Assembly: GCA_947179485.1 (NCBI GenBank) | Contig: OX359250.1 | Location: 15,792,539 to 15,856,538 of the forward strand | Length of the DNA: 64,000 bases | Direction of reading: 5' to 3' | Source of the DNA: Allacma fusca | Taxonomy: Eukaryota; Arthropoda; Collembola; Symphypleona; Sminthuridae | Shown here: piece by piece, positions 1 through 64,000 of the stretch | Layout of the letters: each line of letters opens with the position of its first letter | Position numbering within the stretch: the first letter of the stretch is position 1 | The notes under the pieces: generated by a model | Seen by the model: the letters and a program-made list of their open reading frames with translations, nothing else | The model's database searches: none | Told to the model about the DNA's origin: nothing | Made by a program: the position numbers and the translations under genes

Positions 1-598
1 ATACAACATCACGGAACAAAAACTATACCTTGTATTAAGTTTCACACAGTCATAAAAGTATGAAATAAAATTACAATTATTTTTATTTAACAAAACGTAT
101 ACTAGTAATATATATTATCTATGTATGTATAATGTATGTATAAGTAATTATGTGAAGAGGGAAAATGGACCAGATGCATTTCCGGCTATAAATAAGTAAC
201 TAGATACTAGATCATATATCACATGTCTTTTCGCTTACAGGAAAAACAGATCAGGTGCAAGTCTTTCTATGTAATCAATAATGGACGAAGTAACAAAAGT
301 ACTAAGTACTTACATGAAGTGTTCCCAATAGCAAAACGAATGAAGTGTACAAGTGTGTCTCATACACTTTTTCTAACAAGTATTCTGTGTAGCTCGTCGG
401 GAACAAATTATACTTGGTCCATTTTGAATTAAACATTAAACTTGCTAGTTCAAATTTTTTTTTCGTTGGATTTAATATGAACGTGCAAGCAGACAATTTT
501 GTTTACAATCAAAACCTGGACCATTTTACCTCGTCACCGACAGTATAACAATATTATACTCATGTACTATAAAAAGCATTAGATAAACTATTCGTAAA
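1..598. other. AT-rich stretch, no gene recognised
   Basis: Neither strand gives an open frame with recognisable protein similarity. The missing C-terminal exons of PACRG, which would lie here or further left on the minus strand, were looked for and not found. They may lie outside the window. Confidence 0.4.
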
Positions 599-642
599 TT
601 ATTGTATATTATAGTAATGTAAGTATTTTAAAAGTTTGGGAC

Positions 643-1217
643 CTCTAAGTGGACGAATGAGCTGAGGCACGACCGGAAGAACCTTGTCACATCCATGGAC
701 GAGCATGTCATGAATGCCTTGCCGAGCAAACATTGCATAAGGATGTTCGATTTCCCTTAATCCGTCGAAAAACAACGGAAGGTAATGGTGATAGTCCAAT
801 TTCTCTGGTGGTACCTTCAATTCAATTAAAAATTGCATTTATTCGTATCCTCGCACTGATTCTACAATGAAATAACAATTTATTTGCTACAATCATAGAA
901 GAAGTATTCCATATTTATTGGAACTAATTATTACGAAATGGAAATTATAAAGTACGAACCTTCCATAAAATAGCCTTTCCATTACAATTCTGGTCAATCA
1001 TTATAGGAAATTCCCCCCGGTCGTAGAATTTCCTGAAAAGTGTCGGCGTAGGACACCTTGGTCTTGTAGCTCCGGCTCTGGGAGGGCAATCAGAAATTGT
1101 GTCCTTTTGCCACGACTCAATAGAAAATCCACGGACAACTCGAAGACAAGATATTTCGCCACCGCGAACATTGTAAGGGGCCCGAATGTCATACATCTTT
1201 CCCCATAAAGTACTCAT
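643..1217 (-). CDS. PACRG: PACRG (Parkin co-regulated gene protein), partial
   Basis: PACRG is an all-helical protein of the inner junction of ciliary doublet microtubules. Two exons are visible: 1217-960 (86 codons from the ATG) and 814-643, joined in phase 0 at a GT-AG intron. The first ends in [20 protein letters not shown] and the second begins [19 protein letters not shown], then ARQGIHDML and [11 protein letters not shown], all hallmarks of the family. Vertebrate PACRG continues for about 100 more residues of helical repeats, which are not visible here. The only donor found after PLR (GTCCCA at 642-637) is weak. Read straight through, the frame stops at 599. So the gene either continues beyond the left edge or is truncated. 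The identity is sure and the 3' end is not. Confidence 0.85.
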
Positions 1218-3401
1218 GGTGGACTTTAGGACTGTGAGATTTCAAGGGAGAAAGAAAGAGAGCGTCAAGGAGAGAGTGGGAGTGGAGAGTGACTAGGAAT
1301 TAATTAAGTGAAAGGAAAGCGAATGCGAGTTAAACTGCGAGTATGAAACTACCTTATGAAAAAAATTTGAAGTAGAAAAATATTAACGGTACGACTCTTT
1401 CGAAAGGAAATTCTTTTCGTCCACTATTAAATGTTTTTGTTGAATTCCCTATGCGGCTAAATACACCTAATCCCTGTTTAATCAATGTGGAAAAGGTTCT
1501 ATGGTAACCTCAAGAGCTTTCTCCCCTTTCTCCCACTTGACTTGATTCAACAACTCAAAACACTATGAGACAGTGAAGAAAAAGTCAGCCCTTTGATTGC
1601 TTCATCTTCAACTTTTGGTGCTGTGCTATCCATCAATGGACTGAATTACCATGTGTCCAGCGAGAGACCGTCCAGCGATCACAACCTGACACGCACACTG
1701 TAGCCAGTTAACTGCCACGTCGAATTCCCAATAATTCCGACCTGCTAGAGAAAGCTTGATTTGTATCGGATTTCCTTTCGTAATTGCTCCCATATGATAT
1801 TTGTAGAGTGTTGCTTTGTTGTTATTCATTTGTGCACGGAGCTGGGTGTAAGATTAGGAGCTTAGGTATTTCGCTTGTGTATTCCAGTCATTTACAATTT
1901 GCGGTTACGGTAATCATATATATTTACATAACATCATGCATACGTATACTTATATACGGGAAGTCGGTCGTCACAAATCACAAATAACAACAACTGTACT
2001 CAATGCTTAATAAAAAGAATTTTTACTACACTCAGTAAATTCGGCACAGTTCCTTACTGTATTTTACGCCTTTGTGAACATGTGACAGAATCATAACACA
2101 ACATTTCGGAATTGCTTCAATGAGGTCAGTTGGACTGGAGTCATTTCCTGGCATATTTCTCGGCGAAGCGAACCTTTGTTATATCTGCAGCCGGACAAGA
2201 CTCAGGCAATAGAACTTTCACACGACTTACACTTTCCTTTTGTGTACGTACACGCTAGCGGCAAAGTGGAAATCAATGCAGAAACGTACGTGCAGTTTGC
2301 TTTTAAACTTACACGGTTTACGGTACGCCACACACTATACAATAATACCGTTTCCTTACCTGATGGTGTTAGAGTACATGATTACAGAGTAAAGCTGGTA
2401 CATTATGACCTGATTTTTCCTGTTGGAAAGCATCTGAAACAGTAATGATTAAATGACATGATCAATCTTCCCAAAATACACAATGCACAACCCATGCTGT
2501 GCACCAAATAAGTATGAAAGGGGAAGCTCTTAAAGTATTAGCATTTTGCTGCCGATCATATCATATGTTACAGCAATAACTATGATTTATTTCCCATATT
2601 ACGAGCAATAAATGAGTTCAGTATGATTGTGATCTGTTCGAATACTTTATAAATGGAGTGATTTAATCCTTAAAACTGCGTTTTTGCAGTAAGGGGGCAT
2701 GAATAGAGCAAACATGCCATCATAAGATGCATCAGAGCGCGCAGCTGTTCCAGGTCACCCCTTATTATGTCAAAACACGTTGATGCTGGATGCTAATTAA
2801 TTGCATAATAATTACATAATATTAGTAATTATCAGTTTAAATATTAAATTATACCTGAAAAAGCGTATTGCATGAATGTATTTACTTATACATAATTAAC
2901 TATAATATTTCCATTCTTTACTTCTATAAGCGCGTTACTGTACAAAAGTACAATTTAGTGTGCGTATATGTACATATACTAAAGTTCGATTTAATGATTC
3001 ATCACTCAAGGCATATATAGTGATAGTGAATACTGCTCACTTATTATTATAGTTGCCTAGCAATCACAAGAGATGAATAGTCAGAGAAAAAGTAGCAGTA
3101 CAATTTCTTTATTAGCGTATAAATGAAGTATCAAATCTAAGCGTTTAAGTTCGTTTGAGGTACTCACAAACTCGAACAAACAAACGAACTATCCTTCTAT
3201 TTTTAGTCGAGGATCATGAGTTGAGAAATTCATCCCAAGGATATATAAAAATGAGAATATTTTTGAAAGAATATCAACTTTCTGTCTACATCGTCGTTAA
3301 GAAAATGTACATACATGTATACATGACTTGCACCAGCAATATTTTCCAATATTCTCGAAGATTAGTTGTGCTGATTAGCAATAACATACTCAAATTCGAA
3401 G
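1218..3401. other. Intergenic region, no gene recognised
   Basis: This lies upstream of PACRG and downstream of the coiled-coil gene. Only short chance frames are present. A purine-rich GAGAG stretch at about 1245-1300 sits just upstream of the PACRG start and may be 5' UTR or promoter. Nothing else could be assigned. Confidence 0.4.
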
Positions 3402-4897
3402 CTACTGAATAGCACATCCATCATTTGTTCCTGCTAATTTCTGAGCATATAAAGCACTTAAGTTGCTTCTTAGAGTAGCTAACTCTTTCCTTGAATTTCT
3501 AATACTCTCCCATTTCCCAAGGCACCATTCGATGTCAAGGTCACCTTCGGCCTTGAGTTTCTTTAAACCCCGGTGAATTTGCTTTGGTAATTTGGAATGA
3601 AGGTCATCATCACCATCCATACTCTTCTCCTCAGAATGAATATCAACTTCGAAGTCAAAGTCAGTCAAACCCACCAAAATGTCAACATCTGGCTCCTCGC
3701 CATCTAATAATTTTTGCCCAAGTGTCACTGAATTGCTCATCTCAGTAACACAGAAGTCGATTTCTGTAACCAGTCTAATCACACTTTCATATTGCTCATG
3801 CCTCAATTCGCGAGATTTTAAAAGTTCGACAGTCCGTGCTTGTAATTCTTCAAATTTGTTTGAAAGCTCACCGTACTGCAAGTTCATTGTCTTAATCTTG
3901 TCAGTAAGTGCTTCATTTTCAGAACTCACACACAAGTATTGTTCCTGAGATTCATCAAGTAGTAAAGACAAAGACTCAATTTTGTCCGTGAACTGCGTTT
4001 TCAGCTCGTTCAATTGAGAGATTTTACGCCTATATGATTCTATTATTTGCTTAGATCTCACTATTTTAGCTTTTAGAACAATAACAAACTTTTGCACATT
4101 TTCTTTATCCGAAAAATTAAGTTTTTCCAACTTCTCATCTTTCAAAAGACTTTCTTGAGCTTCTTCCAGTGGTCTCAATTCGTCCAACCTGTGACAGAAA
4201 CATTGCCATTATTTTCCAAAATAACTATAATTAGTTAAGAAAATTCCTCGCTTATCGTATTGAATCGGAAATAACGTATTGATGAAGTCATGAAATGATA
4301 AAAATGAAATAAAGCGAAAAATAAGTAACATCAACGAATTACTTACTTCATTAAAGCATCCTGTAAGCACTTTTCCTTCTGGAATAATTCCGTCTGCAAA
4401 ACTTTCGCCCTTCCTTCAACTCTCTCAACTTTGCTTCGGAGTTCGTTGACATTTTGCTCCAACTTCTTAATTTTTAAATTCGCTGTTGATAGCTCTTCCT
4501 CGGATGGCAGGGTGTTAATGTAGGTTTCAATACTCTTCAGCTTCCTTTCATTGACTTCATTCTTTTTCATATACAAATCCGACTGGAGTTTAATGTCTAC
4601 GATTTCTATATTTTTTTCTTTTAACTTCTCTTGGTTTTCAACATGCAACCTTTTCATTGCAGTTTGGAGCAAAACAATCTGCTCGTTTAATCTTTTATTG
4701 TCAAGCTCGGAAGCAGCCAGCAAAGTCTCCAAATGACTTATACGTTCAATAATGACTTCTTGAGTGTATGTAGCATTACTTGGCAGGGATGTATTAAACG
4801 AGGATTCAATTGTTTTCGATATCACCAAATGCTCTAATTGGCTTATTCGATAACGCATTTCCTCCAGCTCCGTATCCTGCGAACTCTCATCTTCCAT
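3402..4897 (-). CDS. Coiled-coil protein, family not recognised
   Basis: There are two exons. Exon 1 runs 4897-4347 from MEDESSQDTELEEMRYRI. The donor GTAAGT follows ATGAA, the acceptor CAG precedes 4188, and the split codon restores K-LDELRPLEE. Exon 2 ends at a stop at 3402. The product is 445 residues. Almost all of it is heptad-rich and heavy in Lys, Glu and Leu, for example around residues 40-180 and 200-320, with an acidic stretch (EEPDVDILVGLTDFDFEVD) near residue 360. No signal peptide, membrane segment or enzymatic motif is visible. Such proteins are usually cytoskeletal, centrosomal or golgin-like, but I cannot choose. The clean splice and long conserved-looking frame make the gene itself credible. 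Confidence 0.75.
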
Positions 4898-5903
4898 CTT
4901 TCAAATTCAAAGGCAAAATTATAGCACCGGACACCAAGTGCGTACTGGTATTATTAACAATAGTAATAATAATTATTATCCATTCAGCTCTTGCTAAAAA
5001 CTTTCCGGGCGTCGTAATGTTCAACAATGTCAAGTCACTCTTACTCAGAGGCAGAGGTTTCCAGCTCACGGGCAATCTAAAATGAAAGAGGAATTTAATG
5101 ACGATGAAACTTGGTAACATTGTATGCAAGTATGTAAATGTTCAAGAATATTGTAAAGGGTCGAATATTTTGATTAAATTCCAAGTGGTCTTACTTTCGC
5201 ACCAAAAATGCGCAATCAACTCTTAAACCAAAATGTGTCCAGTTATTACAGAATTAAAACCGACTTAAAAACTAGTTAACTTGTATTGCAAACCCCACTG
5301 TATCGCATACAATGCTTAAGAGCATATGAATGGGTTTTTTGTTTAGGTCTCGGATTCAAATCCCCAAAATAGGTTCCCTCCAAATTCTTTACGCATGTGC
5401 TGACAGTGGATATGAGACGCGACACCTCCGACGTTGAGGTACGAGTGAGTTCATGGTTTGCTTCTTAAAGGAAAGCGTGGCTCCTGATATGATCGTCGTC
5501 GTATGAATCAACTATTACAAGCTATTCATTTCTGATGAACATTAACTTGCTGAAGTTACTCAAACAAAAATATGCCAATTAAATGAAAAACTCAGTTAAA
5601 TCTTCAGCGTATAGACCCAGCAATCCTATCCATAATTAGTACACAATGCAACAACCAGCCCTAGGCCTCACGAACGACCAACCTACTAGCGTTAACTTAG
5701 ATACACATATTAGACAAAATATTTGTCACTTAATTCGTAATTTAAGTCCACTCCTTCATACTCCTTCAACCCCCGTGTGTAATTCGAAGAATGAAATGCA
5801 GAAATCAGGGCACCGGTGATTTTCACGTGAAATAAGTTTTATTTCAAACCATCAGTAATAATAGTCCTTTCAATAATTTTATTCATCCAAAATGACGAGT
5901 AGT
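4898..5903. other. Intergenic between coiled-coil gene and RPS10
   Basis: No coding signal is seen. A minus-strand AATAAA lies around 5880, just past the RPS10 stop, and is the likely polyadenylation signal of that gene. The rest is unassigned AT-rich sequence. Confidence 0.4.
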
Positions 5904-6908
5904 TTATTCTGCTGGTGGTGGGGCAGCTCCACTTCCTCCACGGGGTGCTCCTCGTCCATATCCACCACGCTGTAAAAACCAAAACAATGCTCTTAGTACA
6001 CATATCACCCACACAAAAATTTGGACATCCTTATTACCCATGTTTTGCAATCGTTGCACAACTTATGTCATTTATAAAATCTAATAACTTACGAATTCAA
6101 CATTTCCACCTCCAACACCAACATCACCCTTCTTGTCTCCGTCACCACGTCTGTACGCTGATCGGTCTTCGGCTCCCTTGGCCTCTCCACGAGGTCCAGC
6201 ACGGGCAGGCCGGGCAGTTTCCGCCCTGGCTTGTCTGTGCCAGGTGGCTGGGACAATCTAAATTACAAACGAAGTTCTTTACAATCCCCACCCCATTTCA
6301 TACATCTCAAAACCAATGACTCTGCCACAGAGCCGCTGTCAGCACAGCAACCACGTACCTCAGCAGGCAAATGCAAGTAGTCCCTTAAATATTCGGTACC
6401 CTCATTTTTCAAGTACCAGTAGTAATGACGCCATGCGAATTGTTCAGTTACATATCCTTTACTCTTCAGGGACTGGAAATCATAAAAAACACACGTCAAC
6501 AGATCTCAAAATATGAAATACAGTTTCTTAAACAAATCATTCTTCAACATTATACGTACAAAGGCCAACATATAGAAGCTACAGTCATAGCCACACCGAG
6601 CGGCGTGCTACCACACTTTCCCCAATAAAAAAACATAGGAACAAATAACCAGCTGAACACTTCCCCCAATTTCAAACTCATTGAAATATTTTTTCCCTTT
6701 ATTTCAAATTTACTATACCATAAAATAATTTCTAATGTATCAAAATTTAAAAAGTTGAACTTACTTGGAGGGCTTTGATTACATGAAGATTTGGAATACC
6801 GTCTAATTCCGGGTGTTGAGGTGCATGGAAATCCTTCTTTGCAACCATAACTCCTTCATTGAAGAGTTGTTCGTAGATTTTCCTTCGGTTAGCTTTGGGC
6901 ATCAACAT
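5904..6908 (-). CDS. RPS10: 40S ribosomal protein S10 (eS10)
   Basis: eS10 is a component of the small ribosomal subunit beak, near the mRNA entry region. Four exons (6908-6765, 6472-6359, 6257-6093, 5969-5904) join in phase 0 to give 162 residues, close to the usual length of about 160. The start [16 protein letters not shown] and the blocks [53 protein letters not shown] are diagnostic of the winged-helix core. The tail is Arg/Gly-rich ([12 protein letters not shown]), as in other animals. The start is fixed by the conserved MLMP N-terminus. All introns have GT-AG ends with GTAAGT-like donors. No defect is seen, so this should be a functional gene. Confidence 0.97.
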
Positions 6909-7183
6909 TTTGAAATAATTTCAAAAACTAACTTTCCACAAAATTACCTTCACACTACTCGAATAAGAACACACCGTCAAGCTGGCCGCAAGTCAAAGAG
7001 GCATGTGGAAGTGCGGAAAGTATGGCGATCGGCTTCAGACTGCGCATGAACTCCATCAGCAACTAACCCCGGGGTCTTTCACAATTCTTTATGCATTCCC
7101 TTCACATATTGCCCACCATGTGAGTAGATGTACTAGCACAAGTTGCATGCCTTTTAGTCCACCTCATCATGCATACACAGCCC
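6909..7183. other. RPS10 5' flank
   Basis: This is the upstream region of RPS10 on the minus strand. A pyrimidine-rich CCTCTTTGACTTG stretch around 6990-7005 resembles the start of ribosomal-protein (TOP) transcripts, and a GAAG|GTAATT donor-like site lies near 6950. A 5' UTR intron is possible but no acceptor could be placed. Confidence 0.3.
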
Positions 7184-7191
7184 AGCTCTAC

Positions 7192-9000
7192 CATTGATGG
7201 GCACCCTCACGAGGTATGAGTTCTTCCCTCGCCCTCATCCCTCGCCCTCAATTTTTGAGTGATGAGGGCGAGTTCCCATCATAAAAGAAGGCCCTCAGCA
7301 AATGAGGGCGAGGCATAGCAAAATGTACGTACTAAAACGAGGGCGAGGGTGAGTACTACAAGCTAGCCCTCACGAAGTTCGAACAGCAGTATTAAATCCC
7401 GCGAGATAATTCTCACAGTTCCTCTTTGCTGTACCTTTTTCCATAAATGAGTCTGCAGAATTAGCTAAAGGTCTCAAGAATTAAGTGAATGTTTGAAGTT
7501 CTTAACTGGGTGATACTGAACTAAGGGACTGGACTGGATGGGATAACTATTTGAGGCTACGAAACCAAATGGAATACATTTTTCAAGGGACAAATAATTG
7601 ACTGGGCAACTTTTTGACGAGACGGGACAAATATTTGACAACGGTTTGACGAGGCGGGACAAATAATTCACTGCACAACTTTTCGACGGATCAGGACAAG
7701 GTTTCACGTGATGAGACTTTTCGCACTTCTCACGCCATTGGTGGGTAATTAGCAGGGTTGAAAATTGGAATCGGAATTGGAATCGGAATCGAAAAAGAAT
7801 CCAAAAATTTCAAGTATTGGAATCGGAATCGGAATTAAAAATACTATAAAATTAGGTATCGGAATTCTAATCAGAATTGGAAAGTAAGTATCGGTATTGG
7901 TATTAGAATTTAATTATATTCCAATGAATTCCGATTCCATTTTCGATATTGCATTATACAGCCATAAAGAGCAATTTACGACCTTTTATAGTACCTTTAC
8001 CTTGTACATTTTACACTTCTACATAGTTTTTTGCTCAAACAGTTCTTTATCGTAGTAATAAAAATGAAAAGAAAGGCGGAATCATGTGTTCATGATTCAT
8101 ACGACTACAATCGAAATTTAGAAATAGATACAAAAAAACGAAAGACAAGTTCCAACGTATGCTGTAGAACAACTATGGACCGCACAAAGGACAAATTATT
8201 CAATTAGTTTAAATGGTGGAATGATTCAGAATTTTTTGAAATTCTTCAGTAAGTAATCTTGAAAATTCTCTGTAATCTTGAGCATTCCAGAGACTTAGGT
8301 TACTGTGGGAAGACTTTTCTTTGCCTTACGTTTAATTTAAAACTATAACCTAGGTCGACTTCCGGAGGAATCCCTGCAAAACATGTTGTATGTTCGAGTA
8401 AACAGAGTTTAAATGACGTGGTCGAATGACTTAAAAATAACAATGAATTATTTGTTACATGCATAGAATCGGAATTGGAACCGGAATTATTTAAAAGTAT
8501 TTCAATTAATTGGTATCGGAATTCAAAATTAATTATTTGGATACATCGGAATCGGAATCTAAATTAAATTTAAGCAGGTATTGTAATTAGAATCGGAATT
8601 TTTATTTTTCCGATATTTCATCCCTGGTAATTAGTTATAATTAGTTCTCACCTCAGGAGGTTAGCAGTTAAGTCTATTGCACTCGCCATGGCCTAAACCT
8701 TCAAGATAAGCGACGCTTCTACTCGCCCTCAGACTCGAGGGGCGAGAGTGAGTGCTTGTTGTTAGGAGTAGACCGTCACGGGTCCGCGGTAGCTAGATTG
8801 CAATGCACTGGCAGATAGGCCGTACTTATGGACTCATGAGGCCGAGGGAGAGGCCTTATGATTTAGATTAGGCCCTCACGAGTCTGAGTGCGAGTTCCAG
8901 CGCGAAGTATCGTGAGAGTTACGGGTGAGAGCGAGTGCGACAAGATTCTTTTACATACCTCGTGAAGTGAGGGCGAGGGATTAAAAAACGCCCATCTATG
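7192..9000. mobile_element. hAT-type non-autonomous DNA element (outer)
   Basis: The ends are CATTGATGGGC (7192) and, in reverse complement, CATAGATGGGC (ending 9000), a short terminal inverted repeat. They are flanked on both sides by the identical 8-bp AGCTCTAC (7184-7191 and 9001-9008), which is the target duplication length of hAT transposons. Subterminal regions hold many copies of GAGGGCGAG and its complement (7215-7375 and 8715-8975), the kind of clustered motif that transposases bind. No transposase frame is present, so the element is non-autonomous. A second element sits inside it at 7753-8626, so this insertion is the older one. Confidence 0.85.
7753..8626. mobile_element. hAT-type element nested in the outer hAT
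   Basis: The element begins CAGGGTTGAAA at 7753 and ends TTTCATCCCTG at 8626, an imperfect inverted repeat of the hAT type. It is flanked by a perfect 8-bp duplication GTAATTAG (7745-7752 and 8627-8634). Both subterminal parts consist of degenerate repeats of GGAATCGGAATT in opposite orientations (7768-7930 and 8465-8615). It has no coding capacity. The intact target duplication suggests a fairly recent insertion. Confidence 0.88.
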
Positions 9001-9008
9001 AGCTCTAC

Positions 9009-11273
9009 TCTGTCTGTAGTGCTGTAGCTGTAGCCCTGTGTTTAATGCACGGAGGCTTGCTGTCTGTCTGTCTGTACATTCCCCGCTACCACAACTCCTA
9101 GCAAGTGTGTGTTACTCTCACACTGTTACTGTGTGACTCTATGGGGTTAAATGAGACAACTGACAAGTGTTGTTGGACGGGGACCATAGGACAGATGTTA
9201 ACATTAATTGTCAGAGGTTTCATTTTTCAATAATTGGATGTGAAATTATTTCTAAATGTATTTTTTATATTTAGTGCATAATGAGACTGGGCCTCCCCCA
9301 GGAACACGTAAGGCAGCAAACACGTACTTAGCTCGACATCATTACATTGATTGTAGGAAACGGCGTTTCACGTCACAGATAAAAGGTTTATTTAATGCTT
9401 GCTTAATTCTAATTAATTAAAAAGGGGGAAATTGTTGTAAAAAATCAGTGAGATTTTTAACCTGTTTTGAATGAACGCTCTTACCCCAATATTAAATTCT
9501 CACAAGCGATATTACTCTTGAGGGCACCACAAGCACCCGAAAGTTAGAATTATTTTGATGGTAGGGGGCGCTTCATCAAACGCTTGTGGTTACAGTAATG
9601 TTAAGAGGCCTGTCTTGAGGTTTTCAGTATGTGAGAGTACTAATTTAGAAATATTTTGATAATACCTGGGAACATAGTGCCTGACTGCCTGAGACTATTT
9701 TGGGACTTATTTTAAGCTTTCGGAAACAATCATGTTTTGCAATTTTATTTGTCATGGAATAATCCTTCCTTAATGTCGCAAATTTTAGGCAAGACGGGTA
9801 ACCCTCAATAAAAAGATGGTGAATAATTTTAACTATTTTATTGAAGCGTTTTAATTATTCATACAGTTTGAATAATTTTTTTAAAATCTTCAACGTTCTA
9901 CGAAGACCTTACTGACAATGAATGAGGCGCACGTGCTTTAAATTAAACACAGTAAATTTTACAATCAATAATTAAATTACACCAGTAACCTCAAAATCTT
10001 AATCTTTGCATTCAAATTGTCAATTGAAATTGAAAATGTAGAAACTATTCGCCTCATCATCAATCCAGAGAGTCATGCGTGGCTTTTAGTGCACTATGGG
10101 AAAATAACAACTGCTGTTGTAGGCGTGACCCATTAAAAAGGTAATGGAATGTTTAAAATCACCAACAACACAGCCCGTTGTACCGCTCACGTAACTCCAA
10201 TAGGTGGGGACACTAACTGCCTTTAACGCTTATCGTGCATTGTTAATTTTTATTTATTTATAGGGAATAATTAGTACATTAAGGTCACACACTTTTGATT
10301 AAAAGACATAGATAAATTATGATCCTTACATTAATGATTAAACTTTGACTTAAACGTTTATAAATTTGCTGTGTATTTTTTTAGTGCACATTTTTAAATT
10401 TTGTTTTATCATAGAATCCCGCTAATTCCTAACATTTTTCAGCCCAGGAAATTTTCGAATGTGCGAAGAACCAAAATGTTCTTTGGGGAGGAGCGGGAAT
10501 ATGAACATATTTTACATGGTCCTTGTTTGGCAAAAATTTCCAACTCTTGAACTAAATGGGTAGCTAAAATTTGCAAAAATCGGCAAGTGCTTTTAAAAAA
10601 ATACACTTATTAACAATACTATTTCTGTAACTCCAAAATTTTCGGTACGGGAAGGTTATCTTAAAAATTTTCTGAACTGGATAAATTGTCTTGAAAATAG
10701 GCAAATTACTGGATTTTTTGGACATTAAATCGGATTCATGAAAAATTCCCGCTGCCCGTTCCACCGATACACATCTACCCAAGAAAGTACCCACCAGTTG
10801 TAACGCTTCATAACGGTAGTACCAAACGACAACTGACCTAATGGGTTCGTTACATATTAAATGGATGAAAATTCTACATTTTTTCAAGTTGCCTGTGGCA
10901 ACAGCGATTGGGAGTAAATTTACCTTATCGATGGACGTAATTATTCAAACTTGGCTACAACCCTACGCAACAGGAAAATTCTGATGCTACAATGGGAAAC
11001 TCACAATTAGTTACAAGTCTCGGCTATCAAGAGTATTACAAATTATTGTTTGATTGTTAGGATTTTACATTGAAGGAAAATAATATTCGCCGTATTTTAT
11101 CTTTCTTTGAGGCTACGACGATTTCAATGTATTGTATCATTATAAAATTCAGATCAGACGACAGAACATGCGATTGCTCTCGAAAATCAAAATACTTCGA
11201 GCGAGAGAGATGTTCAAATGTGGCTTGTTGCAGAAAGTACTCCTTCGGGAGGTTACTGAATGCAAACCACGAC
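9009..11273. other. Intergenic region upstream of the giant repeat gene
   Basis: A short (TGTC)n microsatellite lies at about 9061-9075. The rest is AT-rich with no conserved frame. A short frame starting MGNSQLVTSLGYQEYY at about 10991 ends at a stop after 22 codons. It could be a first exon of the downstream gene, with a myristoylation-like MGNS start, but no convincing splice was found. The promoter of the giant gene should lie here. Confidence 0.35.
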
Positions 11274-14200
11274 ATGATGATGCGTATAGGATCAGCCTAC
11301 AGTTGTAGTCAGTCCAACCACGATTTTACAGGACCAGATGATCGTCCGTTTATGAACTTCAACGGTCCATACATTCCTTTTGGGCAGAGTGTACTCAATG
11401 CACCCTTTTTCCAAAGTCAACAACGAGGAAGTGGCCAACCACAAAAACCCGGTGACTCCAGTTTGTATAACCCAGTAACAAATACTCTACGGGGACATGA
11501 ACCGCTAAATCCTTTTAATCCCAACAATTTACAAAGCAGACCGGATCAGTCTAAAACTAGAGGAGACAAGAACAACTATTTTACAGATCCTAATAATGAT
11601 AAGAATCAGTCATCTCCTTATAAAGAGCCTGGCCCTAATAATACAGTGCAAGGGAAATCAAATGCAACAGGATCATCGAGTAGACCGATAAACGGTACGC
11701 GTGTCCCGGCAACCCAAGGTGACCAATATTTATATTTACATTTACAGTAGCACGTACATTTGTGAGTTTTAGACTCATAATTGTAGATTAGACACATCTT
11801 GTCACAGGTCGGCAAGGTGCACCAACGGAGGGAGATCCACGTACGAAATATAATGGAGTAGGCCCCGGTGGCCAACACGGAACAGGTGCTGGACCCGGTG
11901 GTTCATATCAAAATGGAACTGGACCCGGAGAACAATATGGAGCTGTAACTGGTCCAGGCGGTCAATATGGACCTCAACCGGGTTACGGCCCTCAACAAAG
12001 GCCTGGATCTGGACCTGGGGGTCCTCATCAAACTGGAACAGGTCCAGGCGGTCAATATGGACCTCAACCGGGTTACGGCCCTCAACAAAGGCCTGGATCT
12101 GGAACTGGGGGTCCTCATCAAACTGGAACAGGTCCAGGCGGTCAATATGGACCTCAATCGGGTTACGGCCCTCAACAAGGGCCTGGATCTGGACCCGGGG
12201 GTCCTCATCAAACTGGAACAGGTCCAGGCGGTCAATATGGACCTCAATCGGGTTACGGCCCTCAACAAGGGCCTGGATCTGGACCCGGGGGTCCTCATCA
12301 AACTGGAACTGGTCCAGGCGGTCAATATGGACCTCAATCGGGTTACGACCCTCAACAAGGGCCTGGATCTGGACCTGGGGGTCCTCATCAAACTGGCCCC
12401 GGAGGCAAATATGGACCTGAATCCGGTTACGGCCCTCAACAAGGGCCTGGATCTAGACCCGGGGATCCTCATCAAACTGGCCCCGAAGGCAAATATGGAG
12501 ATTTAACTGGTCCAGGTGGTCAACGTGGAACTGGATCTGGACCCGGTGATCAACATGGAACTGCCATCGGTCCCGGAGGTCAATATGGTGGACCTGGGGG
12601 TCCTCATCAAACTGAAACAGGCCCTGGAGGTCAACATGGAGCTGTAACTAGTCCAGGTGGTCAATATGGACCTGAATCCGGTTACGGCCCTACACATGGG
12701 CCTGGAAATGGCCCCGGTGGTCAATATGAACCTAAATCCGGTTACGGCCCTCAACAAGGACCTGGAACTGGCCCCGGAGGTCAACATGGAGCTGTAACTG
12801 GTCCAGGTGGTCAATATGGACCTGAATCGGGTTACGGTCCTCAACAAGGGCCTGGATCTGGACCCGGGGGTCCTCATCAAACTGGAACTGGCCCCGAAGG
12901 TCAATATGGAGCAGTAACTGGTCCAGGGGGTCAATATGGACCTGAATCCGGATTCGGTATTCAACAAGGGTCTGGATCTGGACCCGGGGGTCCTCATCAA
13001 ACAGAAACTGGCCCCAAAGGTCAAAATGGAGCTCTAACTGGTCTAGGTGGTCAATATGGACCTGAATCGGGCTACGGCTCTACACGTGGCCCTGGATCTG
13101 CACCCGCGGGTTCTCATCAAATTGGAACTGGCCCCGGAGGACAATATGGAGCTGTAACTGGTCCAGGCGGTCAATATGGACCTGAATCCGGTTACGGCCC
13201 TCAACAAAGGCCTGGATCTGGACCCGGGGGTTCATATCAAACTGGAACTGGCCCCGAAGGTCAAAACGGAGCTGTAACTGGTCCGGCAGGTCAATATGGA
13301 CCTGAATCCGGTTACGGCCCTCAACAAAGGCCTGGATCTGGACCCGGGGGTTCTCATCAAACTGGAACTGGCCCCGGAGGTCAAAACGGAGCTGTAACTG
13401 GTCCAGGCGGTCAATATGGACCTGAATCCGGTTACGGCCCTCAACAAACTCCTGGATCTGGACCCGGGGGTTCTCATCAAACTGGAACTGGCCCCGGAGG
13501 TCAAAACGGAGCTGTAACTGGTCCAGGTGGTCAATATGGACCTGAATCCGGTTACGGCCCTCAACAAAGGCCTGGATCTGGACCCGGGGATCCTCATCAA
13601 ACTGGCCCCGAAGGCAAATATGGAGATTTAACTGGTCCAGGTGGTCAACGTGGAACTGGATCTGGACCCGGTGATCAACATGGAACTGCCATCGGTCCAG
13701 GAGGTCAATACGGTGGACCTGGGGGTCCTCATCAAACTGAAACTGACCCTGGAGGTCAACATGGAGCTGTAACTAGTCCAGGTGGTCAATATGGACCTGA
13801 ATCCGGTTACGGCCCTACACATGGGCCTGGAAATGGCCCCGGTGGTCAATATGAACCTAAATCCGGTTACGGCCCTCAACAAGGACCTGGAACTGGCCCC
13901 GGAGGTCAACATGGAGCTGTAACTGGTCCAGGTGGTCAATATGGACCTGAATCGGGTTACGGTCCTCAACAAGGGCCTGGATCTGGACCCGGGGGTTCTC
14001 ATCAAACTGGAACTGGACCCGGAGGTCAAAACGGAGCTGTAACTGGTCCAGGTGGTCAATATGGACCTGAATCCGGTTACGGCCCTCAACAAAGTCCTGG
14101 ATCTGGACCCGGGAGTTCTCATCAAACTGGAACTGACCCCGGAGGTCAGTATGGAGCTGTAAGTGGTCCAGGTGGTCAATATGGACCTGAATCAGGTTAC

Positions 14201-17200
14201 GGCCCTCAACAAGGGCTTGGATCTGGACCTGGGGATCCTAATCAAACTGGCCCCGGAGGCAAATATGGACCTGAATCCGGTTACGGCCCTCAACAAGGGC
14301 CTGGATCTGGACCCGGGGATCCTCATCAAACTGGCCCCGAAGGCAAATATGGAGATTTAACTGGTCCAGGTGGTCAACGTGGAACTGGATCTGGTCCCAG
14401 TGATCAACGTGGAACTGGATCTGGTCCCGGTGATCAACATGGAACTGCCACCGGGCCAGGAGGTCAATATGGTGGTGTATCTGGTCCCAGTGGTCCATAT
14501 GGATCTGGCAGTGGTCTCGATAGTCAATATGGGTATGGAACAGGACCCGATGGTCGAATTGCAGCTGGATCGGCTCCAAGTGGTCAGAATGGAGCAGGTA
14601 CACGTTCCGGTGGTCAATATGGAGCAGGCACAGGTCCTGATGGAGTAAATAGGCCTGGCGTGGGTCCCGGTGGCCAATATATATCTGGCCCCGGTGGACA
14701 ATACGTAGAAGGGACATATTCCGATGATCAAAATAGGACTGGCGTAGGTCCCGGTGGACAATATGAATCGGGCCTCGGAGGTCAATATGGAACTGGCGTT
14801 CATCCCGATAGTAAATATGGAGCTGGCCCTGGAGGACAAAATGGAGCTGGATCAGCTACCGGTGAACAGAGAGGTGGAAAAGGTCCCGATAGTCAAAATA
14901 TGCCTGGCGCAGGTCCTGGCGGTCAAAATGGATCTGGCGTAGGTCCCGGCGGTCAATATGGAAATATTCCCGGTGGTCAATATGCAACTAGTCCCGGTGG
15001 TCAATATGGAAATATTCCCGGTGGTCAATATGCAACTAATCCCGGTGGTGAATATGCAACTAGTCCTGGGGGTCAATACGGTGCAGGAACGGGTACAGAT
15101 AGTCAAAATAGGTCTGGCGTAGGTCCTGGTGGTCAATACGGTTCTGACCTGGATGGTCAAAATAGGCCTGGTCTAGGTCCCGGTAGTCAATATAGACCAG
15201 AAGAAGGTCCCGATGGTCAAAATAGTACTGGTGTAGGTCACGGGGGTCAATATAGAGTTGGTACAGGTCCCAGTGGACAATATCAGGCTGGATCCGAAGG
15301 TCAATATGCATTTGGCGAAGGTCCCGGTGGTCAAAATGGAGTTGCAACCGGTCCCGGTGGTCAACAGAGAGTAGGAACAGGTCCCGACGGTCAAAATATG
15401 CCTGGCGTAGGTCCCGGTGGTCAACATGAAGTTGGCAAAGATTCCAGTAGTCAAAATAGGACTGGAGTAGGTCCTGGTGGCCAATATGGATCTGGCCCCG
15501 GGGGTCAAAATGGAGTTGGCGTAGGTCCCGGTGGTCAACATGGAGCAGAAACAGCTCCCGATAGTCAAAGTAGGCCTGGGGTTGGTCCCGGTGCTCAACA
15601 TGGAGCAGGAAAAGGTGCTGATGGTCATTATGGAGAAGGGACACGCGCCGATGGTCAACGTCGGTCTGGCGGTGGTGAATATAGAAATCGCCCCGATGGT
15701 CAATATGGAACTCTCCCCGATGGTCGATTTGCTCCTGGCCCCGATGATCAATATGGTGCTGGTGTGGGTGTCGGTGGTCAATATAGAACTAGCCGCGATG
15801 GTCAACGTGGAACTCGTCCCAATGGTCAACATGCTCCTGGCCCCGATGGTCAAAATGGAGCTGGAACCGGGCCCGTTGGCCAGCATGGAGCAGCAACAGG
15901 TCCCAGTCAAAGTAGGCCTGGCGCAGTTCCCGGTGGTCAATATGGATCTGTCCCAGATGGTAATGCTGGAGTTGGCACAGGACAGAGTGGTCAATACGGA
16001 GCAGGACCAGGTGTTGATGGTCAAGGTCAACCTGGCGTAGGTCCGGGGGTTGAATATGGAGCTGGCAATCATCCTGACAGTCAATATATAGATGGAACAG
16101 GTCCCAATTATCAAAGTTGGCCTGGCGTAGGTCCAGGCGGTCAGTATGGACTTCGACCCGATGGTGAACACGGGTCTGGCGCAGGTCTCGGTGGTGTAAA
16201 CGGAGTTGGCACAGATCCTAGTGGTCAATATGGAGCTGGAACAGGTCCCAATGGTCAAAGTTGGCCTGGCATAGGTCCAGGTGGTCAGTATGGACTTCAT
16301 TCCGATGGTGAACACGGATCTGGCGCAGGTCCCGGTGGTGTAAACAGAGTTGGCACAGATCCTAGTGGTCAATATGGAGCTGGAACAGGACCTAATGGTC
16401 AAAGTTGGCCTGGCGTAGGTCCAGGCGGTCAGTATGAAGTTGGTCCCGATGGTAAACACGGATCTGGCGCAGGTCCCGGTGGTGTAAACGGAGTTGGCAC
16501 AGATCCTAGTGGTCAATTTGGAGCAGCAACTGGTCACGATGGTCAAAGTAGGCCTGGCGTAGGTCCCGGTGGTCAAAATGGAGCTGGTGCGTATCCCGAT
16601 AGTAAATATGGAGCTGGAACAGGTCCTAATGGTCAAAGTTGGCCTGGCGTAGGTCCAGGCGGTCAGTATGGAGTTGGTCCCGATGGTAAACACGGATCTG
16701 GCGCAGGTCCCGGTGGTGTAAACGGAGTTGGCACAGATCCTAGTGGTCAATTTGGAGCAGCAATTGGTCACGATGGTCAAAGTAGGCATGGCGTAGGTCC
16801 CGGTGGTCAAAATGGAGCTGGTGCGTATCCCGATAGTAAATATGGAGCTGGAACAGGTCCTAATGGTCAAAGTTGGCCTGGCGTAGGTCCAGGCGGTCAG
16901 TATGGAGTTGGTCCCGATGGTAAACAAGGATCTGGCGCAGGTCCCGGTGGTGTAAACGGAGTTGGCACAGATCCTAGTGGTCAATTTGGAGCAGCAACTG
17001 GTCACGATGGTCAAAGGGGGCCTGGCGTAGATCCCGGTGGTCAAAATGGAGCTGGTGCGTATCCCGATAGTAAATATGGAGCTGGAACAGGTCCTAATGG
17101 TCAAAGTTGGCCTAGCGTAGGTCCAGGCGGTCAGTATGGAGTTGGTCCCGATGGTAAACAAGGATCTGGCGCAGGTCCCGGTGGTGTAAACGGAGTTGGC

Positions 17201-20200
17201 ACAGATCCTAGTGGTCAATTTGGAGCAGCAACTAGTCACGATGGTCAAAGTAGGCATGGCGTAGGTCCCGGTGGTCAAAATGGAGCTGGTGCGTATCCCG
17301 ATAGTAAATATGGAGCTGGAACAGGTCCTAATGGTCAAAGTTGGCCTAGCGTAGGTCCAGGCGGTCAGTATGGAGTTGGTCCCGATGGCAAACAAGGATC
17401 TGGCGCAGGTCCCGGTGGTGTAAACGGAGTTGGCACAGATCCTAGTGGTCAATTTGGAGCAACAACTGGTCACGATGGTCAAAGGGGGCCTGGCGTAGAT
17501 CCCGGTGGTCAATATGGAGCCGGACCTTGGGGACCAAATGGAACTATAACCGGTCCCGGCGGTCAACATGGGGCACAAACAGGTCCCGATGGTCAAAGGG
17601 GGCCTGGCGTAGGTCCCGGTGGTCAATATGGAGCCGAACCTTGGGGACCAAATGGAACTATAACCGGTCCCGGTGGTCAACATGGGGCACAAACAGGTCC
17701 CGATGGTCAAATGTGGCCTGGCGTAGGTCCCGGTGGTCAACATGGAGCACAAACAGGTCCCGATGGTCAAATGGGGCCTGGCGTAGGTCCCGGGGGTCAA
17801 AAGGAAGCTGGTGCATATCACGATAGTCAATATGGAGCCGGCCCTTGGGGTCCAAATGCAGTTATAACCGGTCCCGGTGGTCAACATGGAGCAGAAAAAG
17901 GTCCCGGTGGTCAAAGTAGGCCTGGCGTAGGTCCCGCTGGTCAAATTGGAGCTGGTGCGTATCGCGATAGTCAATATGGAGCCGGCCCTTGGGGTCCAAA
18001 TGCAGCTATAACCGGTCCCGGTGGTCAAAATGGAGCTGGTGCGTATCCCGATAGTCAATATGGAGCCGGCCCTTGGGGACCAAATGGAACTATAACCGGT
18101 CCCGATGGTAAACATGAAGCAGAAACAGGTCCCGATGGTCAAAGTAGGCTTGGCGTAGGTCCTGCTGGACAAATTGGAGCTGGTGCGTATCCCGATAGTC
18201 AATATGGCGCCGGCGCTGGGGGTCCAATCGGAGCTATAACCGGTCCCGGTGGTCAACATGGAGCACAAACAGGTCCCGATGGTCAAAGTAGGCATGGTGT
18301 AGGTCCTGCTGGACAAATTGGAGCTGGTGCGTATCCCGATAGTCAATATGGTGCCGGCGCTGGGGGTCCAATCGGAGTTATAGCCGGTCCCGGTGGTCAA
18401 CATGGAGCACAAACAGGTCCCGATGGTCAAAGTAGGCGGGGTGTAGGTCCCGCTGGTCAACATGGAGTACAAACAGGTCCCGATGGTCAAAGTAGGCCTG
18501 GCGTAGGTCCCGGTGGTCAAAATGTAGCTGGCGCGTATCCCGATAGTCAATATGGCGCCGGCCCTGGTGTTCCAAATGGACCTATATCCGGTCCCGGTGG
18601 TAACCATGGGGCACAAATAGGTCCCGATGGTCGAAATAGGCCTGGCGTAGGTCCCGGTGGTCAACAAGGATATGGCCCCGATTATAATACCGGAGTTGTC
18701 ACCGGTTCCGGAGGTCAATATGGAGCCGGCCCAGCGGAACAAACTGTAGCTGGTAAAGGTCCCGATAGTGAAAATAGACCTGGCGCAGGTCCCGGTGGTC
18801 AATATGGAGCTGGGCCCGATGGCCAATTCGGATATGGTGTAGGTCCCGATGGCCAATATATATCTGGTCAATATGGTGCCGGTGCTGGGGGTCCAATCGG
18901 AGCTATAGCCGGTCCCGGTGGTCAACATGGAGCACAAACAGGTCCCGATGGTCAAAGTAGGCAGGGCGCAGGTCCCGGTGGTCAAAATGGAGCTGGCCCA
19001 GATGGGAATCCTGGAGTTGTCACAGGATCCGTAGATCAATATGGAGCCGGCCCAGCGGGACAAATTGTAACTGGTAAAGGTCCCGATAATCAAAATATGC
19101 CTGGCGCAGGACCCGATGGTCAATATGGAGCTGGGCGCGATGGCCAATTTGGATATTGTGTAGTTGCCGATGGTCAAAATAGACCTCTCGTAGGTCCCAG
19201 TGGTCAATATGGATCTGGTCCAGATGGGAATACTGGAGTTGTCACAGGATCCGGAGGTCAATATGGAGCCGGCCCAGCGGGACAAAATGTAGCTGGTAAA
19301 GGTCCCGATAGTCAAAATAGACCTGGCGCAGGTCCCGGTGGTCAATATGGAGCTGGGCCCGATGGCCAATTCGGATATGGTGTAGGTCCCGATGGCCAAT
19401 ATATATCTGGCCATGATGGTCAAAATAGACCTCTCGTAGGTCCCGGTGGTCAATACGGATCTGGTCCAGATGGGAATACTGGAGTTGTCACAGGATCCGG
19501 AGGTCAATATGGAGCTGGCCCCGCGGGGCAAAATATGGCTGGTAAAGCTCACGATAGTCAAAATATGCCTGGCTCAGGTCCCGGTGGTCAATATGTGGCT
19601 GGGCCCGATGGTCAATATGGATCTGGCATAGGTCCTGGTGGTCAATATGGAGCTGGCCCCGGTAGTCATGATGGAATTGGAACAGGTCCTGATGGACCAA
19701 TTAGGCCTGGCGTCGGTCCGGTTGGTCAGTATGGGACTGGAGCTCATCCCGATAGTCAATATGCATCTGGCCCCGATGGTCAATATGGAGCTGAAACGGG
19801 TCCCGGTGGTCAAGTTGGAGCCGGCACTGGTCCTGATGGTCAATATGGAGCAGGCATTCGTCCCGGTGGTCAGTATGGAGTAGGCGCTGGTCCTGGTGGT
19901 CAATATGGAGTAGGCGCTGGTCCTGGTGGTCAATATGGAACAATCGCAGGTCCTGGTGGTCAATATGCAGCAATCCCAGGTGCTGGTGGTCAATATGGAG
20001 CAGGCACAGGTCCCGTTGGTCAACTTGGCACTGGCCCCGATATGCAAAATAGGCCTGTCGTTGTTCCCAGTGGTGAATATGGAGCTAGCCCTGGTTCCGA
20101 TAGTAAATATGGGACTGGCCCCGATGGTCAATATGCTGCTGTCGTGGGTCGCGGTAGTCAACATGGAGCAGGAAAAGGTCCCGATGGTCTTTATGGAGAA

Positions 20201-23200
20201 GGGACACGTTCCGATGGTCAAGGTCGCTCTAGCCAAGTTCCGGGTGGTCATTATGCTGCTGGCGTGGGTCCCGGTGGTCAATATGGAACTGGCCCCGAGG
20301 GTCATAGTAGGCCTGGCGTTGTTCCCGGCAGTGAATATGGAGCTGTCCCTGGTGCCGATAGTAAATATGGAACAGACCCCGATCGTCAAACTGGAGCTGG
20401 AACTGGTCCCGTTGGTCAAGTTGGAGCTGACAGTGGTCCCGGTGGTGAATATGTAGCAGGCGCAGGTTCTGGTGGTCAACTTGGAGCAGGCGCAGGTCCC
20501 GGTGGTCAACTTGGAGCAGGTGCAGGTCCCGGTGGTCAACTTGGAGCAGGTGCAGGTCCCGGTGGTCAACTTGGAGTAGACGCTGGTCCTGGTGGTCAAT
20601 ATGGAGCAATCGCAGGTCCCGGTGGTCAATATGGAGCAATCGCAGGTCCCGGTGGTCAATATGGAGCAGGCGCAGGTTCTGGTGGTCAATATGGAGCAGG
20701 CGCAGGACCCGGTGGTCAACTTGGAGTAGGCGCTGGTCCTGGCGGTCAATATGGAGCCATCGCAGGTCCCGGTGGTCAATATGGAGCAAGCGCTGGTCCC
20801 GGTGGAATATATGGAGCAGGCGCAGGTTCTGGTGGTCAATATGGAATTGGCGCTGGTCCTGGTGGTCAATATGGAGCAATCGCAGGTCCCGGTGGTCAAC
20901 TTGGAGCAGGCGCAGGTCCCGGTGGTAAACTTGGAGTAATCGCTGGTCCTGGTGGTCAGTATGGAGCAATGGCAGGTCCCGGTGGTCAATATGGAGCAAG
21001 CGCAGGACCCGGTGGTCAACTTGGAGTAGGCGCTGGTCCTGGTGGTCAATATGGAGCAATCGCAGGTCCCGATGGTCAATATGGTGCAGGCGCAGGTCCC
21101 GGTGGTCAATATGGAGCAGGCACAGGTCCCGATGGTCAATATCTAGCAGACATGGGTCCCTATGGTCAATATGGAATTGGCGCTGGTCCAGGTGGTCAGA
21201 ATACACCTGGCGTAGGTCCCGATGGTCAATTTATAGGTAGCTGTCACACCAATACTCTATATGGTTCTAGCCCGGGTGCTATCATTTTTGGATGCGATAC
21301 ATTTCTATTACATTAACAAATGACTTTAGTACGGGAAGTCGGCCTAATAATTAGACCTTTGCTTTGTTATTTAAATCTTAAAGTATATATGTTGTATTCC
21401 AGGCAGAGTAGGTGCGGATAAACGGAAAGATCTGGGGAGAACAGATCTTCTTGACCCTCGTGAAATAGGGACAAAATTTTCATATGGACAAGGGCAAACA
21501 GGTCCTGGATTTCCGGTCGGGCCTGGTTATAAAGGGGTTGAATTTCTTGATGGGCCACAAAGTGCTGGATTTTCAAGCGGTCCTCGTCCAGGAGGGGCTG
21601 GATTTCCAGATGGGAATGATCAAGAAGACAGTGGAACTAAAACTGGAGTTGACAGAAAACCCAGCAAACTAGGTACACCGAAAGGCAAGCGTAAAGGTAT
21701 GAAAATGTATAAAAATGTCATGTAATGATAAGAATGACAACTAATGCATCTAGCTAACAACTAATGACGTAAAAATTATTTGATGTCAGGAGATGCTGGT
21801 GGAGCCAATAATAATGAAGGAACTTCAACAGATGGGGGAAACAGCAAAGGTAATCGTTTTAGTAACAACGGGGTGCCCTCAACCAAAAAGGGCACACCTG
21901 GAAAACAGGGTCCCTTTTCTGGGGATCTACAACGAACGAATTACAATGCATCTAGGAAAGGTGAACTATATTTTATAAACGTTTTATCTTTTGGAAATCC
22001 TTCAATCAAACTTAAACAATTGAAAAACCATTCCAGGAATACCAGACTTAAAAAGAAAACCATCTTTGGGCCGAAATTCTGTATCAAGTGATAAATCTAA
22101 ACTCGACTTTTGTGACAACTTGCCAGGATACTTCTCAATGACGCCAGATCGAAAGAAAAAGTCAGGTGCAGCTCGAACCCAGTTTCAGTCTCCATTCTCC
22201 GTCATTTACCCCAGTTCTGGAGAATGTCCCCCCGGAACGGTTCGGACGAAAGATGGCTTTTTTGCAATTCCAAAAAGCAAACCACGCAGCAAATTAGACA
22301 ATATCAGAAACTCCAATCAAAATTGTGATGAATTTACTTCCACTAAAAAGAAAAACATCTGTGACAGTGGTACTCAAGTTCTGTGTGTTCCAACCAAAAA
22401 GTCTTTCCAAAAGGGTAAAACCAGTGTAACAGATAGAAAATTGATACGGGCCGGAATTTCTCAAAAACCCCAACTAAGAAAGTCAAAGGATACCAAGTTG
22501 ATGGATGAATTAAAAAATGAGGCACTCAGACACCGTACTTTAGAAACACGGCACTGTTTTCAGCCGAGACCTATGAGCAAGAGAAAGGGATGTACAGGGG
22601 TCAGTACTGAATCCGTTAATGAACTTATGGACTTCAATTTAGCAACTTTACCCATGTCCGAAGAATCTTTCCAACGGTTGAGATCATATTTAGATAAGTA
22701 TCTTAGAGACTATGCCAAACTTTTGACGGAAGTTAGAGAGCAAGATGTTCTGCGGTTGTGCTCCGTTCCGTACAGAAGGAAAGAATATCTGAGTGAACCA
22801 CCCAGAGAGTTCTATCCCGTGGCCTCCTCATCCCAAGGATATGGGTACTCTCCGAATAATTCAATTTGTGATAATCGGAGTACTTACCCATGCCAAACAC
22901 AATCATGTGTGGCTACAACTTCTTCCTCTGGTTGTTCCAAATGCCCTAACCAATATGCTGCGTACAGAATTTTCTCCGTAGACAAAGTTGTTCTGAATAA
23001 CTCCCCCACCTTGTCAGACTGGAATGTTGGTAAAGATGATAAAAATGATTCGACCAATGAGGAATTCGATCGTGCGGGAGAAATGACATTGAAAGCATTG
23101 CAATTCAGTCGACTAAAATGTTCAAATCCTCAAAGGACCAAAGAGAGCTTGCTCCTTCAACTGAATAGAATTACTGGAGAATTTGAAGAGGGTATAGATC

Positions 23201-24207
23201 CTGAAAATAGGGATACTGCTATAAACCGAGCTATTAACAGTATTCTGAAGGATCTAAGCGCATTAGACCATGCTAATAATTGCACATTTTCAAAGGAGAA
23301 TAATCCTATAAAGGAAGTACATGACATTGAACTATCAGACTGCCCGGATGACAATTCTTGCAATGTTACAAAAATTAACAGTTGCTGTAGCTCTGCCACA
23401 ATGACCCCGGACATATCATCAACAGATCTTATGAACTTGAAGGATATTACGTGGGGGAAACGTTTTAATGAAAATCAACCCAGTCAAGCTCAAAATTCTA
23501 GCAGCATCGACTTAGCATTACCAAGTTGCTCATATAGTATACCCGTAATTGATGAGGATTCAGCTATTTTGGACTCCGCTTCATCCAACTTATTGAGTGA
23601 TGTCACTGTGGATCAAGCAGTTGTGAATTCGGATGGAAGCGTTCCAGGTTCATCTACGGAGTTGATTTTGAACCCCCCTTCCGTGGCCACTTTAGAGTCC
23701 GACAGCACTCCTGATGCATTTATCAACAAGCCTTTCAAGAGCAACTTAAAGTCTAAGAAAATAAATCCTGAGGTAACTAAGACACGCAGTGTCAGGTTCT
23801 CGGAACCTGTAGTTCAAGACTCATGGATCCCGGGAGACGATTTGTTCGATAAACAGCGCAACAACAGCAATGGGTAATTTCAAGGCTACAACTAAAATAA
23901 TTTGATAATTTTAGTGTACCATTTAAACATATGCAATAAACAATATGATTTTGAAACGAAATGTTTCGCTATCTGTGATTCCAGGAATCCGTGTGGTCAG
24001 CGGCAGAAGCCATATTACGTAGCCATGTTTGGACAAACACGTTCGCAGGCTACGCCTGGGGAATCTGCATTGGCAGTCAGCTCTACACGTGTGTCATCAA
24101 GTGATTGCAATATTCAGTGTAATGAACAGAATATTCCACTACAATTGGTCACTAATGGAGACAAAGAGTTCACACATGATAATAAATTTAAATCACATTT
24201 AGTTTAA
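11274..24207 (+). CDS. Giant GPGGQ-repeat (silk-like) protein
   Basis: Six exons join consistently: up to 11718, 11808-21236, 21403-21696, 21790-21960, 22037-23873 and 23985-24207. From the ATG cluster at 11274 the product is about 4,130 residues. The true start is uncertain, and an acceptor-like TTTTACAG precedes 11331. Exon 2 is 9,429 bp without a stop. It encodes tandem GPGGQYGAG/GPDGQ/GPGGPHQ units, the GPGGX pattern known from spider flagelliform silk and elastic proteins. The last 700 residues are non-repetitive and Ser/Cys-containing, with GECPPGTVRTKDGFFAIP, SFQRLRSYLDKYLRDYAKLL and a KTRSVRF motif that fits protein phosphatase 1 docking. No signal peptide or membrane segment is evident at the chosen start, so silk-like secretion is not shown. 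I do not recognise the family. Function could be structural or extracellular matrix, or an intracellular repeat protein. Confidence 0.8.
11940..14400 (+). repeat. 90-bp and 120-bp coding tandem repeats, block 1
   Basis: Near-identical 90-bp units (30 codons, GPGGQYGPQPGYGPQQ...) repeat at 12041, 12131, 12221 and 12311. Units of 120 bp repeat at about 13140, 13260, 13380 and 13500. A segment of about 400 bp starting near 12485 recurs at 13610 (offset 1,125 bp) with few changes, and its beginning recurs again at about 14340. All units are multiples of three, so the frame stays open. The pattern implies recent unequal exchange or gene conversion. Confidence 0.9.
16380..17515 (+). repeat. 234-bp coding tandem repeat, block 2
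   Basis: A 78-codon unit containing GPNGQSWPGVGPGGQYGVGP, GSGAGPGGVNGVGTDPSGQF and YPDSKYGAG repeats with start points at 16621, 16855, 17089 and 17323, exactly 234 bp apart. A more diverged copy lies upstream. Differences between copies are mostly single bases. Confidence 0.9.
20430..21180 (+). repeat. 30-bp coding tandem repeat, block 3
   Basis: This is a decapeptide array of the form GAGAGPGGQ(Y/L), about 25 units. It is the most regular and most silk-like part of the protein and ends just before the exon 2 donor at 21237. Alternation of Q-Y and Q-L, and of GAGAG and GAIAG, creates a 60- to 90-bp higher order. Confidence 0.88.
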
Positions 24208-24805
24208 TAGCCAATAATCGTCCCAAATTTACTACTACGGAGAATTATTGCATCAGACTCATCCGAAGATATCAGGTTTAATTTGCTAGCAAGTTTCATG
24301 AGTGTCGGACAGGGAGTGCTTCAGGAAATACACTAATGAGGCAAAATATTCAGCTGACTTTAACTTGTATTTGCGTTTTAAAATACGAGTAGTTTCCGTT
24401 TCCATCCACGGCATTCTATCAATATAGTAGTAATTATTACCTTATTTTTGAAAGTCTTTATCTTGTCCATCCCACACTTAAATTTTAGATGCAAATTTTC
24501 CAAATAAGGACAAGAATTACTTCTCATAATATTGAATATGCCCACTATTTAATTGTCAGAATACAATTTTGGGTTCTCGATGAAGTTCAAAGGCTTGAGT
24601 GGACATTAAATGCAAATACAATTTTTCATCCACCTTCCGACGATACCACATGGGTATACTTAGTTTCATTTTTTCAATCTGCAAAATTTCCAAATCAATC
24701 AAAGCAAAAAAAAAATTGCAAAATCATGTAATATTTTATCAACAATTTCCTGGATATTAGAAAAACCATACCTTGAAACCAACCAAAGGGTCATTCAGTA
24801 CATTA

Positions 24806-24854
24806 AAAAAATCATCTGTGATGAGCACTACGTGCTAAGTCACTAGGGGGCGAA
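24806..24854 (+). repeat. Dispersed hairpin repeat, copy 1
   Basis: The segment AAATCATCTGTGATGAGCAC...GGGGGCGAAGC closely matches the reverse complement of 59788-59838. Shorter pieces with CTAAGTCACTAAGGGGCGAAG occur at 26506-26526 and, weakly, at 50203-50216. It contains the stem GCAC-TAC-GTGC. No element ends or target duplications were identified. Confidence 0.6.
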
Positions 24855-25054
24855 GCTCCGGCGGAATGTGGCAACAAGGGCTATTAACAGTAATGTGGTG
24901 TGTACAAGGAAACGTATATTTTAATTCCCCCCCCCCCCGTTATGGTCAGTTATATGTACTGGTCAAAGATGTTAACTGAGGAAAAAAAATAAACGTCACT
25001 TTGCAAGACGAATGAAGCATGCGATATGTAGTACTTTGTCTACATATGTATTGC

Positions 25055-25310
25055 CATAAGTTTATACGTGACTTCATTTAATTTTTGGAGGTCAAACGGA
25101 CGACACGATGTCCTTCAAAAACAATAGGGTTCTTCCTTTTTGCAATTCCGTGTCAACAACAAATCCTACAATAGATGGCGCAAGCTGTACTCCCCATTGT
25201 GGACACATATGCATTACCATGAGTTTATACGTGAGCTCATTTAATTTTGTGAGGTCAAACGGATGATACGATATTCTTCAAAAACAATAGGGTTCTTCCC
25301 TTTTGCATGA
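25055..25310 (+). repeat. Pair of ~90-bp direct repeats
   Basis: The block AGTTTATACGTGA...GGTCAAACGG...CAATAGGGTTCTTCC occurs at about 25059-25143 and again at about 25220-25308. A third, more diverged copy lies at 28440-28540, beyond the two Harbinger-like elements. This suggests that a single older repeat was split by those insertions. Confidence 0.65.
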
Positions 25311-25436
25311 TCTTTCCCGGTAAAAAAAAATTTAGTGTGTAGTAGCAAAGCTTCTGCAGATATCGTGCGGACAATACAGCCTATACAGACAGCCAGACCT
25401 TCGCAATAGGGTCTGTCTACAAGCACTACATGCTAA

Positions 25437-26506
25437 CGGTGGTATTCAAGTTACATTTAAATACTCACACTAACACTAGAACTAGCTTGAGTGTGAATCA
25501 CACAATGAGTGTGAGTACTAGTGGCAATGGAATACAAGTTTCCACCACTCAAAAATAAAACCAGCACTCACATGAGTGACCCATTACAGTTGGGAAACAT
25601 ACGAAGTAATTGTGTGTAAATAGTTACAGGGATTAATGACAAATTCATTTAAATAAACGAATTTCATTCTAAGAACACAGTTTATTATTTTAATTTTCAC
25701 ACACAAATGACACAAATTACCTACAATAATTCTCCCCAAAAACTTCAAATTCTGGACAAGCTAGTTTCCTCCTTTAGGTACATCCGAACGAGGATTTTTA
25801 ATTTCCTTTGTGAAATCCCATGAAAACGTTATTGAAAAAAAACCAATAGTTTTCAACGATGCCAGAGAAAAGGTATGGAAAAAATTGCCAATAGAAGTCA
25901 ACTCCAGCCTCCAACCCTTCAACCCACAGTTGTAAATATTTCGAATATGATTCGGGGAACGGATGGTTGAGAAATGAAAACTGTGTCCGCAATTACTGAT
26001 TGGAATGACCCAGTGGCCAACAATCTTAATGCAAAATATCTGAAAAATAATTGGAACATGCCCACCTTTAGATGATAGTAACTGAGTTGTGACAATCGGT
26101 AACAGGAACGCGTATTCTTAAATCGAAATCTCTCCCGAAATGAATTGTTACTGAAAAGTTCGAAAGGATTCGAAAAATCTTTTAAATGCATGCGGTTCAG
26201 TTTAAGCAGATTTTTGAACTTTTGGAAGAGTTCAAACCGCTTATTGGTTATAATCCGTTTCTCCATCTTTTATTTTTAACAATCAAGTTTTTTATAATCC
26301 GCTAAATTGAAGCACATATGTAAGTACATGCGAGTGGAGAATCTAGGGACCAAATTGGTGACTTAACGCGTCACTCACTAACGCGAGTTTACTCGCTGAG
26401 TGGAGGTTAAGAAAACTGAACCTGAATACCAAAACGCCACTCGCACTCAAATATTTGTGAGTTGAGTGTGGGTTTGAGTGTGAGTGTAGTAACCTGAATA
26501 CCACCC
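25437..26506 (-). mobile_element. PIF/Harbinger-derived element, copy A
   Basis: The ends are GGTGGTATTCAAGTTAC at the left and its inverted match GTAACCTGAATACCACC at the right, flanked by a 3-bp TAA (25434-25436 and 26507-26509). A TWA target is the signature of PIF/Harbinger elements. On the minus strand a frame at 26266-25919 reads ELFSNNSFRERFRF and then LLATGSFQSVIADTVFISQP, matching the N-terminal region of Harbinger transposases (LATGSFQ..VAD..GISQPSVSRI). The catalytic DDE domain is absent, so this is a degenerate internal-deletion derivative that cannot move by itself. Confidence 0.85.
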
Positions 26507-26551
26507 TAAGTCACTAAGGGGCGAAGCGCCACTATGTGATGTATAAACTTA

Positions 26552-28084
26552 TGGTGGTATTCAGGTTGCTACACTCCCACTCAAATCCGCACTCAACTCA
26601 CAAATTTTTGAGTGGGAGTGACGTTTTGGTATTCAGGTTGAGTTTTCTCAACCTCCACTCAGTAAGTGCACTCCCGTTAGTGAGTGACACATTAAGTCAC
26701 CAATTTGGTCACTAGATTCTCCACTCGCCTGAAGTTACATATGTACATGCGTCAATTGAGACTTATTTAAAATAAAGGTGCAGCAAAGGAGCATAACCTA
26801 TCAGCGATTTGAACGCCTCCAAAAGTTTAAAAATCTGTTTAAACTGAACCTCAGGAATTTAAAAGATTTATCAAATCCCTTCGAACTCTTCAGTGACAAT
26901 TTATTTCGGGAGAGATTTCGATTTAGTAAAACCTTATAAGTGCCGCATTCCTGTTACCAATTGTCAAAACTCAGTTACTATCATCTAACGGTGGACATGT
27001 TCCAATTATTTTTCAGATACTTGTCGCATTAAGATTTTTGGCCACTGGGTCATTTCAATCAGTAATAATTGCGGACACAGTTTTCATTTCTCAACCATCC
27101 GTTCCCCGAATCATATTCACAATACCAAATACATCAAATCTCACTTCTCTACCTCGAGATATCTCACGCACAACATGCCCTTCCAGTATATCCGCTTGTT
27201 TGCCAACATCAGGCTTAACTCTCCGACCTTATATACCACCAGAGTTAAGTTCAAACTCTCCTTCCCCAACCATTGCATTGACTGTAATCTCCAGGAACCG
27301 GATAATCTCGTACATCTCCTAACCAGGTGTAGTTTATACAACCTACCTAGACGTTCGATACTAGGAAAATATAATATTAGTGAATATAATTCTGAAATTC
27401 CTCTTCTTGCACTCTTTAGAGACCCCTCCAAAGATTTTATGTGTGATATTTTTAAGTATGTCTACAATTCTACTATTAGGAGTAATCTCCTTTTTTATTT
27501 ATCAAGTTAATAATAATGTATGGATGATATGGGCGCCGCCCGAAAAGAATCCTTGAACCAATAAATAATAATAATAATAATAATATTCACAATACATATT
27601 TACAATTGTGGGTTGAAGGGTGGGAGTTGAATTCTATTGCCAATTTTTTCCATACCTTTTCTTTGGCGTCGTTGAAAACTATTGGTTTTTTGTTTTCAAT
27701 AACGTGTTGAGGGGATTTCACAAAGGAAATTAAAAATCCTCGTTCGGATGTACCTAAAGGAGGAACTTGTCCAGAATTTGATGTTTTTGGGGAGAATTAT
27801 TGTAAGTTGTTTGTGTCATTTTGTGTGTGAAAATTACAATAATAAATTGTCTTCTGCTTTGAATGAAATTGTTTAAATGAATTTTTCATTAATGCCGGTA
27901 ACTACTTATACATAATTACTTCAGATCCCAACTGTAAGGGCTCACTCACATGAGTGCTGGTTTTATTTTTGAGTGGTGGAAACTTGTATTCCATTGCCAC
28001 TAGTACTCACACTCATTCTCTGACTCACACTCAAGCTAGTTCTAGTGTTAGTGTGAGTATTTAAATGTAACTTGAATACCACCG
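26552..28084 (+). mobile_element. PIF/Harbinger-derived element, copy B (inverted)
   Basis: This is a second copy of the same family in opposite orientation, separated from copy A by 45 bp. The ends are GGTGGTATTCAGG at the left and TTGAATACCACC at the right, with a TTA target duplication at 26549-26551 and 28085-28087. The transposase remnant LATGSFQSVI..FISQPSVPRI is readable at about 27037-27115, where it is interrupted by a retrotransposon fragment. Removing that fragment gives an element of about 1.06 kb, matching copy A. Confidence 0.85.
27126..27582 (+). mobile_element. 5'-truncated non-LTR retrotransposon in copy B
   Basis: The insertion is flanked by a perfect 13-bp duplication ATATTCACAATAC (27113-27125 and 27583-27595). 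Copy A shows the corresponding empty site. The open frame through 27510 encodes the end of a LINE-type ORF2: FANIRLNSPTLYTTRV, then the C-x2-C-x8-H-x4-C finger in CIDCNLQEPDNLVHLLTRC. It is followed by about 70 bp of 3' UTR and an (ATA)n tail, as in Jockey/I/R1-like elements. Only the last ~130 codons of ORF2 are present, so the copy is dead on arrival. Confidence 0.88.
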
Positions 28085-28087
28085 TTA

Positions 28088-29439
28088 ATCTATCATCTGA
28101 TCGTTCGCATATAAATGCCCTAAAAGGCCTATAAATAATACCGTTACTAGTGAGCGTTCACTATTGGTCATCAAATATTTTACACATACTCGTGGGGATT
28201 AAAACGTTTCTGGACAACCTCGAGTACGTATACGTCGGTGTCGTTGTTATTATATTGAACAAACAATTAATTTAAATTCCCCCGTATGATCGTAATCAGT
28301 ATGCATGCATACATACATTTTGAAAAATCACACATTCAAATTAAATTTGTGCGACATCTACCCCTTCGCTATGAAAGACAATTTAATAGAAGTAATAATT
28401 ACAGAAGGCGCTAACATCCCCCTCTGCACTTATGTATATGCATGTGTTTATATGTGACGTAACTTAATTTTGTGAGGTCAAAGGGATGAGCCGATCTCCT
28501 TCAAAATCAACAGGTTTCTTACTTTTTACCTTCGCCCCTAAAAATCATTTTATTATGTGCTAAGATTTTTGCTACGACTGTTTATTACCATTAATAACCC
28601 TTGATCTTTACCAAGTTAATTGGATATTTTATGCTCATGCATGAAATGGAATCTTTGGCATATGGCAAAGCATTACTGAAAGACCTCTTGGTACAGTTAA
28701 AAATTTCAGTGAGCCCCGCAGTGGCTTCTGTAATGCTTGTGAGCGTCTCTGCAGGACCTGTCCCATGAGACCGTAAAGTAGGGATTGAACATGTGCGTGC
28801 AAACACTGTCCTTAACATTTCTCACACTGCTTATACATAACTATCAGTTTTGTAGTCCTTCTCTCGGCGTTAAATTAAAGGACTCGTACTGTTCCAAGGA
28901 TATCTTTATATTGCCGGGAACAAAACATTTTCGAATGTCGTTCTGTTGAATGTTGGATCTCACCTCACCTGAAACATTTGGAATTAAAGAAGCATCGAAG
29001 AAACGACTTGGTTAATTTAGGAAATTCTTTTCTAGTTACACAGGTAAAAGTTAATAATTGGGTCTATTTGTATCTTCAAAGATTTCCTATTAATACTATT
29101 AATTTAAGTAATGTTGCTCTTCCTATAATTTTTATATAAAGTGGAGTTTTCGACTTCAGTAAAAATAGAATTTTGTGTGAATATTGAGGTAAGTATTTGT
29201 AATCAAAGTCCCTTGCGGGATTTGTACATGTATGTAGTTGAAACGATTTCGAACGACAGTTTTTTGTTTTAAAGTATTATAATGTCTTTTGGAAGAGTTT
29301 TAGCAAGAGTTAAAGAAGCATGAAGGATGAAGCTATTAAATATTAGTGGTGGGAGGGGAGTGTGAGAAATTGAAGCGGGTATTTTTTTTTTGAGCCGAAA
29401 ATATGGTTTAATTGATATTGGTTTTGTAGAACTGGGACG
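28088..29439. other. Gene-free stretch upstream of INTS2
   Basis: It contains the third diverged copy of the 25.1-kb direct repeat (28440-28540). No coding frame is supported. The INTS2 promoter and 5' UTR must lie near the right end. A splice acceptor-like TTTTGTAG at about 29424-29429 shortly before the ATG suggests a possible non-coding first exon. Confidence 0.35.
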
Positions 29440-32400
29440 ATGTTGCCAGACCCGGCGAATCCGGAAGCATTTCAGTGCATTGAAGCAGGGAATGTGGACG
29501 ATTTGAAGAAATTTACTGCGGATGACTTGAGACCTTTCCTATCCATCCTGGTCAGATCGAGCTTGATCCAGGCGGGAGACTTACAGTGCCGACCTGTGGA
29601 GTTTCGTCAGAAGATTTTAGTATCTTTGTCGGATATTGAGCCTGTGAATAACATCGTGGCTTTGCTTTCCGTAGACTTTCAAACATTGGAAGTTGACGTC
29701 AAGAAGGAGCTCCAGTTGAGGTGAGTATCATGTAACCTAATATTTTGTGACGTTTAGGAAATAATTTGGTATTTTATTTACAGATTATTGCTGTTTTTGT
29801 ATAGTATCATATTGTAATTTTGCGGAATGAATGTGATTATTTTGGCTTCAATTAGACAAAAGTTGGGGAACCGTGAACAGGATAGTGTATTGGTCCAGTC
29901 CCTTCAACATGCGCTAGCAATTGACTACGAGCGGTCGGATGCGACAAGGAGATTAAGATTGGTGCTGTCTGAGCTCTTATTAATCATTTCTCAGGTACGA
30001 ATTTTTGTTGGTATCCTAATTTTGTGATTTGACTTCAGTCAATTAACTTATATGACTGCTTGAATTTTTTTTAGATGCACGAACCACGTCAGGAGTATTA
30101 CATGAAATCTTCTGACTTATTTGACCATTTTGTATATGTTGAAGATGTTTGTGACACGATCAGCATAGCGTTGGTGGAGCTTCCAAATTTATTGTCCATA
30201 TGCGACGTAAGTGGTTTCGGTTGCGTAGCTAACATTGTGTAGATTCAAGTTCGTGTCGTTACAGCATTTTATGAGAAGACCTATGATTTTAATGTTTGTG
30301 TTTTCATTTTACAGGTGTGCGAAGCTATGCTTCATGTTCAGCATGGTCCGTGGATAATTTGTCGGTTAGTTGCAAATATGCCGGATGCTTTCACCGAAGT
30401 ATGCCTTCATCTAATTTCGAATGGGGAGAAATGCGAAGAGGAGACCGAAGGAGGGCTTGTACGCTTAGAAGCTCTTAAACTTTTGTGCAAAATGAATCCC
30501 AGGAACAGTTTGCTGATTCGGTCAAGATGTGTACGCTATTAAATGAATCAATTATATTACTCAATATATCTTGTAGTCTATTCTTAAATTGTCACTTTGT
30601 ATATAGGTTGAACTCTGCCGAATGCCAGCGTTATCCATACTGTTGAGTTTAGGTAAGCACAGGTGCCATAAAGAAAATGAGTATTATTTATTCGTTGTAC
30701 AAAAATTGTTTTATGATCATACAGATGCCGATGTTGAAAACAATCTCATTCCTTTCTTATCTGGTGTACTTCTTGGAAATGACCAACAAGTTCGAAATTG
30801 GTTTTCTTACTACGTCAGGAATGGACAGAAAGTAAGCTATAGTGTGTTAAAGCAGACTATTTTCTTATCAGCCTTACCAGACTTTGTTAATTTAGAAAAT
30901 CTGTATACATCTTCCATCATTTTAGCGAAAAATAGAATCCACAAGTTCTTTGATGCATATGAGAACAGCAGTCTGGACATACCTGAAGACATTGGTCAAT
31001 AGAACGACTAAGGTTATAAAGGCATCTCATGCGGTTCAAGCCTCATCTTTGTTACGGCTGATATGCGCTCTCAAAGGGATTGCTGCGTTTAAGTACGAAA
31101 TTTAATTGGTTTTGGTTGTATATTGTATATACTTGCGTACGCTTGAAACATGTTAATCATTAAAAAATATTTTCATCATAGGTTTACAGATGAAGAAGTT
31201 GATGATTTGGTAAATCTCGTAACTCTGAAAGCTCCAGACTATGGACCTGGACACAGATTTGTTACACTTGGCATTTGCACTTTACTTGCTTGTCCCTCGA
31301 TGGTGTCATTATTGGAACATGAAAAGATAATAATTGAATGGATAAGGTCCTTAATTAGAGAAGATTCGCACACGTGAGTAGATTTAATTCTTTTTTAAAC
31401 AAAATATATTTCTAAAAGTATACAGATACATGATTCTCTTGATGTTAGGTCCGGAAAAGGAAATTCTTCATACGGTGAAATTCTCTTACTCATGGCAATT
31501 CACTTTCACAGCAATCAGTTGAATGCAATATCTGACTTAGTTTGTACGACACTTGGAATGAAAATTCCCATCCGAATCAACACAATGACTCGTATTAAAC
31601 AAATATTTACCCAGGAAATATTTACTGAACAGGTGACTATGCTTTGATGTTACATCGTACATATTTTTGCAGCTCTCAGCAAGCCATTGTTTTAACTTAA
31701 TGCTTTTTACTTTCAATAGGTGATCACACAACATGCTGTACGAGTTCCCGTTACAACTAATTTGAAATCGAGTATTGCTGGTTTTTTGCCCGTACATTGT
31801 GTGTATCAACTTATTAAGTCCAGAGCATGCATGAAACATCGTGTTCCCATTAAGGAATGGGTGTACCGGTAAGGTTAAGGTTTTACATGATCCTACTATC
31901 AATTTTGCGCAATGATTAGTATTACTATGATTTTCTCGAATTTTGACAATTTAAGGCAAATTCTGGCATCCGAACAACCCATTCACCCTGTCATGCCAGC
32001 CTTGATGGAAGTCTATGTACAGTCGATTTTGACTACCACCACAGGGTTCGGTGGTATAACTCCAAAAACGGCAGATATTAATAACGAACCTTTTACTGAC
32101 GAAGAAATATTGAAAGTTTTTCAGTCCATCAATAGTGAAAACTTGGCGGCTCCTCTGCTTGTTCTATACTATGTTCTTCTGTACGAGGACTACCGTCTAA
32201 TCAACTTAAAAACATTAATACTGTCAGGAAAAAAATTCAAAAGTTATTCTGGAAAAATATTCTCCCAGATACCAGTCAAGTTCCTTTTGCAAGAAGCTCA
32301 AAAAGGCCAACACAAATGTGGAGGTATGAAATACTATGAAGACTAATGGCTACTTCAGCTTCATTAAGTTCCATAATTTTGATATTGACGTGTTTAACAT

Positions 32401-34400
32401 TCTTATTCAGGATTATTTCCACCTTTACTCAAGCTTCTGACCACTCATTTCCCTCAGCTCTGTTTAGTTAATGAATGGTTGGGTGAAATTAGCTCTGCGA
32501 ATTTGGAGTGCCGGGATCCTTTAGTTGTTTTGGGTTCTAAGCATTATTTTGATTCTGACGAACCAACGAAAGAAGAAATTAATCAGGGTAGATATTTTGT
32601 TTAATAAATTGGTTTGTAATAATCTTGAGTCGCTCATTCAGCCAACTTGAAATAATGTGTATTTATATTTCAGCATTCGAAATTTGCCCTAATTTTTCGG
32701 CAAAACTTGTGGGAATTTTAGAAGCGTGTAAAAGATTACCACCACATGTTCTCTGGTCACATGCTAATGAGATTGTTTTCAACATTAAAGTTGTCCTTGG
32801 GCCAACTGTTCCGAGAAAAGTGCATGGTAATTAGAAATTAAAATTATTTCTATCCGTCTATTAATTTATACAACGATGGTCCTACTAGTAAAGTCTAAAC
32901 AAAACGTTCTTTTCTGAATAATTTGTAAACTTTTCAGACTTGTACAAAGATGTCTGGTTCCTTCTAAATAATGTGTACCCTCGTCATCTGTGGGAAATGA
33001 CAACAAATGCATTGTTGGATGAGACAACGTATTTAATAGCTGACGACTTAATCCTTGACCCAGTGCAAATTCTACGCTGTGACCCCAGAGTATTTCGATG
33101 TGCCCCGATACTAAGCATTCTTTTGCACATGCTATCAGCTTCAATGTCCGCATCAAAATATTTTTACAACAAGCACTTGCTGGTAAAACAGCTAAGATCA
33201 TGACAGTATTTCGAAAAAATATTGTATTTTTTGTAATGATTATAAAGTTTAAATTGGCTTGTAGGAAAACCATCCTCACGCAGTTACACCTGGCTGTATC
33301 GCTCCTGAGATTGAACGTGACGAACTGAAAACGGCTTTGATAGCCCTTCAAGAAAGTGCAATAATACAGATTTTGTTGGAATGCTGTCTTATACAAAAGA
33401 ATGAGAAGGTAAGTTATTAAAACAATCATAATTTATATAAACATTCAAGAGCTGTCCAAATACTTCTGACAGTAAAGCGAATTAAACAAAATACATTTTT
33501 GTACGTAGTGGGGTGGACACATAACTTTCATCTTGTTCTAATTTTTTTTCAGTCGACAATGGAAAACGATTTATGCCGTCAAGAGGTTCAACAACTGATA
33601 TGTATATTTTTGCATCAGCTATTTATGGCTGATGTCCATTCGGCTAAATTAATTCATTTCCAGGTAAAATTCATTAAGGATATAGACAAATAAGATACGG
33701 TTTATTTTTTTCCATTCACCGGAGGTATATGACGAATACTATTGTACATTTTCAGTCATATCCCATGGAGCTTCTGCCTGTCACAGTTAGAGGTATCCCG
33801 TCGTTGCACATATGCTTAGATTTTATACCGGAGCTATTAGCTCAACCCGAATTAGAAAAACAGGTACGCATCTGTGTTTTTTACACGAAAAATATATACA
33901 GTGTATTTGGATGTACTGTGAATAGATTGAAATTGATCGATTTGTTTTAGTGTTTTGCAATCGTCATGATGTCACACTTGGCTGTGCAGTGTTCATTACC
34001 TAAATCTTACGGTATCGCCAAACATGCAATTGCAACAATGCTTAGCATGGCATCAGGTAACTTGTAGTTTAACTTGAAAATTTTTAAAAATCAATTATTG
34101 TTATTTTCGTATTCACTAAAGGTAATTTTGGTTATTTTAGGCATTGTTTCACCAGAACGAGCCGAGTTTTTCAGTGCTGCCATTCCTTCCTTGTGTCGAG
34201 TGAGCGTAGCGTTTCCTCCTTTGGTTGATGATATAATTGCTTTATTGTTTCAAGTTGCCAAGATATCGAACGCTCAGAATTCGATTGAAAGAAATAGAAT
34301 GAGCCAGGTGGTTCGGAATAAGAAGTTATTTTTTATTTCACAAGAGACGTTCATGAAAATAGTGCAACAATTAGTCCTAAATCGAAAAGTGTGCTACTGA
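29440..34400 (+). CDS. INTS2: Integrator complex subunit 2
   Basis: INTS2 is a scaffold subunit of the nuclear Integrator complex, which cleaves snRNA and paused nascent transcripts on RNA polymerase II. Eighteen exons join in consistent phase to 1,118 residues (human about 1,204). Exon starts are 29440, 29856, 30075, 30315, 30607, 30926, 31182, 31449, 31720, 31956, 32411, 32674, 32938, 33265, 33553, 33756, 33951 and 34141. Conserved blocks run in order: VNNIVALLSVDF, RRLRLVLSELLLI, HGPWIICRLVANMPDAF, LKLLCKMNPRNS, HFHSNQLNAISDLVCTTLGM, FTQEIFTEQVITQHAVRVPV, QLLIC-type HQLFMADVHSAKLIHFQ, LHICLDFIPELLAQPELEKQ. Exon 5 must be cut at 30831 and resumed at 30926. Reading on would hit a stop at 31002, whereas the splice restores RNGQKRKIESTSS. 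The short C-terminus (RKVCY) is the least certain part. Confidence 0.95.
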
Positions 34401-35018
34401 AAAACAAAAACTACTTCTATATATTTTGTGTCTGTCCCAATGATTTGGTATGTGCAAAACCATCATGGACTAGTATATATGTGTGTCGTACGACTGTAAA
34501 CGTACAAAGAATAATAATCTGCGGTAATGTCCCCCCCCCCCATTTGTTTGCAAGTTTTCTAGTATTATCCAGTTACTACCTTAGAAGTGTTCAGGCCCTA
34601 CTAACTATTTTTGAAAGTTCTCTGAACCTCCTTTACTTTGTGTGCAACAATTTTTCGTATATCCTGCTGCATTTGGTTAGAACTTCCGACAGTTGTTGCA
34701 CCGTAACTTCTGTTTTAGAAAACAGATGCGCAGCATTGCCGAGTAATTGCGTACACATAATAATAAATACTTTTATATTTGTTCAAGTTTTTAATAAGAG
34801 ACTTTTACAGTCTGGATACTTTATTGATGGCTAGTATTTGTGTTTTTTAGATTGATTTGGCATTTGTAATTTACGACAGAATAATATCTACTCCTGTCTC
34901 AAGAGTAACTGCGCCGTAGTCAATCCTAGAATCAATAGATACATGTAATTATGTTTTTTCCTATCATTATTTTTCATATGTATTGTTAGCTATAAATATG
35001 AAAAGGACTTGTCGTTTC
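34401..35018. other. Convergent intergenic region, INTS2 / lipase
   Basis: These are the 3' flanks of two converging genes. A C homopolymer of ten lies at about 34531-34540. The low-complexity Thr/Cys-rich frame seen here has no protein character. AATAAA-like signals near 34760 (+) could end INTS2. Confidence 0.4.
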
Positions 35019-37251
35019 TTACGTCTGCATTTGCAAATCTTTATCCATAACCCTGATAGCGAAATGGTTCAGTACTAGATATCTGGGTTGGAGAGATGGA
35101 ATGAGACCACCACGTTTGTACTGCAGTATCACTTGAGGCCTTTCCTCTGTCATTCTTAAGCTACTTGGAACTTCGATCCAACTTGTCAGATTATCTCCAC
35201 CGACAATTTTACCACTAAAATATATATGACATTCGAATAATTTTAACACATTTGTCTTTTAATATTTTAAGGATTAATGTAGCTTACTCTGCGACAGTGA
35301 ACTTATCCGAAACTTTCCCATCTCTTCTGGATCTGATCTGCACCGTCACTGTACCTTGAGTTTTATCTTGTGACGCAGATACTTCAGATTGTGGTTGAGC
35401 GATGTTTACTAAAATAAAGCGAAATTTATTAAGTGTTCCATTAAATTCGTATAGTATTATTTTTAAAGACACTTGAAGGTCTGATTATTCATAGTTATTT
35501 AAATGATCAAATACACTTACAACAGAACGTGCCGTCTTTATCGGTGTTCAAGTAGAATTCTCCAGAAACTGCTGTGCCTCTTGTTTTGTCAGAACCATAT
35601 CCCAACAGGTAACAAGAACCACCAGAGCATTCGGAGAAACATTTGCCCCTAATTTTTAGATATTGAAATTTTAGGTCACAAATTCCAAAAAAATGACAGC
35701 AGCACATACATTTATACCTCCAAATTTCTTACTTGTTGTAGTCACTGTAACTACTGCAGGAATGAGATACAAATGGGCAAGACGATGAAATGGATTCAAC
35801 ATAAAAGTCCACAACACGTGCATGACTGCAGGCCCAGGTGCTTAACGCTCCTGTAAAATAGTAAATGACGTTAGTTAAAATTAGAAAATGTTATGTTAGG
35901 TTTTCATTACCTCCAAACTACTTAATTTTTAACGTCTGTAAAATCTATCCGTACTAACCATCAAAATCTAATGTAATGAATTTAACAATTGACGAGACAA
36001 TATTTCCTAAAGTGTCCTTGCAACCAGGCTGCGATTTCCCACCATTGGGATATATATCAACATGTCCCATTGACTTCTGCATTCCAAGCCCGAATTTCAA
36101 GCCTGTCTCTCCGTTTGTGTGTATCACTTCGACAAATTGAGCATCAGAAGAATCGAGTCGCACTATTGGCTCAGTATCTCCAAAGTAAGGTTCCATCGGA
36201 TCCAAGGCTATTAGATTACAATAATTTCAAAATAGTATACAGTAATTTATTTCTGCATGAGAAAATCTTATTTTTCGTGGTCCCCACCAGTAATGACACC
36301 AAGTCGGCCATCAAGTCTATCTCCGGCATATCCAGCGACATGGGCTCCCATAGAATGGGCAACAATTTGAACATCTCTAGCATTCAAAGTGGTTTTGGCT
36401 TCCAAATATCGAATCATGTAGTTCAACTGGCTTCCAACCAACCGTGCGTTGGCTGTAGCTGACAAATATGGGCTTTTTGCTCCTGGTGCCCAATCCACAG
36501 CAATCAAATTTACGTCTTCCTGTTTTTCAAAAAGAAATTATGTAAATGTAAGTATAACTAATGGCAAATGTTGTAACTACTCCAATCCTAATCTGTAATG
36601 CCTCTGCAATGGTAAAACACCTTCTCCAGAAGTCCATCTTTAGCTTTTTGCATCCAGGGAGAAGTGTGACTGTCCGTGAATCCGTGAATTAGAAAAACTG
36701 TTTTTCTATTGCTATCAAATTTAGAGAATCTCAGTATAGCATCTTTGTCAGGAAGAAGTTCATATCCAGTTTTTTCATCTGCAGTGTCATTTCTGGTAAA
36801 TAAGAGAAAGCGAGTTCCCACTTCATGGGGGGGTTTCGGTAAAGCTGATAGAGGTCTGGCGACAGATGTCCAGGGTCTTCCGTTGCTAAAGCAACCGTAT
36901 TTTTCATAGCAGATTTCTGTATCCTGAATACCTACACCACTGCGCTTCACCACTCTTCCTGTATGAAAGGTACGAATATATAATTTAACGAAAAGACGAC
37001 TCTGAGGTCCCAATTCGGAAATTTTTTAATACGCTAATCTAAGCTAAATGTAAGTATTATGTAGATTTATGGCCTTATAACAACACAGAGCAAAACGTTG
37101 AATTCCAGTAATAAACAATAATATTAAAATTATAAAATTATAAGTAACTTCATATAATACGATATTTAGATGAGTAATAATAAAACTATTGATTACCTTC
37201 AGCGATCCCTGCAATTAAATACGTACAAATCAATATGATTAAGGGTCTCAT
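35019..37251 (-). CDS. Secreted pancreatic-type triacylglycerol lipase
   Basis: This is an alpha/beta-hydrolase of the pancreatic lipase family that hydrolyses acylglycerol or phospholipid esters outside the cell. Eight exons (37251-37197, 36958-36621, 36519-36288, 36207-35959, 35850-35733, 35648-35521, 35408-35288, 35214-35019) give 478 residues. Residues 1-18 form a signal peptide (MRPLIILICTYLIAGIAE). Then come CYEKYGCFSNGRPW, GTRFLLFTR, TVFLIHGFTD (oxyanion strand), the nucleophile site VAHSMGAHVAGYAG, ALDPMEPYF (Asp), GHVDIYPNGG, and TWACSHARVVDFY (His). The triad Ser-Asp-His is complete. The nucleophile elbow has Ala where the family usually has Gly (GxSxG). The C-terminal exons resemble a PLAT domain. 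Nothing suggests a pseudogene. It may be a digestive or yolk-lipid enzyme. Confidence 0.93.
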
Positions 37252-38339
37252 TCTAAAGTCTCACAATGCCCCAGGGTTGAAATATAAATAAGTTTTGTTG
37301 CGGCAATTAACACGCGTAATTGTAAGCTTAAAATGTGCAAACCCAACCCGAACGAGCTGCTTTAGTACGATGGCCAAAGTGGCAGGACTTGCAATTAAAA
37401 TAATCTCATGAAGTTGTTGTTTTTTTAAAAGTATTTCTTTTAATCGATACCGGACTGGGTACTGCATATTATAATATAATTGAACGTTATTGTTTACACA
37501 TTTGTACAGCAGATAGGAGTAATGAGCAATTGCAAGCAGCTGTAATCTGTAAATTATTTCTGTTGATAATCTAATCTTGAATCCGTTTAACTTTGCTCAT
37601 GAACGTTTAATTTAGTAGTTAACATAATAGTAACACCATCATTTTCGCTAGTCATTGTTTGCAATAATTGCATATTTGTTTAATCAGTAAATGCGGATGT
37701 TGGCCTTTACCTTCAATTCAAGCATGAAAGGATTCGGTATTTTGTCCTATTGTTCGGGTGTGATAATTCTCAATAACAATCCTTTCCGGTTCTGTTGGAT
37801 TAAATTATGATAGCCTAAACATGAAATTCCTATATTGAATGCCCTCTTTCAACCTCCGAAGAGTGGTACGACCGATAATGGTATTATAGTTGTTTACTGA
37901 TACGGCTAAAACGAACGTGTGTTAAAGATGAAATAATGAGAAAAGAAAAATATTTCGTTTCAAAGCTTATCTTCTTTATTTTGAAATAACACCCATGAAA
38001 CGGTTAAAAATACGTTGAAAAATATTCTTTAGCATACTAATTATTGACAGTTTAACTGACAGTAGCATCACATGATTTCATAGCCTCGAGCAATACGACA
38101 CTAACCAAACTACTGGAAAAGGGCTTTAACGTATGACACTAGTTTTAATTGATAGGGTAAACAGCGCACCAAAAATTATAAGGACATAAAAATGGTTTCT
38201 AGATAATTTACAGATATTACAGATAATAAAATCGCATGACAATTATTCAGTATCTTCCACTCATATATTTGCTCAGTTTTTCCATGATCGAATTGAACGT
38301 TCCATCGTTTAATCAGAAAGGCACTAGTCAGGGCGCATT
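37252..38339. other. Intergenic, lipase / RABGGTA
   Basis: An AT-rich ATTTATATTT element at about 37280-37290 lies about 35 bp upstream of the lipase ATG on the minus strand and could act as a TATA box. The remaining kilobase has no supported gene. The frame at 38176-38367 lies partly in the RABGGTA last exon but in another reading frame. Confidence 0.4.
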
Positions 38340-40578
38340 TTAGAACGGAGGCAGAATAAAAGGACACACTGAAGGCTGCAATTCAAGCTGTCTGATAATG
38401 TTCCACTCCAAAGTTAATTTGTTGCCTACAATGAGTGCAAGGGATTATTTATTACATATATCTCTCCATTATAAAGTATTTTAATGGTAAAACTAAACCT
38501 ATCAATGAATACAAAAACGATTCAGAGCAAGTCACAACAAAAATATTGATAAATTGTGAACGATTATGCATTATTATTTCTTTAACACTTTCGAGTAGCT
38601 CAGCTAGTAAGTAGTAAGTATGATAATGTGATGACAACTTACGAAGGTCACAATAATACTGCGCACGTTTATTGTCCAAACACTTTAGCGTTTCAATTAA
38701 CTCCATAATAGTCTTCTCGTTGTTTCGGAAATCAACTAACCGTAACAAATGTATTAGCGTAAGAATCGCCCCTACATTTGATAAATACTAAATCATTATA
38801 CACACATTATAAAAATATACACACGGTACCCCAGACATTCAGAGAATAATAGATGAAATGATTAAAAACCTTACATTTATTTTCTGGTTCCAACTCATGT
38901 AGTTCTTGCACCCACTGAAGTTCCTTCACAAGGAATGTTGAAAAAGTACCGTTCTAGCACAAAATACAAACCAACAAGCAATCAGTCAATGCTTTCACAC
39001 ACGAACTAATATTACGGTACACTAATGTTATTTTGGTTTAGCATCCGTCAAACTGACCTCGCAGGAATTAACGCATATCTTCTTTCCTGGCAGTAAGACG
39101 ATACTACCATGATCATTTACAAAATTCTTCGGAATACGCCAATCTGCATCAGTAGAAATGGAAAAATTTGACACTGATTCTGCTGGGACAGCATCAACCT
39201 TAATCATCCACACCTTGCATTTTGGCTTTACCCAGAGATTTGTCCAGGGGGATTCCATAAGTTTTGTTTCACCAGTATTCAGTGTGACGCTGACAGAAAA
39301 TCCCAAGTTCGCAGGATTCAGTACGTCGACGTTGAATGTCAAATAAAGTTGACTTTTTTCGTGTCCAACGAAAGTCAGCGCGGGAGGTACTACGTTAAGA
39401 GGTATAGGTATAATTATTACAGAACTGTACTACTAATATAGGTAGTTCGTATACACTACCACATTTTAATGTACCTCAATTATTTATTTACCGTTTTGTA
39501 AATGACTGTTTACCAGCCATTTGTGATAAAACCACACTGACTGGTCATTCGGATCTGTAAAAGCTGCATTTTTAATTAAATCCAGTTCGTCTGCTAAAAG
39601 TTCGTTCGTCAGTCTAGGAATCAACTTCGATCTTAAGTGCCACGAAGAGTAATTTGAAAAGTTCGTCTTTATTTTATCCGTCGTGAAATCTATTTCGTTC
39701 TCAACACTGTGATTTGGATTATTTGCAACTAAATACCGACGGTAGTCCCAGCAGTGAACTAAACAAATAACAAAATCGAACTGACCTTACAAACCCTGTT
39801 ACTTTTGAATGAAATAGAAACGTACCGAAATATACGTAATATACTATGCATTACAATTTCTGTCATCATACTGCAGAAATTTCGAACTCAGTTTCATCTC
39901 TTGCTCGACTAGCTCAAAGTTAGTTTCCTTCATTAGCCAACATCTTTGATGCCAGCAACCGTAGGATTTAGGATTCTGTCGTAAACCAACCTCCGTAAGC
40001 TCTAGTTCGGAGGGAACCAACTCCATGAACTTTGCTGAACTACAACAAAAAAAAATTTTTTAATCAGTACTAACTAGTATCCCAGCTTACTACGAGCTAA
40101 CACTCGTTTTAACTTACTCATCTGCTTTGACGATAGACAGAACTTCTCTCCTGATATTCCACAAAGTTGCAATATCCGGGTTGGCTGCCAAAACTTTTGC
40201 CGTAAGGCTTAGTAGGTCCGGGTCGAATTCTTTATTAGCTCTCTGTAATATTAATGTCATCACTAAAATAGCAACACAATCAATCCTCCGAATATTGTAT
40301 TTACAATAAAATTAAAACAAACAACTTCAAACAATTCAAAAATATTCATACACCTTCCTTCATTACCTTCTTAAATATTTTTGACATAGCATACTGATAC
40401 GCTGTTATCTTTTTCTGCCGTTCTGCTTGCTTCTTGGCCTCTTCTTCAGCACTCTGCTCAACTTTCTGTCTTCCATGCTGTTAAAAAAGATAATTTTACC
40501 CAAAATCTCCCTCCTTCACTTATCCTTTCCCAATTGGCACGTCCATTAAATTTCTAAAACCCTGAGTTGTCTCACCAT
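38340..40578 (-). CDS. RABGGTA: Rab geranylgeranyltransferase alpha subunit, no LRR domain
   Basis: This is the alpha subunit of GGTase-II, which with the beta subunit and Rab escort protein attaches geranylgeranyl groups to Rab C-termini in the cytosol. Nine exons (40578-40576, 40477-40367, 40242-40118, 40039-39855, 39758-39492, 39389-39058, 38953-38875, 38771-38643, 38425-38340) give 438 residues. Exon 1 is only the ATG, followed by HGRQKVEQ, matching the vertebrate MHGR start. PPTA repeats are visible as NPKSYGCWHQRCWLM, RNFHCWDYRRYL, NYSSWHLRSKL and DPNDQSVWFYHKWLV. The Ig-like insert follows (VPPALTFVG..VWMIKVD), then HELEPENKWAILTLIHLL and CDLRNKL. The stop comes 22 residues later, so the C-terminal leucine-rich repeats of vertebrate enzymes are absent. 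The two catalytic-core functions appear intact. Confidence 0.95.
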
Positions 40579-41826
40579 AGTCACGACTTGCTCTCAAAGA
40601 GATCTCCAAAGTATGTCCAGTTGTCCAGCACCGGGAGCAGGTCACCAGCACAAAGCCTCGTTTATTTACAGTTTGTTGTTTATTGACCCCCGAATTAGCC
40701 AGCTCTATGGTCTGAAATTTTCAAAATTAATTTCATTCATTAATCATTCATTATTATCCCCACGTACGGAACCGAATGTCTCAACTAAAACTAATACTAA
40801 CAAAAAAAACAGTGAAAAACAAATGAATTTTATGACATTCAATTTAATCAGGTGTGATACAAAAATACAGCATGTTGACATTCTTTACCTCTTGTTGCTA
40901 CATATAAGTGGAAATAATTCCCGATCGCTATTTCCTTTACCAAGCACGTTCAAAATTGTAATAACTTCCTACATATGTAAATATACGCTTAATAATTAAT
41001 TGCTGTTTTTACCTCAAAACTCAATTCACGGCACGAATTTAAAAAAAAAACAACTAGATAGGTCCACGCTTTGCGAACAACACAGCCACCAAGGATGACT
41101 CACAATTAAATAACGAAATCATCAGCTAACTATATTTCCGCACAATCCATTAAACGAATTAAAAATTAAAATACGAGCGTAATTGTAGTTACTCATATGA
41201 CAGATGATGTCACAGTCTTCAATAAAGTTCCAATTCTATAATCTATACAGCCAGGTAGTAATTTCCCTTAAATGACAGTATAACGTACACAGGTATAGGA
41301 CAGTCACTGAATGGGAACAAAACGATAGACACACGACAGCAAAAGGGAATAGGAATACCTGCTGCAGAGCCTTCTCTGCAACCTCCGTCCGTATTAGTAC
41401 ATACTTCACTTTTAACACGGGCGCCGCAAGGAAGACTATTTCCCTTCCTCTGACTCACTCTCGAGCCACAAATACGTACCCACGTTTCTAGTCGGTCATC
41501 ATGTCGGTCATATTCATGTAACGGTCTACTTTTAGACCATGATAGGTTGAAAGGGGCAAGACCAAATCGACCAATAAATCATCTATTTAGTACCACTCTG
41601 CATACATTTTTTAGTAGACTGTATACTCTCTCAATTTAATTAATTTTATTCAATTAATTTTATTATGTAGTCAATCTGAGGTCTATTATTTATTAATCAG
41701 TCCTGATGCCTGTATTTATCTAATGTTTTTATTAATTTAATTATTTTTAATTTATTTATTTACTGCATCAATTTAAAGCATAAAATAAGAAGGAATCAAA
41801 ACCTGGAAATTGAAATCAAAATTTGG

Positions 41827-41845
41827 CCTCCGGGAACCCCGGAGG
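41827..41845. repeat. GC-rich hairpin
   Basis: CCTCCGGG-AAC-CCCGGAGG is a perfect 8-bp stem with a 3-base loop in a very AT-rich setting. Similar short hairpins occur at 47947-47962 (GGGCAAAGCCCCGG) and 61025-61039 (GGGGCTAAGCCCC). They may mark ends or internal stems of old mobile elements. Confidence 0.5.
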
Positions 41846-42519
41846 TTCGAGCGAGGTTATGCAATTATTATTATTTATTATTCTCGATTCCATCCTGAGC
41901 CCTTGCGATTTATAGGGAGTTTTGCATATCTACTTACACCAAATCATGTAATAGTAGGGAGCCTTATTATTGCATCAATTGCAAAGCAAAACGTGTAGAA
42001 ATTGTTTTTGAAACCCAATTAAAATGAGGCTGGGTTTGCATGTGCCACGTGCCCCAACGCTTTTTGAGTATTGAATTGTTTAACGTTTGGTGATGGCTGT
42101 ATATATGAGCAGAGATGTGGAATATTTTGGAATAGTCGTATCTGAAATATAAAATCGTATTTTTTCCAAAAACCGTGATATTTTGAAAACGACAGCAACG
42201 AATAAACGACACGAGACAAGACAAAAACATGGTTTTTATTAAACTATATAAATAATACTTTATTGCAATTTTCACAAAATCTGACGACAAAACATGCAAG
42301 TTTATTCAATTTCACTAATTGAAGCAATCACCAAACCTCATGTTGCTTATTTTTTGGGTATGAACAATGCATTTGAAAGCAAATAAAGATCTTAAAAATA
42401 TAAATAGACACCTTCAAAAAAAAAAAACAATTGGGACCAAGAGCTAGAAATATGTAGTAATCCTCTCAGTGGTAAAACAAAACGCCCGAATTTTCAGCTT
42501 GTAAGGACTGGGATGGGAA

Positions 42520-42780
42520 TGGATTATTAATCCGGGATTAATTTAATCCCGGAATACAAATTTTTTAAGAAATAATTAATCCCAATCCTAATCCAAGTGT
42601 TGAGCAAACTTGAATATAATCCTTACTCCTCAAGTCCTCAATCCCGGCTCAGTGCTTTCATTTTGCCAATCTATTTGCCAAATCCAATTCTTTGCTTGGC
42701 AAGGAATTAGTCCCCAATCCTAATCCAATATTTGATAAATTATTCTGTCAATTCTAATCCCAAAATCCACTGCCTTCAGT
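42520..42780. repeat. AATCC/GGATT-rich degenerate repeat
   Basis: The segment starts GGGATGGGAATGGATTATTAATCCGGG and continues with many AATCCCAATCCTAATCC-like copies. The style resembles the GGAATCGG array inside the hAT-type element at 7753-8626. No matching terminal repeat or target duplication was found, so the class is unproven. Confidence 0.4.
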
Positions 42781-43675
42781 AGTGTGGATCGGACTGTATC
42801 TATTGCTATTCATCATGCTAACGTTTTCAAACAAGTCATGTCGTTTTGGTCTCTTGGAACATAAACCTAGCAAAGAACGTGGTAACACAGTAGTAGCTTA
42901 ATTAAAGCGTTTTTACTGATTACGGCGTAACAAATTTTCCGTACTCTTCCTCCAAATCTGTGTATATTTTGTTTACCAGTATTTTAGTCTAGTGTTACAA
43001 CTGGTTTTTATTGGTTAGTGGATTGAATTGGTTCAAATTAATTTTATCCAACTTTTTCCACCAGATACAAAGTAGTGTAGTTTAGTCCTAGTAACTGGCA
43101 TGAACTGGTTTTAGTCCCCTGTTGATAGCTCTTGACATCCGCTCCAACACAAGCATAAAGAATGCCTACTAAACGTTACAGTAATAATTTTAATAATAAT
43201 AAAAAGCGCTCTAAGCTTTTACGTATTTTTTAAGCCCTGATGAGAGTAATTTCACATTATCTGGTGAGTAATACAATTATTACGGTCTTGAATATTCTAC
43301 AGCAAATGTAGAGAGGGGATAGCTCATCTACACCCTCCGATATAAGAATTACAACGATCAGATCTTCGTAGTATTGATTAATTCCATATCTGATTAATTG
43401 GTTGTTATCGAAAAGCAAGGTACTCTTATTAAAATAAAGTACTTGCTAGTAAAATAAAGTACTAAAAAAAGACTAAAATAATGTACTGTCCTTCAATAAA
43501 TAAAGGATGCGTGGTCACCCAAACACAGTTAATTTATACCTTATTTAACCTCTCATCAAAAATATAAAATATTGCTTTAAAGATATTGAGAAAATTAATG
43601 TATTTGTCGGGCTTTGAAATAATGAAATGAATTAGATGTTTTGATATTTATTTGAAACAACTGGAACCTTAGCAT

Positions 43676-46331
43676 TTATGGAGCTTCTAAGAGCAAAATA
43701 CCCTGTTTGGGATAATGAATGATGACATCGTCAATGTCAATCCCATCCGGTGATATTATTTTCAGAGTTTTCCTCATTCCACCTGTCAAGGCCTTCACGT
43801 GCATCGTCGTATTATTCTCCGTATTTATGTGGACATTTTCAGGGTTGTAGCCCGATACGTCGATCTCCATGCGAAAAGTACCGGTATCACTTTTGGTTAA
43901 ACTCTTATACTCCAGACCCTTCGGCCCACCACTGAAGATTACGTACTCGTTTGATTTACTGAAATATTAATAATCACCTAAAATAACATTCATTTCCATT
44001 TTCACAATTATCACAGCTCTAATAATTATAAGTGTATGATGCACGGGGTTTATCTACAATCAGGAAGATTCTTCCCCGTGTAAAGTAATGAAATATACAT
44101 ACTCGATTTTTCAAGATGGTGCACACGCATGCTGCAAAAATTTAGAACATACATTTACGTTCAAAATTTTATTGCAAATCAACTATGTACTTACTAAGTT
44201 ATGAGTGATTTTACAAAGTAAGGGCAGAAATAGGAATAGCTTAAAAAGACTTAATTCACTGTCCATACGGAGTGCGGATCAGAGCTGAGTTCAAGTCAAG
44301 TTATTTTAGACAACTTGGCTTGAACTTGAAAAATGGCCTAAACAAAGTATCCGCATTTGCACTTAATGGATCAAGTTTTTCAAGGAACTTGAATATTCAA
44401 GTATTTACACAATTTTCAAGTTCGTTTTGTAGAACTTGAACTTGATAACAACTTGACGTCCAAGTTAGACACATAACTGGACTTAACGTAAACCTGAGCT
44501 CGTACTTGATCTTGATTATTCGAGTAAATATTACAAATTATTAAAGTTGGAAATAACATAACCTCAAAATGACATCAATGAAATTCTTCACTTTAAAATT
44601 GCTAAACGGTTTTGGAACTGCTTCCAAGAGTGTGGATAAAATCCCGGACCAATTGTGAGCGGGGTGGCGGGATAACATTATAAATTGCGGGGTTTAGGGG
44701 ATTGTGAGATGGCTGAGCGAGGGAAAAATCAGGGACACTGGACTCGATGAAGGAATAAAATATTCCAGGAGGCCGCTGAATATGCAATGTTTAGATTGCT
44801 TTTCAGGTGTAACATAATTGAAAGGTATATACTGTGCAGCCCTCTACTTAAATTCCGTGCAATCACTTAAAGCACTTTACATTCAGACGTATAGGAAAAA
44901 TTCCGTTTTTTAAAAACATGTCGCTCAGAAAGCTCAAACATTTTGTAAAAATATACAATCCTGATTTGAGGTAAGGAGGACGGTTCGGATAAGGTATTCC
45001 ATTTGGTTGACCTTAATACTTATGAAGTTACGTGGTACATTCCACATTTACGTACATACAAAAGTGGAGGGAATCATAATCATGTAAGTATATGTACATA
45101 CATCACCGTGTCACTCAATATTTAAAAGATAAAGAAGTACTTGGTCTTGCAGGATTTTTTCTCTCGCTTGCAGGTGTTAATGTTGGCTTTGCTTCCATGG
45201 TTCTGCAAGTCCCCGAGAAGCTTATTCATTTGTCTTGTGAGTCTGAGCATGGCCAACTGATGCTCTAATAAATCTTTGACACGAGCTGCAGCCATCCGAC
45301 TTCTTAAATCACTTCCTCGTCGAGCCGTTTGTTCCGCTAAAAACGCCCGGAATTCCTTCGTTATCGAATCTGATGTGTGACCTATTTTTATTTAAAAAAT
45401 ACACAACAGTAAAAGCAATCATTACTCGCCCCAAAGAAAAACATTCCGCTTTCTTATCTGGCGCAGAGTAAGAATAGTCTTCTTTCTTATGCCGTATTAC
45501 ATACAGAACTCGTGAAGGTTTTACGGGTTATCTAGGGCATTTCTGAAAGAATTTATTGAAAGAATTTGTAACTATTTGGTACAACCAGTCTTAATAATTA
45601 CAGGTACAAAATATTCACCAGAGCTAGGCTCTAGGTTGCATTTGGTATAAATGATAAATAAAGGGGTGTTCACTATTTTTTGTCCTTCTTCTTCACCTAG
45701 TTGCCCATATAACGGACGGGGTCGGAAAATATTTTATCGAAGATCAAGCAAAGTTCTTGCCCAGATTTTGTATTTGCTTCACAGACCTAGGTCAAGAAAT
45801 GCGGTCGTTATTGTCAAAATTACCGTAAAGCAAACGTCGAGATTTGTTGAGGTTACTAATTTTTGTTCCCACGGTCAATTTTTTTTTCACTTCGCTCCAC
45901 TTTCTTTAACTCTGTATATAGAGTTTCTGTGCTACAGGAATGTAACTTCCAAAAATCCGAAAGATAATTTGGTACAAAATGGGGGAAATGAATAATTTTT
46001 ACTACTACTCTTGTATGGACTCATAGGGATAAAACAGGTTTTGGGGCATTCTGTATAGTCAAAAATTACGGTCTCCCAGTCAGGATTTAAAGCTTTGGGG
46101 CTGAAGATTGAAACAAGGAAAAAACTATTTTTATAGCATTTCTTTAACAAATTCTGTATAACTTTTGACTGCCAGACAGTTGAAACCAGAAGCATCTAGT
46201 ATCATGTACCAGATAAGAAATAAATAATAATTATAATCTGAATTACACAATATTTGTAAGTACTAACTCTGTTTGGATTTGCTCGGAAGGCGCCGCTTCG
46301 TATTCTTCGATTCCGTAATATTTTCTGTCAT
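43676..46331 (-). CDS. Small heat shock protein (HSP20/alpha-crystallin)
   Basis: This is a predicted ATP-independent holdase chaperone. Three exons (46331-46268, 45381-45141, 43958-43676) join in compatible phases (1, then 2) through GT-AG introns of 0.9 and 1.2 kb, giving 195 residues. The first 20 residues are basic (MTENITESKNTKRRLPSKSK). Exon 2 encodes a charged, probably helical segment (EQTARRGSDLRSRM, KDLLEHQLAMLRLTRQMNKL). Exon 3 holds the alpha-crystallin domain: TGTFRMEIDVSGYNPENVHI, TMHVKALTGG and ISPDGIDIDDVIIHYPKQGI, ending LLLEAP. The protein stops right after the last beta-strand and so lacks the usual C-terminal extension with an I-x-I motif. No perfect heat shock element was seen upstream. 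The domain call is firm. The assignment of exons 1 and 2 to the same gene rests on phase and frame only. Confidence 0.8.
44284..44530. repeat. AACTTG-rich repeat in sHSP intron 2
   Basis: Repeated CAAGTT/AACTTG words in both orientations fill this stretch. The ends GAGCTGAGTTCAAGTCAAG and, inverted, GAGCTCAGGTTTACG look like imperfect terminal repeats of a small non-autonomous element. No target duplication was recognised. Confidence 0.4.
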
Positions 46332-48672
46332 GTTTTACAATCTTATGTCCTATTTCTACTCCAATCCCAACCCATAATAAATGTACGTTTCCCTGAATTA
46401 CGAATATGGTTCTTGACATTGGCTAATGGACAAATCTGGTCTTCTTTTGCCTTAGATTCAATCCAATTTATTTGACATCCAAGAAGGTACTAGAGCTCCA
46501 GATTTCCAATCTGTAAGCAAGTTACATCTATAACTCCAAGTATTATACTCTAGTCTCAGGCAGAAAAACTAGAAAAACATAAGCTGTGACTGTAAAATCA
46601 TGAAACAAATATTTTAGGGTTGCACTCGATATTTAAAGTTCATTAGTATCATCTGCAGTAAAAATTTAGCATTCAAGTAATTATATTTTCATTTCAAACA
46701 TATAAATCGATTTATTTACAATCCAAGCCTCTCTCTCGAAATAAAAGGAATTCAGTTCAATTAAAAAAACTCTACCGTGAAATTATAGAGTCAGGCTAGC
46801 AATGACTGGCAGTCTGACTGACAATGAGAGATGAGAGACAGACGCTTAGGTACAGTCTGTTCACAATCAGACTGTACGCTAACTCCTGAATGTATACATT
46901 ATACTTGAGTGCATATTAGCTCATTTGCCTTAAAAGTCGAGTGGTAAAACTTCTTCCCCAATTACTTCAATAACTCGTACTTAAATATAATATTAAGTAT
47001 TACTGATACAGAGCAATATTCAACAACGACTGACAAAAATCCCAATCGTTTTCTAGAAAAGTTGAACTTAAGCTTGAAAAATCGAGGCCAATCTACTAAA
47101 ATACTTCTGTAAAGTTAGGATCTCACTAACAGGCTGGGGCTGGAGAACTTTCTAATTCTTCGGCGGCTGGAGGTGGAAGAACTCACAAATTGGTTTGAGG
47201 TGATCGCGGCGGTTTAAATGCCTAGCATTTGAATAATACTGTACAATTGATGTGAGGTGCTCGAAAGCTTAGTACTAGATCCTCTTCACTTCAAAAACAG
47301 TAATTTGATATTCGTTTCAAAAAAAAAGGTTTTCCGACCATAAGTACAATCAATGCGACCTCTATAATATACGTATAGACGGATTATCCCCGGTTGAATA
47401 GTTTAGCCACGTAGTTGAACACTGTGAAGCCAAGTGAAGGTTAGCCATAAAAATTATCTGCTTAATTTAATATATCCAAAAATTAAGAAACTTTAAAACG
47501 TGTCAGTTCTTCAGTATTTTTTTAATTTTTCAATATTTAGTTTAATTTTTAGCTCAATAAAAACTTCAGTGGCATATTCTCAGTAACATAAATTCCTTGA
47601 CTAGAATGCGAAGGGCAACAAGTAAAGAATACAAACAATGTAGATAAGAGATGAGATATAAGTTTTTTATGGACAATGTTATAACGAAACCTTTTCCGCT
47701 TACACCAAAATGGTCACGGTCGCCTCATTATTCTTATTTTTTATTTCTATTTTAGAATTTTCAACCTTGTAAAAATGTTTCGCGATACAGAGATGATTTT
47801 AAGACCTGAGGCCAAATCGACCCTTAATAAATCCTCATTATTAAATCTTCCACAAATTAAAAAAATAATGAAATTATTTTAATATTTATTCTATTTTGAT
47901 TTTTTTCACTTGAACCAAGCATAATTTTTGGTAAAATCAAAATAGCCCGGGCAAAGCCCCGGCTATTTCAAACACATTTAGCATTTTCATTTTATAGCGG
48001 TTAAAAGAGTGCTTTTGTAGTTTTTATTTTGGGATATTGTCCTCAGGAATGGGATGGCTTGAGTACGGACACTTGTGTGTGATACGAAGGAAATATTTGG
48101 CAGAGCTCTTGGCTCTTGGTATGCACGAAACGAAATTTTTTGTTAGATATTTTTCGAATGCTAATTCCGATACCGATTATTTTTTTAAACCTATTATTTT
48201 TAGGTATTGGTAGTAGTACGATAGTACAGCAACTATTTTTCTACAGTTTTAGAACTAATCATTGAAACTGGTTATTTGAATACAAGTAATTCGGAAAATG
48301 TTTGGGGCACTATGCAATTCGGCAACATAAATTCCATCCCTGATTGTGTTGCAATAAAGTATTCTGCCTGCGAGGTAATCATTTGTGATTTGTAGTTTGT
48401 CATTTGCTTTGAATGTCTGCATATCATGATTCATAAATGTAGTTTGTAATATCTATGAATTTATTTTGGGAGCTCTGTTGTTTATGAAAATAAAAAATGG
48501 AAGTACTTTTAGTAAGAAGGAATATATGAACGTTTGTATGTACAGATATATGCTTAGTTTGTGTATTACTAATTTACTACTTATTTATTATTCAATTCAT
48601 TTTATTTATTCAATGCTTGAACTCCTTGTCAGTATCAAGGAAAGATATGGGGCTTGAAAACATTTCATGCTG
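46332..48672. other. Gene-free stretch
   Basis: AT-rich, no supported gene on either strand. It contains a short GC-rich hairpin (47947-47962) and a TTCCATCCCTG motif at about 48330-48342 that resembles the right end of the nested hAT-type element, perhaps a degraded relative. Confidence 0.35.
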
Positions 48673-49826
48673 TTAGCCTTTGAAAACATTAGCTCCGGCT
48701 TTGGAATTCGACAAAGCAAAATTAACTCCCTCCCCGTTCAATCCGAACGCTTGAGCCTTTGAATTTGCATTTGCTGTCGCAAAAAGCATCCCATCAGGAC
48801 CCACCTGATTAAAAATATAATATAATTCATTGTTTACTTATTTAACAAATTAATACATCTACTAAATGTGTTCATCTCATTATTACTGGTATGACAATTA
48901 TTTGCTCTTATTCTAAATTCAAATTTTGATACATGTTCATCATTCATTGAATAAATTCATTACTAAGCTGATTATTCACGAGTGATTTTGTAGGTAGCGA
49001 ATTACTTATCAAATATTTTAAAAGAAAACATGGGGATTCTACTGCACCTTATAAAACGTTGATTTAATTAAATTAATAGTTACTCTATTTGCTTATCAGT
49101 GGATCAAATGTTTTATTTATAAACAAACTCCGTTAATTGGAAATGATTAATAAACAAAATAAGAAGTGCATATTACTAAACAAGTGAATCACACATTTGA
49201 AATTCATAAACTGGAAAAATATATTTTCTGACAAAGTAATAGCAAATTTGAAGACCTCCTTCTAACCGAGATTTTATTCTTAATGAATAGTTTTGATGCA
49301 GAAATTTTGATGTTACACTCGGTCTTATTTAATTCATGGAATGTTCCTGAACCACTAAATTACATTTACGTGTGAAGAAAACTGTGCAATTTTCATATAA
49401 ATGTATTTATTAAACACAAGCAACGTTTAGAGTTATGTTCTTCTTCAGCCCTAGTTACAGAGTAAGTTAGTGTAGCTATACTGTACTATTTAGATTTCTG
49501 GCGTTATCAAAAATTGAAAGAATTAGAAGTTTTAAAAACTACAATTTTAAAATAAAAAGCTGATTAAACGTTGCCTGGGGCTGATAAATACATATGTACA
49601 CATTTTGGTGTATACATACGTATACATAGAATCTTCACGTTGCGTCTATTCTGTTGTTACTACAAATCGACCAAGTCATACAAGATAAGAAATGTCAACT
49701 TACCCCAGAGTTAGCATCGTTCTGAGAGCTTGCGTTGGTGTAACCCTTCTGTGGAATTGGGTACCACGGAGCGGCCAAAGCCGAGCACACAACTGCAACC
49801 AAAATAAGTATAAATTTTAACAACAT
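48673..49826 (-). CDS. Small secreted peptide, family not recognised
   Basis: There are two exons. Exon 1 (49826-49704, 41 codons) starts with a clear signal peptide, MLLKFILILVAVVCSALA, with likely cleavage after ALA before APWYPIPQ. A GTAAGT donor and TTTTTAATCAG acceptor join it in phase 0 to 48804-48673. The precursor is 84 residues and the mature form about 65. The second exon is rich in Asn, Ala, Gly and Ser with alternating small residues (ATANANSKAQAF, ALSNSKAGANVF), a little like glycine-rich antimicrobial or cuticle peptides, but I recognise no family. It has no cysteine after cleavage. A TATA box lies about 90 bp upstream, consistent with a regulated, highly expressed gene. Confidence 0.75.
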
Positions 49827-49910
49827 TTTGATAGCAATATACACAGTAAAGACTGACTCTCCAATATTAGAACTAACAGAGTATCTTAACGTAAGACCAC
49901 AGGGACGCTG

Positions 49911-49919
49911 CCTTTTATA
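49911..49919 (-). promoter_or_regulatory. TATA box of the small secreted peptide gene
   Basis: TATAAAAGG reads on the minus strand about 85-90 bp upstream of the ATG at 49826, and nothing else competes. An arthropod initiator-like TCAGTC occurs at 49856-49851, somewhat too far downstream to be the main start site. Confidence 0.6.
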
Positions 49920-52900
49920 AACCTCGTGTCTGGATGAATTTTTCAAGACTTGGCTAATGACTGTGAATTAGTTTTCCATTACCTATTCTCTTGTCACATG
50001 AAAATCAAGAACGTGCGATAAATCTGTCACTCCTCCACGTTTACAGTTTGAGCTTGAGCATTAAATCATGTAAATTTCTGTTAATGTACTTAGGTTATCA
50101 AAGCTTCCACATCGGTTTAGAATTAGAATTCAGTATGTTATGAAATATTGACCTTATAGGGAGAAAAAACATTGGTGGCTACTACAAATGTGTAAAGTCA
50201 CCAAGGGGCGAAGTGTTAAAATAATGTTTTAAGTGTAATATGTGACACGGAGTAATAGTAACACGAAGCAAAAACATACGGCCAAAAAGCGGGAAGATAA
50301 GCTTGCGATGTCTATTTCCAGAGGTGTTTACATTTTAACCTGCATTTTATATCAATCGGTAAATGTTGCAGGAATACGCACAAGAATAATTTAAAATCAA
50401 TTGTAAATGGTTTACTTTTTGCGTATGCACAATGAATACGTTCATACATGGGGAATTTAAGTAAATGTTAGCTGAATATAATATCAAGAGTATTTACAAA
50501 TAAAGATATAGATATAAATAAGCGTGCACGAGGGGAGTAGGATACAGTTCAGTTGCAAATTCTTGTCTATTAGACATTACTGTTGTCATTCGGATTTTAG
50601 TAGACGCATAATTACGTCCGTTTTCATGAACTATCATTTTAGTAACCAGACATGGAAAACCGAAACTTAGCATCTATGTATGTTTTATTTCATTTTCAGT
50701 TATTAGCTTTTCCGGGTTTTGTTGAAAACGGTTTACGTCTGCAAAATATTCAGCTTAAACGACTGAAAACGGCTTTCAAATTATGCTTAATTTTTAATTG
50801 TAAATAAATTCCGGCAGTTGTCACAAATATGCACACATTCCATCAGTTCTGATGTATGAAGTAGCAACTTTAACCTTTTTCTGTTGCTGACAAAATATAT
50901 GGAAGATTAGGAAAGGGCATTTAACGCTAACTTCAGTAGTAGGAAGACACGTGATGACTCTGACAACCTCTTATAATGCATTAGGCCCGTTTTAGTACAG
51001 TTGCCTAAATAAGCAAAATAGTAGACTTTTTAATTTGATGTCAAAATTTATTTCGTAGTATAAAAACAATTTACATACCTATATTAACGCTGGCATTTTC
51101 TTAAAGCGATTTAACAACCACTCTCTGAAAATATGCGGTATTGTTTATTGGCAAGTACTTCTGCTGTATCTTAATATTAATAACTAATAATTACTTCAGA
51201 AGTCAGAGGAATGAATTTGTTTCAACAAATTTGTATCATCAAGTAGCATATCATAAAAGGATACACAATCCCATTCTAGAATAACTTTTACGGCTGTCAT
51301 TGCTTCCAGAAATTCCACGGACATATTTGATAACTCCTGCATCCACAATTTATTGATAACAATAAAGACTCAAAACTGAGAGTCAGCCTTGGTTTCTGAA
51401 CCAAGCACAGAACCCAGTTTGTGCTGACAAAAATATTTCTAGCAAGACAATTTTATAAGAAATAATTTCAAAAGAATTTGACTTGGAAGTGAAAGTAAGT
51501 ACTCAACTAGGACTGTCATATTCTCGTAGACAGATTCTGCAATGCTAAAGTATTTTAGATACTTTTTGTTGTAAGCCATCGTTGATACAGATAGTACAAT
51601 CTCCCATTTTAATTTTATCGGATTAAATAATAGCATCCGGACACGGAGTACTTACATTTATATAAAAGAAACTATTCAGTGCTAACGGATACAATAAAAA
51701 TAATTTATTAATGATGATTTTTACTACTTCACAATATTTTCAGTTTGCTGCAGAAATGAAAAAATGGACAGAAATAAAATTCAAATGATAGACCTACGTT
51801 TGTATGGAAAGACGTTAATGCTTCGACAATTTACAGGCACCAAGTTCTAAAATGTCCGACAAGTTTCGCTTGATTGTGCTCACATTTCCTAGCACAGAAT
51901 ATATTTACTATTATTTTAGGCAAATCTAAAAAAGTAGAGTTTAGAAGCCTTTTCAATCAAATAGTAGATCCCATGATTTTTTAGTAAACTGTTTTCCCAA
52001 ATAGTAGCTAGTTTACTAAAAACGTAGGCATCTGGCAGCTTTAGTTTTAGTCACCAGCCAATTATGGATTAAACTGACGCTACTTTTTCACTTTGTTTCC
52101 GTGGATATTTTTCATATTTATCGACAGTTATCAATCGAGCCTGTGAATAAATAGTTTGGCCAGAGTCTCTACTTTTCTCCTCATTTTTGAGGTGCATTTC
52201 AAAATCGCCGGGGCCACAAAGGTTTGAGGAGTAGAACGTAAATAAATGATAACCATAGCCTAACATTTCGCTTTCTGTTTACGTTTTTGTGCAAATTTAT
52301 TTTGCTTAACCGAATTACATCTTTAGCCTTTACGTTTTCAAAATCAGTCGTTCAATTCAACGTTAATCAAAAACGTTTACAATCCCCGTAGTTAGTGCTT
52401 TAATACTGTAATCGTTTAGTTTGTTCTTTTGGTTTGTTTTTGTTTTTCGTACAAAACAATATCTGTTTTCAAGACATACAACGAAAACAAAAAAGGAATT
52501 GAAAAGCAATACAACCCATATTGTAATGTTTCGAGGTTCTGGAAGAAGTTAGAAATTTGCTAATACCGAATGTTGTATTTGAGTTCTAGAGCAAGTAGGG
52601 ATTGATCTGTGTAATTGGAGTCGTGAAAAATACGTTAGAACACAAAACACTGGTATTGACTAATTATCGGTGGATCTGCATAACAAATTCTGTACGATTT
52701 ATAATTACATTAACTTTCAAGGGTGCCAATCTGTCGCGTACCAACCTTAATGTGTACTCATCCCGTTTTACATATTAAAGTCATTGCCTCTTGTTCTCCT
52801 TAAGATCAACAATTATATGAAATGTAACATCGGTTAAAATCTGTAGCTTCAGGAATTATTATATATAGTAGGTCTTATGGAAAAGTATGCATGGACTCAA

Positions 52901-52931
52901 TTAACGATCCACATTGTTCATATGGTGGCCT
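49920..52931. other. Gene-free stretch between secreted peptide and transposon
   Basis: AT-rich. A fragment of the dispersed GGGGCGAAG repeat lies at about 50203-50216. Short frames at 51196-51336 and 52069-52266 (-) look slightly protein-like but have no recognisable family or convincing splice partners. Confidence 0.35.
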
Positions 52932-52933
52932 AG

Positions 52934-53050
52934 CCCGATCGAAAATCACATGCATAATTATGCACAAGTTTTATCCCGCCAGATTCATGCATACATAATT
53001 ATGTTCACAATGTACAGATAGTTGTATGCATAAATGTTGTGCATAATATT
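52934..53050. repeat. Left terminal and subterminal repeats of the transposon
   Basis: CCCGATCGAAAATC is followed by several palindromic words: ATGCATAATTATGCAC, CATGCATACATAATTATG and TGTATGCATAAATG...GTGCATAAT. These are candidate transposase binding sites. Confidence 0.75.
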
Positions 53051-53405
53051 GTATACACAATTCAAAACTAAAACAAATCTTAAATCAAATCGGCTAATAC
53101 ATATCCATGTACATATACGGTTATGTATTTCTACTAAATTGAGCCTATTATTTATTACATATTATCATGTAGTATGCTATTATAAGATATTTTTTCTTCG
53201 ATCCTTGCAGATAATTTTCATTTCATGTATGCTTATTGTATTTTTATAATTTCGATATTCCAAAATATGTTCATGTAGTAATAATGAGTCGAAACAGTGA
53301 CAATATGTACAACTAGAAGCTATATTTTATTGACATTTGTGCTGCATAATTTTTACACAATAAATACCAATATGCAAATGCACTGCTTAACAACTTAAAC
53401 CCCGT

Positions 53406-56400
53406 TTATTCACATTCTTCTGTATTTGGAAGGACAATAATCTGCTCTAAAATATTACTATTTACATTGGAGTAGCAACAGAAACTTTCAATGCAATTAC
53501 CTGGTATTATTTTTATACGATTTTCCAAAGTCACATTGAACAAATTATTGGAATGTCGTACTGGTAGGTTTGTCTTTAATTTAGAACATACTAAAAAACA
53601 GCATTTTACATTCGTTGAAAACACAACAAGCAAAATAGATTTAACTATGAAGAATTTATACTTAAATTTAATTATACATTTGCATCGCTTTGCTGTTATT
53701 CCTGTTTGAGTTCCTATGTGGACATTATTTACATAAGCTCTTTTAAATGATTCACATGTCATAATCACATCGAAATATCCAAGACGTTGAATCATTTCCA
53801 CCTCGTCATGATTCAAAATACATTTCTCGGAAGACCCTAGCAATAAGCAACCAAAGGTATCTAATATGTACTTGTCAAGTTTCTTTTGGTGGCATATCAA
53901 GACTTCATAAAACGATAAAGCACATGGATTTGAAAATATTTTTGTTCCTTCAGTAACAGCATAAATGTTTTCAATTACTTTCTTGCTAATTTGGGATTCA
54001 ATTCTGAAAGAGGCGTTAAAATACTTAAGAAGGACTCCATTAAAATTTTCAAAATTAAATAAGGAGTAATTCCAGAGTGGACCCCAATCTTCCACACATT
54101 TTGTCGCGTGTGTTAATAGGTGAATATTAAATGAGCAAAACGATTTTCCATATAGTCCTTCCACGTCATCTACAAACGCTTTGATCATTGCTCTAGTTGG
54201 TAAAATGTCTATAACGTATACACGCGTGCTACACAAATTGAAAATGCTTTGAACAAACTTCATAAAATGTGAATAGTAGGCGTATGGTAAAATATCCCGA
54301 AGAATTGCAGGAGCTAAAAATGTCCACATTCGCCATTCACTGGATTTCCAGTGTTTTCGTTCATCTAAGCCACGAATGGTTCTATCCGAGTTCTGTGGTA
54401 CCTTCCAGGTTTTTAAACGAGAGTTTAAAATGTCCAACTTGTTTCCTATGTAGAAAGGTCGGTCATGATATTTTGAATTCAACCACGAATTAGTTAATGT
54501 TCGAGCCACTCCTAACTCCACTGTATGCATGTAATCTACCACAAAACCGGAAACAATGTCAAAATTTTTCAGCATTAACAGAGCACTTGCTTCTTTAATC
54601 CCCTTGTAACTTTTTAAGGCCCGATTTGTTTGCAACAGCTCCCGAAATTTTCGGACATGACCCAAAAAGTTTTCATGTGTCCTCGGCTCAGCTACGTGAT
54701 TACAATAAATCCATTTGTGAGATTTTTCTGTCTCCCAATATGTCTCCCCTCGAACCAGACACCATGGACAGCCAAAATTTCCATTAAACTGGTTAATGCC
54801 TTGAAGGGAACAGCGTGCGACAGAATCTGCAGCAAGTATAGGGAACAAAATGTGGCTTGAAATTACATTTTCATCTTTCTTCCAATTCACGCAGGTTGTG
54901 GACAGTTCATTAAACATTTTTATTATCGGTGGTAAATACGTGCGAAAGATGGGCTTTTCACTGCCAAACCACAAAGCCGCGGTCAGTGTATGTTTTCGTC
55001 TGAGAGGATACGTTAATTCATTTATGGATACCAGGAATGGATAAATTGACATTTTTGACGATTTGAAGCAAGGAACCCCATCACAGTTCATTGTTGCCGT
55101 AAGGTCATGTTCTCCTAGGGTTAAACGCTTGTACATTTTCCCGTCGTATATGTTTTCAAAATAAGTGGACTCTTCCGATGCTTTCTCGGCCCTTGCTTGC
55201 ATGTTTTTCCATACATTTGATGCTACATCCTTTTGCTTTAGTATGTCTTCAAAAATTGTTTTCAAGTCAAACAATACAAAACAGTTACCCGAATCCAAAT
55301 TTTGAAAATCACATGAGCTGCATAATCTTGAATCTTCTTGAAGCAATGTATTGCATTTGGAGCAGTAGTATATATACTGTTTTACTTCGTAGTCTATGTG
55401 CAATCGCTTTTGCAGCAAATATTTTGAAGAAGGGAAATCGGTTCCGGGAACAAAAAAACGTAAAAGGTCCAGCAAGTCCTGCACAGCAGTATTTGACAGC
55501 CTGTGCTTTAATATAAATGCGAAGACCAAGAAACATCCTTCTTGGACGGTTAGATTGGCATTAATACATGAAGTTCCCTATTGTAAAACAATTCAAAATT
55601 AATAAAAAAAAATCTTCGTTGACAAGAACATTGCATAAAATAAATAAATATTTTTAAGAAATTAGGTACAGTGGGAACATCCAAAACTCAACATTAACTG
55701 AATTTACATTACATCAATTATCAAGGCAAGTAAAAAATGTTAATAATTTAGTGCTATGACAACAATGTTAGTAATTATCAACCAGGAGATACCTTTACAT
55801 CCGATACACTTTACAATTCATGTCGTTCAGTTTAAAATTTATTATTGGCTCACCATTTCATTTGCAAAATTATGGTTTTCCTCAAGTAAATCAGGTGCAC
55901 TTTCATCATCATTCCTATAAATATTGGAAACCAATTCCTCGTTCAACTCGTCACTAGATGATACTGAATATTCGGATTCCATCTAAACGTAAAAACAAAA
56001 CCAATTTATATAATACTGTTTGAATTCTGATTGAAAAGTTTTATTTGAAAATTAATTCGGGGAAATGTCATTATGTTGAACATTTAAGAAAACATTTGCT
56101 GTAGTGCATTTCAAATTGACTGATGGTTTGCAAGTATTTGTTTTAACTACTTTCTAGGAACTGAAAATGACGAGTATTTTTATTGCCTCATAATCCGGAG
56201 CAACATCAACTTCTACAATTTGATTAATTCCAACGGGTGTTATTGGCATTTGATTCTCTTCCATGACTGCACATTTCCGTCTCTAAAATAAATTAAAATA
56301 ATTAAACCCATATTTTAAACAAATATTGACACTTTTCGGAACAGCTGAACATGAATATATACTTAATAAATAATAAGACATGTTTTACCTTCCGATTGAA

Positions 56401-56475
56401 TTTCGTTTGTCTTGGAACACGAACAACTTGCAGAGTTGGAATTTCTAAGTATTTTTTATACCTACCCCTGCCCAT
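53406..56475 (-). CDS. Tnp2/DUF4218-like transposase
   Basis: This is a predicted nuclear DDE-type transposase. The main exon 55577-53406 is open to the stop. It is preceded in phase 0 by 55982-55854 (MESEYSVSSSDELNEELV), and probably by 56285 onward (RRKCAVMEENQMPITPVG) and 56475-56389 (MGRGRYKKYLEIPTLQVV). The start is therefore either 56475 or 55982, and the link between exons 2 and 3 is weak. Motifs: zinc-ribbon CSKCNTLLQEDSRLCSSC, then MNCDGVPCFKSSKMSIYPFL and HTLTAALWFGSEKP of the Tnp2 core, GCPWCLVRGETYWE, then a DUF4218-like block, FNIHLLTHATKCVEDWGPLW followed by FNFENFNGVL. No frameshift or internal stop occurs in 724 codons, so it may be active. It diverges from the BEN gene within one element. 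Confidence 0.85.
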
Positions 56476-56827
56476 TTTTATAAACGTGGTATGCAATTTA
56501 AGTGCGCTATAATTAATAAATATCTATAATTACTTGCAACTTCAAATTAAGTGTCTTGGGGGTGGTCAAACGATCGGATTATTTTCAAGTATTTTAATTT
56601 CAGCAATCAAGTGCTGTTTGATTTTACAAGTTTGTAATCAATTTTGCCGCCCGCGCCATACCAGACCACATGAGTTACTAGCCCCACAGCATTCTTTGTT
56701 TTACTGGACAACGATTTCCGCCCACGATCATCCAGGGAAACAAAAGCTAGGCGGTCTGTATGTAATTTCTTCACATTTCATTCAATAAAATTTGAAGATT
56801 AGGTAGTGCACTTCAAAATTAGGCAAA

Positions 56828-58331
56828 ATGAGTTTTTCACCTTTCTTTTTGGTTTTTTGGAAAGATGAGGACAGATACTCCTGTGTTAGTCGATCCAATA
56901 TTGTAAATTTTTCCCTTCGCAAGGAAACCGATGAAAACCTATTAACTCTGAAGTACGTCGAAATTAATTTCAATCGGAAAGTTTATAGTGGAACACTAGT
57001 GTATGCAGGTAATTTCAAGTGTATTTTGTACGCTTTGTATTTATGTATATTTTAAAATATGTATTTCAAAATGGTTGTAATCATACAAAATACCGATACG
57101 TTTTTTAATTATAATTTTCAGGGCGGACGCGACAAGATGTTAATGCACATTCCAAAGTATTGGAAAACGGCAACGTACAAAAGAATTCGAACAACGAAGA
57201 AGAACATCATCAACCTGTAAGAATCTAGCATTTCTTTGCTCAGTAATTCTAAATTTAAAAACTCAACAATTAGTGAAATTGAACAAGTTGCTAGTTTAAA
57301 TTTAACGTTTTTCAGGATTTCCAGAACCGTAGGCAAACAGCTCTGGGATCTCAGATTGATCATATATTGCAGTCGATTGAGAATGCTGAGTCAACCTCCG
57401 TCAACAGTTCCACCACTCCTGACAACAATGATGAGGATGGCATGTCTATTAGCGTGGTAGAAACTACGTCTGTTTCCGCAAATGCTGAAAAACAATACCA
57501 GCAAATTGAGAAGTTGCGGCGAAAACTGTCAAAAGCGAAGGCGAAAATAAAACTTCTGGAAGAGAGTCTGGACGAGGAACGGAAATTGCGTGATAAGTAC
57601 AAACGTATGATTATATTTATGAATTTCGGTTTAAAATTTTGTATTTACAAGTGCATAATCATGAAAACATTTAAGTAGCTAAATTTTCGGTGTGCATATT
57701 GTATTGATTTTAGACAAGTCCAAGAATCTTCAGCAAAAGATTCAAAAATTTCAGGAGGAAAAATCGGTGAGGTTACTAGTTTTAGTAAAAATAAACTTCC
57801 ACTACTGATAATTGAAACTACAGCAGCTTTTTGTAAAAATTTGTTCATTAATTCAGTATTCATTTCATTGCAGACAATGATCGATATTGGTAATGGAGTT
57901 ATGCTGAATGCAGCTGTCTTGGAGCGAGCAGCGTTATTTTTTCCCTCTCCATCCATTTTGGGCCGAAACATTTTTCGCCTAGTATTTAAGGATTCGGAAA
58001 TTGCAGGAACATCTCTTACTGGTCGCTCATGTAATGCAAATAAAAATTTGCCTGCTAAACCGGCTTTGGATGCAGTGAGGCTGGACGCTGTTATAAGTAT
58101 GTACATATGGAAATGATTATATTTGAGGGTGTTACAAAAAATAATGACAATCTTCACTTTTTTATAGATTACTGCTTGTCGACTCTTGGAGAATCTTCCA
58201 AAGGATCTGGATTGAAATTTGACAGAGCAGCCATCCGCTTCAAAATCGTAAAATCTTTGGGCGAGTACATTAGGGAGGTCAGTCGTAAGCAAAACCAAAT
58301 GCCCGGATTTAACACTGAGGAACTAGAATGA
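56828..58331 (+). CDS. BEN-domain protein carried by the transposon
   Basis: BEN domains bind DNA or chromatin proteins and occur in BANP, NAC1, BEND proteins and some viral proteins. Six exons (56828-57008, 57122-57216, 57316-57604, 57714-57766, 57874-58096, 58168-58331) keep frame and give 334 residues. Residues 1-60 form an unrecognised N-terminal module (FWKDEDRYSCVSRSNIVNFS). Residues about 150-205 form a Lys/Glu-rich coiled coil (QQIEKLRRKLSKAKAKIKLL). The C-terminal 130 residues carry the BEN pattern: MIDIGNGVMLNAAVLERA, RNIFRLVFKDSEIAGTSLTG, LPAKPALDAVRLDAVINYCL, AAIRFKIVKSLGEYIREVSR. It is transcribed away from the transposase, and the ~350-bp gap between them could be a shared promoter. 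It may bind the transposon ends or host chromatin; that is inference. Confidence 0.88.
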
Positions 58332-58400
58332 AGTACATGTACTTTGATTTTTGATACAATGATGTAATGTCGGTAAATGATTTGGCAAGCATTTTTCTGA

Positions 58401-58406
58401 AATAAA
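58401..58406 (+). terminator. Polyadenylation signal of the BEN gene
   Basis: AATAAA lies 70 bp after the BEN stop codon at 58331 and inside the transposon, followed by TG- and T-rich sequence. Confidence 0.6.
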
Positions 58407-58549
58407 TCTGAAAAAATTAAATTAATTTCTTCTATTTTCGGATATCATTGTATCGTCACTTCACTCGTATTATTGTCAAGAAATTAGAAGATTCCAGTAA
58501 TGTATAAAAGGAAGTAAGGCACACTAAATTATTATTATTCGTGCATAGT

Positions 58550-58685
58550 GTACACACAATTAATTATGCATAATCCGGGCATAATGAAGTATGCACGCCA
58601 AAGCGTCCCAAAAGTATGCACGAAATGGCTGGCCAATTATGCATAGCTGTGCGTGCATAATTATGTTGCGAGATTTTCGATCGGG
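58550..58685. repeat. Right terminal and subterminal repeats of the transposon
   Basis: Words AATTATGCATAAT, GAAGTATGCACG, AAGTATGCACGAA, AATTATGCATAG and GTGCATAATTATG precede the terminal GATTTTCGATCGGG. The arrangement mirrors the left end and supports a single element. Confidence 0.75.
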
Positions 58686-58999
58686 AGGTAGATCCTCTGC
58701 TTTTGTTGTCAACCTGCGAATTCGAATTAGCTTAATCCAGGTCAACTTATGAATCTTAAAATAGCCAATTTTATTGTTCATTCAATTCATTCCCATTGAT
58801 AAAAGCAAATTTAAAATTGACCTCAGAAATTATATTGTTGATAAGCATTGATCCAATGACCTCAATTCTACCGCATTCTAAATTGTAAGATGTCGAATGA
58901 CCTCTTTTTGATCTTACATGTTCTCTGACGTCTGCCCATAATATTAATTCGGTGTAAATAAAACTTAGTTTGTCCCATCGCCGGCTCCTAATGGCCATT

Positions 59000-59445
59000 C
59001 TGGTGTCATATGACTATTAGTGACCCAATAAAGTCAACCTTAAGTGACTGACTACTTGTGACTCACTAAGTTTCATTTTAGGTCACGTGTCTCACTATAT
59101 GATCATGTGACTCCTAACTGACCTTATTGGGTATAAGGTCAGTTTGGGGTCATGTAACTATTAGGGACCCAATAAGGTCAGTTTGGGGTCATGTGACTAC
59201 TAGTGACGCAATGAGGTCAATTTACTAGTTGAATGACTACTGGTACCCCACACAAATACGACAGTTGACAGTTACTTGACCCAAGTTTGGAGTCCAGTAA
59301 TAACGTTATGATATAAGTAATCAGTGACCCAAAATTAACCTTACTGTGCTGTGTCACTAATAGTCACATGACCCCAAATTGACCTTATTGTGTCTCTAAT
59401 CTCTAATAGTCACAATCTCAGACTGACCGGCACAAGACTCACTAT
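59000..59445. repeat. Direct and inverted GGTCA..GTGAC repeat cluster
   Basis: Units built on TGACTATTAGTGACCCAATA and GGTCAGTTTGGGGTCATGTG occur at about 59010, 59110, 59160 and 59200. They recur inverted at about 59330-59390 (CACTAATAGTCACATGACCC). It reads like a fold-back element. The ends were not fixed. Confidence 0.65.
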
Positions 59446-61509
59446 TAGATGCCAGGGATGAGATGTACCCATTGTAAGTTGGATTTAATGCGAATTAGTA
59501 ACACGTGCAATATTACTACTGCACTCATGTCAGCTCAAAATACTGTAATATTGGACAAGCTGCAACTTAATCCACCAATGGTCAACTGATATATTTATAA
59601 ACATTTTAAAGTATTTGTAAGGGAACGTATGTTACCCTACAATGGGGGACTTCTGTGTGTGCAAATTTCATGTAAAGTAATTCCGTGTTACATAATGTTA
59701 GATTTAGATATACTTCTGCATACTTGTTAAATTAAATATTCTCAATGACATAGTTTCTAGCTTAAGCTGTCACATCATTTAGCGACGCTCTTCGCCCCTT
59801 AGTGACTTAGCACGTAGTGCTGATCACAGATGATTTTTCTTCTATGGACAGAAGAGTCAACTGCTTTTCAATGAAATTTTCCATAGGGGGGCCCCTATGG
59901 ATAGCATCTGCTTGCACAATTTCTGATGAGATTAGACTACTGATTTAGCCTGAAGCTTAATGGAAAGGAAAACGACCCCCACAAAAAAATGTTTTAGCAC
60001 ATGTCTAGAATGTTCGCTGGATGAACTTTGTTTACTGCGCATTTTTCAGAGGACCATTCTAACAATCCCATGTTATACCAAGATAAGACACGTTCGAAAA
60101 TTCATCAAATATTCCTCCCTCAGCCAGCTCGTGTATTTCCCAATAATTAAAAATTTGGCTGATAGAATCTGTCACGTTTTTACGGGGGAACATCAACCCG
60201 TAGATGCCGTACAACGTACTTACTTTGGCATCCAAGGGGCAAGTATAATGTTATGGTTGATTGTGATAAGAGGTTGAATCCGAGTGAGCTCGTAGCAAAT
60301 TTCGAATTTATTGGATTTTAATAGCATCAGTCCAAAAGTTGAAAATTGCGGTCGCAGGAGAAAAAATCTGACGAGGTTTAAATAAATTGAGAAATATTGG
60401 TCCCCATGACACCATTTTAAAATAATTAATAATCTTACGGCCCCACAATTTTTAATTCAGGCTTATGATAAAAAACTATTGATCTGTATGAAATTTTGTA
60501 CACATTCAGTCTTCAAATATTTATATAGCGCTTGTACATTAATGTATTGTATAAAAATGTATCACTATCAGTTTTCCTGCACATATGTATTTCTTAATTT
60601 TTCCTGAGGTTGAATTTCTTATAACCTTGATATCTACTTCTAGCCGTCATGCTCACAATTCTCAACGAAGAGACTTGTCAAATAGGTCTCTGGAAATAAA
60701 TGTCATAAATATATACTCTTTAAAAAATTTAATATTCAAAAAATATTAATATTCAAAACTTCAAAAACTTCCACCCATGTTACACGTTTTTGATCCCAGT
60801 TATTGAACCAGGAAACATTTTATGAGTCACTCACTTGTAGGCGCTGCAGGCAGGGGGTAATTTCTTATTGCAATTCCAGTTAAGATTAATCTTACAATTA
60901 GCGGATTCCAATCATATTTCGAGTGCATTTATTTTGTAAAATGAAAATTCCAATTCAATTTATTCAAATATTCTTTATAAATTCCAATATAATGCAAATG
61001 CATTAAATATTAAATATTAATACATGGGGCTAAGCCCCGAAAAATATCATAACTTTACAACATTAAATTTAAACCAGAAAGTCTGATATCGGCAATTATG
61101 AATGCAAACAACCCCAGTGCTACCTTTTATGCAGACATTACTGCTTAATCTACACAAATACCATAACCGCATATGACTTGTTGATTTACCTTTAGTGTCT
61201 TTAGGGATACTCTAGTACACAAAATGCAAACATTATTTATTAAAGAAGTGGGCTGCATGTCGTTTCCCCTGAAAATTTTAGCCCACTTCAGAAAATTACT
61301 GAACATTAATAGATTGCCTATATTGCAACGAATTCATTTCCAAAAATAAAATTAGTGTCCTTGCTCTCCGTGTAGTCAAAAACATAAGAACAAATTTAAA
61401 TAATTTAAAACTAGTTACGTGATAAATTGATAGAAACAAACAGTTTCCACAAAAGGCTTATATCTGGCGACCACTAACAGTTGATACTTTAAGACCAGAA
61501 ACCTTGTTA
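59446..61509. other. Gene-free repeat-bearing stretch
   Basis: The stretch includes the second full copy of the dispersed hairpin repeat (59788-59838) and a GC-rich GGGGCTAAGCCCC hairpin at 61025-61039. The frame at 59960-60277 is not protein-like. Nothing else could be assigned. Confidence 0.35.
59788..59838 (-). repeat. Dispersed hairpin repeat, copy 2
   Basis: This is the reverse complement of the segment at 24806-24854, with very few mismatches over about 48 bp, including GCACTACGTGC and CTAAGTCACTAAGGGGCGAA. Confidence 0.6.
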
Positions 61510-61556
61510 GCTGCAGACACCGGTGTTTCGTCCTATTTGGGACTCGTCAGTACAGC
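61510..61556 (-). ncRNA. Type I hammerhead ribozyme
   Basis: Read on the minus strand, all invariant hammerhead parts are present in order. Stem I strand GCTGTA is at 61556-61551. Core CTGACGA is followed by G at 61550-61543. Stem II TCC/GGA closes a short AT-rich loop. Then come core GAAA at 61529-61526 and a minimal stem III in ACACCGGTGT. The cleavage triplet GTC is at 61518-61516, followed by TGCAGC, which pairs with GCTGTA (one G-U). Cleavage is expected between 61516 and 61515. The near-palindromic stem III is typical of dimer-forming hammerheads in Penelope-like elements, retrozymes and related animal repeats. No reverse transcriptase frame is seen nearby, so it probably belongs to a decayed or non-autonomous copy. 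Confidence 0.85.
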
Positions 61557-61639
61557 GCAAACAGAAAAAAATGACTAGCGACTGACTTCGTGAACCGTCA
61601 GTGGCAGAATGAAGATTGACGTAGAAAATAAAAATATTA

Positions 61640-61688
61640 TTTCCCCAACTTCAATTATTGGTGCTCGAAATAATTGAAGTTGGGAAAA
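61640..61688. repeat. Inverted repeat, 20-bp arms
   Basis: The left arm TTTCCCCAACTTCAATTATT (61640-61659) is matched in inverse by AATAATTGAAGTTGGGAAAA (61669-61688) with one or two mismatches and a 9-base loop. Confidence 0.7.
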
Positions 61689-61719
61689 TGGAAAAGAGAT
61701 GGTTACATCTCAATAAAAA

Positions 61720-61737
61720 TTGTTCTTATAAGAACAA
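61720..61737. repeat. Perfect 18-bp palindrome
   Basis: TTGTTCTTATAAGAACAA is a perfect palindrome flanked by A-rich and T-rich tails. It could be a protein-binding site or part of an old element. Confidence 0.6.
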
Positions 61738-62058
61738 ATTTTGTAATCCAACGAGTAGTTAAAAAAAATGATTATGATATGGCTAGGTAAAAAAAATTCG
61801 GGCTAGCATTTTCTTTTTTTGAATTTTCGAGGTTAACTTCAATTTGTTCTGAATTTTTCCGAAATCGAAGCATTGAATACAGTATTCAAGTATATTTCGA
61901 ATACATTTATTTTTTTTCGATTAAACCTGGATTTAAATTCTTGAAAAAATATATCCAAGAATACCAATTCTGATAAAAATATCAAAACATACGAATGACA
62001 TACCGATTCCAATAATTTATTCTAATTCCGATTCGAATGACCAGCCTTGCTTCTTATA

Positions 62059-62881
62059 CAGTAAAATCTGTATATAGTGACCACCTATACAGTGGTCTCC
62101 TGTTCACAGTGGCCAGTATCATGTGTCCCCGTCACGCGCCCTATGTTTTAACATTACGTTAACCCTGTATACAGTGGTTTTCTCTATAGTGGTCCCCTGT
62201 CAATAATGGACCCGGGCTTATGTCCATTCATTACGAAATGCATGCTTCGAACACTGAATACAGTGGTCAGCATTAAAAACCATGTGCACACGAATTCGTC
62301 GCTCATAATTTCTATAGATTTCTAAGATTATTCTAGATTACGGTTTCTTAAATAAGGTACTATATATTCCTGTGCCACCACGCACAGTTTAAAAAGACGT
62401 TGACTTCCATTTCGAAAAAATGGGGAATATTAGAATTATTGGAAAATCTCAAAGTGAAAGTGGTAGGCAGGATTGCCAGCAAGCAGTGGTTGGATTGAAT
62501 GTTGAAAGAAGAAACATTATATTTGTCTAAATTATATTTGCGGAGAATCTGCCGACGTCAATAATAAAAAAAATTTACGATAGTTGGTAGCTATTTCACG
62601 TAGTATTCAACAACAATATTTAGAATTACTATATAGAATAATTATCGTTATACAGAATATCTTGCTGAACACAAGTTTAAAAATTTTAAAAGGTCAAAAA
62701 TTAGTGATATGTAAAAAAATGCGACAGTTTCAATTATGTCTTCTTAAACACGTTAAAATATTCATTAAATATATGCACCCTATATAGTGGTTCATGACCA
62801 CTATACTGAGTATAGTGGTCACTGTACATAGTGGTCAAATATTAGGTTCCCTAGAGAAACCACTATATACAGGTTTTACTG
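62059..62881. mobile_element. pogo/Tigger-like non-autonomous element
   Basis: The left end CAGTAAAATCTGTATATAGTG and right end CACTATATACAGGTTTTACTG are inverted repeats with one or two mismatches. They are flanked by TA on both sides (62057-62058 and 62882-62883), the Tc1/mariner target. CAGTAAAACCT-type termini and internal repeats of CTATATAGTGG/CCACTATA are typical of the pogo/Tigger branch. The element is 823 bp with no transposase frame, so it depends on a related active copy elsewhere. Confidence 0.88.
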
Positions 62882-62883
62882 TA

Positions 62884-63351
62884 ATACAAGAAAATGTTTT
62901 CTTTGCTCCAGTCTTACTTGTATTGGGAGCATTAAATACTAACATGAATACCAATGTTTGATTGCACGGTAAAACTGTTTCCATTTGCCGTGCATATCAT
63001 CTGTATGGCATCGTTAATGTTGCTTTTTCTGATATAGTCGTTCAAGAAAGTTCAAGCTGTCTTGGTCTCGTAAATTTCTTTATTTATCAGTCTCTATCCG
63101 TCCCATTCAGTATCCCAGGTTTTTGAAGTCCCCCCGAAGAGACCCATTTTCCCAACATTAGTGCAGCACATAGTTACAGAAATTAAAACTTCAGAGTTTA
63201 GATAAAGCCTGGCAAATGGTGCCAATGTGGAAAAAGTAGTAGTGGACAGCCCTATCTGATTATTGACTCATTGTTTCATTTTGAATGCCGATTATAGTGT
63301 TTGCGTTCTATTGTCTGCGGAGAAGGGAATATGAACGCTAGGGTCTTAAAT
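62884..63351. other. Gene-free spacer
   Basis: No coding frame, repeat or regulatory signal could be assigned between the pogo-like element and the inverted-repeat element at the window end. Confidence 0.35.
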
Positions 63352-64000
63352 GGGTTGTACTACGATAAGTGTCCCAAAGTTGAACTTTCCGAACTACGAT
63401 ATGTGTCCCCGAACTACGATAAGTGTCCCAACTTTCCGAACTACGATATGTGTCCCCGAACTACGATAAGTGGCCCCGAACTACGATAAGGACGCCTGAA
63501 GATGTGCTCAGGTTCAAGGTTAGACATGTGCTCGGGTTCAAGGTTATAAATTCCGGTTATACTACGATAACTGTCCCAAAACTCGAAAGATCCGGTTTAC
63601 GATAACTGTCCCCGAATTACAATAACTGTGTCAAGTTCCGAATTACGATAATTGTCCCAAGTTCCGAATGAGCAATTCGGCGTACTTGGCACGTAGTGCC
63701 AAGTTAATGGCTGAAACTCTTATTTGCATTTCTAATTACATTTATTTCAATAAACATTCCCACAACAACTTATAACTGCAATACGGACTCAATTATTTTG
63801 CTATTTCTACTCCTTCTCAACCATATCGTACCCCCAGGTGTGGATTCTGTGTGGTAGTCGTTGAGGACAGTGAGGGTTAGGTTAGTTTAGGCTGGAAAGG
63901 GGTGCCGTGACTATGATGGCCCCGAAGGGGCCTTCACAGTCACATTGGCATATCGTAGTTCGGAAAGTTCAACTTTGGGACAGTTATCGTAGTTGCCCCC
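63352..64000. mobile_element. Inverted-repeat element reaching the window end
   Basis: The block ACTACGATAAGTGTCCC, then AAAGTTGAACTTTCCGAAC, at 63359-63400 recurs as the inverted complement at 63954-63998, giving terminal repeats of about 45 bp. Inside the left end, the motif GAACTACGATAAGTGTCCCC is repeated in tandem with variants at about 63411, 63436, 63457 and 63475, and in weaker form to about 63660. No coding frame is present. The terminal G-rich run (GGGTTGTA at the left, GGGGGCAA in reverse at the right) suggests the right end lies at or just beyond position 64000. The superfamily could not be assigned. Confidence 0.65.

Follow-up and report, generated by a model that had tools for sequence, protein, structure and literature searches.

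Architecture and mobility of the element

The 64,000-nt stretch of Allacma fusca DNA analysed here (the window) contains a complete DNA transposon of 5,752 bp at positions 52934-58685. The element is bounded by perfect 14-bp terminal inverted repeats (TIRs), as the earlier note had read them: CCCGATCGAAAATC lies at 52934-52947 and its exact reverse complement at 58672-58685. Between them are a transposase gene and a putative BEN-domain gene, a divergent multi-exon pair that the same note had described as intact, and both genes can indeed be spliced to open frames. The features are as follows.

52932-52933, no strand: left target-site duplication (TSD), AG (sequence and paralogous empty site)
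52934-52947, plus strand: left TIR CCCGATCGAAAATC, transposase-side end (sequence)
52948-53060, no strand: left subterminal region with GCATAA/TTATGC repeats (sequence)
52951-52964, no strand: 14-bp subterminal palindrome TGCATAATTATGCA; its core CATAATTATG is exact at the transposase-side end in 7 of 8 copies
52993-53004, no strand: second CATAATTATG palindrome of the left subterminal block (sequence)
53406-56475, minus strand: transposase gene, 827 aa, four exons, 56475-56389, 56282-56187, 55982-55854 and 55577-53406 (spliced open frame; exon 2 donor provisional, with several in-frame choices)
56476-56827, no strand: 352-bp region between the start codons, presumed bidirectional promoter (from its position)
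56828-58331, plus strand: BEN-domain gene, 334 aa, six exons, 56828-57008, 57122-57216, 57316-57604, 57714-57766, 57874-58096 and 58168-58331 (spliced open frame)
58560-58671, no strand: right subterminal region with GCATAA/TTATGC repeats (sequence)
58655-58666, no strand: right subterminal palindrome; the BEN-side core is exact in 4 and one base off in 3 of the 7 copies read, a count that leaves out the copy at C8:19.09 Mb
58672-58685, minus strand: right TIR, BEN-side end (sequence)
58686-58687, no strand: right TSD, AG (sequence and joined-flank comparison)

When the window was scanned for the 14-mer allowing two mismatches, three matches were obtained against 0.45 expected by chance. A paralogous empty site at C1:1.10 Mb spans the junction and carries AG once, and the flanks of the window copy, when joined, align through the junction with old paralogous repeats. 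An empty site was also located, by coordinates only, for the relative L045, whose transposase is ~55% identical. The target duplication, which the earlier note had wished to see determined from empty sites, is thus AG/AG, 2 bp in length, and is supported by paralogous empty sites.

Further copies with the same ends were sought in the genome and found. Full-length copies are 100% (13 mismatches), 98% and 95% identical to the window copy; additionally, one copy is interrupted, and two are ~73% alike over the main matched stretch. A 2-bp TSD is present in seven of the eight copies read at both ends (chance ~1e-7), the exception being C8:34387424. The exact 14-mer has 20 matches in the genome, nine of which share a common, unrelated sequence inward of the 14-mer; the outer flanks are also identical in seven of these nine (the seven printed). 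We therefore regard the nine as coincidence, belonging to an unrelated repeat, and reject the reading of all 20 matches as transposon ends. The element is a genuine cut-and-paste DNA transposon that has moved recently.

A head-to-head transposase-BEN gene pair

The transposase had been assigned to the Tnp2/DUF4218 type. Pfam searches of the window protein gave no match to Tnp2, DUF4218 or Transposase_21 (PF02992), and the assignment held through relatives only: the PF02992 cut-off is exceeded by 3 of the 61 best-scoring relative loci in the genome, and the BEN-paired loci C1:6788481 and C9:40912452, which lie over this cut-off, are 39% identical to the window transposase over ~690-710 aa. Residues D166, D251, C270-x2-C273, H486-x3-H490 and E510 (numbered in the 723-residue exon product), which were picked by reading the alignment, are invariant in nine aligned sequences. 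This D-D-C(2)C-H(3)H-E set is the C(2)C/H(3-4)H motif set described for the CMC/CMCT group (PMC12730594; cited papers are represented here and below by excerpts). Judged by these motifs, the protein is a CMC-type DDE transposase. Weak Pfam matches suggest a zinc-ribbon-like N-terminal part.

The product of the second gene is laid out as an N-terminal domain, a coiled-coil-like stretch and a C-terminal BEN-like domain. It scored 19.1 and 17.8 bits with PF10523 (E 0.0015-0.0038), below the cut-off of 23.2, and its assignment as a BEN protein is suggested by four transposase-paired homologues that exceed the cut-off (C8:30152424, C10:41382464, C8:33031253 and C10:10344240). Neither of the relatives L050 and L045 has a Pfam BEN match at E<=1, and when the BEN alignment was searched as a profile against solved structures, it returned weak ribosomal-protein and coiled-coil matches and no BEN structure. 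Genome-wide, 14 matches exceed the BEN cut-off, 8 of them near no listed transposase. Both BEN and DUF4806 are represented by many sequences in the genome. The BEN genes of three families have a common six-exon plan in a search guided by the window protein, and the BEN protein is retained in two other families at 61% and 43% identity.

For pairing, 62 of 1,237 transposase candidates and 120 of 269 BEN candidates were scored. The earlier note had called for a genome search for the same gene pair, and the pair recurs: 50 of the 61 best-scoring transposase loci have a BEN homologue within 9.5 kb, head-to-head in all 50, and the pairing reaches down to transposases of 36% identity. In this count each BEN locus is represented by one or two rows out of 131; exon rows at C1:79.61, 79.86 and 80.09 Mb, none of which is near a listed transposase, were left out. 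The other 11 of these 61 loci have no BEN match, and 32 of 82 BEN loci have no scored transposase within 9.5 kb. As a control, DUF4806, a BEN subtype, was examined, and 0 of its 104 matches start within 10 kb of these transposase loci. Since DUF4806 is also abundant, pairing as a generic effect of abundance was rejected.

Compared with L050, omega is 0.129 for the transposase (756 codons) and 0.128 for the BEN protein (305 codons), which indicates equal purifying selection. Per-domain values for the N-terminal part in L010 and L012 were set aside, since they are inflated by matches that overlap and run into introns. Identity to the window pair falls together for both proteins (rho 0.84, 48 pairs, 77 BEN-domain rows taken in); in the 25 distant pairs, transposase and BEN identities are uncorrelated (rho 0.01). 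The earlier view of BEN as a second transposon protein is thus upheld by its retention in related families, its selection equal to that on the transposase and the depth of the pairing. As the head-to-head pair is found in many related transposons of this genome, the BEN gene seems to be a long-standing functional component of the element.

Subterminal palindromes and a proposed role of the BEN protein

The palindrome TGCATAATTATG(CA), located ~20 bp inward of the ends, is conserved, with stricter conservation on the transposase side. The inverted subterminal blocks reported earlier are real, with CATAATTATG cores at both ends (within 52952-52963, 52993-53004 and 58655-58666). The subterminal motif occurs 9, 9 and 8 times in the terminal 500 bp of three families versus 6, 0 and 2 times in their interiors (Fisher 4e-21), and the block CCCGNNNNNAAATNNNNTGCATAATTATG has 30 matches in the genome versus 0 for the reversed control. 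The terminal block is present at 23 of the 27 loci with a transposase identity of at least 48% and at 0 of the 34 below, a distribution that follows transposase divergence and BEN divergence equally. Binding of the BEN protein to the TGCATA subterminal motifs, as had been proposed, is plausible from their concentration and conservation at the ends, evidence that would fit binding by the transposase as well.

We consider, with moderate confidence, that the element is a two-component cut-and-paste TRC transposon in which BEN serves as a TnpA-like, subterminal DNA-binding partner. The BEN protein would pair through its coiled coil, and a dimer would sit on each TGCATAATTATG palindrome ~20 bp inside both ends, with the weaker GCATAA sites further inward also occupied. 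BEN multimers would bridge the two ends and bring in the transposase for cleavage at the CCC ends and insertion of the element at a target cut with a 2-bp stagger. In maize En/Spm, TnpA binds the subterminal repeats and does the corresponding end-binding and bridging job; to our knowledge, TnpA is without a BEN domain. In the case of Drosophila Insensitive (Insv), CCAATTGG is bound by a BEN dimer; the protein requires a dimerising region adjoining BEN and forms multimers (PMC6317261).

It is possible, though we would not expect it, that BEN is a transposon protein acting elsewhere, in chromatin tethering, target choice or regulation of a shared promoter, and that the transposase binds the subterminal repeats alone. 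BEN proteins function in chromatin and at insulators (PMC6317261), the start codons are head-to-head at a distance of 352 bp, and the transposase could, via its zinc-ribbon-like N-terminal part, bind the palindromes itself. However, the central inter-gene region is poorly conserved between families in the alignment, with no conserved motif seen by eye, whereas the terminal palindrome is conserved.

An anti-silencing or self-regulating function, like that of TnpA on the methylated Spm promoter or that proposed for fungal TET/JBP, is improbable as the main role, and it is compatible with the binding of BEN to the subterminal palindromes. TnpA switches the promoter back on when it is methylated and represses it when it is active (DeMarco 2006, PMC1636069), fungal CMCT elements carry TET/JBP (PMC12730594), and BANP and BEND3 prefer unmethylated CpG DNA (PMC11472053). 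The terminal repeat CCCGATCG contains two CpGs, but the conserved palindrome contains none. Finally, despite the abundance of BEN and DUF4806 sequences in the genome, it is most improbable that the element trapped its BEN gene by chance as a host gene or passenger, a reading rejected in the main by the 50/61 pairing, always head-to-head, and further opposed by the retention of BEN in the two other families and by its selection, the same as that on the transposase.

Relation to known transposons and BEN proteins

Plant CACTA/EnSpm elements, including maize En/Spm, generate 3-bp TSDs; the present element has a 2-bp TSD, and its ends, CCCGATCG, are without a CACTA core. From these ends, a distinct family outside CACTA had been considered. 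This did not hold up, as CCC ends with 2-bp duplications are reported for the animal CACTA-related TRC elements (DeMarco 2006, PMC1636069) and the CMC motif set is present. The TIRs begin with CCC, a TRC feature, and because the CCC ends, the 2-bp duplications and the D-D-C(2)C-H(3)H-E motif fit TRC, the ends are not of a new type. By the ends, the duplications and the invariant motif, the element is assigned to the animal CACTA lineage TRC. Its unusual part is the second (BEN) gene, not the ends.

Our literature search, mostly at the level of bibliographic records, found no description of CACTA elements that carry a BEN gene, and scans of viral contigs and prokaryote genome contigs found no relatives. 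Plant CACTA elements have the DNA-binding partner TnpA, and no named animal CACTA equivalent was found in the literature examined; the fixed transposase-BEN pair and the conserved palindrome near the ends make a concrete, testable candidate for such a partner. The pair would also account for part of the large BEN gene complement of the genome, and BEN chromatin factors may have originated from such transposon genes. We suggest, as a doubtful extension, that BEN is the ancestral accessory protein of a large animal CACTA clade and that some host BEN-solo insulators or repressors (Insv/Elba type) are domesticated copies. If this were true, the palindrome-binding, multimerising and end-bridging behaviour of insulators would descend from transposon end synapsis.

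Among the TRC elements, SmTRC1 of Schistosoma and the Aedes and Tribolium elements resemble the present element in having CCC ends, a 2-bp TSD, a Transposase_21-type transposase, a length of 4.5-9.2 kb and more than one protein product, but SmTRC1 makes its extra proteins by alternative splicing, and its parts outside Transposase_21 are reported as not detectably conserved (PMC1636069). The excerpted text mentions no BEN gene, and a whole-word count of 'BEN' in that paper gives 0. Spongebob, a CACTA element and TRC member (Hydra copy EnSpm-4N1_HM), shares the CCC ends, the 2-bp TSD and a size of 5.8 kb, whereas its transposase is unreadable (stops or frameshifts) and no second gene is described in the part of the source used (PMC4298943). 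Maize En/Spm follows the same two-protein plan of a CMC transposase (TnpD) and a DNA-binding partner (TnpA), but from one transcription unit by alternative splicing (PMC1636069) and with CACTA ends. Fungal Plavaka/ESTA/TET-carrying EnSpm elements combine a CMCT transposase with an internal accessory gene, and PlavakaA has a 2-bp TSD; in contrast, their accessory gene is a dioxygenase and their ends are TGT..ACA (PlavakaA), CATCA..TGATG (PlavakaB) and CAC..GTG (EnSpm) (PMC12730594). Insv, although a host insulator/repressor gene outside transposons and with another recognition sequence, resembles the BEN protein of the element in its coiled coil and BEN domain, its binding of an AATT-centred palindrome as a dimer and its multimerisation (PMC6317261).

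Structure and mobility of the element

As the earlier note had described, the element at window positions 52934-58685 is bounded by exact 14-bp terminal inverted repeats, carries subterminal repeats and encloses two head-to-head genes, both with open frames in the window copy. The gene models, predicted from the sequence, are as follows.

52934-58685: complete element
Minus strand: transposase gene, 4 exons, 827 aa, the bulk in a single 723-codon exon
Plus strand: BEN gene, 6 exons, 334 aa

Several in-frame donors are available for transposase exon 2, so the junction taken, at 56187, is provisional. In the BEN protein, a coiled-coil-like stretch separates an N-terminal domain from a BEN-like domain at the C terminus.

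Elsewhere in the window, positions 11061-21316 contain nested tandem repeats (periods 24-378 bp), raised GC and a long silk-like open frame with GPGGQYG-type repeats (11792-21316, 3,174 aa stop to stop). A 173-aa open frame at 26989-27510 resembles by eye the tail of a non-LTR retrotransposon and gave no Pfam match at E≤0.001. Short tandem repeats lie in the right flank at 59133-59223 (39 bp) and 63383-63490 (20/47 bp).

We searched the single genome of A. fusca (393 Mb, 91 contigs, the window lying on C9), in which (TTAGG)n telomere arrays, in keeping with an arthropod, were found at 2 of 11 contig ends examined. The full-length element is present at four places with 100, 100, 98 and 95% identity, the first being the window copy; one further copy is interrupted (C8:19081489-19094172), and two match at 73% over the main piece (C12:9.83 Mb and C1:23.9 Mb). 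Further copies with the same ends, on which the earlier reading depended, are thus present. The window copy and that at C1:39065515 differ at 13 of 5,752 positions; this mobile element has therefore moved recently. The four remaining copies with at least 95% identity all have the transposase exon interrupted by a stop or a break.

Among eight copies with both ends read, seven are flanked by a 2-base target duplication (AG in the window, then AT, CA, AT, AT, TT and TT), and the copy at C8:34387424 has none. Empty sites, proposed earlier as a check, agree with a 2-bp duplication: the window flanks joined with a single AG match an old host repeat, in which 34 of 38 other rows cross the junction by coordinates, four of the rows being checked by letters. 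The site at C1:1.10 Mb is gapless over the junction with AG once, and that at C12:55.7 Mb is gapless but reads TG in place of AG. In two C8 sites a gap of 4 bases opens; BLAST aligns it two bases to the right of the junction, MAFFT over the junction itself. The related element L045 likewise lies inside a repeat, and 36 of 41 other rows cross its junction by at least 10 bases on each side, by coordinates only.

Identity and pairing of the two genes

The transposase had been called Tnp2-like. The window protein has no Tnp2 match of its own, and the assignment comes through relatives. Of the 61 best-scoring transposase loci, three score above the threshold for Transposase_21, and two of these three have a BEN partner and share 39% identity with the window transposase; DUF4218 is weak, under the cut-off, in two relatives about 55-56% identical. 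D166, D251, C270xxC273, H486xxxH490 and E510 are invariant across nine aligned sequences, and the same motif set is ascribed to CMC/CMCT elements (PMC12730594).

PF10523 (BEN) scored 17.8-19.1 bits on the window second gene against a cut-off of 23.2, and found no match at E≤1 in the second-gene proteins of L045 and another related locus, L050. Genome-wide, 14 of 30 PF10523 matches exceed the cut-off: four adjoin scored transposases, two adjoin Transposase_21 matches and eight are near neither. Because of the four paired homologues we name the window gene BEN, with a putative fold.

The transposase exon gave 64 rows at 61 loci (best 62 of 1,237 candidates scored) and the BEN protein 131 exon matches (best 120 of 269). 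BEN lies within 9.5 kb at 50 of the 61 transposase loci, head-to-head in all 50, where chance would place one so near at about 0.4% of loci (simple arithmetic from 82 BEN loci in 393 Mb); since the best candidates alone were scored in both searches, these counts describe the loci most like the window's. For the same reason, the 11 of 61 transposase loci lacking a BEN match and the 32 of 82 BEN loci lacking a scored transposase are no proof of an absent partner. Pfam models alone gave two more head-to-head pairs (C1:4.217/4.220 Mb and C8:31.353/31.361 Mb). As a control, none of 104 genome-wide exon matches to DUF4806, termed a BEN subtype (PMC11075544), starts less than 10 kb from any of the 61 loci.

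Some DUF4806 scores are identical, as if from repeated copies, and these matches may belong to other mobile elements. The stretch C1:79.61-80.12 Mb includes three repeats of one arrangement, a BEN-side element end with a second BEN exon (69% identical) some 30-32 kb distant, which suggests an old split copy duplicated along with its surroundings.

Comparison with L050 gave an omega of 0.129 over 756 transposase codons and of 0.128 over 305 BEN codons, rough values since dS (about 1.6-1.8) is near saturation; among near-identical copies omega was noisier, exceeding 1 in some parts of the interrupted copy. With the window protein as guide, a splice search resolved six exons in the BEN gene of L050 (338 aa) and in that of L045 (319 aa), with exons 4 and 5 of 53 and 223 nt, as in the window copy. 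Identities of the two proteins to those of the window drop together (rho 0.84, n=48 pairs; 0.81 in the 23 nearer pairs and 0.01 in the 25 distant ones, which span a narrow range). The BEN gene belongs to the element, and the proposal of a second transposon protein is borne out by the pairing and the matching omega.

The palindrome near the ends

At the transposase-side end the core CATAATTATG begins 20 bp in; seven of eight copies match it exactly, and the interrupted copy departs by a single base. It begins 21 bp in at the BEN-side end, where, of the 7 copies read, four are exact (window, L011, L050 and L051) and three (L010, L012 and L045) carry a single mismatch. Within the terminal 500 bp, GCATAA/TTATGC numbers 9 copies in the window element, 9 in L045 and 8 in L050; the corresponding interior counts are 6, 0 and 2. 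The block CCCGNNNNNAAATNNNNTGCATAATTATG has 30 genome matches against none for the reversed pattern. Among transposase loci sharing 48% identity or more, 23 of 27 have it alongside, always just 3′ of the gene and inward-facing, whereas none of the 34 loci below 48% does; seven blocks have no scored transposase nearby. Unlike the palindrome, the intergenic region is poorly conserved across families. Given this conservation at the ends and the block's limit to the nearer loci, the palindrome is a kept, subfamily-specific signal, strictest at the transposase end. Its distribution does not discriminate between BEN and transposase as its reader, as both proteins diverge together.

The 14-mer CCCGATCGAAAATC also occurs by coincidence in an interspersed repeat (L043:1001-3221, L039, L042, L044 and L046-L049), in L039 in an outward-facing palindromic arrangement.

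Proposed mechanism and relation to known elements

In plant CACTA elements, TnpA and TnpD are both needed, and TnpA on DNA is stabilised by TnpD (DeMarco 2006, PMC1636069). Drosophila Insv, which combines a coiled coil and BEN, binds CCAATTGG as a dimer, requiring a dimerising segment beside BEN, and its multimers may connect sites (PMC6317261). The simplest reading is that BEN performs the role of TnpA at the palindromes near both ends. Building on the observed mobility, gene pair, selection and end motif, the BEN protein would bind these palindromes, dimerise, bridge the two element ends and act in recruitment.

Our literature search, with Repbase and most subscription journals outside its scope and a prior description there possible, returned no report of a BEN gene in CACTA. 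For the Schistosoma element SmTRC1, the portions of its proteins beyond Transposase_21 reportedly lack detectable conservation, and the text consulted mentions no BEN partner (DeMarco 2006, PMC1636069). The ends had been taken to suggest a distinct family. However, CCC ends, 2-bp duplications and transposase type are common to the window element and TRC (DeMarco 2006, PMC1636069), a lineage in which Spongebob is also placed (PMC4298943); a distinct family is therefore unneeded, and the element appears to fit the TRC lineage of animal CACTA.
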